A stretch of DNA of 44,616 bases from a virus: positions 1 through 44,616 of IMG/VR virus record IMGVR_UViG_3300009431_000701, one strand, 5' to 3'. A program made the position numbers and the translations under genes. The notes under the pieces were generated by a model, which was not told the DNA's origin, made no database searches, and saw only the letters and a program-made list of their open reading frames with translations. How positions within the stretch are numbered: position 1 is the stretch's first letter; each line of letters begins with the position of its first letter. This document shows positions 1 through 44,616 of this stretch, one piece after another.

Positions 1-1
1 C

Positions 2-679
2 TATCGGAACCTGCCAGACGCCGAAGTTGCTTTGTTGTGCGCCCGAGATTTGAAGAACGGTTACGCATCATACAACTGGCCTTATCGTTGCGATATACGA
101 TTTTTTCAGCATGAAAATGTGGGAAAGCAGGTTGGGCTTCTGGGCTTGAACAAACTCTATGCGGCGTGCATTGCCGTTAAAGAAGGGTTTGTCGAACAGC
201 CATTGTTGGTAGTTGACTATGATATGATGGCTGTTCGGGAAATCGCTGGTGATCTGTTGAATCTTCTCAACGACTCAGAGACTACGTTTGGTATCGGTGG
301 TTCTGTGTGGTATTTCAAGAACCAGTCTCTTGAAAGGTTTATTGCTGCACTAAATAGCTTTAGGAACTTTGTCGACAGCGATATGTCCGAAAGCAAGAAG
401 GTACTATCAATGTTGAGGAGTTCAATGGGTGAACCTGAGATGTTACCTGGTTTGTGTTGTAATGTTCGGGTTAACGAGCAGGCCGTGTTTTCACACTATT
501 GCAGTGGTAGTGACGGCAATGTTGGTAAGTTCGACAAGCAACAATGGATGGTAACAAAAAACATTCCGCCCTTTGAGTATGTTGGGAATATAACATCATC
601 TGGCTTGGAAACCGTGAATGAGGAATTAGTTGCTAAGTTGTGGAGCCAGATGAACCCAGTGTACGAAGCGGTACGATAA
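2..679 (+). CDS. Partial protein of unknown function, 5' end outside window
   Basis: The frame is open from the first bases of the window to the TAA at 677-679, so the true start lies upstream; a TTG at 32 has no ribosome site in front of it. About 225 residues are visible. There is an acidic VDYDMM segment after a hydrophobic strand (around residues 70-76), which recalls the DxD metal-binding region of glycosyltransferases with a GT-A fold, but no second motif confirms this. I do not recognise the family with confidence. It is followed after 40 bases by the next gene. Confidence 0.6.
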   Translation, partial: YRNLPDAEVALLCARDLKNGYASYNWPYRCDIRFFQHENVGKQVGLLGLNKLYAACIAVKEGFVEQPLLVVDYDMMAVREIAGDLLNLLNDSETTFGIGGSVWYFKNQSLERFIAALNSFRNFVDSDMSESKKVLSMLRSSMGEPEMLPGLCCNVRVNEQAVFSHYCSGSDGNVGKFDKQQWMVTKNIPPFEYVGNITSSGLETVNEELVAKLWSQMNPVYEAVR

Positions 680-713
680 GTGGTCCCAAAATTTTTGGGA
701 GCCCAGAGAGGAA

Positions 714-771
714 AGTTCAATGAGTAGATTCGGTGAGAATGATTTCTTCGGTGAAGAAGACCACAACTTCG
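714..771 (+). repeat. 58-bp direct repeat, copy 1
   Basis: These 58 bases are identical to 1736-1793. The repeat starts just before the start codon of the 101-residue gene and covers its first 17 codons (MSRFGENDFFGEEDHNF). The flanking bases on both sides differ, so the match is bounded. Confidence 0.95.
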
Positions 772-1025
772 ATTATGAGGGAGAATACCCTGACGAAGAG
801 CAGGAAGCCATGATGGGTGCGGCAATCCCGGCCGAGATGATGGATCGTTGGAAACGATCAGAGGTTGAACTTGAATCACAGAAGATTAACTTCGTGGTAT
901 TGCGTCAGGCAGTTCAAATGCTGGAACGGTCATGGTTCTGGCGCTTCCGGTCGCTCGAAAAACGTGTCCGTATGATCTGCGATAGTTACTACGCCATGAT
1001 GGATTTGATAGCCCCCGCCGAGTAG
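720..1025 (+). CDS. Small acidic protein of unknown function (101 aa)
   Basis: It starts at ATG 720 with a GAGAGGAAAG ribosome site just upstream and ends at TAG. The N-terminal half is acidic (repeated Asp/Glu, residues 7-30); the C-terminal half is a likely amphipathic helix rich in Arg and Trp (QMLERSWFWRFRSLEKRVR). No family is recognised. The first 17 codons are repeated exactly, at DNA level, inside the next gene, so the two genes are linked by a duplication or recombination event. Confidence 0.75.
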   Translation: MSRFGENDFFGEEDHNFDYEGEYPDEEQEAMMGAAIPAEMMDRWKRSEVELESQKINFVVLRQAVQMLERSWFWRFRSLEKRVRMICDSYYAMMDLIAPAE

Positions 1026-1093
1026 TTTTCTTTTTGCAATATCGCAGAGTTTTCGTCTTTGTTAGATTGTCTCGTCATGCAAGGATTATGACG

Positions 1094-2857
1094 ATGGCCA
1101 TACCTATCTTGCCAATTACACCTGACGTTGATGTACTTTTTCAGGATAAAAAGTTCGTTGACTGGGCGAATGACTACCTGCGCTTGATGTGCTACGAGGC
1201 GAGCTACTGGCGGGATTATAGTAAAGTTCGGGCAATAAAACACGCCGCCACGCAAATTGGTGTTACGTTATTTGATCCTAATTGGGATGATCTGTGGTCG
1301 TACAACTATCATTACCAAGGTTTTATGACTGTCACCGATGTCCGATTGACTGTGTTTGCTCGGCCGCTGCATTTTTTGTTTCGCAGGGCGGGTGCTAATA
1401 TGGCTAAAAATCGCAAGCGAAAGCGCAAGAAGTACGCCAACAAAAGGCAGATGAGCCAATATCGATGTTGGGCGGACAACTATTTGCGTCGATTTTACTT
1501 AGAGGTTGTCAAGGTTCGTAACGCTCCAGAGAGTATCAATGCTGGACTTTGGTATGAAGTGCAGATTGCGGCTCGGTCTATGAATACGCACGAGACGTTC
1601 AGGAATCTTGAACGTTTTGCTAAAATTCCGATAACCAATTTTACGATTGACAATAAATCGCTAAATTGTTTTGTTCGTCCTCTTCAACACATCTATAGTA
1701 AAAGCGGAGCCTCGGAATCAGTGGCGGTTGGGCAGAGTTCAATGAGTAGATTCGGTGAGAATGATTTCTTCGGTGAAGAAGACCACAACTTCGTTGCTAC
1801 CGTACCAACTACTCGTGCTCGTGTGAATGTAAGTACGAAGTCGGATTTGGAGACTGCCCCTGCCGAGACTATTGATGTAGCGACCTTTCCAGCGGTTTTT
1901 GAGAGTAAGATTGGTACTGCACAGTTTGAGAAAAATGTTATCAAGATACTGACGCACTGTTTGAAACAAGGTTGGAGTAGTGTCACCAGCCAACAACTTG
2001 CTTCTGTGTTAGGCGTTGACCAGCGTGATTTTGAAGACTGGGCAGACAAGTGTCCAAAGTTGCGATGGCGGCGAGGAAGACAGAAGCCTGACCTTATTTA
2101 TTATTGTCTTACACCAGCAAAATTCCCCAAACCACAAGACGGAGGAAGCCCGATGTCCGAACAACCAGACGATGCTGGCCCACAAACTGCACAAAATCCT
2201 CTAGTCGCCAATCCTGGTTTTGTCGGCGGCTCGAATGTTGATGACAGCACCAGTGTTGATAAGCCGCCAGAGAATAATGCCGAAGCCGACGGCGGCGCTG
2301 ACGCTGGTGCCCCCGGCATCGGTTCAGACGAGTTCGATACTTTGATGACTCAATTCTTGAGCAAGGATAAGGAGAAGCCGTGGCGTTCGACAGAAGCGAT
2401 GGCTTTGGCCACAGGCCAGGACAAGGAACCCGTTCAGGAATGGGCGGACGGGAATCCTGCGCTTGTGCGGCGAGTCAGCAAGCAAGAAGAAGGAAAGGTC
2501 TTCTACGCACTTCTGTCTCGTTTCAAGGAGAAGGAAGAACAGCCGAAGGAAAAAGAGGAGGGGGATAAAGGCAAAGACGACAAGGGGAAGAAGTCACCGG
2601 AGGAGAAGAAACAGGAGAAAACGGATGCCGGTTCCTCTATTACCATGCAGGAAATATTGGCCTTCGCTCGGCTTCATGGGCTGAGTGATAGGTTTGTGCG
2701 GGATATGGATTTCTACGCCAACCGTTTAGCAACACGACATGAAGAGGCGTTTGCTCACCTCACCAAGGCACAGAAACATCTCTGTTCGGCCGTGGCGCTT
2801 ATGCAGAAGACATTGAAGATCAAGGACAAGATGCTGCCCAGCACGGAACAACTTTGA
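1094..2857 (+). CDS. Unknown protein with two internal duplications and an embedded second gene start
   Basis: The frame is open from TTG 1034; I choose ATG 1094 because AAGGA (1081-1085) sits 8 bases before it. Residues below count from TTG 1034. A roughly 80-residue unit occurs twice: about 44-122 (with WANDYLR and VFARPLH) and about 147-229 (with WADNYLR and CFVRPLQ). The C-terminal half carries another pair resembling small winged-helix units: one around 300-362 (LASVLGVD, EDWADKCPKLR) and one around 436-495 (MALATGQD, QEWADGNPALV). A Lys/Glu-rich linker and a helical tail follow. At codon 237 (ATG 1742) the sequence is an exact copy of the start of the upstream gene, so this may be two fused genes, or a 371-residue protein may start internally. 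No named family is recognised. Confidence 0.65.
   Translation: MAIPILPITPDVDVLFQDKKFVDWANDYLRLMCYEASYWRDYSKVRAIKHAATQIGVTLFDPNWDDLWSYNYHYQGFMTVTDVRLTVFARPLHFLFRRAGANMAKNRKRKRKKYANKRQMSQYRCWADNYLRRFYLEVVKVRNAPESINAGLWYEVQIAARSMNTHETFRNLERFAKIPITNFTIDNKSLNCFVRPLQHIYSKSGASESVAVGQSSMSRFGENDFFGEEDHNFVATVPTTRARVNVSTKSDLETAPAETIDVATFPAVFESKIGTAQFEKNVIKILTHCLKQGWSSVTSQQLASVLGVDQRDFEDWADKCPKLRWRRGRQKPDLIYYCLTPAKFPKPQDGGSPMSEQPDDAGPQTAQNPLVANPGFVGGSNVDDSTSVDKPPENNAEADGGADAGAPGIGSDEFDTLMTQFLSKDKEKPWRSTEAMALATGQDKEPVQEWADGNPALVRRVSKQEEGKVFYALLSRFKEKEEQPKEKEEGDKGKDDKGKKSPEEKKQEKTDAGSSITMQEILAFARLHGLSDRFVRDMDFYANRLATRHEEAFAHLTKAQKHLCSAVALMQKTLKIKDKMLPSTEQL
1736..1793 (+). repeat. 58-bp direct repeat, copy 2
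   Basis: Exact copy of 714-771, lying in frame in the middle of the long open frame that ends at 2857. It includes an ATG at 1742 but lacks the good ribosome site that precedes copy 1. Confidence 0.95.
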
Positions 2858-2859
2858 GA

Positions 2860-2872
2860 TTTTATGATAAAA
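2860..2872. promoter_or_regulatory. AT-rich palindrome TTTTAT-G-ATAAAA before the ribosome site of the next gene
   Basis: A 13-base palindrome sits directly in front of the GGAGG ribosome site at 2874-2878. A longer version of the same core (GGTTTTAT-C-ATAAAACC) occurs at 3512-3528. It could be an operator or a small hairpin; nothing else supports a function. Confidence 0.3.
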
Positions 2873-2883
2873 CCGGAGGCTTG

Positions 2884-3309
2884 ATGCCGTTCTACACATT
2901 CGAGACGAAGGACAAAGCCATAGAGGAGCAAGACAGAGTTTTCTTGGTAAAACTGAGCTTTGCCGACTATGATGAGGCGATGTCCGGCAAAGTAACAAAG
3001 GAAGGATGGCGTCGTGGGAAGACTGGTCCCGTTCATCCTAAGACTGAGAAACCTGTCAAGACCTGGCGGAGGTTGCAGGACAATGTAAGTATTCAATTTG
3101 CTCAACCGTGGGAATCATCAAAATGGGATTCCTTTGAATATCGTGCTGGTTACAATATGATGAAAGCTAAGCGAGAAAGGATGTCGGCCGAGGCAAAAAG
3201 TAGTGTTGGGTCAACGCCGATCCAAGACTATGAGCAACAAGCCCTTGGCAGTCCTGGCTTTGATCTTGGGGAACAAGACCTTGACACCCATGAAAACCGT
3301 ATGGAATGA
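2884..3309 (+). CDS. Unknown protein (141 aa) with an FmdB-like N-terminus
   Basis: ATG 2884 is chosen because GGAGG ends five bases before it; the frame is open further upstream from TTG 2854. The opening residues MPFYTFE resemble the start of FmdB-type small regulators (MPxYxYxC), but the zinc-binding cysteines of that family are absent. The rest is hydrophilic and basic in the middle (EGWRRGKTG). It follows the previous gene by 26 bases and is probably co-transcribed. Function unknown. Confidence 0.65.
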   Translation: MPFYTFETKDKAIEEQDRVFLVKLSFADYDEAMSGKVTKEGWRRGKTGPVHPKTEKPVKTWRRLQDNVSIQFAQPWESSKWDSFEYRAGYNMMKAKRERMSAEAKSSVGSTPIQDYEQQALGSPGFDLGEQDLDTHENRME

Positions 3310-3324
3310 ACGTCTCGTAAAGTG

Positions 3325-3492
3325 ATGAAAACGACCAAAAGCAATATGAAGTTCAGGCTCTGGTGCGCCACAGCATTACTATGCGGCGTGGTCTCGGCGA
3401 TTACTGGTCGCCCTTGGATCAGTGTTGCATTTTTCGCTGTTTTGTTTATTGGAATTTTTTTGGCTTGTATTTCGTGTTGTTGGCTAGATTGA
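3325..3492 (+). CDS. Small membrane protein (55 aa)
   Basis: ATG 3325 to TGA 3490-3492. After a basic N-terminus (MKTTKSNMKFR) there are two hydrophobic stretches, about residues 12-27 and 30-50, the second rich in Phe, Ile and Cys. This is the pattern of a two-pass or hairpin inner-membrane peptide with a positive cytoplasmic start. The ribosome site is weak. It lies in the otherwise geneless 3310-3665 stretch. The rest of that stretch holds the palindrome at 3512-3528 and a 23-codon frame I do not call. Confidence 0.45.
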   Translation: MKTTKSNMKFRLWCATALLCGVVSAITGRPWISVAFFAVLFIGIFLACISCCWLD

Positions 3493-3511
3493 TCTTTCGC
3501 TCCGACTTTCA

Positions 3512-3528
3512 GGTTTTATCATAAAACC
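3512..3528. promoter_or_regulatory. 17-base palindrome GGTTTTAT-C-ATAAAACC
   Basis: Perfect 8-base arms around a single C, upstream of the prkA operon. It shares its TTTTAT-N-ATAAAA core with 2860-2872, so it may be a second binding site for the same regulator. No promoter elements were found that would fix its role. Confidence 0.3.
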
Positions 3529-3665
3529 CATCATGCTCGCTGCCGCATATCTGGCGGTCATTCTATCTCCTATTTTAGCTCCGCAAGATCATCCTATGTT
3601 GTGATGTGTGGGGATGTGTCCCGCAGGAGTTTCTCAACTGACCCCGTTTAGGAGGTAGCTAACCA

Positions 3666-5855
3666 ATGACCACCCATTCCGACTCAGAACGAACGGTGGT
3701 GGCACAGCCGGATGCCGGGGGCACCAAATCTCCCCAACACGACGCATTCGATGCCATTGCTGGTAAATTCGACCAAGCGTTGTTCCTCAAACTGAATCAA
3801 ACGATGACGTTTGGGGAATACCTCGACCATGCGCTGGGGAATCCCCTCGTGTGCCTTAGCGCTTTCCAGCGCATCTATGACATGATCCTCGTGCCAGGTA
3901 TCGAGAGGTTCAAGCGGTTCAATAGGACTTACACCCGCTACAAGTTCTTCAGTGAACATCCCGAGTTCCCGATCTTCGGTTTGGAACCGGCCATCGACGA
4001 CTTCGTGAAGCACCTGAAAGGTGCGGCAGGCTTCTTCGGGGCGGAAAAACGAATCCTCTTGCTACACGGCCCGGTTGGCTCGTCCAAGAGTACGGCGGTA
4101 CGGGCGCTCAAGCGAGGCTTGGAGGATTACACCCGTATGGATCGTGGCGCTTTGTTTAGCTTCGATTGGATCGACTTGCCGACCGAAGATGACGACGCCC
4201 TCGGCCCGGCGCTGGAACTGAAGAAGGAAGCGCCTTGCCCGATGCAGGACGATCCCATTAAGTTGATTCCCCGTGATCTCCGGCCGGATTTCGAGAATCG
4301 CCTGAATGCCTCCCTCGCCGAGATGCAGCTTAGCGATGATCCCGACATCGAATCCGAGTTGCGCCGCATCTTCAAGATTCGTCTCGACGGCGACCTTAAC
4401 CCTCACGACAAGTTCTTCTACAACGCCTTGCTGAGGCGTTACGATGGGGACTGGGGAAAGGTGATGGCGGATCACATTCGGGTGCGTCGTGTTGTCCTGT
4501 GCGAGGCTGACCGAATGGGCATCGGTACCTTCAGCCCCAAAGATGAGAAGAACCAGGATTCCACGGAACTGACTGGTGATGTCAACTACATGAAGTTGGG
4601 TGCGTACGGTGTGGACTCCGATCCTCGTGCCTTCAACTTCGACGGCGAGTTCATGGTGGCCAACAGGGGCCTCTTGGAAATGATCGAAATGCTCAAGCTG
4701 AACGAGGAGTTCCTTTACGATCTCCTGGGTGCCAGCCAAGAGCGACAGGTGAAGCCCAAGAAGTTCCCGCAGGTGCCCATCGACCTAGCCATCATCGGTC
4801 ACACGAACAACCCGGAATACCAGCGCCTTATCAAGAACGACCGGATGGAGGCGTTGCAGGATCGTACGGTGCGTGTCGACTGGCCGTATGTTCTCCGTTG
4901 GGATGATGAGGTGGCCGTCTTGGCACAGGACTACAATCCCGACAAGGTGCGGCAGCACATTGCGCCTCACACCATCCAGACCGCCGCCTTGTTCGCCATC
5001 CTCACCCGGCTCAAGGTGGAGAAGGGTGCCAAGCTCGATCCCGTCAAGAAGGCCAAGCTGTACAACGGCCAGACGTTGCCCGGCTATACGGAGGATGCCG
5101 TCAAGGAATTGATGGACGCCGAGCCGAACGAGGGTATGGACCAGGGTATTTCCGCCCGGTACGTCCAGAACAAAATCTCCAACGCCCTCGTGTCGCACCA
5201 CGATTACGTCAACCCGTTCATGGTGCTGCACGAAATCAAGGAAGGACTCAAGACTTACTCCCTTATTGGCGATGATGAGAATAAGCGGGCGCTCTACGAA
5301 GCGGCCGTAGACTCTGCCAAGAAGGAACTGGATGAAATCCTCAAGAATGAGGTAAGGAGAGCGTTGGTAATGGATGACGAAGCAATCAACAGGATGTTCA
5401 ACAACTACCTGGACAACGTATTCGCCTACATCAACAAGGAGAAGGTGAAGAACGAGTACACCGGGGAGTACGAAGAGCCCAACGAGCGCCTGATGCGGTC
5501 CATCGAAGAGAAGATCGACGTGCCCGATCAGGGTGTCGATGACTTCCGCCGAAGCATTGCGGCCTACGTCGGTACGTTGACCCGCAACGAAGGCAAGGAA
5601 GCGGTCAAGTGGGACAGCAATCCCGAACTGGCCCGTGCCCTTGAACTAAAATTGTTCGAGGAAACGAAGGACACGATCAAGCTGTCCTCGCTCACCAAGG
5701 TCACTGGCGTCATTGATCCCGATATGCAGGAGAAGATCGATGCGATCAAGACCCGGTTGTGCAAGAACTACGGCTACGACGAGCGTTCGGCTACCGACGT
5801 GCTGAACTACGTTGGCTCGATCTTCGCCCGTGGCGATATGGTCGACGACACGTAA
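3666..5855 (+). CDS. prkA: PrkA family serine protein kinase / AAA+ protein (YeaG-like)
   Basis: A 729-residue protein matching the PrkA/YeaG family (usually about 640-680 residues). A P-loop (GPVGSSKS, residues 135-142) starts the AAA domain; the family-specific segments GTFSPKDEKNQDSTELTG (around 290) and GHTNNPEYQRL (from 378) follow, then the alpha-helical C-terminal region. PrkA was described as a serine kinase and later, in Bacillus, as an ATP-dependent protease; in enteric bacteria it works with YeaH in stress and starvation responses. It starts at ATG 3666 behind a near-perfect AGGAGGT site and leads a three-gene operon with yeaH and spoVR. All AAA motifs look intact, so an active protein is expected. 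Third codon positions look richer in G/C than in neighbouring genes, which hints at separate origin or selection for high expression. Confidence 0.95.
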   Translation: MTTHSDSERTVVAQPDAGGTKSPQHDAFDAIAGKFDQALFLKLNQTMTFGEYLDHALGNPLVCLSAFQRIYDMILVPGIERFKRFNRTYTRYKFFSEHPEFPIFGLEPAIDDFVKHLKGAAGFFGAEKRILLLHGPVGSSKSTAVRALKRGLEDYTRMDRGALFSFDWIDLPTEDDDALGPALELKKEAPCPMQDDPIKLIPRDLRPDFENRLNASLAEMQLSDDPDIESELRRIFKIRLDGDLNPHDKFFYNALLRRYDGDWGKVMADHIRVRRVVLCEADRMGIGTFSPKDEKNQDSTELTGDVNYMKLGAYGVDSDPRAFNFDGEFMVANRGLLEMIEMLKLNEEFLYDLLGASQERQVKPKKFPQVPIDLAIIGHTNNPEYQRLIKNDRMEALQDRTVRVDWPYVLRWDDEVAVLAQDYNPDKVRQHIAPHTIQTAALFAILTRLKVEKGAKLDPVKKAKLYNGQTLPGYTEDAVKELMDAEPNEGMDQGISARYVQNKISNALVSHHDYVNPFMVLHEIKEGLKTYSLIGDDENKRALYEAAVDSAKKELDEILKNEVRRALVMDDEAINRMFNNYLDNVFAYINKEKVKNEYTGEYEEPNERLMRSIEEKIDVPDQGVDDFRRSIAAYVGTLTRNEGKEAVKWDSNPELARALELKLFEETKDTIKLSSLTKVTGVIDPDMQEKIDAIKTRLCKNYGYDERSATDVLNYVGSIFARGDMVDDT

Positions 5856-5893
5856 GCCGTGGGCAATCACCCTGCACTGTGCAGGTATCGCCG

Positions 5894-5926
5894 CCCTGCC
5901 CCGCCCTGAGAAAGGGCGGGGCAGGG
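5894..5926 (+). promoter_or_regulatory. GC-rich intergenic hairpin between prkA and yeaH
   Basis: A perfect 14-bp stem (CCCTGCCCCGCCCT paired with its complement) with a GAGAA loop lies in the 102-base gap. No T-run follows, so it is more likely to stabilise mRNA ends or set relative expression of prkA and yeaH than to act as a classical terminator. A smaller palindrome (CCTGCAC-T-GTGCAGG) lies just upstream. Confidence 0.6.
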
Positions 5927-5957
5927 ATTCCTTCGACCGCCATGAGGAGGTGCAGCA

Positions 5958-7199
5958 ATGCCTCGAAGAATACAAGAAGACCACAAGATGTTCCGAGACG
6001 TGGTGAGTGGTACGACTCGGAAAGAGTTGAAGAAGTGGATCAAGAGCGGCCGGATCATACGGCGACGTGGTGGCCGCAAGATCAGCATTCCCATTCCCCG
6101 CATCGACCTTCCCCACTTCATATTCGGACGCCCCGAAAACGGCTTAGGCCGTGGCCCTGGCGACGGTGGCGATGTGGTGGGCCGAGAGCCAGCGCCGGGT
6201 CAGCAAGGCGAACAGGCGGGTACCGATCCGGGCGATGCCATTGAAGTCGATATCGACATGGAGGAAATCCTCAAGGTCATGGGGCAAGATTGGCAGTTGC
6301 CTAACATGGAGCCCAAGCCCAACAGGACGTTTGAGGAAATCAAGATCAGGTACAACTCCTTGTCGAAAGTTGGCCCGCCGAGTTTGCTTCACAAGCGCAA
6401 GACGCTTTTGCAGACGATCAAGCGCATGTCATCGATGGGGCAGTTAACTCCTGAGAACGCTCGTCTGTTGCCCGGCCACGATGTTCCCATCGTGCCGCTT
6501 ACGCCAATCCGGGACGACATGAGGTTTCGCAAGTGGACGGAGAAGAAGATACCGTCCAGCAACGCCGTGATCTTTTTCGCTCGTGACATCTCCGGGTCGA
6601 TGAGTACCTACAAGTGCGAAATCGTTTCGGACATGGCATGGTGGATCGATATGTGGATTCGCCAATTCTATGACAAGACACAGCGTTGCTACGTCGTTCA
6701 CGACACTCGTGCTTGGGAAGTTGACGAGGAGAAGTTCTACAAGTATCGCTACGGCGGTGGGACCATCTGCTCGTCGGCGATGAAGTACATTGCTAAGCAG
6801 TTGAAGCACAGGTTTCCGCCCGAGACGTGGAACATCTACGTGTTCTACTTCAGTGACGGGGAAAACTGGATGAGCGACAACCCGGAGTTCATCAAGACGA
6901 TCAAGGAAGACTTGAATCCGTCTATCGTGAACCTCGTTGGCATTACACAGATTTTGCCCTGGGGAACTCACGGCCTCAAGGAGTACGTGGACAAGAGGAT
7001 CACGGAAGGCGTTTTGGACAATCGTTACGTTCGCACTGCTGGGATTGACCGACCGGAGAAGGATAAGGAAGACCGCTGGGGTTGGTGGTGGTGGGACGAG
7101 ACTATGGATGAAGGAGCCAGGAACGAGGCAATCAAGCACGCCATCAAAGAATTGCTCGGAACGCACAAGCAAGGTGCGGGCCAGGCAAAAGCCGCTTAA
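5958..7199 (+). CDS. yeaH: YeaH/DUF444 family protein with von Willebrand factor A domain
   Basis: A 413-residue DUF444 protein, the usual partner of PrkA. The N-terminus has the family's basic segment (around IRRRGGRK), followed by a Gly/Pro-rich linker. The vWA domain keeps a complete metal-ion-dependent adhesion site: DISGS (D210, S212, S214), Thr269 in GGGT and Asp300 in FSDGENW. The start at ATG 5958 follows GAGGAGGT. In bacteria this protein is encoded with PrkA and SpoVR, and its vWA domain is expected to bind a partner protein through a divalent ion. Gene order here (prkA, yeaH, spoVR) is the same as in bacterial operons. Confidence 0.93.
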   Translation: MPRRIQEDHKMFRDVVSGTTRKELKKWIKSGRIIRRRGGRKISIPIPRIDLPHFIFGRPENGLGRGPGDGGDVVGREPAPGQQGEQAGTDPGDAIEVDIDMEEILKVMGQDWQLPNMEPKPNRTFEEIKIRYNSLSKVGPPSLLHKRKTLLQTIKRMSSMGQLTPENARLLPGHDVPIVPLTPIRDDMRFRKWTEKKIPSSNAVIFFARDISGSMSTYKCEIVSDMAWWIDMWIRQFYDKTQRCYVVHDTRAWEVDEEKFYKYRYGGGTICSSAMKYIAKQLKHRFPPETWNIYVFYFSDGENWMSDNPEFIKTIKEDLNPSIVNLVGITQILPWGTHGLKEYVDKRITEGVLDNRYVRTAGIDRPEKDKEDRWGWWWWDETMDEGARNEAIKHAIKELLGTHKQGAGQAKAA

Positions 7200-7217
7200 C
7201 CTGGGAGGTGCGTAACT

Positions 7218-8888
7218 ATGGGAAGCTCAAGTGGCAATACCATGTTGCATGGGTCGCCGATCCTGCTCGACGACAATACCGTGCCGGGTGTGAAATACAC
7301 GCCCCAATTGGAAGAGATTATCCCGAGGGTCATTCAGGCATGTTTGGACTTCGGGCTTGATCCTTACCCGCCCGTCGTGGAATTACTGACCTATGACGAC
7401 ATTTCGGAGATCGCTGCTTACGGCGGCTTTCCGGTGCGGTTCCCGCACTGGTCCTTCGGGATGGAGTACGAGGAACTCAGCCGTGGTTATGAGCACGGGA
7501 TGCATAAGATTTACGAGATGGTCATCAACTCGAACCCCTCGTACATCTACTGCCTGGACAGCAATCCTTTGCTCGACCATGTAACGGTCATCGCTCATGC
7601 CACTGGCCACAGTGATTTCTTCAAGAACAACGCCTGGTTCGAGCCCACCACCGAGAACTCTTTGAACGAGTTGGCCAACCACGGTAGCCGGATTCGCCGG
7701 TACATGGATCGTTGGGGCAAGGAGAGGGTGGTTACGTTCATCGACTGGGTTCTTTCCATCGATGACTTGCTTGACTTGGCGGCCTCTTGGGAACGGCGAC
7801 AAGTCAAGGAATTGCGGGTCAAGGACAAGCGTGAGTACCACTATCCTCGCCGCTTGAAAATTCCGGCGACGGATGGTGAAGACCATGATTACATGGACAC
7901 GTGGATCAACGATGACAAATGGCAGGAGCGGGAGCGAGAGCGTGTCCGTCGCTTGGAAGCTATCAAGGAACTGGGGCTCTTCATGGAGAAGCGGAAGGAC
8001 GTGCTTGGTTTCCTCGTGGAACATGCCCCATTGGCGGCCTGGCAACAGGACGTGATTGCCATGTTGTACTGTGAGGCGCAGTACTTCGCCCCGCAGGCCC
8101 TTACTAAGATGCTCAACGAAGGCTGGGCCAGTTACGTCGATTACAACATCATGGCCCGCAAGCACTGGGCTGGCGGTGACGGCATCTACGACTATGCCAA
8201 GCACAAGATGGGTGTCCTCGGCGGCAAATACTCGATGAACCCCTACGCTCTTGGCTTCAAACTCTTCCTTGAGATTGAGGAGCGATGGAACAAGGGCAGG
8301 TATGGCCGAGAGTACGAGTGGTGCGAGAACATGCTCAAACGCAAGCACTGGGATACCAAAGCTGGCCTTGGCCACGACAAGGTGTTCGAGGTGCGTGCGG
8401 TCCACAACGATCTCACCGCCATTCACGAGTTCGTCGACCAGGACTTTGTGGACAAGTACGAAATTTACGTTTGGGAGAAGTTCCCATTGCCCGACGGTGG
8501 CTTTGAGTACCGCATCAAGACCAGGGACGTGAAAGAGATCAAGAAGATTCTCATGCAGCGGTACAGCAATGGTGGCCGACCTGATATCCGGCTTGTCGAT
8601 CCCAACTACGCCAATAAAGGCATCTTCCTTCTGGAGCACCAGTGGGACGGCCGGATTTTGGCGACAAGATATGCCCAGGCGACTCTGATGAACGTCTGGA
8701 ATGTCTGGAACAACGGCGGAATCGCCTCCAAGCGCCCGGTGGCCATTATCACCAAAGACAAAGACGGGAAGGAGTTTATCCACGTTTCGGTGGGCCAGAA
8801 ACCTGAGCAAAACCGCAGAATGACCCACAAACAGTTCGAGGAAGAATTCGCCGAGCTTCCTAAGCAGAAAGAAGAAGAAACATCATAA
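7218..8888 (+). CDS. spoVR: SpoVR family protein
   Basis: A 556-residue protein matching SpoVR/YcgB along its length: the N-terminal region with YGGFPVRFPHW, a conserved HATGHSDFF segment with His127 and His131 that may bind metal, and the DWVLSIDDLLDLAAS region. SpoVR was named from Bacillus spore-cortex mutants; in Gram-negative bacteria it goes with PrkA and YeaH and its biochemical role is unknown. It starts 18 bases after yeaH behind GGGAGGT and ends before a GC-rich hairpin and a terminator, so it closes the operon. No truncation or frameshift is seen. Confidence 0.93.
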   Translation: MGSSSGNTMLHGSPILLDDNTVPGVKYTPQLEEIIPRVIQACLDFGLDPYPPVVELLTYDDISEIAAYGGFPVRFPHWSFGMEYEELSRGYEHGMHKIYEMVINSNPSYIYCLDSNPLLDHVTVIAHATGHSDFFKNNAWFEPTTENSLNELANHGSRIRRYMDRWGKERVVTFIDWVLSIDDLLDLAASWERRQVKELRVKDKREYHYPRRLKIPATDGEDHDYMDTWINDDKWQERERERVRRLEAIKELGLFMEKRKDVLGFLVEHAPLAAWQQDVIAMLYCEAQYFAPQALTKMLNEGWASYVDYNIMARKHWAGGDGIYDYAKHKMGVLGGKYSMNPYALGFKLFLEIEERWNKGRYGREYEWCENMLKRKHWDTKAGLGHDKVFEVRAVHNDLTAIHEFVDQDFVDKYEIYVWEKFPLPDGGFEYRIKTRDVKEIKKILMQRYSNGGRPDIRLVDPNYANKGIFLLEHQWDGRILATRYAQATLMNVWNVWNNGGIASKRPVAIITKDKDGKEFIHVSVGQKPEQNRRMTHKQFEEEFAELPKQKEEETS

Positions 8889-8913
8889 GCTGCCGGGTCT
8901 CTGCGCAGCAGCC

Positions 8914-8945
8914 CGCCTCGCCCGGACAAATGGCCGGGCGAGGCG
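8914..8945 (+). terminator. GC-rich hairpin after spoVR (no T-run)
   Basis: A perfect 12-bp stem (CGCCTCGCCCGG and complement) with an 8-base loop. It has no T-run and probably acts as a 3' end stabiliser or partial pause site ahead of the stronger terminator at 8993. Confidence 0.5.
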
Positions 8946-8992
8946 TCACAAAGCACCTCCTGGGGTCGCCCGAGCGGGACGGCCCTTCCCGG

Positions 8993-9027
8993 AAACCCCG
9001 CCGTGAGAACGGCGGGGTTTCTTTTTT
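8993..9027 (+). terminator. Rho-independent terminator of the prkA-yeaH-spoVR operon
   Basis: A 12-bp stem (AAACCCCGCCGT with its complement), a GAGA loop, then C and a run of six T. This is a textbook intrinsic terminator and separates the operon from the clpP-like gene. Confidence 0.9.
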
Positions 9028-9081
9028 ACGCCAAGAGTACATAGAGGGTAGCTCTATTACTTTGAGCGTGGGGGGGGTTGG

Positions 9082-9735
9082 ATGGCGGCGAAGAAAAAGC
9101 AGTTGACAAACTCGGATCAAACCCAACTTCTGCACGATATACACAACTACGGAATTAACATACACACTAGGGAAATCTTCATTGCTGGGCACATGGAGGA
9201 TTCGATTGAAGAAGACCCTGGCGTAGACTATCGTGCGGCTCAGGTGTTTCTGAAGAACCTCAGTGTGTTGGAGATGTTGGGTCGCTCGAAGATCACCATC
9301 CACATGCAGATTGATGGGGGATGTTGGCAGAACGGTCTGGCAATTTTTGACGCTATGCGGGCAGCCAAATCACAGATAATCATACTCGCCTACGCTCAGG
9401 CATCTTCGATGAGCGGGGTGATTCTCCAAGCCGCCGATCATCGCATTATGATGCCCAATACCCACTTTATGATCCACTATGGTTCGATGTTTGCCGGTGG
9501 GACGGCTCATGCCGCCTCGGAGGCTGTGCGGTTTAACGACCGGGAGTGCGAGAAGATGCTCAACATCTTTGCCGAGCGAGCCGTTGAGGGGCCGTTTTTC
9601 CGGTCGAAGCGCTGGGGTGTTAAGCGAGTTGCTGAGTACCTTGATCGGGAAATGAAAGCCCGTAGCGACTGGTATTTGACGGCGGACGAAACGGTTGATA
9701 TGGGGCTCGCTGATGGGATTTACGGAAGTTACTAA
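9082..9735 (+). CDS. clpP: ClpP-like serine peptidase (family S14)
   Basis: A 217-residue ClpP homologue. The catalytic triad is intact: Ser109 in QASSMSG, His132 in FMIHYGS and Asp196 in RSDWYLTADE. The family's C-terminal GLADGIYG segment is present. Bacterial ClpP forms a 14-mer that degrades proteins fed by ClpX or ClpA; phage homologues can instead process virion proteins during head maturation. No ClpX-like gene is in this window, so the partner would be the host's or encoded elsewhere. ATG 9082 is preceded by a G-tract. Its own promoter was not identified between the upstream terminator and the start. The nearby tmRNA, whose tag ends in -MAA, makes a proteolysis role plausible. Confidence 0.9.
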   Translation: MAAKKKQLTNSDQTQLLHDIHNYGINIHTREIFIAGHMEDSIEEDPGVDYRAAQVFLKNLSVLEMLGRSKITIHMQIDGGCWQNGLAIFDAMRAAKSQIIILAYAQASSMSGVILQAADHRIMMPNTHFMIHYGSMFAGGTAHAASEAVRFNDRECEKMLNIFAERAVEGPFFRSKRWGVKRVAEYLDREMKARSDWYLTADETVDMGLADGIYGSY

Positions 9736-9801
9736 CTCTCCTAAAGTATCATCATACGATTGCCGAATATGATGTTAAGTACTTACGATTAGGAGGTTAT
9801 A

Positions 9802-10029
9802 ATGGATTTGGATATTCTTTCCCCTGAGTTCCTAGCGATGGCGGCGAAAGCCAAGGAACTGTCTGAGAAGCGAGATGGGGCCGTTCAAGAGTTCAAGGCG
9901 TTGTGGTTGAAGCACAAAGAAGACCTGGCCAGGTTGGACACAGAGGCGGCTGCGGTCAAAGAAGACTATGTTAAGGCGGTCGCAGCGGCGAAGAAGAAGA
10001 GCAAAACGTCGACTGCGGAGGAAGAGTGA
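9802..10029 (+). CDS. Small coiled-coil protein (75 aa)
   Basis: Starts at ATG 9802 after a strong AGGAGGT site. Almost entirely predicted helix with Ala/Lys/Glu-rich heptad-like spacing and a Lys-rich then acidic tail. No family recognised. Its stop overlaps the GTG start of the next gene, so the two are probably translationally coupled. Confidence 0.65.
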   Translation: MDLDILSPEFLAMAAKAKELSEKRDGAVQEFKALWLKHKEDLARLDTEAAAVKEDYVKAVAAAKKKSKTSTAEEE

Positions 10030-10214
10030 ACAAGAAAGAGCTAAAGCATTGTATGCTTTTTTTGGAAACTCTTGTACATCGCAATCTGATTAAGTCCTAT
10101 TCAATCAAGTTTACCGGGCCTAGGTCTGCGTCTCTGGAATTGCAGCCTCTTGAAGTGCTGGACTACATACAGTTGGATTTGGTCATTGACGAGGATTTGA
10201 CTTCAGAAGAGTGA
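10026..10214 (+). CDS. Small unknown protein (62 aa)
   Basis: Starts at GTG 10026, overlapping the previous stop codon (GTGA), and ends at TGA 10212-10214. Basic N-terminal half (NKKELKHCML, LVHRNLIKSYSIKF) and acidic C-terminus. No known family. The hairpin that masks the dnaE ribosome site begins directly after its stop codon, so ribosomes terminating here could affect folding of that hairpin. Confidence 0.6.
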   Translation: MNKKELKHCMLFLETLVHRNLIKSYSIKFTGPRSASLELQPLEVLDYIQLDLVIDEDLTSEE

Positions 10215-10249
10215 CGTTTCCTCCGATAGGATACATATCGGAGGAAACG
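10215..10249 (+). promoter_or_regulatory. Hairpin sequestering the dnaE N-part ribosome site
   Basis: A perfect 14-bp stem: CGTTTCCTCCGATA (10215-10228), loop of 7, then TATCGGAGGAAACG (10236-10249). The only Shine-Dalgarno sequence for ATG 10254 (GGAGG at 10240-10244) lies in the 3' arm and is fully paired. This is the arrangement of a translational operator; T4 DNA polymerase is known to repress its own mRNA through a hairpin at its ribosome site. That a protein binds here is inference. Confidence 0.75.
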
Positions 10250-10253
10250 GTCT

Positions 10254-12845
10254 ATGAAGTTTGAAACTTGCGGCCTTGAGCAGCTTCACCGCCACAGCGA
10301 TTTCAGTCTCTTGGATGGCTTAGCTACTGTTGAGGAATACGCCGAGTATTCCAAGGCGGTAAACCAGAATTATCTCTGCATCACAGATCATGGGATGATG
10401 GGTGTCATCCCACGACAAATTCGTGCTTGCGACAAGCACGGCCTCAAGCCTCTCTTTGGCATTGAGGCGTACATCAACAACGAGCAGCCTAGTATTACTA
10501 CCGAGGCTGAATACAAGAAGCATGTTGCTACCCTTTTGGAAGAGGAGCAGAAGCGGCTTCGGAAGTCCCATCACTTGTTGATGATCGCCTCGAATGATGC
10601 GGGTTACGCTAATCTGGTCACGCTTTCTTCTTGGGCCTTTGAGTTTGGTTATGGTGGTGTCCCTCGCCAGCCCCGTCTTACCCATGACCAGCTAACGAAG
10701 CACAAGGAAGGCATCATCTTTTCGTCGTGTTGCTATCTTGGCGAGATTGGTTATGCGTTTGAGCATCACGGCCGAGATGCTGCCGAAGACATGCTTCAAA
10801 AGTATCTGGCGATGTTTGGGGAGAACTTCTACCTTGAAATCATGCTTTTGGATTTCAAGAAGCAGAAGCCCTACGACGTGTGGCTCATTTCGATGCATGA
10901 TAAGTACCACATTCCTCTTATCGTCACGCAGGATTGTTTAGTTGCTGGGACGCTTGTATCGACTAAGCGGGGGCTTATTCCTATTGAGGAGATTGTTGTT
11001 GGTGATTTGGTTTTGACACACCGCAATCGTTATCGCAAAGTTGAAGTAGTTGGTAAAAGGAGAGCCAAGAACCAGGAGTATATTTGTCGGGTTAGGACAA
11101 AGGCTGGGACATACGCTTACGAAAGTACACATCTTCATAAAATGTGGGTAGCAACAAGGTCTGGCGAGGATTGGGAGTTTGATTGGAAGCCAACTGAGAG
11201 AATTGATTCCTTAGTAGATCATTTGGTGGTTCCTAAGATACCACAACATATGGTTTTTTGTGATGACGCTCTTACGCATATTGACGTTATGGATTTCCTA
11301 GAGGAAACGAGTTTCCAAATAGGAAGTTCATACCAAAGCAGTCAAAGCGGAAATATGGGGTGTCGGCTTCAATTCAATGAAGCCTCCCAGGAGTTTAGAT
11401 CATATAGGGGTTGGGACAGAAGTTGCGAGACGGTAATACCTAGGCGATTAGTTGTAGATGATGATTTTTTGAAGGTTCTTGGTTGGTATATTGCAGAGGG
11501 ATGGAGTGATAGGGGTAGTAATCAGGTAGGGTTTGCTCTTCATTTGGGAGAGCAACACATCGCAGATTGGTTAATTAGTTATTTTAGTCAATACGGTATA
11601 AAAGCCAAGAGTTATCAAGTAACAGAGAAAGGCATTGCTGTCCGATTCTCATCAGTGGTTTTTAATCGTCTCTTTTCAAAGATGTGTGGTAGTGGTGCGA
11701 CCAACAAGCACTTGCCCGATCCTGATGGTTCTGGCTTTTTACGAAGTTGGAGCAAGGAACAGTTGGTTATTATGCTTAGGAGTTATTGGGAAGGCGACGG
11801 TCGGGAACTGACTTCTAGTGGTTTTAGCTTTGACTCCACGTCTAGGAAATTGATCTTTGAGATCGCCACTGTATTGAATGCTTTTGGTTTGTTTGCATAC
11901 CCATCTGTAGCGTCTCCACAAAATGAGAGTTGGTCTGATAACTGGTGTGTTGCTTTATCAGGAGAGAGGGGAAGAGAGTTTCAGCGTTTGATTGAGCATG
12001 GTATTTGTTCGCCCGCTTCTCATAAGCATGTTGTTGACCTTGATTCCTATTGGTTGGTGCCAATAAAGAGAATCGAGGAGATTGCCTATGACGGGTTTGT
12101 TTACGATCTTCAGGTCGAGGAGGACCACTCGTTTACCGCAAACCTAGTCGTGAGTAGTAACTGCCACTACTGCAAGAAAGAAGACGCCAAGTATCAGCAG
12201 TACATGTTGATGACTCGCACGAAGAACACGGTGCACGACATTGAGAAGGCGAAACAGCAGGGAGGTGCTGAAGAGCGTTTCTTCGAGTTGCAGGACACGA
12301 ACTTGTGGATGAAGAGCGAGGATGAACTAAACGAGAAGTGGTTTTTGGACTATCAGGACGCTATACCTTACGAACTATTCTGCGATGCGAAGCGCAACAC
12401 GGTTGAAGTGTGTCGAAAAGCAGAGGGCGTTGAGATCGACCGGAGCATCAAACTTCCTCAGTTGTCTGATGCGAACGCCAGGTTGTTAGAGGCGATGGGG
12501 AAGGGGATGAAGTGGCGTGGCTTATGGGGTAAGCCGAATTACATGAATCAACTCAAGGAGGAGTATGAATTGATTTGTCGGAAGGACTTCTCCAGTTATT
12601 TCTTAATTACCAAGAAGATCACGGACGAAGCTCGCCGTATCTGTCCAAAAATTTTGGGATGGGGTACGGGGGGCGAGGCTATAGGTCCAGGGAGGGGGTC
12701 GGCAGTTGGCTTCTTAACATGCTTTGTGTTGGGCATTACTGACGTTGATCCGATCAAGCACGACTTACTACCAGAGCGTTTTCTGAGTGATGCTCGTGGT
12801 GGCCGCCAGTTGAAATTGGAGTTTGAAAGTGAGCCGATCAGTTGA
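10254..12845 (+). CDS. dnaE: DNA polymerase III alpha subunit (DnaE), N-terminal part, with intein
   Basis: The 863-residue precursor begins with a PHP domain (HRHSDFSLLDG from residue 12, CITDHGMMG) and ends in the first part of the polymerase palm, with the family motif GPGRGSA (about residue 811) and PERFLS. It stops just before the PDIDMDF segment that carries the catalytic aspartates; that segment begins the second gene at 19762. An intein (residues 228-636) interrupts the PHP motif that normally reads NDxHY, so splicing would give TQD-CHY. Spliced length is about 454 residues. The short tail after PERFLS has no intein start, so this is not a cyanobacterial-style split intein. Translation is probably controlled by the hairpin at 10215-10249. 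Confidence 0.92.
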   Translation: MKFETCGLEQLHRHSDFSLLDGLATVEEYAEYSKAVNQNYLCITDHGMMGVIPRQIRACDKHGLKPLFGIEAYINNEQPSITTEAEYKKHVATLLEEEQKRLRKSHHLLMIASNDAGYANLVTLSSWAFEFGYGGVPRQPRLTHDQLTKHKEGIIFSSCCYLGEIGYAFEHHGRDAAEDMLQKYLAMFGENFYLEIMLLDFKKQKPYDVWLISMHDKYHIPLIVTQDCLVAGTLVSTKRGLIPIEEIVVGDLVLTHRNRYRKVEVVGKRRAKNQEYICRVRTKAGTYAYESTHLHKMWVATRSGEDWEFDWKPTERIDSLVDHLVVPKIPQHMVFCDDALTHIDVMDFLEETSFQIGSSYQSSQSGNMGCRLQFNEASQEFRSYRGWDRSCETVIPRRLVVDDDFLKVLGWYIAEGWSDRGSNQVGFALHLGEQHIADWLISYFSQYGIKAKSYQVTEKGIAVRFSSVVFNRLFSKMCGSGATNKHLPDPDGSGFLRSWSKEQLVIMLRSYWEGDGRELTSSGFSFDSTSRKLIFEIATVLNAFGLFAYPSVASPQNESWSDNWCVALSGERGREFQRLIEHGICSPASHKHVVDLDSYWLVPIKRIEEIAYDGFVYDLQVEEDHSFTANLVVSSNCHYCKKEDAKYQQYMLMTRTKNTVHDIEKAKQQGGAEERFFELQDTNLWMKSEDELNEKWFLDYQDAIPYELFCDAKRNTVEVCRKAEGVEIDRSIKLPQLSDANARLLEAMGKGMKWRGLWGKPNYMNQLKEEYELICRKDFSSYFLITKKITDEARRICPKILGWGTGGEAIGPGRGSAVGFLTCFVLGITDVDPIKHDLLPERFLSDARGGRQLKLEFESEPIS
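10935..12161 (+). other. Intein 1 (409 aa, LAGLIDADG homing endonuclease type) in DnaE N-part
   Basis: The intein runs from Cys228 (CLVAGTLVSTKRGLIPIEE, block A) to Asn636, followed by extein Cys637. Block B is GTYAYESTHLHKM; the C-terminal block has DLQVEEDHSFTANL then VVSSN. Two dodecapeptide motifs of a LAGLIDADG endonuclease are present: LGWYIAEG and LRSYWEGDG, each with its acidic residue. The next-to-last residue is Ser instead of the usual His, as in the fast Npu DnaE intein (SN/C). It should both splice and home. Confidence 0.93.
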
Positions 12846-13260
12846 CAAGCGAATACGTAGGCCGAAGCTGACTAGAGAGTTCGTTGAAGCCGAATTTAAG
12901 AAGTTGGGATACACTCTTATCACCAACGTATACAAGTCCGCCAAACAACCTCTTGAGGTGCGTTGTAAGAATGGCCACAAGTGGGCAGTATGCTGGAATA
13001 ACTTTTCGAGAGGTACTCGTTGCCGACATTGTTTCATTGAAAGCCAGACAGGGAACAACAAGACTCTCAAGAAGATTGTGTTGCGTGACAAGTTCTACAA
13101 TATCAGTGAAGCAGCACGCATACTTGGCGTGAAAGAGGGTGATCTGCGACGACACATTCATGCGGGATTATTGCCTGGCCCTACGCATATGTTTGGCCCA
13201 TCGAAAAAGAAGTATTACAAGATGCCGGATATCAAGCAAATCGACAAGATGATTGAGTAA
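12829..13260 (+). CDS. Zinc-ribbon plus helix-turn-helix DNA-binding protein
   Basis: GTG 12829 is preferred because TTGGAG lies 7 bases upstream; TTG 12823 is also possible. It overlaps the end of dnaE by 17 bases. The middle has a zinc-binding pattern CxNGHxW then CRHC, common in proteins associated with mobile endonucleases and restriction. The C-terminal part has a MerR/excisionase-like helix-turn-helix (NISEAARILGVKEGDLRRHI). It probably binds DNA; whether it regulates or assists a mobile element is not visible. Its place at the break point of dnaE is notable. Confidence 0.7.
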   Translation: MSRSVDKRIRRPKLTREFVEAEFKKLGYTLITNVYKSAKQPLEVRCKNGHKWAVCWNNFSRGTRCRHCFIESQTGNNKTLKKIVLRDKFYNISEAARILGVKEGDLRRHIHAGLLPGPTHMFGPSKKKYYKMPDIKQIDKMIE

Positions 13261-13883
13261 TGCCAAGTCAATTTGACGAAGACCAGATCATAACAGAAGC
13301 GCTTTCGCAAGAGAGTGGGATTTATGTGGATGTCGGGGGATACCATCCGATCTTCCATTCCAACACGCATACCTTGTATGAGAAAGGTTGGTGGGGGGTT
13401 GTAATCGACCCTATGGATTTTGGGTCGATGTACAAAGACGTTAGGCCCCGAGACATCTTCATCGCCCAGGCAGCAGGAGATAAGAAGGAAGTCAAGACGA
13501 TTTACTTCTGTCAGGAGTTGACGAGTTTTGATCCTACTTGGTTTAGATTGGTTCCCCAGCATCGGCTTGATGAACTTCATCCTAACTTGAAAGGGCCACG
13601 ACACGTTCAGGTAGATACTTTGATGGGTCTTCTGGAGCCGTATCCTGAAGTGCTCAAAGATTGTTTGTTGTGCAGCGTTGATGTTGAAGGCTATGAGAAG
13701 GAAGTTCTGTTGGGAATAGACTTTGATGTGTTCCATCCGCCTTTGATGGTTTTAGAGGCGGCGACGTTTCTCTTGCATGAGCCATTGCACCAGAACTGGG
13801 AATATTTGCTGTTTGATGCCGGTTACAGCTATCTCAAGTCGAATGAGAATGAGACAAACCGGTTTTATTGGAGACAACCATAA
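13260..13883 (+). CDS. FkbM family methyltransferase
   Basis: A 207-residue protein with the FkbM signature: a SAM-binding start YVDVGGYHP with NTHTLYEKGWWG and IDP, and the second motif CSVDVEGYEKEVL followed by PLMVLEA. FkbM enzymes O-methylate sugars, polyketides or peptides. The start ATG overlaps the preceding TAA (TAATG). In a phage it could modify virion or host-surface glycans; the glycosyltransferase-like and UDP-glucose dehydrogenase genes in this window fit that idea, but the substrate is unknown. Confidence 0.85.
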   Translation: MPSQFDEDQIITEALSQESGIYVDVGGYHPIFHSNTHTLYEKGWWGVVIDPMDFGSMYKDVRPRDIFIAQAAGDKKEVKTIYFCQELTSFDPTWFRLVPQHRLDELHPNLKGPRHVQVDTLMGLLEPYPEVLKDCLLCSVDVEGYEKEVLLGIDFDVFHPPLMVLEAATFLLHEPLHQNWEYLLFDAGYSYLKSNENETNRFYWRQP

Positions 13884-13904
13884 ATACTGACGAAGGAGGA
13901 TTAG

Positions 13905-14078
13905 ATGAAGCGTGATACAGAAAATGGAATGATAGCTGGCGTTTGTGCCGGTCTGGCCAAAGAGTTGGAATTGGACGTGACTTTGGTGAGGTTACTTGCA
14001 ATAGCGAGTTTCTTTTTTACAGGGTCGGTGACATTCTGGCTTTATGTAATTGCCGCTATTGCAATGCCAAAAGAATGA
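13905..14078 (+). CDS. PspC domain small membrane protein (57 aa)
   Basis: Starts at ATG 13905 behind GAAGGAGGA. The sequence opens with the PspC hallmark (NGMIAGVCAGLAKELELD, then VRLLAIASFFF) and ends after one long hydrophobic segment. PspC domains occur in the phage-shock stress system, where the protein senses membrane damage and works with PspA/PspB. A phage copy of just the domain could interfere with or mimic that response during infection; this is inference. Confidence 0.85.
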   Translation: MKRDTENGMIAGVCAGLAKELELDVTLVRLLAIASFFFTGSVTFWLYVIAAIAMPKE

Positions 14079-14133
14079 CAATTTGCTTGCTAGGTTGCTA
14101 GATACCTAACAAGTTCAGCGATTAGGAGACATG

Positions 14134-15294
14134 ATGGGTGATTTTCCAAAATGGGACGATTTCCTCGAAGCTAAGGTAGCTGCGAAAGTTAGCCCTGATG
14201 CACCACCACAGGGCGCAGGAGCAAAATCATATTATGGTGCTCACGCCAAGAATGATGGTAAAGTGCATCTTCGAGTGGCTGAGAAGTCGGAAGGGACGCC
14301 TTTGGGTTGTCAAGCGACACCTTCTCTGAAAGATGCAAAGTGGAATCTGCCAGGAGGGTCGAAACCCGATCATAAAGGCTTGGTGAAAGAAACTCGCCTC
14401 AGTAAAGACGAGCCAGATGGTAAGGTTCGATTGAGGGTAGTGGAGAAACCAACGGACGCTCTTGGAGATAAGGCAACCGCATCCTTGAAAGACCCTAAGA
14501 AGGTTCACCCCGCTGGTGAGAAGCCCAAGAAACACGGCTTGACAACGGAGGAGTTTCTGGAAGACACCCATGATCTTTCTGACGCTGAATTTCTGCAAAG
14601 GATGTTGGAGGAAGGCAACTGGCCTGATGAGGATGATGACGACGACGAGGCCGATGGTCCGCCTAAGTGTCATTGCGCCTATTCAGGCAAACGGATTATA
14701 CCCATCGCCTCAGAAATGGCACGGTACATGGCCCATATGCTCCCGGAAAATGGCCGAGCGCTCCGAACTTTCTTGAGAGAACTTAAAGCAACGCCTGATG
14801 CAATGTCGGCTTTGATGGCCGAGATGACTGGCCATAGCGAGATGTACGATGAGATGGTTAACCAGATGGGCGATTCGGAGGGTAAGGTTTGTAATCGTAT
14901 GGTGAGAGCTATGCAGGATAACCATGAGAAGTTCATGGAAGAAATGGGATATGAGTTAACTCCGCATATGGGAGAAGCTGTGCAGCCGCCAATGACTAAT
15001 CGTGTTGGCGCACAACCACAAGAGCCTGCTGCTGATCCTGCGGCTGGCGCAGCCGCCGCAGGATCAGCGGTTCAGCCTGGAAGCGAAGCGGGTGCTGGTG
15101 CCGGGATGATGCAAGATATACCACCTGACGGTATGGGCTCTGTGGCCCAAGTGCCAGACCAGGGAACAGGAGCGCAACAACAAGATACCCCTATGGCTAA
15201 GTTGAACAAAGAGTTTGCATATCATCACATGCTTCGAGAAATGGTAAATTACAACAACATGGCCGAAGCAATGGAGAGTATTCTGAAAGGTTAA
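14134..15294 (+). CDS. Unknown, probably virion-associated protein with N-terminal KWDDFL motif
   Basis: ATG 14134 lies 5 bases after AGGAG; ATG 14131 would be too close. The N-terminus (GDFPKWDDFLEAK) matches the motif shared with the next three genes and 16893. Residues about 40-85 and 95-138 are a tandem repeat (DGKVHLRVAEK ... ATPSLKD and DGKVRLRVVEK ... ATASLKD). A very acidic stretch (EDDDDDEAD) and a CHC segment follow, then a helical Met-rich part, an Ala/Gly/Pro/Gln-rich low-complexity linker and a helical end. No family recognised. Low complexity and the shared start suggest a scaffold or internal virion protein. Confidence 0.65.
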   Translation: MGDFPKWDDFLEAKVAAKVSPDAPPQGAGAKSYYGAHAKNDGKVHLRVAEKSEGTPLGCQATPSLKDAKWNLPGGSKPDHKGLVKETRLSKDEPDGKVRLRVVEKPTDALGDKATASLKDPKKVHPAGEKPKKHGLTTEEFLEDTHDLSDAEFLQRMLEEGNWPDEDDDDDEADGPPKCHCAYSGKRIIPIASEMARYMAHMLPENGRALRTFLRELKATPDAMSALMAEMTGHSEMYDEMVNQMGDSEGKVCNRMVRAMQDNHEKFMEEMGYELTPHMGEAVQPPMTNRVGAQPQEPAADPAAGAAAAGSAVQPGSEAGAGAGMMQDIPPDGMGSVAQVPDQGTGAQQQDTPMAKLNKEFAYHHMLREMVNYNNMAEAMESILKG

Positions 15295-15295
15295 C

Positions 15296-15532
15296 ATGGA
15301 CTCACTAGTATCATTTGAAGAATGGCGGGAAACTGTAGGTGAAAGTGTATTGCCACCGCCAAAGGGGGGGCCGCCGCCCAAAAGAAAACCCGGCCAACGT
15401 AGACCACCAATGCCACTGCCTTATCCTGGGTCGGCCGCAGATTTAGAAAAGAAAGCTCAGGAAAAACGAACAGCAGACCAGAAGGCACGGGAACGACGTG
15501 GTTCTGTACGTTCAGGCTATGCGCCGCACTAA
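15296..15532 (+). CDS. Small Pro/Arg-rich protein with the shared N-terminal motif (78 aa)
   Basis: Starts one base after the previous stop; AAAGG lies shortly upstream. N-terminus MDSLVSFEEWRETVGE fits the motif of the neighbouring genes. The rest is a Pro-rich basic stretch (PPPKGGPPPKRKPGQRR) and a Lys/Arg/Glu helix, probably disordered in part. No family is recognised. Confidence 0.6.
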   Translation: MDSLVSFEEWRETVGESVLPPPKGGPPPKRKPGQRRPPMPLPYPGSAADLEKKAQEKRTADQKARERRGSVRSGYAPH

Positions 15533-15542
15533 TGAGGTAAAA

Positions 15543-15950
15543 ATGCCAATTATGAAATGGGATGATTTTCTCCGACAGCGAGATGCGGGGATCGAGCCTC
15601 GTAAGCCGGTTGTCGAGATAACTGCGCTGGATAAAGCCGCCGAGTTGGAACCCCTTACTGGAAAGCCATTGGACGCAACTTTCCGTGATGAGGGTGAGTA
15701 CAAGAAGATGCTTGAGTTCCTAAGAGGTCGCAAGAACACTCCACAGATTGTAGACAAGCCAGTTCCTCCCAAAGCAGCGCCGAAAGGTTGGTTTGTTGTT
15801 GATGAACAGAGCCGAGGGTTCTGGATCGACGGAGGTTGGTCGCAAGAGACACATCGTATTAACGAAGCAATGATCGATTCTGAAAAAGCCGCTGTTGAAT
15901 TGGCTCGGGTTGTAGGTGGAGTTGCGATTCCGGCTGAAGAAATTTTATGA
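15543..15950 (+). CDS. Unknown protein (135 aa) with N-terminal KWDDFL motif
   Basis: ATG 15543 is chosen because GAGGT sits 4 bases ahead; the frame is open further upstream but overlaps the previous gene without a ribosome site. MPIMKWDDFLRQRD shares six identical residues with the start of the 14134 protein. The C-terminal part (GWFVVDEQSRGFWIDGGW) looks like a small beta-rich domain. Co-directional and tightly packed with its neighbours. Function unknown. Confidence 0.65.
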   Translation: MPIMKWDDFLRQRDAGIEPRKPVVEITALDKAAELEPLTGKPLDATFRDEGEYKKMLEFLRGRKNTPQIVDKPVPPKAAPKGWFVVDEQSRGFWIDGGWSQETHRINEAMIDSEKAAVELARVVGGVAIPAEEIL

Positions 15951-15957
15951 GGTAAGC

Positions 15958-16400
15958 ATGAGAATTGATTTTAATGAATGGTGTAAGCAGCAAAATCTTA
16001 CAGAATACAAACTTGATACAAACTTGGTTGGAAAACCGATCCTTCGGAATGGGGTCCAGAAGTTAGGACGCCTGACGATGCGATGCGATTTTTGGACAAG
16101 TTCGAGCCAGGGCACATGAACTCGTCTCTTAATGCGGGCGGCGGAGATATTTCTCTTTGGGCATTGGCATCGAGATTTAAGCAAAGTCCGCTGGTTCAGT
16201 CTAATCCCGAATTAGCAGATGGGGTTGAGCAGTTGGCTTCAATAGCGAATGATTATCAAGATGCCTGGAAAGCGGGCAACACTAATCTTATGCAACAACA
16301 TGCTGACAAAATAAGTCCATTCGTTGAGAAACTTAAACAGATGGCAAGAAGCACTGCCGCTGTTCCAGATAGGTCGCTAGCAAGAGGATGGGGAAGATAA
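15958..16400 (+). CDS. Frameshifted unknown gene with the shared N-terminal motif
   Basis: ATG 15958 follows GAGGT and gives MRIDFNEWCKQQNLTEYKL, but this frame runs into a meaningless end at 16119. From about 16030 the frame one base back is open and protein-like (DPSEWGPEV, then RFLDKFEPGHM) to the TAA at 16398-16400. A one-base loss in the A-run at 16032-16035 explains both halves; with one more A the two join into about 147 residues. It may be a real frameshift, a sequencing or assembly error, or less likely programmed slippage, since no classical slippery heptamer is present. Confidence 0.6.
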
Positions 16401-16414
16401 ACTTGGTGAATTTT

Positions 16415-16443
16415 TTGGGTTGACGGAATAGCTTGTCTATAAT
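16415..16443 (+). promoter_or_regulatory. Promoter of the tmRNA gene
   Basis: A perfect -10 box TATAAT (16438-16443) with TTGGGT 17 bases upstream as -35. Transcription would start near 16450, leaving a short leader that RNase P removes at the mature 5' end (16466). A better -35 match (TTGACG at 16420-16425) is only 12 bases away and so is unlikely to be used. Confidence 0.6.
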
Positions 16444-16465
16444 ACACTTGCTGTACCAATGCCCT

Positions 16466-16827
16466 GGGGGTGTACTGGTTTCGACGGGCTTCACTGAAAG
16501 CCGGTTGCGTGTCGTGGTTGGTCAGCAGGCCACGTTAAAAGCCGACCAAAATATTTCAAATGCCGAAGACGTACCTCTTCGCATGGCTGCCTAGAAACGG
16601 GTAGCCCGAGTTGATAGCTCTAGTCGGAAGGGTTAGAAAACTCGTCGCCAAGTCCGACTGGGATTGAGTCATTGCCCGCCACGCTCAATCTAAGATGTGT
16701 TGTGGGCTGGTCGTCGGTTAATCGTGTTGTTCCGAGTGATCGGCGGTGAGACTCAAAAGAACGACTACACACGTAGACGCTGACTGGATGGCTGTACCGG
16801 ACAGGGGTTCGATTCCCCTCACCTCCA
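16466..16827 (+). ncRNA. ssrA: tmRNA (transfer-messenger RNA)
   Basis: The 5' end GGGGGTG pairs with CACCTCC at the 3' end to form the 7-bp acceptor stem (one G-U). The conserved TGGTTTCGACGGG follows the 5' end, and the T-arm GGTTCGATTCC precedes the 3' end. The tag frame starts at GCC 16541 and reads ADQNISNAEDVPLRMAA, ending at TAG 16592-16594. The 3' CCA is not fully encoded after the stem. Length 362 fits the family. tmRNA rescues ribosomes stalled on broken mRNAs and marks the product for proteolysis. The tag is long and ends in -MAA rather than the common -LAA. Confidence 0.97.
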
Positions 16828-16831
16828 TTTG

Positions 16832-16869
16832 AAACCCTCCCCGCTCGTATCGAGCGGGGAGGGTTTTTT
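16832..16869 (+). terminator. Intrinsic terminator of tmRNA
   Basis: A 16-bp stem (AAACCCTCCCCGCTCG with its complement), loop TAT, and T-run. It begins four bases after the tmRNA and leaves only 23 bases before the next ATG. Confidence 0.92.
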
Positions 16870-16892
16870 CGTGCCTAGGCGATACATACGAT

Positions 16893-17312
16893 ATGCGATT
16901 CAAACAATGGCTCTTGGAAGGTTTCCGGGCTTTACATCAAGTTGGTTTCATGCCTGGCGCAGCGGTAGATGCTGCTGCGATAATACGGTCGGGCAAACTC
17001 ACAACCGACACTGGTTTGATTTGGTTAAGGCCGGAGTCCGCCGATGAGCTTTTTCGCCAAACGCCTGAGTATGAGAACATGGTATGGGTGCAAGTTGAGG
17101 GTGATCCCAAACTTCTTACAGTGGCGAACAGGCGGGAGCTTATGCAGCAGCTAGATGTGGAAGGCCATACAGATGACCCGGAGGTTTCTCGTCAAGTTGC
17201 TGACAAGCTGCGAGAAAAGGGATATGACGGTTTTGAGAGGAAAGACTTTCCTGAGATTGCCATCTTGGGCCATGTTCCCCATCGGGTAACTGGTGGTACT
17301 TTGGAGGCGTGA
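16893..17312 (+). CDS. Possible ADP-ribosyltransferase-like protein with the shared N-terminal motif
   Basis: A 139-residue protein starting MRFKQWLLEG, very close in pattern to the T4 capsid-targeting start MKTYQEFIAE. Near the end, LREKGYDGFERKDFPEIAIL resembles the closing strand pattern (GYDGIV..EYVVF) of ADP-ribosyltransferase-like domains found in phage polyvalent proteins; the usual upstream His and Ser motifs are not clear. T4 packages its Alt ADP-ribosyltransferase in the head by such a start sequence, so an injected effector is an attractive but unproven reading. No ribosome site precedes the ATG; TACATA lies 4 bases upstream and the tmRNA terminator ends 23 bases before. Confidence 0.55.
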   Translation: MRFKQWLLEGFRALHQVGFMPGAAVDAAAIIRSGKLTTDTGLIWLRPESADELFRQTPEYENMVWVQVEGDPKLLTVANRRELMQQLDVEGHTDDPEVSRQVADKLREKGYDGFERKDFPEIAILGHVPHRVTGGTLEA

Positions 17313-17381
17313 TTTTTCAGAGAAACCCTCAAGCGAATCACTACATTTGTCGATATCTAAGATAGACTAATTTAATAAATG

Positions 17382-17422
17382 GAGGCCCGCATAGCCTGGA
17401 GACACGTGCGGGCCTCTTTTTT
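17382..17422 (+). terminator. Intrinsic terminator after the 16893 gene
   Basis: A 10-bp stem (GAGGCCCGCA and TGCGGGCCTC) with a 15-base loop followed by six T. The 17313-17472 gap otherwise holds only the promoter of the next gene. Confidence 0.85.
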
Positions 17423-17437
17423 ATGCGCAAACTGACG

Positions 17438-17466
17438 TTGGGGTGCTGTCATTAACAGGGTAAACT
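17438..17466 (+). promoter_or_regulatory. Promoter directly before the GluRS-like gene (leaderless candidate)
   Basis: TTGGGG at 17438-17443 and TAAACT at 17461-17466 are separated by 17 bases. The predicted first transcribed base is 17473, which is the A of the start codon. No ribosome site is present. Confidence 0.45.
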
Positions 17467-17472
17467 ACGGCT

Positions 17473-18792
17473 ATGAAAACCTGCTTTGTCTACAATTTGA
17501 ACTGGTCCCGTGGTTTGCATTTGGGGGCGGCTCGTGTTCTGCTGCTTAACTGGGCTGCTGCAAAGAAGGCAGGTGGCCGTGTTGTGTTGATCTGCGATGA
17601 TTTGGATCGGTCTGGGGAGAACGACGGTTCGCACATCTATCAACTCATTAGTTGGCTGAGTGAGGGTCTCGATCCCGGTTTATGTGAAGAGGGGCCATAT
17701 CATAATGTTCATTTCAGTCAGGATTACGCTTCCGCCGTAGGGACTTTGTTAAGTCTGGGGTGGGCATATCGAGATTACGCCACGCCTAGTGAAATTCATG
17801 CAGAGCAGCAGGCGACGAAGATTGGCGAGCCATTTCGTTACAGTCGAAAATTTGCTGGTTTTACTGACGAGGATTGCAAGCGGTGGGAAGCCGAAGGGCG
17901 TAGGTCGGTGATCCGTTTGAAGATGCCTCGGGATGTGGGTGGGTCCGTCAATCGGGAGAGTCTTGTTCTCCAGGACGTTCTTCATGGTTCGACTTGTTTT
18001 GAGTTGTCGGAAGAGCATGACCATGTGATATGTCGGGCTGATGGTAGGTACACTTCCTACTTAACGTTGCCAGTGAACTATACTTTGCGGGGAATTGATT
18101 TTGCTTATGTGGACACACGGCACAAGCAGAGTATTCCCGCTCAGTTGTTTATTGCTCAACGATTGGGTTTGAAGTTGCCGAAATTTGTACATGTGCCTTT
18201 CTTATTAGAGCCAGACGGCCGAAGGCGGTTCGCACATTATCGTCAGCGGAAGTACATGAATGACGAGGCATTTGCCGATGTTTACCAATTAGGCATGGCG
18301 ATTGACAGCGAGCTTACCCAAGTTGTGGGTTATGGCTTGTTCTCCCCGTGCTATCTGGAGTTTTATCGCCGCATTGGTTGTTTGCCAGAGGCGATGCGTC
18401 ATTATCTTCTGGGATCAACAATATGTCGTCCGGCTTCGTTATTGAAGCAAGAAGAGCCGTTGGACGATGAGGGTGTGATTTCTCAGTTCCTAGTGTCGGA
18501 TGTCAACTCGGAGCCTGAATCGTTTGATATGGGTCGCTTATGGCGCATCCAGCGGAACTACATGCGAGGTTGTAGTTTTGCTCGTAAGTGTTGGCTCGTC
18601 AATGAGTTTTTACGGGCCGTGAAGCTCTCTGATTTCTGGCCGATCTGCTATCCAGAGCATCCTCCTGATGTTCTGGAATCTCTTGTCGGGGGTTTGTCGA
18701 ATGAGCTTGTGGTAGGTGGAGATATTCTACGCCTTACCGATTACTTTGACGATGACCTCTCTCTTCGAGACGGTCTTGGCGAATCTGGATAG
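17473..18792 (+). CDS. Glutamyl-tRNA synthetase-like protein
   Basis: A 439-residue class I synthetase of the GluRS type. The HIGH region is GLHLGAARVLLLNW (residues 14-27), followed by CDDLD where GluRS has RIEDTD, and the conserved order continues with WLSEGLDPG, GWAYRDYATPSEI and DGRYTSYL. The KMSKS loop is degenerate (HYRQRK around 258). The connecting and anticodon-side domain is recognisable (GCLPEAMRHYLL, ESFDMGRLWRIQRNYMRG). It charges or once charged tRNA, probably with glutamate; the altered HIGH flank and KMSKS loop leave specificity open. It may instead modify tRNA or capture it. It is a single-gene unit between a terminator and its own promoter. Confidence 0.85.
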   Translation: MKTCFVYNLNWSRGLHLGAARVLLLNWAAAKKAGGRVVLICDDLDRSGENDGSHIYQLISWLSEGLDPGLCEEGPYHNVHFSQDYASAVGTLLSLGWAYRDYATPSEIHAEQQATKIGEPFRYSRKFAGFTDEDCKRWEAEGRRSVIRLKMPRDVGGSVNRESLVLQDVLHGSTCFELSEEHDHVICRADGRYTSYLTLPVNYTLRGIDFAYVDTRHKQSIPAQLFIAQRLGLKLPKFVHVPFLLEPDGRRRFAHYRQRKYMNDEAFADVYQLGMAIDSELTQVVGYGLFSPCYLEFYRRIGCLPEAMRHYLLGSTICRPASLLKQEEPLDDEGVISQFLVSDVNSEPESFDMGRLWRIQRNYMRGCSFARKCWLVNEFLRAVKLSDFWPICYPEHPPDVLESLVGGLSNELVVGGDILRLTDYFDDDLSLRDGLGESG

Positions 18793-18875
18793 ATTTGCTA
18801 AAGAATCGTCCTTCGCTTTGCCGATCTATTGTGTAGTATAGGATGCTTTCACAAACAGATGGGTAGGTTAAGCGA

Positions 18876-19223
18876 ATGTCTTACGATGCTAAATTACTAG
18901 CCGCCAAGGAAGTTGTGGCTGAGTTTCATAAAGCCAAAGGATTGGATGGCGAAGACCTCACTACTGCGGTCAATCATTTTGAAACAGTATTGCGTGACAA
19001 CTTAGGTGCGGTCACGGAGGTTTTGTTAGAACACGTAACCTGCAAAGACTTAGCAGAGGCTGTTCCTCTTCCGCCTCCCGTGGCTCGGGCCACAGGCAAG
19101 GCACTTGGGGGCTCTTGTTGTCGCCATCACGGTTCCCAGGAAGAAACTGAATCCATGCCGCCGAGGATTTCGATAACTTCTCATCCGTGGCATTTCAGTA
19201 TCAGCGTCCAGAAGGTAAGCTAA
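18876..19223 (+). CDS. Small unknown protein (115 aa), C-terminus possibly frameshifted
   Basis: ATG 18876 is the first start after a 5' leader; TAGGTT gives a weak ribosome site. Residues 1-75 look like a real helical protein (AKLLAAKEVVAEFHKAKG). After about residue 80 the sequence becomes unusual (GGSCCRHHGSQ), while another frame over 19157-19250 reads smoothly (AAEDFDNFSSVAFQYQRPEG). A frameshift or a short second gene is possible. No family recognised. Confidence 0.5.
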   Translation: MSYDAKLLAAKEVVAEFHKAKGLDGEDLTTAVNHFETVLRDNLGAVTEVLLEHVTCKDLAEAVPLPPPVARATGKALGGSCCRHHGSQEETESMPPRISITSHPWHFSISVQKVS

Positions 19224-19242
19224 CAGTCTTACCATATCCAGC

Positions 19243-19282
19243 GAAAACGCCCCGCCGATTTCGGCGGGGCGTTTTCTTTTTC
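19243..19282 (+). terminator. Intrinsic terminator between convergent genes
   Basis: A 15-16-bp stem (GAAAACGCCCCGCCG and complement) followed by TTTTCTTTTT. It sits between the + gene ending at 19223 and the - gene ending at 19311; it has a weaker T-run on the - strand but may serve both. Confidence 0.85.
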
Positions 19283-19310
19283 AACCTCTATACGAGAAGA
19301 AAGGAGGAAT

Positions 19311-19667
19311 CTATTGTCGGTTGTTCTTTTTCTTTGCTGCTGTGGCTAGTTTGATGAAGCGATCTTGGTAAGCCATGAAGTCTTCCATTAGTCGCCTAGT
19401 GATCTCTATGTCTCGGATGAATTGGTCGGCTTTTACACGCCCTGATAGGTGGCTGTCGTATTGTTGGCGATGCTTTTTGATTCGTGCTTCGAGTCGCTCC
19501 ATATAGGCGTCGTAGATACCATTCTCATCTTCGGCGTCTAGCGTGATGTCGTTATCAATGCCGGTATCGAACTGTTGCAATGCGTCGTTGCTGTGCATGT
19601 TGTCATCATTCCCAGCTTCTTCGTTGATTTGCCAGTCTCGATATGCGGTTAGGTCTTGATTGGACAT
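19311..19667 (-). CDS. Unknown acidic helical protein on the - strand (118 aa)
   Basis: Reads leftward from ATG at 19667, with AGAGGAAAC as ribosome site, to TAG at 19311. The N-terminal half is acidic (DNDITLDAEDENG), the C-terminal half is a long charged helix (YMERLEARIKKHRQQYDSH, then RDIEITRRLMEDFM) ending in AAKKKNNRQ. One of only three genes on this strand, and placed directly before the second dnaE gene, with which it diverges. No family recognised. Confidence 0.7.
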   Translation of the reverse strand: MSNQDLTAYRDWQINEEAGNDDNMHSNDALQQFDTGIDNDITLDAEDENGIYDAYMERLEARIKKHRQQYDSHLSGRVKADQFIRDIEITRRLMEDFMAYQDRFIKLATAAKKKNNRQ

Positions 19668-19761
19668 ATTTGTTTCCTCTGCTGTATACTTCTTGATGGT
19701 ATATACGTAATCAGCACAAGAATTCTAACGTCAGTTAGGTTCTCTTGCCGATGATATTAGT

Positions 19762-22700
19762 ATGACAAAGAAAGAAGAACTGTTAAAGCGATGCGTGAAG
19801 CGGTTGCAATCGCTGGGGCACGTAAATGACGGTCGTTACAGAGACCGTCTCAAGTATGAATTGATCGAAATTGATGTTCAGGAGAAGTACGAATACTTTC
19901 TGGGCCATTTTCATAAGAAGACCCACTGGGCAAAAAACGATCACAACCTCCTTGTTCCTTACCTTTTGGGCCTCTGCCCGGACTTTGACATTGAGCAAGA
20001 GCCTGGCTCGGTGATGGGTGAGTATCCTGATATCGACATGGATTTCTTGGTTTGTGTGCGGGATTATCTACGCAACGAGTGGGCACCCAAGGAATTTGGT
20101 AAAGACAATGTGGCTCATATCGGTACTTACCAGACTTATGTTCTCAAGCAAGCGTTGATTGACATGGCCCGAGTTTTTGGCTTGGATCGTGACGAGATAC
20201 AAGTTATTACGAAGCAGTTTGCAACGAAGGACAATGAGGGGGACTTATTAACATGGGAGAAGGCTCAAGAGTTGTATCCGGCCTTCAAGAAGTGGTGTCA
20301 GAAGTATCCTGAAGCGGCGGACGCTGCGCACAAATTGCAAGGTCGTATTAGGAACATGAGCCAGCACGCTGGGGGTTTCATCATTTCTAGCAAGCCGTTG
20401 AAAGGCTTTGCTCCGCTAGTGAGGAACAAAAAAGACGACTCTTTGATGACAGCGTGGCCGGAGGGGCAGACTTCGCAGGATTTGATGCAGGTAGGTTTGG
20501 TGAAGTTTGATTTGCTGGCTAGTGAGATGCAGGAACAGATCGTCGATTGTATTGGTTTGGTTTTGGAACGACATGGTTTGGAGGGTATTTGCACGGTGCC
20601 GGGCGGGCCTACTTGGTCTGACGATTCTTATCTGGACGATATGAAGGCGATCAAGATGGCAGATCGTAGTGATTTGCGATTCATTTTCCAGTTCGACTCG
20701 GATGGTATACGTCGCCTGGTGAAATCAGGCGGCGTAGATCGGTTTCAGGATTTGGAGGCGTATTCGGCATTGTATCGACCGGGTCCGCTGAACAATAAAG
20801 TACACGATGTGTATTGCAGACGCAAGAAAGGCTTGGAGGAGTATGAAATACACCCGGTTCTTCAAAAGTATTTGGCCAAGACTTATGGAGTTATGTGTAT
20901 CCACGAGGACACGTTAATTTCATTGGCAGATGGTAGGCAGATGCCGATCAAGCGTGTTCGCAGAGGCGATATGGTTCACTCGGTGAATTTGGTGGATAAG
21001 GTTGTTGGGCACAAGGAGTGTCACGGATGTGGTCCGACTCGTGTTAGTGACGGTCTTAAAATGACATTATCAAATGGGTATTCTGTCGTCCTTACTAGCG
21101 ACCACAAAGTGCTAACGTATGAAGGAATGAAGCCAGTAGGGCAGTTGGATGAGAATGATCTGATAGCTGCGCCAGCAATTTTGCCACATTGTAGCAATAC
21201 TGATTTGCCTGACATTTCATGGCTTGGTGATTGGCGTGATGCTGCGTACTTGTTTGGTCAATTAGTGGGAGACGGTAATTTTGGCACTGGTTCGACTTTG
21301 TGCACTGGAACTAAACGCAATCATGATATTGTTGTGCGGTGGATAAAAGGTAGATTTCCTAAACTGTTTTTGCACGAATATTTTCACTGTCGTTCGTGGT
21401 ATGTTGGCATTTCGTGTTCTGATTTATTAAACCGTGATGGTTATGGCAATAGAAAGACAAAATGGCATAAGTTATTAGAGGATATGTGTCTTAAAAAGAG
21501 TTGTAAAGAGAAGTTTGTTCCCGACGCTATATTGTCCGCAACTGATGATATTCGTGCGGCGTTCTTGTCGGGGTTAGTTGATTCCGATGGGTGTCTTTTT
21601 GTATCTGGCAAGCGTAATCAAATTTGTTTTTTTACTTCTGCCTCTGAGCGATTACTACATGGTATTAGGCAGTTATTGGCTGGTTTCGGCATTGTATCGG
21701 CCCAGCGAAAGAATCGGATTTATGTGAATGATACAGAGAAGTTTTCTGATGTTGTTGGTGAGTTTTTGGTGGTTAAGAAGTTTGAAGGTCGCTTAACAAA
21801 TGGCGGACATTCTAGTTTTGTTCCCAAGTGGGCAATTCGTGAGAAATGTCAATTTTCTGGCGTATCGCAGAGGCAATTCTGTAAGGAACACAAAGTTAGT
21901 AGAGGGGTGATGCGTACCGTTCGTAATCTAGTGACCCATAACGTAGCAAATCGATGCGGTGTTGACTGTGGCGATTTGAGGTATTATCCGGTTAAACGCC
22001 TTGAGGTGGTTAAGGACCAGAGGTTTTATGGGATGTCGGTTGCCGATTATCACAATTTGGTTGCTAATGGCATTGTTGTTAGTAATTGTTACCAAGAGCA
22101 GATTATGCAGATATTACACGCAGTGGGTAAGGTGCCTTTGCGTGATGCATATGATGTGGTGAAAGCGATCTCCAAAAAGAAAATTGAGAAGTTTGCCAAG
22201 TACAAGGAGACGTTCATTGGGAACGCCCAGGTGGTGTTAGGTATTTCACAAGAGGAAGCTCTCAAGTTCTGGAAGCAGATTGAGGAGTTTGCGAATTATG
22301 GTTTTAACAAGGCTCATAGTTGTGCCTATACTCATCAAAGCTCTCGCCAGTTATGGTTGAAAGCACATTTCCCATTGGAGTTTTATTGCACGATGTTGAA
22401 TCATGTGCGAGGAGATGTTAAGAGGTCTTTGCATGAGAAGATTCGAGACTGTAAGCGAAATTCCGAGTTGCATGGGGTCAAAGTCAATCCGGTGAACATC
22501 AACAGGTCATGCATGAACTTCTGTATCCCTGATGGTGAGGATGAAGTCTATTTCGGTTTCTCGAACATCAAATTTGTCGGCGAGGATGCTGGTTCCAGGA
22601 TTGTGGACTTACGGGAAGAGGACGGAGATTTTGAGAGTTTTCGGGATTTCTTGGATCGCTTTGGCACCGATGCTCGTGTAGTTCAGTCATTGGTGGCCTT

Positions 22701-23640
22701 GGGGGCGTTTGACGATGCTGATCCTTTGACTCTGTGGCGGTACTATGGGTTCTACAAGAACCATGCGAAGAAGCGCCAGGAGCGAATTAAACGGTTCAGT
22801 ACCGCAATGGGGAGATATCAGGAGCAGTATGACGAATTGGTAGATGACGGCCAAGTTGTTCATGAAGAGTCAATAGATGCCGCTCTGGAGCATATTGATA
22901 AGGATAGCGAAGCGGCGAAGAAGCTCCGGCGTCTCAGAGGCAACTACCGCCGATCTGTGACTCGTTTTCAGGAAAACTCAGTTGTCGATCAGAATATCAA
23001 ATCCCTCTCAGAATTCGCTGAGAGCCCCGTAGAATCGTCCATTAAGGAAGAGGTATACGAGACCCTAATTGATAAAGAAAAGGCAGAGATGCAATTCTAC
23101 GGCTTCTGTTGGCGTAATCCGCTGGATGTATGCGAGGACGCTGAAGGTTATACCTTCGAGCAGGCCAGAGACTTACCACAGAATAGAGAAGCTGGCTATC
23201 CGGTCGAGGGCCTCATCCATGAGGTTAAGGACAAAACTTCTGCGAAGGGCAATAAGTTCCGTGTCTTGAAGTTGGTAGATGCAAATTGGGAGATGGCGTT
23301 GGTGTATGTGTGGGCAGAAGAGAAAGAGCGATTCAAAGACGAATTCAAAGAGGGAAACATTGTGAGGTTGAGGATTTTGCCGCCCTGGTACAAGTTCAAT
23401 CATTTCCAGCTTCTGTCGTTTCCTGCTTACTTAGGTCGCAAAGTGCCTCCCCCCGAATCGGATTTTCGTGTGGTTGTGTTGTATCGGGAAGAGGCAGAAT
23501 TGCCAACTGAATTGGTGACTGTCGAAGAAGATGAAAGTCCGGTTACTCTCAATATAATGAAACAGTCAGGATTTAGGAGCGATGATGTCCGACAACAAGC
23601 CGACGAACTGTACCGAGAAGTCAGCGAGTACTTTAACTGA
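19762..23640 (+). CDS. dnaE: DNA polymerase III alpha subunit (DnaE), C-terminal part, with intein
   Basis: A 1292-residue precursor with all three polymerase aspartates: D90 and D92 in PDIDMDF and D250 in VKFDLLA. It continues through the fingers, the QSSRQLWLKAHFPLEFYCTML region, helix-hairpin-helix segments, and an OB fold near the end (EGLIHEVKDKTSAKGNKFRV). Intein 2 interrupts the YGVMxYQEQ motif. The first 88 residues look like a decayed second copy of what the N-part gene already contains (RDRLKYEL, YFL, WAK, LVPYLLGL) but lack GPGRGSA. Spliced length is about 895 residues. No ribosome site precedes ATG 19762. The protein must pair with the N-part encoded 7 kb upstream. Confidence 0.92.
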   Translation: MTKKEELLKRCVKRLQSLGHVNDGRYRDRLKYELIEIDVQEKYEYFLGHFHKKTHWAKNDHNLLVPYLLGLCPDFDIEQEPGSVMGEYPDIDMDFLVCVRDYLRNEWAPKEFGKDNVAHIGTYQTYVLKQALIDMARVFGLDRDEIQVITKQFATKDNEGDLLTWEKAQELYPAFKKWCQKYPEAADAAHKLQGRIRNMSQHAGGFIISSKPLKGFAPLVRNKKDDSLMTAWPEGQTSQDLMQVGLVKFDLLASEMQEQIVDCIGLVLERHGLEGICTVPGGPTWSDDSYLDDMKAIKMADRSDLRFIFQFDSDGIRRLVKSGGVDRFQDLEAYSALYRPGPLNNKVHDVYCRRKKGLEEYEIHPVLQKYLAKTYGVMCIHEDTLISLADGRQMPIKRVRRGDMVHSVNLVDKVVGHKECHGCGPTRVSDGLKMTLSNGYSVVLTSDHKVLTYEGMKPVGQLDENDLIAAPAILPHCSNTDLPDISWLGDWRDAAYLFGQLVGDGNFGTGSTLCTGTKRNHDIVVRWIKGRFPKLFLHEYFHCRSWYVGISCSDLLNRDGYGNRKTKWHKLLEDMCLKKSCKEKFVPDAILSATDDIRAAFLSGLVDSDGCLFVSGKRNQICFFTSASERLLHGIRQLLAGFGIVSAQRKNRIYVNDTEKFSDVVGEFLVVKKFEGRLTNGGHSSFVPKWAIREKCQFSGVSQRQFCKEHKVSRGVMRTVRNLVTHNVANRCGVDCGDLRYYPVKRLEVVKDQRFYGMSVADYHNLVANGIVVSNCYQEQIMQILHAVGKVPLRDAYDVVKAISKKKIEKFAKYKETFIGNAQVVLGISQEEALKFWKQIEEFANYGFNKAHSCAYTHQSSRQLWLKAHFPLEFYCTMLNHVRGDVKRSLHEKIRDCKRNSELHGVKVNPVNINRSCMNFCIPDGEDEVYFGFSNIKFVGEDAGSRIVDLREEDGDFESFRDFLDRFGTDARVVQSLVALGAFDDADPLTLWRYYGFYKNHAKKRQERIKRFSTAMGRYQEQYDELVDDGQVVHEESIDAALEHIDKDSEAAKKLRRLRGNYRRSVTRFQENSVVDQNIKSLSEFAESPVESSIKEEVYETLIDKEKAEMQFYGFCWRNPLDVCEDAEGYTFEQARDLPQNREAGYPVEGLIHEVKDKTSAKGNKFRVLKLVDANWEMALVYVWAEEKERFKDEFKEGNIVRLRILPPWYKFNHFQLLSFPAYLGRKVPPPESDFRVVVLYREEAELPTELVTVEEDESPVTLNIMKQSGFRSDDVRQQADELYREVSEYFN
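20896..22086 (+). other. Intein 2 (397 aa, LAGLIDADG type) in DnaE C-part
   Basis: Runs from Cys379 (CIHEDTLISLADGRQMPIKR) to Asn775, followed by extein Cys776. Block B is SVVLTSDHKVLT; the end is VADYHNLVANGIVVSN. The two endonuclease motifs are LFGQLVGDG and LSGLVDSDG. As in intein 1 the junction is SN/C. The insertion point is the conserved GVM-YQEQ motif, where loss of the intein is hard without exact excision. Confidence 0.94.
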
Positions 23641-24133
23641 TGAGGAGCGTGAAGCACTGAAAGACTTGGTGATTGACGAATCCAACTTCGATCAGTATTT
23701 CTTCGATGCCCGAAGGAACAAGCCAAAGCCTGGGCAAGTTCTAGCTTGTTATGAAGCGAACGCCGAGTTCGTGGATGGGAATCTCAAGCGTGATACCATC
23801 CATTTGTTGATGACAAGTAACAAGGGTGGTGAAGCGTCGGTAAGATTGGTACAGAAGTTGGGTGGGGGTACGCCCACATCGTCCATGACAGTTGTTAAGG
23901 AGATGATGCAAGACCTATTATCCGGCATGAGTTCGGACGAGGTTGCTGAGAAGCCCTATTCTTTCCAATGTCAGTTCTTCTACTATACCTGGCGTGAATG
24001 TATGCCTAAAGGCGATCCTCACTGGTGGAGCACTGCGCTTGTAGACGTGTCTCGATTGGACGAACAGCTAGATCGGCTATTCCCAGAGGAGAAAGAAGAA
24101 GATGAACGACCCGCTGCTGGAATGGCTGAATGA
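23585..24133 (+). CDS. Unknown protein (182 aa)
   Basis: ATG 23585 sits 5 bases after TAGGAG; it overlaps the end of dnaE by 56 bases and is probably coupled to it. Begins with a polar tail, then LTDEEREALKDLVIDESNF, and ends with an acidic segment (FPEEKEEDE). There are aromatic-rich stretches (FQCQFFYYTWREC, DPHWW). No family recognised; its overlap with the polymerase gene suggests a replication-related role, but this is weak evidence. Confidence 0.65.
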   Translation: MSDNKPTNCTEKSASTLTDEEREALKDLVIDESNFDQYFFDARRNKPKPGQVLACYEANAEFVDGNLKRDTIHLLMTSNKGGEASVRLVQKLGGGTPTSSMTVVKEMMQDLLSGMSSDEVAEKPYSFQCQFFYYTWRECMPKGDPHWWSTALVDVSRLDEQLDRLFPEEKEEDERPAAGMAE

Positions 24134-24359
24134 GGTTGAAGAAAAGGAGCAAAAAGGACTGCTCACTTTCCGTGAAGCCCCGTTTGGTTGTTTGAAGCTC
24201 ACTAGCGGCAAACATGAAGGCCGTGTAGTTGTCAAAACTCACCCAATGGGCGAAGTGGATGGCGAAAAAGTCACTTGGTTTGCAAAGCAGCTTACATGGA
24301 TTCGTGTGCGGGATATAGCCGAATGCACATGTAAACGGGTTTCGTGGGGCGAAAATTAA
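24102..24359 (+). CDS. Small unknown protein (85 aa)
   Basis: Starts at ATG 24102, overlapping the previous gene by 32 bases, with GAGGAGAAAG upstream as ribosome site. Acidic helical start (LLEWLNEVEEKEQKG) followed by a probable beta-rich part (GRVVVKTHPMG). No family recognised. Confidence 0.6.
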   Translation: MNDPLLEWLNEVEEKEQKGLLTFREAPFGCLKLTSGKHEGRVVVKTHPMGEVDGEKVTWFAKQLTWIRVRDIAECTCKRVSWGEN

Positions 24360-24376
24360 CAATCGGTACGCTAGAT

Positions 24377-24964
24377 ATGTGTACTATGAGCGATACACAC
24401 GATGAACTGGCCCATTTTCAGTCGCTGTGGGATGCAGCACTGGAAAAAATGGAAATGGAACCTATCCATCCTCAACAAGAGAAACCTGCGCAAGAAGTTC
24501 CTGCCGTTGAGTTGATTCAAGAGCGCCGAGAATCCTCTGAGCAACAGTTGGACCTTCGTGATATGCTCATCCTGTCAGAGGATATCGATAGAGTGTTTCA
24601 CCCGGAGCGATATGAAGAAGTAGCTTTTAATGATAAGTCCACATACGACCAGAAAGTAGCTTCCGATATCGTGATGAAGCAAGCCGCTAGCCCGAACCCG
24701 ATTCGAGGCGGTACAGCCGGTAGATCAGACCAGGAGCCCGCCGTTACTCCTAATTTCATGGATAGTGATGCGCTCCGTGAACTAAGCGATGTGAAGATGA
24801 AAGTCGAGGAACTAGAACGCAAGGTTCATGCTGCTGAAATACAAGGTCAGCAAAAACAAGAAAATAGTTTCAATAAACAGCTATCAAATCTCCGATCTAA
24901 GGTAGAGGAACTGAGCGATAAGCTCCTTCCGCATCGTTTAATGGGTGCGGATGCTGAAAGTTAA
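24377..24964 (+). CDS. Unknown protein with C-terminal coiled coil
   Basis: The start is ATG 24377 or ATG 24386; neither has a ribosome site, and GTG 24344 would overlap the previous gene. The N-terminal half is acidic and Pro/Gln-rich, the C-terminal third is a coiled coil (VKMKVEELERKVHAAEI, then LSNLRSKVEELSDKL). Probably oligomeric. No family recognised. Confidence 0.6.
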   Translation: MCTMSDTHDELAHFQSLWDAALEKMEMEPIHPQQEKPAQEVPAVELIQERRESSEQQLDLRDMLILSEDIDRVFHPERYEEVAFNDKSTYDQKVASDIVMKQAASPNPIRGGTAGRSDQEPAVTPNFMDSDALRELSDVKMKVEELERKVHAAEIQGQQKQENSFNKQLSNLRSKVEELSDKLLPHRLMGADAES

Positions 24965-24988
24965 TCACTGTCTTAGAGGAGATATCTC

Positions 24989-25525
24989 ATGCCAGTCACA
25001 CATGTTAAAGCTGCGCCGCAGGTGCGCCAGCTATTGACTCAGATCAAAGAGAAACATCATTCCCATCTTGACGAAGCCTTGGTCGCTGTAGAGTTCGTCG
25101 ATTCTAAGCCCTATGTCAAAGATCGCTTGAATCTTGGCCGGGTAACGAAGTTCAGCAAGGCGACACAACTGTGGTTCCCAGATAATGCCAAATACGATTT
25201 CCTCATCAGTCTTTGTGCTGATGTGTGGTTTGGCATCCTGAACGAGCAACAGCGGGAGGCACTGCTTGATCTTCACCTCACTCGTTGCCAGGTGGAGTAT
25301 GAACCTAACTCGGTTGTTGTCAATGGGAAGAAGCAAGTTGTAAAAGATGAGTGGGGCCGAGTAGAGTACACTGACCAGGTCAAAACGGATGACGCAGGAT
25401 TGCCCATCTGGAAGGTGTCTCGACTTGATATGGCTGTGGTCGCTGAGAGTGTTAAGCGGTACGGCATTTGGTTCCAAGATTTGTTGGATTTGAAGAATGC
25501 GATGGATTCGCACGTAGAGGGATGA
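24989..25525 (+). CDS. Putative phage metallopeptidase-family protein with degenerate active site
   Basis: The middle of this 178-residue protein matches the putative phage metallopeptidase family: a strand with VAVEFVDSKP, then KFSKATQLWF, DFLISLCADVWFGI, and NEQQREALLDLHLT. In the family the last segment continues into a zinc-binding HELxH; here it reads LDLHLTRCQ, so the glutamate and second histidine are missing. It is probably not an active peptidase. GAGGAGATATCTC precedes ATG 24989. Often such genes are phage accessory genes of unknown role. Confidence 0.6.
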   Translation: MPVTHVKAAPQVRQLLTQIKEKHHSHLDEALVAVEFVDSKPYVKDRLNLGRVTKFSKATQLWFPDNAKYDFLISLCADVWFGILNEQQREALLDLHLTRCQVEYEPNSVVVNGKKQVVKDEWGRVEYTDQVKTDDAGLPIWKVSRLDMAVVAESVKRYGIWFQDLLDLKNAMDSHVEG

Positions 25526-25543
25526 TCGCTGCATACATAAGAC

Positions 25544-26107
25544 ATGTACCAGCCCCAACCCATCCGTAAGCATTTGAGGCAGTTTGAGGAGTTGATTTCG
25601 TTAGCTGAACCTGGTCCACTTGCTGAGTTTGGAACTTTCGAGGGCGGCTCTGCCATTTAGTTGGCTGGCTTTGGGCGTGTTGTATACGCTTTTGATACGT
25701 TTGAAGGATTGCCTGCGAATACGCCCGAAACCCCTTATTACGAAGAACTTGATGGGAAGAATCCTCCTGGCAAATTTGTTCCCTGCCGAGGGCCAACGAT
25801 TGAGTTGTTAAGGGAATACCCAAATATCATTTGCGTGAAGGGGACATTCCAAGAAACTTTACCAAATCTTGATCCATCTGTGAAGTTTGCTTTTGTTTAT
25901 TTGGATTGTGATTGGTATTCCTCCTATCAGTTTGTGGTTCGTCATCTTCCTAAGCACTTGATTCCTGGGGCGGTGGCTTTGGTAGATGATTATGGGCTTT
26001 GCTTGGGTTGTACAAAAGCGATTGACGAAATGCAGGCAGAGGGCTTCGTTCGTTTTGATCGCAGGACACGTACATTGCGTTGGGATTGTAACGTGAGAGG
26101 AAAATGA
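25544..26107 (+). pseudogene. TylF-like SAM methyltransferase interrupted by an in-frame amber stop
   Basis: From ATG 25544 the frame reads LAEFGTFEGGSAI, meets TAG at 25658-25660, and continues in the same frame with LAGFGRVVYAFDTFEGLP to TGA at 26105-26107. The two parts together (187 residues) have the layout of TylF/macrocin O-methyltransferase-like proteins: the SAM-binding FGTFEGGS, AFDTFEGLP, VYLDCDWYSS and VALVDDYG. Only one base change separates TAG from TGG or CAG. It is a recent pseudogene, an error, or relies on suppression; many neighbouring genes end in TAG, so general recoding is unlikely. No ribosome site, but TACATA lies 4 bases before the ATG. Confidence 0.75.
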
Positions 26108-26108
26108 T

Positions 26109-26558
26109 ATGAATGAGAAGTCAGGTTTCATCGTAGCGGCTTTTGTCTGTTTGGTGAGCTTCTGTTTTGGTGGCTGGGTCGGCGCTATGTACGGCAATCT
26201 CGGCCTATCTGCGACGACTGCTATCTCTGGCGTTGCTAGCACGATCCAGCTAGATCAAGTCTATACCGTTAAGACCGTCCGGGTGATCGAGGGGCACGTT
26301 TTTGACGTTTACTTAGAAAACGGAAAGCGGTATCTTGTGGCTTTGCGACACGTCCCCGGCACTCCGCCCGAGGCGAAGGAAAAGGCGGTTAGGCGTCTAA
26401 ATACGCACCGAGAGAGGGAGAAGAAGCTCTTATTTGTCCCCCGTGATTGGGATGACTTGCGACAACGGTACGTCGGGGACATTTACTTGGACGAGCTTCC
26501 CAACTCGATGACTATGACCGATTGGCTGACCGCTAGAGCATTGGTTTACAGCCGTTAG
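26109..26558 (+). CDS. Membrane-anchored protein with SNase-like domain
   Basis: A 149-residue protein with one N-terminal transmembrane segment (residues 7-31, Gly-rich GGWVGAMYG), then a domain resembling the staphylococcal-nuclease OB fold: VKTVRVIEGHVFDVYL, NGKRYLVALRHV, GTPPEAKEKA. The catalytic Asp/Arg/Glu set of active nucleases is not conserved (GHVFDV instead of GDT), so it may bind rather than cut nucleic acid. GAGAGGAAA before the ATG is the ribosome site. It starts one base after the interrupted methyltransferase. Confidence 0.55.
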   Translation: MNEKSGFIVAAFVCLVSFCFGGWVGAMYGNLGLSATTAISGVASTIQLDQVYTVKTVRVIEGHVFDVYLENGKRYLVALRHVPGTPPEAKEKAVRRLNTHREREKKLLFVPRDWDDLRQRYVGDIYLDELPNSMTMTDWLTARALVYSR

Positions 26559-26573
26559 TCATTGGGGTTTCCG

Positions 26574-27710
26574 ATGTCCAACGACGACGACGATAATCTG
26601 GCAGACACCGCCACCTCCGCTGGTACAGCGGAGGTGGCGGTCGAGCCTGCGACCGACAGTGCCAAACTCCGGGCCTTTTTGGATGAAAGGCTCCAGGGCC
26701 AACCGGAGCCGAGTCGCCGGGCGGCCATCTTTGCGCACCCCCAGCCAGATTTGGACGCCATCGGGGCGATGATGGGCATTCGTTTTTTGTTGGATCACTT
26801 CTACCAACTTGATGCGGACTGTTTCGTTGATGGCGATGTGAGCCACCCACAGAACAAAGTAGCTGTACAGTTGCTTGATCCGCATTTTCTTTCGGCTGCT
26901 AAGTACTCCCCAGAGAAGTATTGTCTCTGTATCCTTGTGGACACGATACCAAGTCACGCAGGGGCAGGCAAGCATGATGTCCAATGGGACATTGTGATCG
27001 ACCACCACAAGGAGTTGCCAAACGATGATTTTGATGGGCATCTGATTCATCATCACAGCGGTAGTGCTGCGGGTATCGTCTATCAACTCTTATGCGAACA
27101 TGGTATGGAGTGGAGCGACGATAATGAATTGCATGTCAAGGTGGCGACGGCTATTTGGGCGGGCGTGATTACGGATACAGATTTCTGTACGAAAGCCGAT
27201 ACGGAAAGCCGGGATTTTGCTACTCAGCAGGCCATGTTTGATGTCGCAGACGCTGCGCATGTACGGAAGATCGTGCGATACAACTGGCCGATGTCGTGGG
27301 TCAGATTGTTGGGTCGGGCGATTACGGACCATGAGAACCACGATGGTTTGGCTGTTGTTGGTTTGGGCATCATCAAGTCGGATCAATATCATGCTTTGGC
27401 GGCCATTGCCGATCATATGTTGTCTTGGGGGGCGAATGTTCACACGGCGGTGGCGTTTGGCTTGATCGACCGTGAGTATGTATCTGGTTGTCTCAGAACG
27501 AATGACGACACGGTAGAAGTTCACACCCACTGTCGTATTTTGGCTGGCGAGCACGGTGAAGGGGGCGGAAAGTTGTTTTCTGGCCGGTACACTAAGCCGC
27601 TTGGCGCATTCGCCTTTGATGTCGACGAGGGCGATGAGATGTTGGAACGCTTCTGGGAACTCCAGAAGGAACGTGAAATCAGTAAGATTCTCAAGGTGCT
27701 GAGTAAGTAG
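26574..27710 (+). CDS. DHH family phosphoesterase (NrnA/RecJ-like)
   Basis: A 378-residue DHH phosphoesterase. Metal-binding motifs are complete: HPQPDLDAIGAMMG, CILVDTIP, and the eponymous VIDHHKEL, then WAGVITDTDF. The C-terminal DHHA1-like part ends with GEGGGKLFSGRYTKPLGAF, matching the substrate-gripping GGG/H segment. Relatives degrade short oligoribonucleotides or pAp (NrnA) or act as single-strand exonuclease. ATG 26574 is preferred over TTG 26562 because GGGGT lies 5 bases ahead. It could recycle nucleotides from degraded host RNA or DNA. Confidence 0.85.
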   Translation: MSNDDDDNLADTATSAGTAEVAVEPATDSAKLRAFLDERLQGQPEPSRRAAIFAHPQPDLDAIGAMMGIRFLLDHFYQLDADCFVDGDVSHPQNKVAVQLLDPHFLSAAKYSPEKYCLCILVDTIPSHAGAGKHDVQWDIVIDHHKELPNDDFDGHLIHHHSGSAAGIVYQLLCEHGMEWSDDNELHVKVATAIWAGVITDTDFCTKADTESRDFATQQAMFDVADAAHVRKIVRYNWPMSWVRLLGRAITDHENHDGLAVVGLGIIKSDQYHALAAIADHMLSWGANVHTAVAFGLIDREYVSGCLRTNDDTVEVHTHCRILAGEHGEGGGKLFSGRYTKPLGAFAFDVDEGDEMLERFWELQKEREISKILKVLSK

Positions 27711-27740
27711 TATCTCGCATCGTTCATACTATAATACGGT

Positions 27741-28073
27741 ATGAGCGTCAAGCTATATTTACTCTTCTGTTCGCACTGCTCTTTCAAGAAGCTGACCGAC
27801 GGTTCTGACTTGGCCAATCTGGTAGAGGTCAAGACGTGCAAGGACTGTGGCGGCTCCCGCCAATTCAAATGCCCACACTGTGGGTACCTTATCCGTGCAA
27901 GCAAGGCTCTACAAGCCACTCAGGATGAGTCTGCGCTACATATCCAGAAATTGCGTGAAGAGAAAAAGGCGGAGGATGAACAGCGCAAGAAAGAGTTGCG
28001 TCAAATAGCTCGGCAGCGTCGGCAAAGCGATGATAAGGGTGATAAGAGCGATAAGAGCAACACTGTACTATGA
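27741..28073 (+). CDS. Zinc-ribbon protein (110 aa)
   Basis: Three CxxC pairs are visible: CSHC (residues 10-13), CKDC and CPHC, consistent with a zinc ribbon plus an extra half. A charged helix (LREEKKAEDEQRKKELRQ) and a Lys/Asp/Ser tail follow. A perfect TATAAT lies 5 bases before the ATG and no ribosome site exists, so the mRNA may be leaderless. Its stop overlaps the next start (ATGA). Confidence 0.7.
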   Translation: MSVKLYLLFCSHCSFKKLTDGSDLANLVEVKTCKDCGGSRQFKCPHCGYLIRASKALQATQDESALHIQKLREEKKAEDEQRKKELRQIARQRRQSDDKGDKSDKSNTVL

Positions 28074-29275
28074 AAAGACGAATTGTTCCGGGAGCCGTTT
28101 ACAATCCGGGTGATAACAGACAGATAAGCGATGAAGAGCCTATTGCGGATGTTCAGTTCAATATTCACAAGTTCACGAATCGCCCACGACCCGATAAGGC
28201 ACAGGTAGTCATCATACCGGCCTTCTCTGAGTTTGGTTGTGAGACGTTAATTCCACTGTATTGCATACCCTATCTCTTGCGTGGCCAGTATCAAGGCCGT
28301 TACTCAATTGTAATGGGCTGGTATGGCAGGGAGTTTCTCTATCGTCATCTGGTTGACGAGTTCTGGGAGCTTAAAGAGGAGTATCAGTATCTCCGGGAGT
28401 ATTGTCGGGCCTTTCATCATCATTCTCAGAATCTAAAAAAGGTTCAAGCGAAGGCGAGAGAAGTGGGGCATGTTGTTCCCGATAATGACGTGGCGAACGT
28501 CTGCTGCTATCCCCGAGTCTTGTCTTGTCCGAGGAAAGCAGGAGAGGATATTTGCCAGGGTCGGGTTTCCCAATTTCGTGACTTCCAGCAATGTCAGAAG
28601 TGTGGAGTTAGCTTACCGGCTGAAGGACTCTTTAATGATTGCGTAGCGGGCAGGAAAGGCGCTGTGTGGTTGCCATCGCCCAGTTCCGAAAAGTTGGAAA
28701 AGGCCCGTGCGGAACTACCTCCTAAATCAGTAGGCATTACGGCTAGGGGCAGGACGTGTTACGGCCGCAACCTCACACCTTCATTCTACGAGCGTTTGAT
28801 CTGGTTGTTGGAAGATATGGGGTACAATCCGGTTTGGCTGGGCGAGAAGGTGACAACGTTGCCATGTCCTTGTCCACGCATCTTTGACTATAGCCGCCGA
28901 GCGAGTGTGCGGGATTTGGAACAAACGCTCGCCTACGTGGCGAATATGGAGTGTACGATCCAATTCTGGACAGCTTCTACTCGTCTGGCAGGCGCTGTTG
29001 GCACGCCTTTCATTCTCTTCGAGTCGCCGGACCAAATATGGGGTAATGGCCAAGAAGGTATGAGGTTACATCTTACCAGCAGAGGGCCTAAGAAACTTGT
29101 CATAGCACATTATCGCAACGTGGTGGAAGATAACACCAAGGCTTTGAAGCTGGCGGAAACTGCGATCCGTGATGTTGGTGAGGGTGATTATTCCACGATA
29201 GTAGGTATGGCTGAGAATGAACAGGCCGTGAGAAATATGATGTGGGCGAAGAGGGATAAGATTACTTGGTTTTAA
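28070..29275 (+). CDS. Glycosyltransferase-like protein, GT-B fold (401 aa)
   Basis: The N-terminal half has IIPAFSEFGCETLIPLY and IVMGWYGREFLYRH; the C-terminal half has the sugar-nucleotide-binding layout of GT-B enzymes such as ADP-heptose transferases: KSVGITARGRTCYGRN, YNPVWLGEKVT, then QFWTASTRLAGAVGTPFILF where a GT9 enzyme has its conserved last helix. A cysteine-rich insert (CCYPRVLSCPRKAGEDIC, QKCGVS) may bind zinc. The related protein at 29545 has the same N-terminal pattern. ATGA overlap with the previous gene. Substrate unknown; catalytic activity not certain. Confidence 0.6.
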   Translation: MKRRIVPGAVYNPGDNRQISDEEPIADVQFNIHKFTNRPRPDKAQVVIIPAFSEFGCETLIPLYCIPYLLRGQYQGRYSIVMGWYGREFLYRHLVDEFWELKEEYQYLREYCRAFHHHSQNLKKVQAKAREVGHVVPDNDVANVCCYPRVLSCPRKAGEDICQGRVSQFRDFQQCQKCGVSLPAEGLFNDCVAGRKGAVWLPSPSSEKLEKARAELPPKSVGITARGRTCYGRNLTPSFYERLIWLLEDMGYNPVWLGEKVTTLPCPCPRIFDYSRRASVRDLEQTLAYVANMECTIQFWTASTRLAGAVGTPFILFESPDQIWGNGQEGMRLHLTSRGPKKLVIAHYRNVVEDNTKALKLAETAIRDVGEGDYSTIVGMAENEQAVRNMMWAKRDKITWF

Positions 29276-29277
29276 GA

Positions 29278-29535
29278 ATGGTTAATGAGAAATGGCTTGA
29301 GGAGGCTCAAGAACTTCTCCTTCATTTGGACGACGTAGACAGACGGCAGCCAACAGCAAGGGATTTGATTTGCCATCGCTTGCCTGGTGAAGTTACGTGT
29401 AAGGGGTGTGACGAACTTGCCAGTTTTTCTTGCCGGGACGCAGACGATTATTGGTTCGAGTATTATTGCTCAGAACATGCCCCGAAGAGAGCTACGTGCT
29501 TTGTCAAGGAAGAATTTCGCCATCGATTCAAATAG
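29278..29535 (+). CDS. Small cysteine-rich, probably zinc-binding protein (85 aa)
   Basis: ATG 29278 follows the previous stop by two bases; TTG 29266 would overlap it. The second half has CKGC, SFSC and YYCSEH, a zinc-knuckle pattern. The N-terminal part is helical. No family recognised. Lies between two glycosyltransferase-like genes. Confidence 0.6.
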   Translation: MVNEKWLEEAQELLLHLDDVDRRQPTARDLICHRLPGEVTCKGCDELASFSCRDADDYWFEYYCSEHAPKRATCFVKEEFRHRFK

Positions 29536-29544
29536 TGGAGAGTC

Positions 29545-30651
29545 ATGTCAGAAGTTTTAGATTTCATCAATCGAGTAGTAGAGAGGACGCATCTCAAACG
29601 AGAGATGTTTGCCGACAAGAGACTCCCTTCTTCAATGCGCAATCTGCGGATTATTCCATTCTTTGGTGATGCTAAGTCAGAGTTTGTGCTCTCCACGATG
29701 CTATTGCCTCGGCTGTTTCCTAATGATTACGTGATCGTATGCTCATGGCCAGGTCATTTTGGCATCTATAGCGGCATCGGCGAATTCTGGAGCCCCCAAG
29801 ATGATACGGCGTTGGGCGATCTAGCTAGGTCTGTTTACGGGTTTGGTAACACCAAACTTAACATGTACGAACGCCTGCTCTTACGTTACTTCGATAACGT
29901 CACTGTCCCAACTGATTTTGCTTCTGACTACTATTGGAAAGGATTTACTTCAAAGTATTTCGCCGAACTGCACGATATAGAGTATGTACTGCCAGCGATT
30001 CCGTCTGTGAACATGGCGTGGACGAATATGCATCTTTCCAAGAACGTATCGGTATTCCTGACTCCTAGTAAGTTCATACATAGCTGGGAACAAGGTCGAG
30101 AGAAGCGCAGGATACTAGACGTATCATTTTGGAAAGAGATGATACAGTCCTTACTGGAAAGAGAATACCAGCCAGTTGTTGCGCAGGATTACGGGACTTA
30201 TGATCTGTCCCCAGATTTTGCTACGGATTGTTTGTTTATCTCTGAGCGGAATCTGTTGGCACTGCTAGGCGTGATGCGTGCCTGTGATTGTGTCATTGAT
30301 GTTTTCAATGGCCTTTCCCGTTATGCCATGATCGCTCGTTGTCCGTATCTAGTATGTGATGAACGTCAGAGATATTTCAACTCGGCTGATTACATACTCG
30401 ATGATTTGTGCGGAGAGGATATTCCTAACACTTACTTGTTTTCGTTTGCTCCCGCCGCAGAAAAGAGCGCTAGTTTGTTGGTAGAAGCTATTCTTAACAG
30501 GCTTACGGAGTTCATACCAACGCTTGATCGAGATGCTTGGCCTTCTACTGTGGATATCAGCAAAAGATTGTCTTACGACAAGGTGCGTAAGAGGGAGATA
30601 CAACGCATTGGGGCTCGGTTTATCACAGTACCGAAAATTGAAGAAGAATGA
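29545..30651 (+). CDS. Glycosyltransferase-like protein, paralogue of the 28070 gene (368 aa)
   Basis: The start follows GGAGAGTC. The N-terminal region (LRIIPFFGDAKSEFVLSTML, then VIVCSWPGHFGIYSGIGEFW) aligns with that of the 28070 protein: a strand, an E-containing helix, and W-G-x-x-x-Y then EFW. The C-terminal half keeps the pattern LGVMRACDCVIDVFNGLSRYAMIARCPYLVCDE, again like the last helix of GT-B enzymes. Probably a tandem duplicate that diverged. Substrate unknown. Confidence 0.5.
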   Translation: MSEVLDFINRVVERTHLKREMFADKRLPSSMRNLRIIPFFGDAKSEFVLSTMLLPRLFPNDYVIVCSWPGHFGIYSGIGEFWSPQDDTALGDLARSVYGFGNTKLNMYERLLLRYFDNVTVPTDFASDYYWKGFTSKYFAELHDIEYVLPAIPSVNMAWTNMHLSKNVSVFLTPSKFIHSWEQGREKRRILDVSFWKEMIQSLLEREYQPVVAQDYGTYDLSPDFATDCLFISERNLLALLGVMRACDCVIDVFNGLSRYAMIARCPYLVCDERQRYFNSADYILDDLCGEDIPNTYLFSFAPAAEKSASLLVEAILNRLTEFIPTLDRDAWPSTVDISKRLSYDKVRKREIQRIGARFITVPKIEEE

Positions 30652-30685
30652 TTATTGAACACTACATTATTAAGGAAATGAACAG

Positions 30686-30889
30686 ATGGCAGTAAACGTG
30701 CGAGTCGAGAATCGGCGTGGCTTTGAGCAAATGCTTAAAGCGTTTCGTAAAGCTATGACCGAGCGTGGTGTATTACATGAATTGAAGCGACATCAGTTTT
30801 ATGAGAAGCCATCGGAGAAGCGTCGTAAGAAGATACGACAAATGGAACGAGAGAAGAAAAAGGCGCTTAGCATGAAAAGGAAGCGGTGA
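30686..30889 (+). CDS. rpsU: Ribosomal protein bS21
   Basis: A 67-residue bS21 homologue. The family pattern is clear: VRVENRRGFEQMLKAFRKA, then GVLHELKRHQFYEKPSEKRR and a Lys/Arg-rich tail. In bacteria bS21 sits near the anti-Shine-Dalgarno end of 16S rRNA and helps initiation. Phage copies are known in some large and marine phages and may replace host bS21 to bias translation. It starts at ATG 30686 after AAGGAAATG and precedes the ribbon-helix-helix and deformylase genes. Confidence 0.93.
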   Translation: MAVNVRVENRRGFEQMLKAFRKAMTERGVLHELKRHQFYEKPSEKRRKKIRQMEREKKKALSMKRKR

Positions 30890-30893
30890 TTTT

Positions 30894-31262
30894 ATGGGTA
30901 AAAGTACGCAGGTGTTGAGTTTGTCTGTTCCGCCGAACCTGATTACCAAAGTAGACGAAGCTAAGGAGCGAAGGGGCTATCATAACCGTTCTCGCTTGGC
31001 CTGCGAGTTGTTTGAGGATTTCTGCGCCCTTGATCTTGAGGCCCATATCGCTTTACGCCAGGCCGCAGCGCAAAGAGGGGTGCCGGTCTCGGAGCTTGTT
31101 GAGTTTTTGCTGGGCAAGTTCCCATTGAATGATACTACAGTTAAGCCTATTGTATTACGTATCCCAGTTGGTGTTGTCAATGATCGTGATCTTCTGGAAA
31201 CTTGGCTGATCCAGAAGATGGCTGTTTTGGTCAATCATTTGCACCCCAAGCAATCAGCATGA
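30894..31262 (+). CDS. Ribbon-helix-helix (CopG-like) DNA-binding protein
   Basis: The N-terminal 45 residues fit a ribbon-helix-helix fold: beta strand VLSLSVPPNLITKVDEA, then a helix with RRGYHNRSRLACELFEDF. A second similar unit may follow (ITLRQAA-like ALRQAAAQRGVPVSELVEFLL), then a strand PIVLRIPVG. Likely a transcription regulator. Lies between bS21 and deformylase and overlaps the latter's start by four bases (ATGA), so it may control this translation-related cluster. Confidence 0.65.
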   Translation: MGKSTQVLSLSVPPNLITKVDEAKERRGYHNRSRLACELFEDFCALDLEAHIALRQAAAQRGVPVSELVEFLLGKFPLNDTTVKPIVLRIPVGVVNDRDLLETWLIQKMAVLVNHLHPKQSA

Positions 31263-31729
31263 ACATCGTAGCCGTCGGGAAAATTCCTGAAGCAGAAGCG
31301 GTGCCTACGGAGGGCGTGGCGGACGTATTCAAAGTCTGTAAGCAAATGGAGGTCATTTGCGATCAGCATAACGGGATTGGGCTATCTGCGGTTCAAATTG
31401 GTATTGGCTGGAAACTGTTTATCGTTAAGTTCGAGGGTCATGGGTATCGCTACTTCATAGATTGTGAGTATGAGCCCCTCACGGAAGATAAGAAAAAGCA
31501 TGTTGAGGGGTGCTTGTCGCTGCCTGGTGAATCTTACGTCGTATCTCGTTGGGAGAAAGTTAAAGTCACTGGCCAAGAACTCGTCGTGGAGGATAGCGAG
31601 CCGAAACTTGTCGCTTACGAGTCTGAATTGAATGGACTGGCGGCTATTGTGTTTCAGCACGAGGCCGACCACGCACGAGGAGTCCTGATTCGTGACATAG
31701 GCGAAGAAGTGAGCTTGCAGCCAGTTTGA
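31259..31729 (+). CDS. def: Peptide deformylase
   Basis: A 156-residue deformylase with all three motifs: GIGLSAVQ (residues 39-46), EGCLS (83-87, Cys85 binds metal) and HEADH (134-138, both His bind metal and Glu135 is the catalyst). It removes the formyl group from new proteins. ATG 31259 overlaps the previous TGA; the frame is open upstream to TTG 31202 but that would add residues without similarity. The C-terminal helix of bacterial enzymes is short, as in phage deformylases. Expected to be active. Confidence 0.95.
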   Translation: MNIVAVGKIPEAEAVPTEGVADVFKVCKQMEVICDQHNGIGLSAVQIGIGWKLFIVKFEGHGYRYFIDCEYEPLTEDKKKHVEGCLSLPGESYVVSRWEKVKVTGQELVVEDSEPKLVAYESELNGLAAIVFQHEADHARGVLIRDIGEEVSLQPV

Positions 31730-31771
31730 TACGGTAGACCACCATCACCCTAAACTAGGCGGAGGTAAACC

Positions 31772-32053
31772 ATGCCACTTTCAGAAAACCATCTACAACA
31801 CCGGTGTTTGGCACGTCAGGGTCACAGGGAATGTCGCTACCTGAAACACACTGGTTGGAAAAAAGGCGAGTGCCAGAAACTGCTCAGTGGTATCAAGCGA
31901 GCGGTTGATAGGGATGTTGCGAAGCATCTCGCCGAACTCAAAAAGGCAGGGCGTGATCCGTCGCAGCACTGGAAATCCGTTGGTGACGGCGGCACGTGCC
32001 CCGGTTACTTGTACCTTCCCACTGTCCTTCAGGGCTATGATAAGAAGAGCTAG
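31772..32053 (+). CDS. Small unknown protein with four cysteines (93 aa)
   Basis: ATG 31772 follows GGCGGAGGTAAAC. Basic protein with CLARQGHRECRYLKH, CQKL and TCPGYLYLP, possibly one metal site. Central helix is Lys/Ala-rich. No family recognised. Confidence 0.65.
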   Translation: MPLSENHLQHRCLARQGHRECRYLKHTGWKKGECQKLLSGIKRAVDRDVAKHLAELKKAGRDPSQHWKSVGDGGTCPGYLYLPTVLQGYDKKS

Positions 32054-32061
32054 GAGAAGTT

Positions 32062-32301
32062 ATGTCTGTCAATCCAGAACTTATTGAGCGAGACCCCGAT
32101 CTCGCAGAGGTGATTCAACAACTACTTCGGTTCGACCGCTCGTTCAACTTGGGTGACGTACCTGACCAGGCAACATTCGCCGAGGCGGTGCAGGAGTTGG
32201 GACGCCATACCGCACTTAACAGCAGCACAGGGCGCATCTCCATCGATCACGGGCCAATGGGTATCACGGGGGTCAGAATCCAAGTGACGCCTCACGGCTG
32301 A
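32062..32301 (+). CDS. Small unknown protein (79 aa)
   Basis: ATG 32062 follows TAGGAGAAG. Helical N-terminal part (ELIERDPDLAEVIQQLLRF) and beta-rich C-terminal part (GRISIDHGPMGITGVRIQV). No family recognised. Last gene of the bS21-deformylase cluster. Confidence 0.65.
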   Translation: MSVNPELIERDPDLAEVIQQLLRFDRSFNLGDVPDQATFAEAVQELGRHTALNSSTGRISIDHGPMGITGVRIQVTPHG

Positions 32302-32337
32302 AAACTCAAACGTTGTGGTGTCTGCCTTTCCGCTAGT

Positions 32338-32375
32338 AAAAACCCCCTCCCACCGCAATGCGGTGGGAGGGGGTT
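32338..32375 (-). terminator. Intrinsic terminator for the - strand lipoprotein gene
   Basis: A perfect 17-bp stem around one base (AACCCCCTCCCACCGCA and complement). On the - strand it is followed by TTTTT; on the + strand no T-run follows. It therefore ends the - strand transcript, and may slow + strand read-through from 32301. Confidence 0.85.
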
Positions 32376-32400
32376 GGGTGTGCCATGATGATCGTATCTC

Positions 32401-32853
32401 TTAGTCGATCATCTTGAATATGGTCTTTTCTACACCAGTGTTCCACGCAGCCGCCATTACTTGTTCTTTCAACTCCCAGTCTTCATAGGCTCGGATTTGA
32501 TCGGCGAGTATTGTGGCGACCTTCTTGTTTTTGGCGGAACTGTACATGTAAAACAGCAGCATACCAATAGTGACAAGGGCGAATACGGTGATGATGATGC
32601 CGTCCGCCTGTACGTTGAACCATCCCTGCTGCACTTCATTATTTTCGCCTTGTATCTCCAAAGCGTTTTGCAGGCGTCCTAGTTCGAGTTTGATGGCGTT
32701 TTGATTGCTCTCAATAGTTGATTGATTGCCTTCAATGTCCTCAAGTCTTTGGTCTAGGATTGGTGAGAGATTGTCATTAGGCGACAGGTTGTTACATCCC
32801 GACATTGCTCCAAATGCCAATACGATAGTTGCTATCATGGCAAAGCGGAACAT
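32401..32853 (-). CDS. Lipoprotein with C-terminal-half membrane segment, candidate unimolecular spanin
   Basis: Start ATG at 32853 is set by AAGGAGGTAATA directly upstream; the longer open frame has no ribosome site. The 150-residue protein begins with a lipoprotein signal (FRFAMIATIVLAFGAMSGC, lipidated Cys20), continues with a polar helical stretch rich in Gln, Asn and Glu (about 30-75), then one transmembrane helix (about 86-104) and a 46-residue tail. A lipid anchor in the outer membrane plus a helix in the inner membrane is the layout of u-spanins such as T1 gp11, which fuse the two membranes at lysis. The tail is longer than usual. No endolysin or holin lies next to it. It has its own terminator. 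Confidence 0.6.
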   Translation of the reverse strand: MFRFAMIATIVLAFGAMSGCNNLSPNDNLSPILDQRLEDIEGNQSTIESNQNAIKLELGRLQNALEIQGENNEVQQGWFNVQADGIIITVFALVTIGMLLFYMYSSAKNKKVATILADQIRAYEDWELKEQVMAAAWNTGVEKTIFKMID

Positions 32854-32890
32854 TATTACCTCCTTGGTTAACTCTTCTCGTAAATATGTA

Positions 32891-32919
32891 TTGACCTGGT
32901 AGCTAGATTTCGTTTCAAT
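32891..32919 (+). promoter_or_regulatory. Promoter before the 32954 gene
   Basis: TTGACC (32891-32896) and TTCAAT (32914-32919) with 17-base spacing in the 100-base gap between divergent genes. Start of transcription would be near 32926, giving a short leader with the GAGGG ribosome site. Confidence 0.4.
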
Positions 32920-32953
32920 GCGATAGTCGTTACGTTTACATGAGGGTTTCCCA

Positions 32954-33520
32954 ATGTTAGTTGACAAAGATTCGGTTGAGCGGGAGGCTCTATCTTCACT
33001 GGGTTTTGAATCTGAAGATTTTGAGTTTCATCCGGTGGGTCAAGATGGGTTTATGGATGAAACTGACGAACCGGGCGCTGGTCGTGTATTGGTGGGCGAT
33101 GCGAACAATGAGAATAGTGCGTGGCTGGATGGTTTGTTATTAGGTACGCCGGATCATCGTGTTAAGGATGATTGGGTCACTGATGAGGATGATCCGGTAC
33201 CTCCACCAGCTACACCGGATGAGGCAAAACGGTTTCTTCGTATGTTCTTCGTAGACAGGTCTATGCATTATGGTGGGCCGATCCCAGAACGGGAATTGTT
33301 GATTCCTCGTCATATAGAGATGGTGTTGCGATTAGAACTTAGCGATTGCATTGATATCTTCTATGCTTCGCTAGGTGAGCATGGTATCAAGGAACAACGA
33401 ACTCGGATTGAGTTGTTTTTTGCTTTGCAGAAAGAGTCGCATCGTATAGGGGTTCCTCGGCATCGTTCAGGTGGTTTATTACTGGTATGGTTACGGCTAT
33501 GTCGTGGTTGGGAGGTTTGA
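32954..33520 (+). CDS. Unknown protein (188 aa)
   Basis: ATG 32954 follows GAGGGTTTC. N-terminal 85 residues are acidic and probably flexible (DFEFHPVGQDGFMDETDE, DDWVTDEDDPVPPPATP); the rest is helical with aromatic residues (RFLRMFFVDRSMHYGG, RIELFFALQKESHR). No family recognised. Confidence 0.65.
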   Translation: MLVDKDSVEREALSSLGFESEDFEFHPVGQDGFMDETDEPGAGRVLVGDANNENSAWLDGLLLGTPDHRVKDDWVTDEDDPVPPPATPDEAKRFLRMFFVDRSMHYGGPIPERELLIPRHIEMVLRLELSDCIDIFYASLGEHGIKEQRTRIELFFALQKESHRIGVPRHRSGGLLLVWLRLCRGWEV

Positions 33521-33542
33521 GTATTTCGTACTCCAATAGGGT

Positions 33543-33935
33543 ATGGATTTACTCTTGATTGCTGGCGATTTCTTCTTTGATGATGTGGTGCCCAAGGACC
33601 AGCGGTGGTTGTTCAAATACTTCAAGACGAGCCTACAGCGCCGGTTTTTAGCATATTATTTTCAGTTTGCTGCTTTGCGAAATTACCGTGGTCGCTTCTA
33701 TCCTAATTTCATCAATCATACTGGCGTGTACTGTACGAAGAGGGCGATGTACAAGTGGCTGAGAAAACTCAAGTGCTTGTTGTCTTTATCTCAAGAGGCT
33801 GCGGGGCGGTTTGACTTAGAGATGTTGGAGAAAGTCAAATCGGGCAAGTATCGGTTTAGCCATGCCAACCAATCCAAGGATGATTCTGATATCGGGGGCA
33901 CCGTGCAGCGGCAAGACGACATATGCGCTATCTAA
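33543..33935 (+). CDS. Unknown basic protein (130 aa)
   Basis: ATG 33543 has no clear ribosome site. Aromatic and basic N-terminal two thirds (RWLFKYFKTSLQRRFLAYYF, MYKWLRKLKC). The last 74 bases overlap the start of the kinase gene in another frame, and the tail (SKDDSDIGGTVQRQ) is low in structure, so the true end relation of the two genes is uncertain. No family recognised. Confidence 0.5.
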   Translation: MDLLLIAGDFFFDDVVPKDQRWLFKYFKTSLQRRFLAYYFQFAALRNYRGRFYPNFINHTGVYCTKRAMYKWLRKLKCLLSLSQEAAGRFDLEMLEKVKSGKYRFSHANQSKDDSDIGGTVQRQDDICAI

Positions 33936-34872
33936 TCGTTTTGCTGGTTTCGAGTACCTATCTCCTACGAAGTTTCTTAATCTCGCCGAAATTCGCACCG
34001 AGTTGTCCCGCCTGATTTACCGCAAAAACAACATCATCATTGACGACTGTAATTTAACGAGGGCTGAGAGGTCGTTTTATCTGGGCGTTCTCCGTGGCTA
34101 CAAGAAGGCCATTAAGCAAGCTCCAGAGTATGTTGTGGAGTGTCATTGCCTGGACACCCGCATCGGAGACGTACGCAAGAACGCTGAAGCAAGAATGGCT
34201 CTCGGTGGTGATCGTTTGAACAAGACGGATTTTGTCAAGCGCTGGCGGATGAGAGAGGCACCGAGTTACGAAGAGGGCTTTGCGGTTATTGTGGAGATTC
34301 CCTTTGAACGAGACGAAGGCAATACGTACGTGCGCCCGGCCATTTTCTTTTCACTTCCTGCTGTGGTGTTTTCAGTCCGCAATCACATGGTGCCGATAAA
34401 ACCGGAAGATGTACGGATTTTTCCTGATGTGGATAGGGTTTTTGCCCGATACTATGAAGAAGGCTATTTGTTCATTGGAGTGGCGAATCTCCCGTTGATA
34501 GGATCAAAGCAGGTTAGAGAGCAGACGGCGCAAGAATGTATTATCGAAGTCATTAAACGGCTCACGCCACCTATCGACGACGTATTTTATAGTCCTCATC
34601 GACTGGCCGATAAACACGAGAGCAGTCTACCGAATCCGTACTTCGCTTTTCGGGCGAGGGAAGAGCATAGGCTCTGTTTGCTCAAATCGGTGATGGTGGG
34701 TTGCACTTCGACGGATCGAGAGTTTGCTAAGAACGCTGGGATAGGTCGGTTTCTTGATCGTAAGACCTTCTTTAAGGACGGCAAGCCCAGGGTGAAGTCG
34801 GTTGAGCCGAAAGAGAGGTGGTCAAGGCAATGTGTAACGATCACTAGGGAGAAATTCCATGAACAAGGTTAA
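33862..34872 (+). CDS. Polynucleotide-kinase-like P-loop protein fused to a degenerate HAD domain
   Basis: The N-terminal domain is a P-loop kinase of the T4 Pnkp type: GAPCSGKTT (residues 12-20), then IIIDDCNLTRAERS, and HCLDTRIGDVRKNAEAR. The C-terminal domain (about 155-320) follows the HisB/PNKP-type HAD phosphatase layout (strand, long helix, GYLFIGVANLPLIG where active enzymes have TNQxGI, and STDREFAKNAGIGRF), but the nucleophile motif DxDGT is replaced by FSLPAV and the later acidic motif reads VGCTSTD. So 5'-kinase activity is plausible but 3'-phosphatase is not. ATG 33880 is an alternative start. Phage end-healing kinases counter host nucleases that cut tRNA. Confidence 0.75.
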   Translation: MPTNPRMILISGAPCSGKTTYALSNRFAGFEYLSPTKFLNLAEIRTELSRLIYRKNNIIIDDCNLTRAERSFYLGVLRGYKKAIKQAPEYVVECHCLDTRIGDVRKNAEARMALGGDRLNKTDFVKRWRMREAPSYEEGFAVIVEIPFERDEGNTYVRPAIFFSLPAVVFSVRNHMVPIKPEDVRIFPDVDRVFARYYEEGYLFIGVANLPLIGSKQVREQTAQECIIEVIKRLTPPIDDVFYSPHRLADKHESSLPNPYFAFRAREEHRLCLLKSVMVGCTSTDREFAKNAGIGRFLDRKTFFKDGKPRVKSVEPKERWSRQCVTITREKFHEQG

Positions 34873-35605
34873 GATTCACGAAAACGACGTGTTGTGGAAG
34901 TACTACAAGTACTCCTATGAAGTCGAGAAAATGTCCGTATGTCCGCCTACAAATTTCTGTAGGTACTTTTGGGCTTCCATGTACGGGATGCTGGCGTTCT
35001 TTTGGACCAAGGTACACTTGCACTTTGTCTGGCTTACGATGGCTCTCGTGTGGGTGGCTTTCTTTGGGCTCTGTGGGATAATGGGGCAGATTTTCCCAAA
35101 CGGTTCGGTGGAAGGAGTTCTTGCCACAATAGCGATGTTCGCTACGGCTTTCTACTTCTGTGGGGTTTTGGTGGCGACGGTCGTTAGCGGCGTGTCCACT
35201 TACAGTCGGGTAGGTGCTACCGGAAAGAAAGTTGCGCACGCCTTGGGCTTCATGGCTCTGGGTATTTTCCTTTGGCTTGTTGGGCCGAAGCTCTGGGCAG
35301 AATTGAATGGCCTGTTTCTCGCAGAGGGTCTCGGGGGCGTGCTTTGGCTGTTGATGCAAACTATTGGGGTTTTGATCTTGGTGGTAGTGGCGGCAATAGC
35401 CTTCATCTTCGTTGTCGTTGGGTTGATGTGGCTGATCGTCACCTATATTTGCCAGCCGATGGCCGGTTGGCGGTTTCTTCAGCAGATCGGCACGATGTTG
35501 GTGGCAATGAAGAAAAGAGTCTGCCCGTTGGTCGAAGCACCCGATTCGTTCTTGGCCGAAGCTAAAGCGGCGGTTGAGAAGGAAGAGGCTGATGGCGACG
35601 GCTAA
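34859..35605 (+). CDS. Multi-pass membrane protein (248 aa)
   Basis: ATG 34859 overlaps the previous gene and follows AGGGAGAAATTCC. Four to five hydrophobic helices can be seen: about 42-60 (aromatic rich), 59-78, 88-112, 126-143 and 160-195 (VLILVVVAAIAFIFVVVG). The N-terminus is polar and the C-terminus is a charged helix (EAKAAVEKEEADGDG). No family recognised. Its transcription may end at the hairpin at 35726-35770. Confidence 0.7.
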   Translation: MNKVKIHENDVLWKYYKYSYEVEKMSVCPPTNFCRYFWASMYGMLAFFWTKVHLHFVWLTMALVWVAFFGLCGIMGQIFPNGSVEGVLATIAMFATAFYFCGVLVATVVSGVSTYSRVGATGKKVAHALGFMALGIFLWLVGPKLWAELNGLFLAEGLGGVLWLLMQTIGVLILVVVAAIAFIFVVVGLMWLIVTYICQPMAGWRFLQQIGTMLVAMKKRVCPLVEAPDSFLAEAKAAVEKEEADGDG

Positions 35606-36075
35606 AGCAGAATGGCGTCTTCCTCGACCGTGGCACCACGGTAGATGACCATACCATCGATCTTTTTCAAGACGAACAAGTAATCATAGTGGTAGTCATA
35701 GTGGTCGTTGGCAACGTACTCGCAGAACGCATCATCCTCCTCTTCTTCGGAGGATGATGCGTTTGTTTTTCTGTAGCTGCTTGATGATTCGCCGCCTGTA
35801 AGTTCTATTTCTTCGAGGAAGCTCTTATCATCATCGAGGTACTTACCGTTGTCTTCATCATACACTTCGCAGATTGCAAATTTCAGATCGCCACCCATAT
35901 CTGAAGCGATGAGATGATGTTCGTTCAACTCTAGGATGATAACTTGCTGTCCCTCGAATAGGAAGTTCCTAGTGCCGTATATTGTGAAGTCCTCTAAACT
36001 GGTGAGTTGTTTAGAGAACTCATTGTCAATTGTGAGCATTTCGCCTGGCTGTAGTTCTTCTAGTCGTTCGATCAT
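35602..36075 (-). CDS. Unknown acidic protein on the - strand (157 aa)
   Basis: Reads leftward from ATG at 36075 to the TAA overlapping the end of the 34859 gene by four bases. N-terminal half is a probable beta barrel (FTIYGTRNFLFEGQQVIILEL, HHLIASDMGGDL); a disordered Ser/Glu stretch (ASSSEEEEDD) follows, then an aromatic stretch with repeated DYHYDY. No family recognised. Ribosome site weak. The bases coding for the Ser/Glu stretch form the + strand terminator-like hairpin. Confidence 0.65.
   Translation of the reverse strand: MIERLEELQPGEMLTIDNEFSKQLTSLEDFTIYGTRNFLFEGQQVIILELNEHHLIASDMGGDLKFAICEVYDEDNGKYLDDDKSFLEEIELTGGESSSSYRKTNASSSEEEEDDAFCEYVANDHYDYHYDYLFVLKKIDGMVIYRGATVEEDAILL
35726..35770 (+). 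terminator. Terminator-like hairpin inside the convergent gene
   Basis: AACGCATCATCCTCC (35726-35740) pairs perfectly with 35749-35763 around an 8-base loop, followed by TTTGTTTTT-like sequence on the + strand. It lies about 120 bases after the stop of the 34859 gene and would end that transcript, while also forming part of the coding region on the other strand. Confidence 0.6.
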
Positions 36076-36095
36076 TGCAGTTGCCTAGCCCCAAA

Positions 36096-36117
36096 AGTCA
36101 GGATATATATCCAGACT
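36096..36117. promoter_or_regulatory. Operator-like palindrome between divergent genes
   Basis: AGTC-A-GGATATATATCC-A-GACT, symmetrical except for one base in each arm, lies 20 bases upstream of the - strand start at 36075 and about 90 bases before the + gene at 36208. Position and symmetry suit a dimeric repressor. Confidence 0.4.
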
Positions 36118-36207
36118 TAGTAATTTGTGCGGAAATCTGCTGGCTTCTCTGAATCTTTCCGTTTGTTCTGCCGATAAGATTTGAAGGCGGCGATTTATGT
36201 ATGAAAC

Positions 36208-37023
36208 ATGCGAGTTTTGGTTGTCGCTATGAAGAAGAATGCGCCAAAGTCAGAAAACCCGTTCCACCCAGAGATTCATCTGGACGTAGAGAGTGAAGAG
36301 ATTAAGTCTTCTGGCCGTCTTGACGAGTGGCGAAAGAAACTAGTGGAGGATGCCGGGCTCCAACGAAACCGGGCTCAGATTGAAAGGGCCGCTCAACGGT
36401 ATGCAGAGAGTGCAGAGAGTGCAAAAATTGAAGTTGCCTCTACTGCCCAGACAGACGAGAATACAACAACTTCCGACACTGCCCGTTGGGGTTCGTCAAT
36501 AATTAAGGTGGCCAAGTTCAAAGTCCAACACGCTAAGCGGCCGACAAAAAAGAGGACAAAGAAACGCAAAGAGGTTTTGTCGATGTCGGATGAACATGAA
36601 CACCAAGATTGCGGGGATATCAAGTCGGCATTAGTTGTCCACTTGATTCGAGGACGCACATATCTCATTGCGGTGGTCGGGGATAGCGGCGATCCAGAAA
36701 CAGAGTCATGTTCGCAGAATACCCGACAGCGAGTTAGGTGCCATCATGGGCACGCATTTTCAGAAGGCTACACGTACGATCAAGCGTCGGACTCGTATTT
36801 GATACCTTGTATAGAGCATTTGGCTCTTGGCTTTGTCCCTGTGGCCTATGAAGTGCGGATGCCTGGCACCGGCGATTGGCATGTTCAGGTTCCTTTGCCC
36901 GAGGTTGTGGTAGAGCGGTACTTGACTGGTTTGCAGAAAAGCAAGATTGGTGATTTGCAGGGCAGGTACAGCCATTCCAGGTATGTCGTTCAGATCATGC
37001 AAATGTCTGGCTGTGAGGTATGA
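36208..37023 (+). CDS. Unknown protein (271 aa) with basic linker
   Basis: ATG 36208 has TATGTA 6 bases upstream and no ribosome site; ATG 36229 is an alternative. Charged helical N-terminal third, then a strongly basic stretch (HAKRPTKKRTKKRKEVL), then a domain with several Cys and His (CRHHGHAFSEGY-like RVRCHHGHAFSEGYTY, and IPCIEHLALGF) that could bind metal. No family recognised. Confidence 0.65.
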   Translation: MRVLVVAMKKNAPKSENPFHPEIHLDVESEEIKSSGRLDEWRKKLVEDAGLQRNRAQIERAAQRYAESAESAKIEVASTAQTDENTTTSDTARWGSSIIKVAKFKVQHAKRPTKKRTKKRKEVLSMSDEHEHQDCGDIKSALVVHLIRGRTYLIAVVGDSGDPETESCSQNTRQRVRCHHGHAFSEGYTYDQASDSYLIPCIEHLALGFVPVAYEVRMPGTGDWHVQVPLPEVVVERYLTGLQKSKIGDLQGRYSHSRYVVQIMQMSGCEV

Positions 37024-37029
37024 GTAACT

Positions 37030-37593
37030 TTGGCCGACAATGACAACAACGGCAAAGAGCGAAAGGTCTTACCGAAGATCACTCCCCCGAGAGATGACTT
37101 CTTTATGGGGTTCTTGATGGTTGCTTCGGCAATGTGCAAAGACCCTACAGGCCAGCAGGCGGCGGTTATTGTTGATCGGAAAGACCGTTGGATCGCTTTT
37201 GGTGTTAACTTCTTATCACAGTCTGACACGTTTCAGTCTAAGAACAAGTTTGGCTGGGAGGAGCCGGATCGGGAGTTGGTATTGGTAACGGCGGTAGAGG
37301 CGGCGATTCATCGGGGCTTGAAATTATATACGCCGGGCTCAACTAGCTTTGAACCTTTCGACAACCACACTCTTTACACAACGGGTCCGCCTATGCTGCG
37401 AGACGTTCGACTGGCGCAGGCGAATGGGATCAAGGATATCATTTACGGGCCTATAAGTTCTCAGTATTTTGATGAGAGAGATTGGCATCAGGCGCAGGAG
37501 GTTGCTCGGCGATATACGATGAAATTAGTCGAGTATAAGGGGAACTTACACTGGCTGCGTGATCGAGTATGGAGTTTGTCGCATCTTTTCTGA
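37030..37593 (+). CDS. Degenerate dCMP deaminase-like protein
   Basis: A 187-residue protein starting at TTG 37030 (GAGGT about 10 bases before). The fold order of dCMP deaminase is clear: RDDFFMGFLMVASAMCKDP, AAVIVDRKDRWIAFGVN, then VTAVEAAI where active enzymes have HAExNAI, LYTTGPPMLRD where they have PCxxC, and ANGIKDIIYG. All three zinc ligands (one His, two Cys) are lost, so it cannot deaminate in the known way. It may be a nucleotide sensor, a subunit that binds a host enzyme, or a virion component. Confidence 0.75.
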   Translation: MADNDNNGKERKVLPKITPPRDDFFMGFLMVASAMCKDPTGQQAAVIVDRKDRWIAFGVNFLSQSDTFQSKNKFGWEEPDRELVLVTAVEAAIHRGLKLYTPGSTSFEPFDNHTLYTTGPPMLRDVRLAQANGIKDIIYGPISSQYFDERDWHQAQEVARRYTMKLVEYKGNLHWLRDRVWSLSHLF

Positions 37594-37612
37594 TCGTCGC
37601 ATATATACTTAC

Positions 37613-38416
37613 ATGACAGCTTCATCATGTGGAACGAAAACATATTGCGTTAGCCAAACTGGTTGCCCGGATAGCTCATCAGGTATTTGTCCAGATTTTC
37701 GTATCAAGAGGCATGACACACGACCGGCATTTGAAATTGAGGTTAAGGATTGCCGAGTACCAATTGACTTGACTGATACTGTGCTGGAAGCCTCGATGTG
37801 GGCTACAGGCCGGTTCAAGTCAGCAGTTGCGGCGGATGACACCTATTTTCAGTTGGCTGACAACATTGGTTTTACGCAGGCGGCTGTAGGCGACATCATT
37901 GTGGTGGCTGGCAACCCGAGAACACCTGAGCAAATGCTGGTGACAGGGTTCGATGAAACGAACTATTACATTCGGGTACAGCGGGGCTACAATGGCACGA
38001 CGCCGATGGCTTATAAGCGAGGATTCGCAATTAGGATATTCCGTTTCCTGAACACAGTTGGCTCGACTGAAATGTCGCTAACTGATGTGGCGCAGGTAGA
38101 CGGTACAACAGATGAGGATGTTCTCACCAAGAGCACGTTAATCTACGAGTGGGCGGCACAAGATACATGTCTTCCTGGTTGTTATTACCTTGAGCTTAAA
38201 CTTCTCAAGATGACAGACACAGACAGTGGTACAGCGAGTCTCTTACCTTCTATGCTTCTTTTGACCGATGTTACTCCGAGTTTTGTGACACCGAGTGTTA
38301 GTGATTTGGGTTGTGCGTTAGGCGAAGGGGTCGAATGGGTTCGTCGTTTTCCGGCTAACAAAGAAGGTTACTTAATCGAAATCGTAGACTCTCCTACATC
38401 AGAGCTACTGGTGTAG
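37613..38416 (+). CDS. Probable virion structural protein (267 aa)
   Basis: ATG 37613 is chosen since TATATA lies 5 bases upstream and the longer frame overlaps the previous gene. Beta-rich protein with Cys-rich start (CGTKTYCVSQTGCP). The middle has RVQRGYNGTTPMAYKRG, a pattern I associate with phage baseplate or tail proteins (RGxNGTxA..H..G), near EIEVKDCRVPIDLTD, which resembles BppU-type N-termini. The identification is moderate; no neighbour is a known tail gene. Confidence 0.5.
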   Translation: MTASSCGTKTYCVSQTGCPDSSSGICPDFRIKRHDTRPAFEIEVKDCRVPIDLTDTVLEASMWATGRFKSAVAADDTYFQLADNIGFTQAAVGDIIVVAGNPRTPEQMLVTGFDETNYYIRVQRGYNGTTPMAYKRGFAIRIFRFLNTVGSTEMSLTDVAQVDGTTDEDVLTKSTLIYEWAAQDTCLPGCYYLELKLLKMTDTDSGTASLLPSMLLLTDVTPSFVTPSVSDLGCALGEGVEWVRRFPANKEGYLIEIVDSPTSELLV

Positions 38417-38443
38417 CGAGTAGCCGAATGAGGGGATACCGCA

Positions 38444-40069
38444 ATGCCCACAACTGCGCAATTTCTCATCGAGCGCCTTGAGCCGATGGTGGATCATGTC
38501 TTTGGCATCCCAGGTGATTACGTGTTGAAGTTTTATCATCACCTGGCGGACAAATTTGACGTTTGCAACACAACTGATGAACAGTGCGCAGGCTTTGCGG
38601 CCGACGCATATGCACGGGTGAGGGGCTTTGGCGTCGTGTGTGCTACTTACTGTGTTGGTTGTTTCAAATTGCTCAATCCGATTGCCGGTGCCTATGCCGA
38701 GAAGTCGCCCGTGCTGGTCATTAGCGGCGCACCGGGCGTGAAGGAGAGAGAGGGCGGCATTCTGCTCCACCATGCAGCCGGTGCCTACGAGTGTCAGCGA
38801 GAGGTCTTTCGGAACGTCACCTGCGCCAGCGCTGTCCTGGACGATCCCATTTGGGCACCGCACGAGATTGACCGGGTGATCGACGCAGTTCAGTACAACA
38901 AACAGCCCGGCTATATCGAGATACCACGTGACATGGTGGATAAGAACGTCAAGTACGACGTTTACATGCAGGGCACTCCCTCTGTCAATGGCGGAGACCG
39001 GGAGAACTTAGCCGAAGCTCTGGAGAAGTCTTTGGAGTGGATCGAGCGAAGCAAACGTCCTGTTATCCTGGCAGGAGTAGAGGTCGCTCGTTTCGATTTC
39101 GGTGCAGATTTGATCCAGTTCGCCGAGCGTGGCAACATTCCAATAGCTACGACGATGCTTGGTAAATCTGTTGTCAGCGAGCACCATCCGTTGGTGCTTG
39201 GTGTCTATGCGGGTGCTATGAGCCAGCCGGATGTGCAGAGGGTCGTGGAGAAGTCTGATTGCGTGATTATGCTGGGCGCAATGCAAACTGATGTTAACTT
39301 GGCGTTCATGCCATTTCAATGCGATCAGACCAACGTCATCATGGCGAACACTGGTAGGGTTCGGGTGCGTCGTAGTACGTATGAGAACGTTCCCTTTCAC
39401 GTTTTCGTCAAAGCTCTCTTGAGCGGCGAAATCCAAAAGAAGGAATGTGTTCGATTGCCCAAGAAGCAGTCTACGCCATTCCAGGCAAGAAGCGGCGAGG
39501 CGATCACGGCCAGTAGACTTTTTGAGAAGATCGACTCAATGTTGAACAGTAGCTTGGCCATCATCTCGGATGTGGGCGATAGCCTGTTCGGTGCCGCCGA
39601 TCTCACCGTACACAACCGGAATCACTTCCTCTCGCCAGCGTTCTACACTTCGATGGGGAATTCGATTCCGGCTGCTTTGGGCGTGCAGTTGGCATTACCT
39701 GATGTGCGTCCAATTGTTATTGTTGGTGACGGTGCTTTTCAGATGACGGGCATGGAGCTATCCACCATCGTCAAACGAGAGTTGAACCCAATCGTCTTCG
39801 TTTTGAACAACGGTGGCTACCTCACAGAACGTTGTCTTGGCTATGACGGCGACTACAACGATTTGAATTGTTGGGAGTATCACAAGGTACCAGAGGTCAT
39901 CAATGGTGGCATTGGGTTCCTTGTGCATACAGAAGATGCCCTCGAACTGGCCGTTACCGAGGCTTTAGGTAATAAAACGTCCCCATCCGTCATCAATGTG
40001 TTTTTGGGGAGAGATGACACTACCCCGGCGTTGCGGCGGATGACAGAGAAACTTTCTCACAGAGTTTAA
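38444..40069 (+). CDS. Thiamine-diphosphate-dependent 2-oxoacid decarboxylase (pyruvate/indolepyruvate type)
   Basis: A full-length 541-residue enzyme. The residues needed for decarboxylation are all present: Asp25 (PGDY), Glu46 (TDEQCAGFAADAYAR), the His109-His110 pair (LLHHAAG), the ThDP/Mg motif GDG (428-430) to NN (455-456), and Glu462 (GGYLTER), as in pyruvate and indolepyruvate decarboxylases. It should convert a 2-oxoacid to aldehyde and CO2; the substrate is not clear from sequence. GAGGGGA is the ribosome site. It lies between a virion-like gene and infC, apparently in one transcript. A phage-borne decarboxylase of this kind is unusual and would alter host pyruvate or aromatic amino acid metabolism. 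Confidence 0.92.
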   Translation: MPTTAQFLIERLEPMVDHVFGIPGDYVLKFYHHLADKFDVCNTTDEQCAGFAADAYARVRGFGVVCATYCVGCFKLLNPIAGAYAEKSPVLVISGAPGVKEREGGILLHHAAGAYECQREVFRNVTCASAVLDDPIWAPHEIDRVIDAVQYNKQPGYIEIPRDMVDKNVKYDVYMQGTPSVNGGDRENLAEALEKSLEWIERSKRPVILAGVEVARFDFGADLIQFAERGNIPIATTMLGKSVVSEHHPLVLGVYAGAMSQPDVQRVVEKSDCVIMLGAMQTDVNLAFMPFQCDQTNVIMANTGRVRVRRSTYENVPFHVFVKALLSGEIQKKECVRLPKKQSTPFQARSGEAITASRLFEKIDSMLNSSLAIISDVGDSLFGAADLTVHNRNHFLSPAFYTSMGNSIPAALGVQLALPDVRPIVIVGDGAFQMTGMELSTIVKRELNPIVFVLNNGGYLTERCLGYDGDYNDLNCWEYHKVPEVINGGIGFLVHTEDALELAVTEALGNKTSPSVINVFLGRDDTTPALRRMTEKLSHRV

Positions 40070-40090
40070 CACAAACACAAAAGGAGAATC

Positions 40091-40642
40091 ATTATTTCAG
40101 CCGCTTGGAAAAATAGTAGGAACAGGGAAATCGTACGACCCGATGGTTGGCGTCGTACGAACCACCAAATTCGTGTTCCGAAAGTGCGAGTCATTCTCGA
40201 TGGACAGAATCTTGGGGTCGTTGCGACCGATGAAGCACGGTCGCTTGCTCGTAAGCGGGGTTTGGACCTTGTAGAGGTCAGCCCGCATAGTAACCCGCCC
40301 GTTTGCCAGATCACTGACTACGGCAAGTATGCTTACGATCAGAAGAAGCGGAAAAAGAAGTCGGCTCAAAATGCACAAAAGGTTGATTATAAGGAAATTC
40401 GCTTAACTCCCGGCATCGGAAAACACGATATAGAAACTAAGGTACGCCAACTACGAAACTTCCTAGAGCAAGGCAAGCAAGTCAAAGTGACGGTTCGATA
40501 TAAGAAGCGCCAGATTGTCCATCAGGACCAAGGGCGCATCACTTTGAAGGCTGTCATCGATGCTGTGGAAGACATTGGCAAGCCGGAGAATAAGCCACGA
40601 ATGGAAGGCAAGCAACTTAGTGTGCAGATTTCGCCGAAATGA
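40091..40642 (+). CDS. infC: Translation initiation factor IF-3, probable ATT start
   Basis: Both IF-3 domains are present: N-terminal (NREIVRP, HQIRVPKVRVILDGQNLGVV, ARKRGLDLVEVSPHSNPPVC, ITDYGKYAYDQKKR) and C-terminal (KEIRLTPGIGKHDIETKVRQ, KVTVRYKKRQIVHQDQG). The first ATG/GTG/TTG in frame is GTG 40184, inside the conserved N-terminal domain, with no ribosome site. The only ribosome site, AAAGGAGA at 40080-40087, precedes ATT 40091 and ATT 40094. Bacterial infC also starts at AUU, which lets IF-3 repress its own synthesis. I place the start at 40091 (183 residues); 40094 is equally possible. Overlaps the next gene by ATGA. Confidence 0.9.
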   Translation: MISAAWKNSRNREIVRPDGWRRTNHQIRVPKVRVILDGQNLGVVATDEARSLARKRGLDLVEVSPHSNPPVCQITDYGKYAYDQKKRKKKSAQNAQKVDYKEIRLTPGIGKHDIETKVRQLRNFLEQGKQVKVTVRYKKRQIVHQDQGRITLKAVIDAVEDIGKPENKPRMEGKQLSVQISPK

Positions 40643-42156
40643 GAATCAAGTCCGCTTGGGAGTCTGGTCGATCAATGTCATGGAGCAGCTATCACAATGA
40701 CTATGACGATCTTCCGCCGAAGCGGAAGAAGAAGGAACCGTTGCCTACCCGTATCGCAAAACTCCTTGCGGCGGGGGACAAGTTAAAAGCGGTTCAACTC
40801 TTTCGAGAGGAAACTGGCAGATCGCTCCAAGAGTGCAAGGGTTTCATTGATGACATTTTCAATGGCATCGAGTTCCAAGGGGACCAATCCGTGCAAGAGC
40901 AGACAGCACCAGAAGTGCCGATCCCTGAGTACGTCGGCCGAGTCCAAGGATTGGCGGTAGACAAGATTGCGGAGCCATCGGGTAAGCCCGGTCAGCTAAT
41001 AAGCGTAATGGCCGCTCTTGCGGACTACGATGAGTCGCTGGTGAAATACATCTTTGGAGACTTCGGGCAGCATTTCTTATCCTTTAGCCGTAAAGTCTAT
41101 GACGATCATCCCTCCCTGGCAGACATCAATCACGGAACTTTGTTGAAAGGTGGCGTGGTTTATGACCGGGTCATAGAATCGCTTCAGTGGGCCAAATATG
41201 CGAAGGCAAACGGTTTTCAGCAAATGCCTCCGGTTCTCCAGAGATGGTTTAATCGCAACCATGACAGTATCATCAAGGTATTTCGGAAACCACCTGCACG
41301 TATTGTGAAAGGGGCGGGCGACCGAAGGGACATGCGAGTGCTGTCCAAGCACAAGGAGATTGACTTGATGCGGCTCTACGAAAAGGGTCGGCGAGATACC
41401 TGGGATAGTCTTCCTTCCAGTTTTGTGCCTTACTGTCGTATGGGGCCTGGCTTTCAAGATGAAATCGCACTCTACGAGCGCCTCGGCAAACATGTTAAGT
41501 CGCTTGGTATGAGTAGCACACAAAAGTGCGTGGGCGACGATATCCAACGATTCGATGAACTTCTGTCGGATCAATACATGGGATTCATTCGTGTCAAATT
41601 GGCAGATGCGGCGATGGTTGCTGCTAAGGCGATGGGCGCTCAGTGGTCAAATAGCCGTAGCTCACGCATCTACGTGTCAGCTAAGCATTTTACCCGAGCG
41701 TTTTGGGCCTGCGATGCAGGCGATAAGTTGGCCGACGACCCCATGCTGTCAGATGTTTTCGATGGCCGTGTTGTGGTCGAAGCGAACTATCTACAAAAGG
41801 ATGGCTCGGAATTGCGACTCAGCTTTTCTCCCCGAGCGTACCCTGTAGATCGTTTTGATGTGGCCCGGCCATCCAGAGTTAAGAAGATTCTGGACACGCT
41901 GGATAATCATGTGGACGCCAATGGGCACGCCTTGTTTGATAACTACTGGGTTGTGGTTCCAGGCATCACTTACCAGTCCGGTGCTCGGGATACCTATGAG
42001 TTCCGAGACACCGAAAAAGTGTACCGTTTCTACGAGTATTGGGAATACGCCAAGGCCCTCGACCGCTACCTTGTTGAGACAGGGCAAATCTTTCCAGTGC
42101 TCTTAGGTGAACATGTCAGCAGGAAAGCCTGCTACTTCATTTCATATTGGGCCTAA
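40639..42156 (+). CDS. Large unknown protein with an L7/L12-like segment
   Basis: A 505-residue protein overlapping infC by four bases. Residues about 38-70 (RIAKLLAAGDKLKAVQLF, then REETGRSLQECKGFIDD) follow the C-terminal helix-helix pattern of ribosomal protein bL12 (K..AIK..RE.TGLGLKEAK), which on the ribosome contacts translation factors. The rest is unrecognised; it has a helical middle and a C-terminal beta-rich region (FDNYWVVVPGITYQSGARD). Coupling to infC suggests a ribosome-linked function, but similar bL12-like segments also occur in unrelated proteins. Confidence 0.65.
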   Translation: MRIKSAWESGRSMSWSSYHNDYDDLPPKRKKKEPLPTRIAKLLAAGDKLKAVQLFREETGRSLQECKGFIDDIFNGIEFQGDQSVQEQTAPEVPIPEYVGRVQGLAVDKIAEPSGKPGQLISVMAALADYDESLVKYIFGDFGQHFLSFSRKVYDDHPSLADINHGTLLKGGVVYDRVIESLQWAKYAKANGFQQMPPVLQRWFNRNHDSIIKVFRKPPARIVKGAGDRRDMRVLSKHKEIDLMRLYEKGRRDTWDSLPSSFVPYCRMGPGFQDEIALYERLGKHVKSLGMSSTQKCVGDDIQRFDELLSDQYMGFIRVKLADAAMVAAKAMGAQWSNSRSSRIYVSAKHFTRAFWACDAGDKLADDPMLSDVFDGRVVVEANYLQKDGSELRLSFSPRAYPVDRFDVARPSRVKKILDTLDNHVDANGHALFDNYWVVVPGITYQSGARDTYEFRDTEKVYRFYEYWEYAKALDRYLVETGQIFPVLLGEHVSRKACYFISYWA

Positions 42157-42158
42157 AA

Positions 42159-42347
42159 ATGAACGAACAAAACGACACACGACCGTGGTACTTGTGCTTG
42201 CTGCAACTCGCCTTTGGTGTAGCCTTGATCGTTGGTTCCGTCTATGGTTGGAAGATTTGGGATATCAATCCCGTCCTTATGATTTTGACCGGCCTCGGCG
42301 GTTTGGCGGCTTGCTGGCACGCCTTGAATTTGCCGAATGTGGAGTGA
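42159..42347 (+). CDS. Small two-pass membrane protein (62 aa)
   Basis: ATG 42159 lies two bases after the previous stop; the in-frame TTG 42147 overlaps it. Polar start (NEQNDTRPW), then two hydrophobic segments (about 11-28 and 38-54). No family recognised. Forms a pair with the next membrane peptide. Confidence 0.6.
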   Translation: MNEQNDTRPWYLCLLQLAFGVALIVGSVYGWKIWDINPVLMILTGLGGLAACWHALNLPNVE

Positions 42348-42354
42348 GGTGGCT

Positions 42355-42507
42355 ATGAAAAGAGTATGGGCTTTCGTAATTGGCTTTGTGGTTTACCCTC
42401 TGTCCATGCCGTTCGTTCTTCATTACTTCCCTGGCTTCGCAGAATGGTATCTTGCGTGGTACGGTCGCTACATTGAGTTGCTTGCAAAGGTGTTGAGTTG
42501 GTCGTAG
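42355..42507 (+). CDS. Small membrane protein (50 aa)
   Basis: ATG 42355 follows GAGGTGGCT and ends at TAG 42505-42507. Begins MKRVWAFVIGFVVYPLS, one membrane segment, then an aromatic amphipathic stretch (EWYLAWYGRYIELL). Last gene before the terminator at 42534. No family recognised. Confidence 0.6.
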   Translation: MKRVWAFVIGFVVYPLSMPFVLHYFPGFAEWYLAWYGRYIELLAKVLSWS

Positions 42508-42533
42508 CGTAAAATACGATGCCACGCCGCAAC

Positions 42534-42574
42534 GGCCGTCCTCGAACCGTGTGTTCGAGGGCGGCCTTTTCTTT
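42534..42574 (+). terminator. Intrinsic terminator
   Basis: A 14-bp stem with one G-T pair (GGCCGTCCTCGAAC to GTTCGAGGGCGGCC), loop of 5, then TTTTCTTT. Ends the infC-containing transcript. Confidence 0.85.
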
Positions 42575-42620
42575 GCGCCTTACTATCTCATAGTAGGGCT
42601 TATTAACTCGGAGGTCTTCG

Positions 42621-43565
42621 ATGAAATCTATTGGCGTTGTTGGTTGTTGTGGGTTCGTTGGAAGCGCTGTTGTAGAAGGTATGCGTCATGCTTTTCAAGT
42701 ATGGGGGTACGACAAGAAGTGCGATGGGATCGTCAGTTGGAAAGATGGTAAGAAGTATGAGTTAACCATACCGGCTCATATGGAAGACAATGCGTTAATG
42801 TTCTTAATCACTCAAGTGGATGGTCCTATTTTTCTGTGTGTACCAACGCCGATGAATGAGGACGGTAGTGCTGATGTGAGTATTGTTGAGTCTGTTGTTA
42901 AGGACATTGACGAGATAGCATCATTGCTTGACAAGTGTCAGGCAAATCCACCTGTTGTTGTGATTAAGTCTACTGTACCACCAGGGACTACCAATCGCCT
43001 GAATTGTGAGCATAAGAATATTCATGTCTGCTTCAATCCAGAGTTTTTGCGAGAGGCCACAGCGCTGGAGGACTTTAAGAACCAGGATCGTATTATTCTT
43101 GGTGGCCCGCACGCTGGTACGAAGTTGCTCAAGCAGATGTATCAGCAAGCATATCCTGATGTTCCTACAACAAAGACTCATGCCACAATTGCGGAGATGG
43201 TGAAGTATGTGACTAATTGTTTTTTGGCAACGAAGGTTAGTTTTGCAAATGAAATATACCAAATCTGTGAAGCGTTGGAAATAGATTTTGACAAGGTTAT
43301 CGAGTACGCAACAAAAGACAAGCGTTTAGGTGCGTCACATTGGGCAGTGCCTGGTCCAATGCCAGCTAGTGATGGTAGCGGTGTACTTCTACCAGGTTTT
43401 TCCGGTTCGTGTTTTTGTAAGGATATTAACGCTATGATCCATAAGGCGAGAGAGTTGGGAATTGACCCTAGAATTATGCAAGCTGCTTGGAAGAAAAACA
43501 TCGAGGTCCGTCCAGAGAAGGATTGGTTAAAGTTGATTGGTAGGGCCGTTGTGTCTAGTGAATAA
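42621..43565 (+). CDS. UDP-glucose/GDP-mannose dehydrogenase-like protein, short form
   Basis: A 314-residue homologue starting behind CGGAGGTC. Rossmann start GVVGCCGFVGSAV, then CVPTPMNEDGSAD, STVPPGTT, NPEFLREATALED and the catalytic-cysteine motif GFSGSCFCKDINAM are present. The enzyme oxidises a UDP- or GDP-sugar to the uronic acid with two NAD. The usual C-terminal UDP-binding domain (about 120 residues) is missing, so it may use another substrate or bind it differently. It fits with the glycosyltransferase and methyltransferase genes as a glycan-modifying set. Confidence 0.85.
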   Translation: MKSIGVVGCCGFVGSAVVEGMRHAFQVWGYDKKCDGIVSWKDGKKYELTIPAHMEDNALMFLITQVDGPIFLCVPTPMNEDGSADVSIVESVVKDIDEIASLLDKCQANPPVVVIKSTVPPGTTNRLNCEHKNIHVCFNPEFLREATALEDFKNQDRIILGGPHAGTKLLKQMYQQAYPDVPTTKTHATIAEMVKYVTNCFLATKVSFANEIYQICEALEIDFDKVIEYATKDKRLGASHWAVPGPMPASDGSGVLLPGFSGSCFCKDINAMIHKARELGIDPRIMQAAWKKNIEVRPEKDWLKLIGRAVVSSE

Positions 43566-43588
43566 TTGTAACTCACCTAGAGGGTATT

Positions 43589-44491
43589 ATGGCTCAAGTA
43601 GAAAAAGTATGCCGTCATTGCGGTCAAGAGTACCTAATAGCAAAAAAGAAGGAAAAGACAAGTAAATTTTGTTGTTTGAGTTGTGCATATGCGCATCGCA
43701 CTATAAAGAGAGTTGTCACTGTTTGCCCTGTTTGTTACCAAGGTTTTGACCATTTGCCTAGTACTAAAAGAAAAACTTGCAGCAAGAAATGTGCTGCAAT
43801 ATATTTCTCTCGATATTATCAGCCTTCCGAAGAGACTAGAAAGAAACTGCGGAGACCTCCTTGGAATAAAGGTCTTACAGCGAAAGACGATTCGAGAATT
43901 CTGTCGGGTGATTGTAACGCCGCCTACGGTGTGGTGTACAGAACTAAAGCTAGTGACCCGGAATGGGCTGAAAAGATAAGGCAAAGTACAAAAGGTAAGA
44001 TTAACCTAGGTGATAAGAATGCTACGAAACGCCCGGAGGTGCAGGAGAAGATGAGGTCTTCACGTCGGCGAATGTTGAAAGATCAATCCGTGCGAGAAAA
44101 AATTGCAGAGAGAACACGGCAAGCATGGCGTGATGGGAAATTCGATGGGGTGCGGGTCGGTCAGTGTAAGTGGTTTGAACATAAAAGACAAGACGGAACA
44201 ACTGTAAAGGTTCAAGGTACATGGGAGTTGGCATTTGTTGAATGGGCTGACGGGCAAGGTTTGACTTATGATTGTCATCGAGGGCGGATTAAGTACGTTG
44301 ACGAGGCTGGTAAAGAACGATCTTACTACCCGGATTTTTACGTTCACGATTGGGAAGCATATGTAGATGTAAAGAACGATTACCATTTCGGTTTGCAGAG
44401 GAATAAATTTGACTATGTCCGTAGAAGCAATCCAGACATGAAGTTAGTTGTTCTTCTCGAAAATGATTTGCGGGAGAAAGGCATCTTATGA
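43589..44491 (+). CDS. Homing-endonuclease-like protein (zinc fingers, NUMOD3 motif, EDxHD/VSR-type nuclease)
   Basis: A 300-residue protein. Two treble-clef-like zinc units open it (CRHCGQEY with CCLSC, and CPVCYQGF with CSKKC). PPWNKGLT near residue 90 is a NUMOD3-like DNA-binding motif typical of phage homing endonucleases. The C-terminal domain has GTWELAFVEWA, then YYPDFYV and AYVDVKNDYHF, the acidic and Lys residues of a Vsr-like PD-(D/E)XK nuclease. Free-standing homing endonucleases copy themselves into related phage. GAGGGTATT is the ribosome site; the end overlaps tadA by ATGA. Confidence 0.85.
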   Translation: MAQVEKVCRHCGQEYLIAKKKEKTSKFCCLSCAYAHRTIKRVVTVCPVCYQGFDHLPSTKRKTCSKKCAAIYFSRYYQPSEETRKKLRRPPWNKGLTAKDDSRILSGDCNAAYGVVYRTKASDPEWAEKIRQSTKGKINLGDKNATKRPEVQEKMRSSRRRMLKDQSVREKIAERTRQAWRDGKFDGVRVGQCKWFEHKRQDGTTVKVQGTWELAFVEWADGQGLTYDCHRGRIKYVDEAGKERSYYPDFYVHDWEAYVDVKNDYHFGLQRNKFDYVRRSNPDMKLVVLLENDLREKGIL

Positions 44492-44616
44492 CAGTTTTCG
44501 ATGACTATTGGGCACAGAGAGAATCGGCGGATGTTAAGACCGACGAGGAGTACATGCAGGAGGCATTGTTGGCCGCTGAACGGGCTAAGGCGAAGGGTGA
44601 TGTTCCCGTCGGTGCC
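44488..44616 (+). CDS. tadA: tRNA adenosine deaminase TadA, 3' part outside window
   Basis: The last 43 codons of the window start at ATG 44488, overlapping the previous stop. The end, YMQEALLAAERAKAKGDVPVGA, matches the N-terminus of TadA (FMxxALxxAxxAxxxGEVPVGA). TadA converts A34 to inosine in tRNA-Arg. The zinc-binding motifs lie beyond the window, so whether it is intact, or is another member of the deaminase family, cannot be judged. Confidence 0.75.
   Translation, partial: MTVFDDYWAQRESADVKTDEEYMQEALLAAERAKAKGDVPVGA

Follow-up and report, generated by a model that had tools for sequence, protein, structure and literature searches.

A linked PrkA-YeaH-SpoVR gene trio is a conserved core module of a huge-phage lineage

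Three adjacent genes, encoding PrkA, YeaH (DUF444), and SpoVR, form an old, vertically kept, and strongly linked core module of a lineage of huge phages. We describe this trio from the window, by which we mean the whole 44,616-nucleotide stretch of viral DNA analyzed here, a complete 44.6-kb IMG/VR record (IMGVR_UViG_3300009431_000701). In the window all three genes are intact and share one strand:

3666-5855, plus strand: PrkA, an AAA+ ATPase with a PrkA C-terminal domain, 729 amino acids (Pfam, PHROG, and PDB matches)
5958-7199, plus strand: YeaH/DUF444, a VWA-domain protein with a complete MIDAS, 413 amino acids (Pfam, AlphaFold model)
7218-8888, plus strand: SpoVR, with HxxxH (H127/H131) and NEGWA (E301), 556 amino acids (Pfam, invariant residues)

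The Pfam bit scores of all three proteins are approximately 8-12 times the curated cutoffs. PrkA matches both the AAA_PrkA domain (PF08298, 7.9e-69) and the PrkA C-terminal domain (PF06798, 1.9e-70), as well as PHROG 22605 (8.1e-90) and 30 chains of the PDB entries 9xip, 9xiq, and 9xir, three entries described as “Serine protein kinase” (E 1e-200). Its Walker A motif, GPVGSSKS, spans G135-S142, and EKNQD is found at 294. YeaH matches DUF444 (PF04285, 4.4e-66), and its AlphaFold model matches VWA domains in the PDB (best E 4.7e-8, probability 1.00). The MIDAS is complete (D210/S212/S214/T269/D300), and its residues do not vary among the 38 aligned phage and bacterial sequences. An earlier note on this DNA had proposed an intact trio bearing the PrkA P-loop and EKNQD, the YeaH MIDAS, and the SpoVR HxxxH; the reading frames and every one of these motifs are found where it had placed them.

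SpoVR matches PF04293 along the length of the profile (7.1e-100). Its HxxxH is HATGH (127-131), and H127, H131, and E301 are likewise invariant among phage and bacterial copies in the 38-sequence alignments. On the evidence of these conserved residues, the His-His-Glu site may bind a metal. No PDB relative of SpoVR was found by sequence or by fold search. DPP III appears among the top PDB rows, but with E 0.6 and a probability of about 0.1, and we do not propose a zinc-peptidase-like (gluzincin) fold.

The linkage of the trio was assessed from two directions. A scan of viral records for SpoVR yields 39 loci, nearly all of which carry PrkA, YeaH, and SpoVR in that order, as does the 595-kb published phage LR756511. 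An independent scan of IMG/VR with the PrkA alignment alone matched 484 stretches, of which the best 80 were kept; 64 loci among these best 80 have at least 6 kb of downstream sequence, and in every one of the 64 PrkA is followed by YeaH and then SpoVR, all three on one strand. A search of huge phages for adjacent PrkA, DUF444, and SpoVR genes, which the earlier note had called for, thus finds the three linked at every PrkA-ascertained locus counted. The window proteins share approximately 45-62% identity with their relatives in the lineage, and the retention of gene order across this divergence indicates long purifying selection on all three genes together.

Besides the trio, the window encodes a tmRNA, peptide deformylase, IF-3, an intein-bearing DnaE, and a phage metallopeptidase, and is without any terminase, portal, capsid, or other virion gene. 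Its gene order recurs on a 381-kb contig (at approximately 114-151 kb), at the beginning of one of 343 kb, and in part in LR756511. The 343-kb contig carries a terminase, a T4 portal (1.4e-76), and a tail sheath, and LR756511 carries a terminase and a portal (1.2e-74). This gene order, common to large contigs with terminase, portal, and sheath genes, identifies the window as a fragment of a huge-phage genome and vindicates its previous description as phage-like. A T4-type portal and PrkA occur together on five further contigs of the trio lineage, of 299-527 kb. In a scan for T4-type portals, the one contig above 250 kb (527 kb) has PrkA, and PrkA is absent from the smaller portal-bearing contigs, which are fragments. 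Genomes of the lineage reach at least 300-600 kb. In seven large records the trio lies 110-330 kb from the portal or terminase, yet near DnaE; this distance disfavors the trio as part of the virion and, together with the adjacent DnaE, points to cargo for host takeover or replication.

The trio is flanked by the following features:

720-1025, plus strand: small protein 5′ of PrkA, kept in relatives (27-locus cluster)
2854-3309, plus strand: small protein 5′ of PrkA, kept in relatives (27-locus cluster), one member with a zinc-ribbon domain
8914-8945, plus strand: long GC-rich hairpin with a 12-bp stem, directly 3′ of SpoVR (sequence, RNA fold)
8991-9028, plus strand: intrinsic terminator, a 14-bp stem (8991-9022) followed by U6 (sequence, RNA fold)
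9082-9735, plus strand: ClpP-like serine protease (Pfam CLP_protease, 2e-18; PHROG head-maturation/ClpP families)
10254-12845, plus strand: N-terminal part of DNA polymerase III alpha, with an intein (Pfam PHP 2.1e-34, Hint_2, LAGLIDADG_3)

A Shine-Dalgarno ribosome-binding site, AGGAGG, lies 5′ of PrkA, and no sigma-70-like promoter was found 5′ of the trio. A perfect 58-nt direct repeat (714-771 and 1736-1793) is located upstream, outside the trio. The intergenic gaps are 102 nt between PrkA and YeaH and 18 nt between YeaH and SpoVR, compared with medians of 45 and 12 nt in bacteria and 398 and 2 nt in related phages. The window had been thought to copy both the order and the spacing of the bacterial operon; the order holds, with the same three genes on the same strand, whereas the spacing agrees only roughly. 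The terminator attributed to the unit is present and strong. The 142-nt stretch at 8889-9030 folds with a free energy of −85.4 kcal/mol (z −6.2), and a terminator of simple form follows SpoVR in only 3 of the 39 relatives. Among the PrkA-ascertained loci, a ClpP-like gene is found near the trio in 28 of 64 and a DnaE homolog downstream of it in 45 of 64.

Client proteins are remodeled by pairs of AAA+ and VWA proteins, of which RavA-ViaA and NorQ-NorD are examples. By analogy, PrkA would be the AAA+ ATPase, assembling with ATP, and YeaH would be its VWA/MIDAS partner, docking substrates, the part that VWA proteins play in other such pairs. SpoVR, with its conserved His-His-Glu site, would be the third component, as either effector or client.

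The cellular counterparts of these proteins are associated with stress. In E. coli, adaptation to nitrogen starvation requires yeaG, which represses two toxin-antitoxin operons, mqsRA and dinJ-yafQ (PMC4664914). The YcgB/YeaH/YeaG triplet is co-conserved, and yeaH, together with ycgB (unpublished data), affects resistance to antimicrobial peptides (PMC2375023). The trio is also present in haloarchaea (PMC3102087). PrkA of B. anthracis is required for sporulation and forms ATP-dependent oligomers, with negligible kinase and protease activity in vitro (PMC13001217).

Since the trio adjoins the DNA polymerase and is distant from the virion genes, we propose that it would be produced in the replication phase of infection. 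Its targets would be host proteins, as for the bacterial trio in starvation and stress, and the outcome would be a starved or stressed host held metabolically competent until a long, costly infection is complete. We therefore favor, with confidence that is about evenly balanced, a stress machine that would act during infection and work like the bacterial trio, over a role in the virion. It is plausible, as the earlier note suggested, that the trio would sustain productivity in a starving host. We put forward more tentatively, as a possibility below even likelihood, that the phage-adapted trio is a core infection gene set that would override starvation or toxin-induced growth arrest of the host.

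The trio might instead have been repurposed as an ATP-driven remodeling machine for phage replication proteins or head maturation, acting with the ClpP-like protease and the DNA polymerase. The conserved ClpP-like and DnaE neighbors would suit a role in phage replication. Repurposing would also fit the retention of the trio across a lineage whose copies are just approximately 45-62% identical to those of the window, and the long branches between the phage and bacterial groups in the trees of PrkA and SpoVR. However, virion genes are 110-330 kb away on the large records, more than half of the loci have no ClpP near the trio, and the key residues are as in the bacterial forms, with no indication of altered chemistry. 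Considered together, these data make repurposing somewhat unlikely. We regard as improbable a further model in which the phage copies poison the host’s own trio complex and so block starvation dormancy. The nearest bacteria do have the same trio, and the proteins presumably form complexes, but all three phage proteins are intact with active residues, whereas a poison would need just one of them and could dispense with catalysis.

Phylogenetic trees, which the earlier note had recommended, place the huge-phage copies in one clade of their own for each of PrkA, SpoVR, and YeaH (SH-aLRT 97, 100, and 100, respectively), with the bacterial copies outside. These are quick builds in which the Thermus phage branches are long, and the huge-phage group is their robust part. 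The window is the first (deepest) branch within the phage clade in the PrkA and SpoVR trees, and none of the three trees shows the window copies embedded among bacterial ones on short branches. The best matches to the window are phages for all three genes. Near-complete phage copies of YeaH score 314-451 bits, compared with at most 262 for bacteria, and complete single-ORF phage copies of SpoVR score at least 527 bits, compared with at most 389. The nearest bacteria found belong to Chloroflexota, Planctomycetota, and Myxococcota, with PrkA at approximately 50-56% identity; these phyla, Bdellovibrionota, and others account for the 80 best bacterial PrkA relatives, most of which have the trio in the same order.

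These results bear on whether the trio was recently acquired from bacteria or is a passenger cassette, as its GC-rich third positions had hinted. The composition itself is as described: GC3 is 0.71-0.75 in the trio, approximately 0.5 in most neighbors, and 0.50-0.51 in the two DnaE ORFs of the window. The inferred source does not follow, however, given the position of the window in the phage clade in all three trees and the higher scores of phage copies over bacterial ones. PrkA also exceeds DnaE in GC3 in 27 of 33 relatives, by a mean of 0.06. We consider recent acquisition very unlikely, and the larger gap in the window could reflect exchange with a GC-richer related phage. High GC3 was also considered as a lineage-wide mark of strong expression and rejected, as a clear excess over DnaE in relatives is seen for PrkA alone, with that same small mean. 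A bacterial contig, or an assembly join at the trio, can be put aside as a negligible prospect: the window has no terminase, portal, or capsid gene and a perfect direct repeat upstream, but the repeat lies outside the trio, and independent large phage contigs preserve the order of the small upstream genes, the trio, ClpP, DnaE, and many of the genes that follow.

The window trio has the same families, order, strand, and key residues as the bacterial and archaeal PrkA-DUF444-SpoVR module (yeaG-yeaH-ycgB). It differs in being phage borne, in forming a separate clade for all of its genes, and in adjoining a phage ClpP and DnaE. A published counterpart is LR756511, in which the trio has the same order and flanking genes and is 57%, 48%, and 50% identical to that of the window; its DnaE is a single ORF, whereas that of the window is split in two. 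The Thermus phages phiYS40, TMA, and MN1 and their relatives also have closely grouped genes for a DUF444-like protein, SpoVR, and a PrkA-type “serine kinase,” but at approximately 30% identity, in the order YeaH, SpoVR, then PrkA, and on a separate branch of the PrkA tree. In the huge phages LR756502, LR745206, and LR756504 (635-642 kb), PrkA adjoins DUF444 and SpoVR is present in the genome. They carry a YeaG-like type, with 61% identity to Enterobacter YeaG and approximately 25% to the window, which is probably a separate acquisition. Phages have therefore probably acquired the trio more than once, with this YeaG-like type in the 635-642 kb phages and a third type in the Thermus phages. In the Ralstonia jumbo phage RsoM2USA, SpoVR (ORF28) and PrkA (ORF30) are annotated two genes apart (PMC8504454); unlike the window copies, these have gammaproteobacterial best matches.

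The component families are thus not new to phages. SpoVR and the serine kinase of phiYS40 have long been annotated, the trio families are already in PHROGs and in other huge phages, and spoVR is reported to be the most abundant sporulation gene in viral data from marine oxygen-minimum zones (PMC8940887). A paper on sporulation genes in human-gut phages has neither spoVR nor prkA in its main text. In the literature that we searched, mostly non-subscription, we found no account that treats the fixed trio as core to this lineage. The earlier note knew of no described phage function for the trio; this agrees with the literature searched, in which no tested function was found, but it passes over the phage copies long annotated in phiYS40 and RsoM2USA. 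The families and their order were already known, and probably the mechanism too.

That the three genes stay linked and retain their active residues across deep divergence means that they work together as a unit and benefit the virus. The phage trio provides a diverged natural set for comparison with the trio that is widespread in bacteria and haloarchaea, and a route to asking whether phages actively manage the starvation of their hosts.

Inteins recur in the SpoVR proteins of the relatives, at two conserved insertion sites: one follows N104 and the other follows A304, the last residue of the conserved NEGWA motif. They are found in the compared loci L028-L033 and L036-L040; a PrkA gene is likewise interrupted:

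L003:3536-6787, PrkA with an intein inserted within FDGEF/NRG

The NEGWA-site intein is common to the phage relatives and to Chloroflexota bacteria (L048-L051, L062, L064). Between these groups, the inteins share 35-46% identity, about that of the SpoVR host protein itself. As a separate observation, the record of Enterobacter phage LAU1 (L047, 1-3308) begins with host-typical yeaG and yeaH, possibly the leftover bacterial flank of a prophage record.

The window carries the following further features:

10254-12845, DNA polymerase III alpha, first ORF
19762-23640, DNA polymerase III alpha, second ORF
16466-16830, phage-encoded tmRNA (Rfam, 4.8e-60)
17473-18792, 439-aa ORF with a Glu/Gln-tRNA synthetase-like catalytic domain (PF00749, 4.2e-27)
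38444-40069, complete thiamine-pyrophosphate enzyme with three TPP domains
714-771 and 1736-1793, identical 58-nt copies of a direct repeat

The polymerase is broken inside its DNA_pol3_alpha domain, with about 6.9 kb between the two ORFs, each of which contains an intein of its own; no split intein is evident at the break. In the relatives of 343 and 381 kb the gene is likewise divided, whereas in the 595-kb huge phage LR756511 it is a single ORF. The tmRNA encodes the tag ADQNISNAEDVPLRMAA.

Through the direct repeat, the beginning of the small gene at 720 recurs in frame within a 607-aa ORF (1034-2857), reflecting either a duplication or an assembly artefact. In the 381-kb contig (L128-L146), third-position GC rises to as much as 0.74 at about 270-322 kb, against a contig mean of 0.31; this sharp local shift may point to a segment of foreign origin or to a join made during assembly.

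The thiamine-pyrophosphate enzyme, a metabolic gene unusual in phage, is kept in the 381-kb relative (47%), adjoining IF-3.
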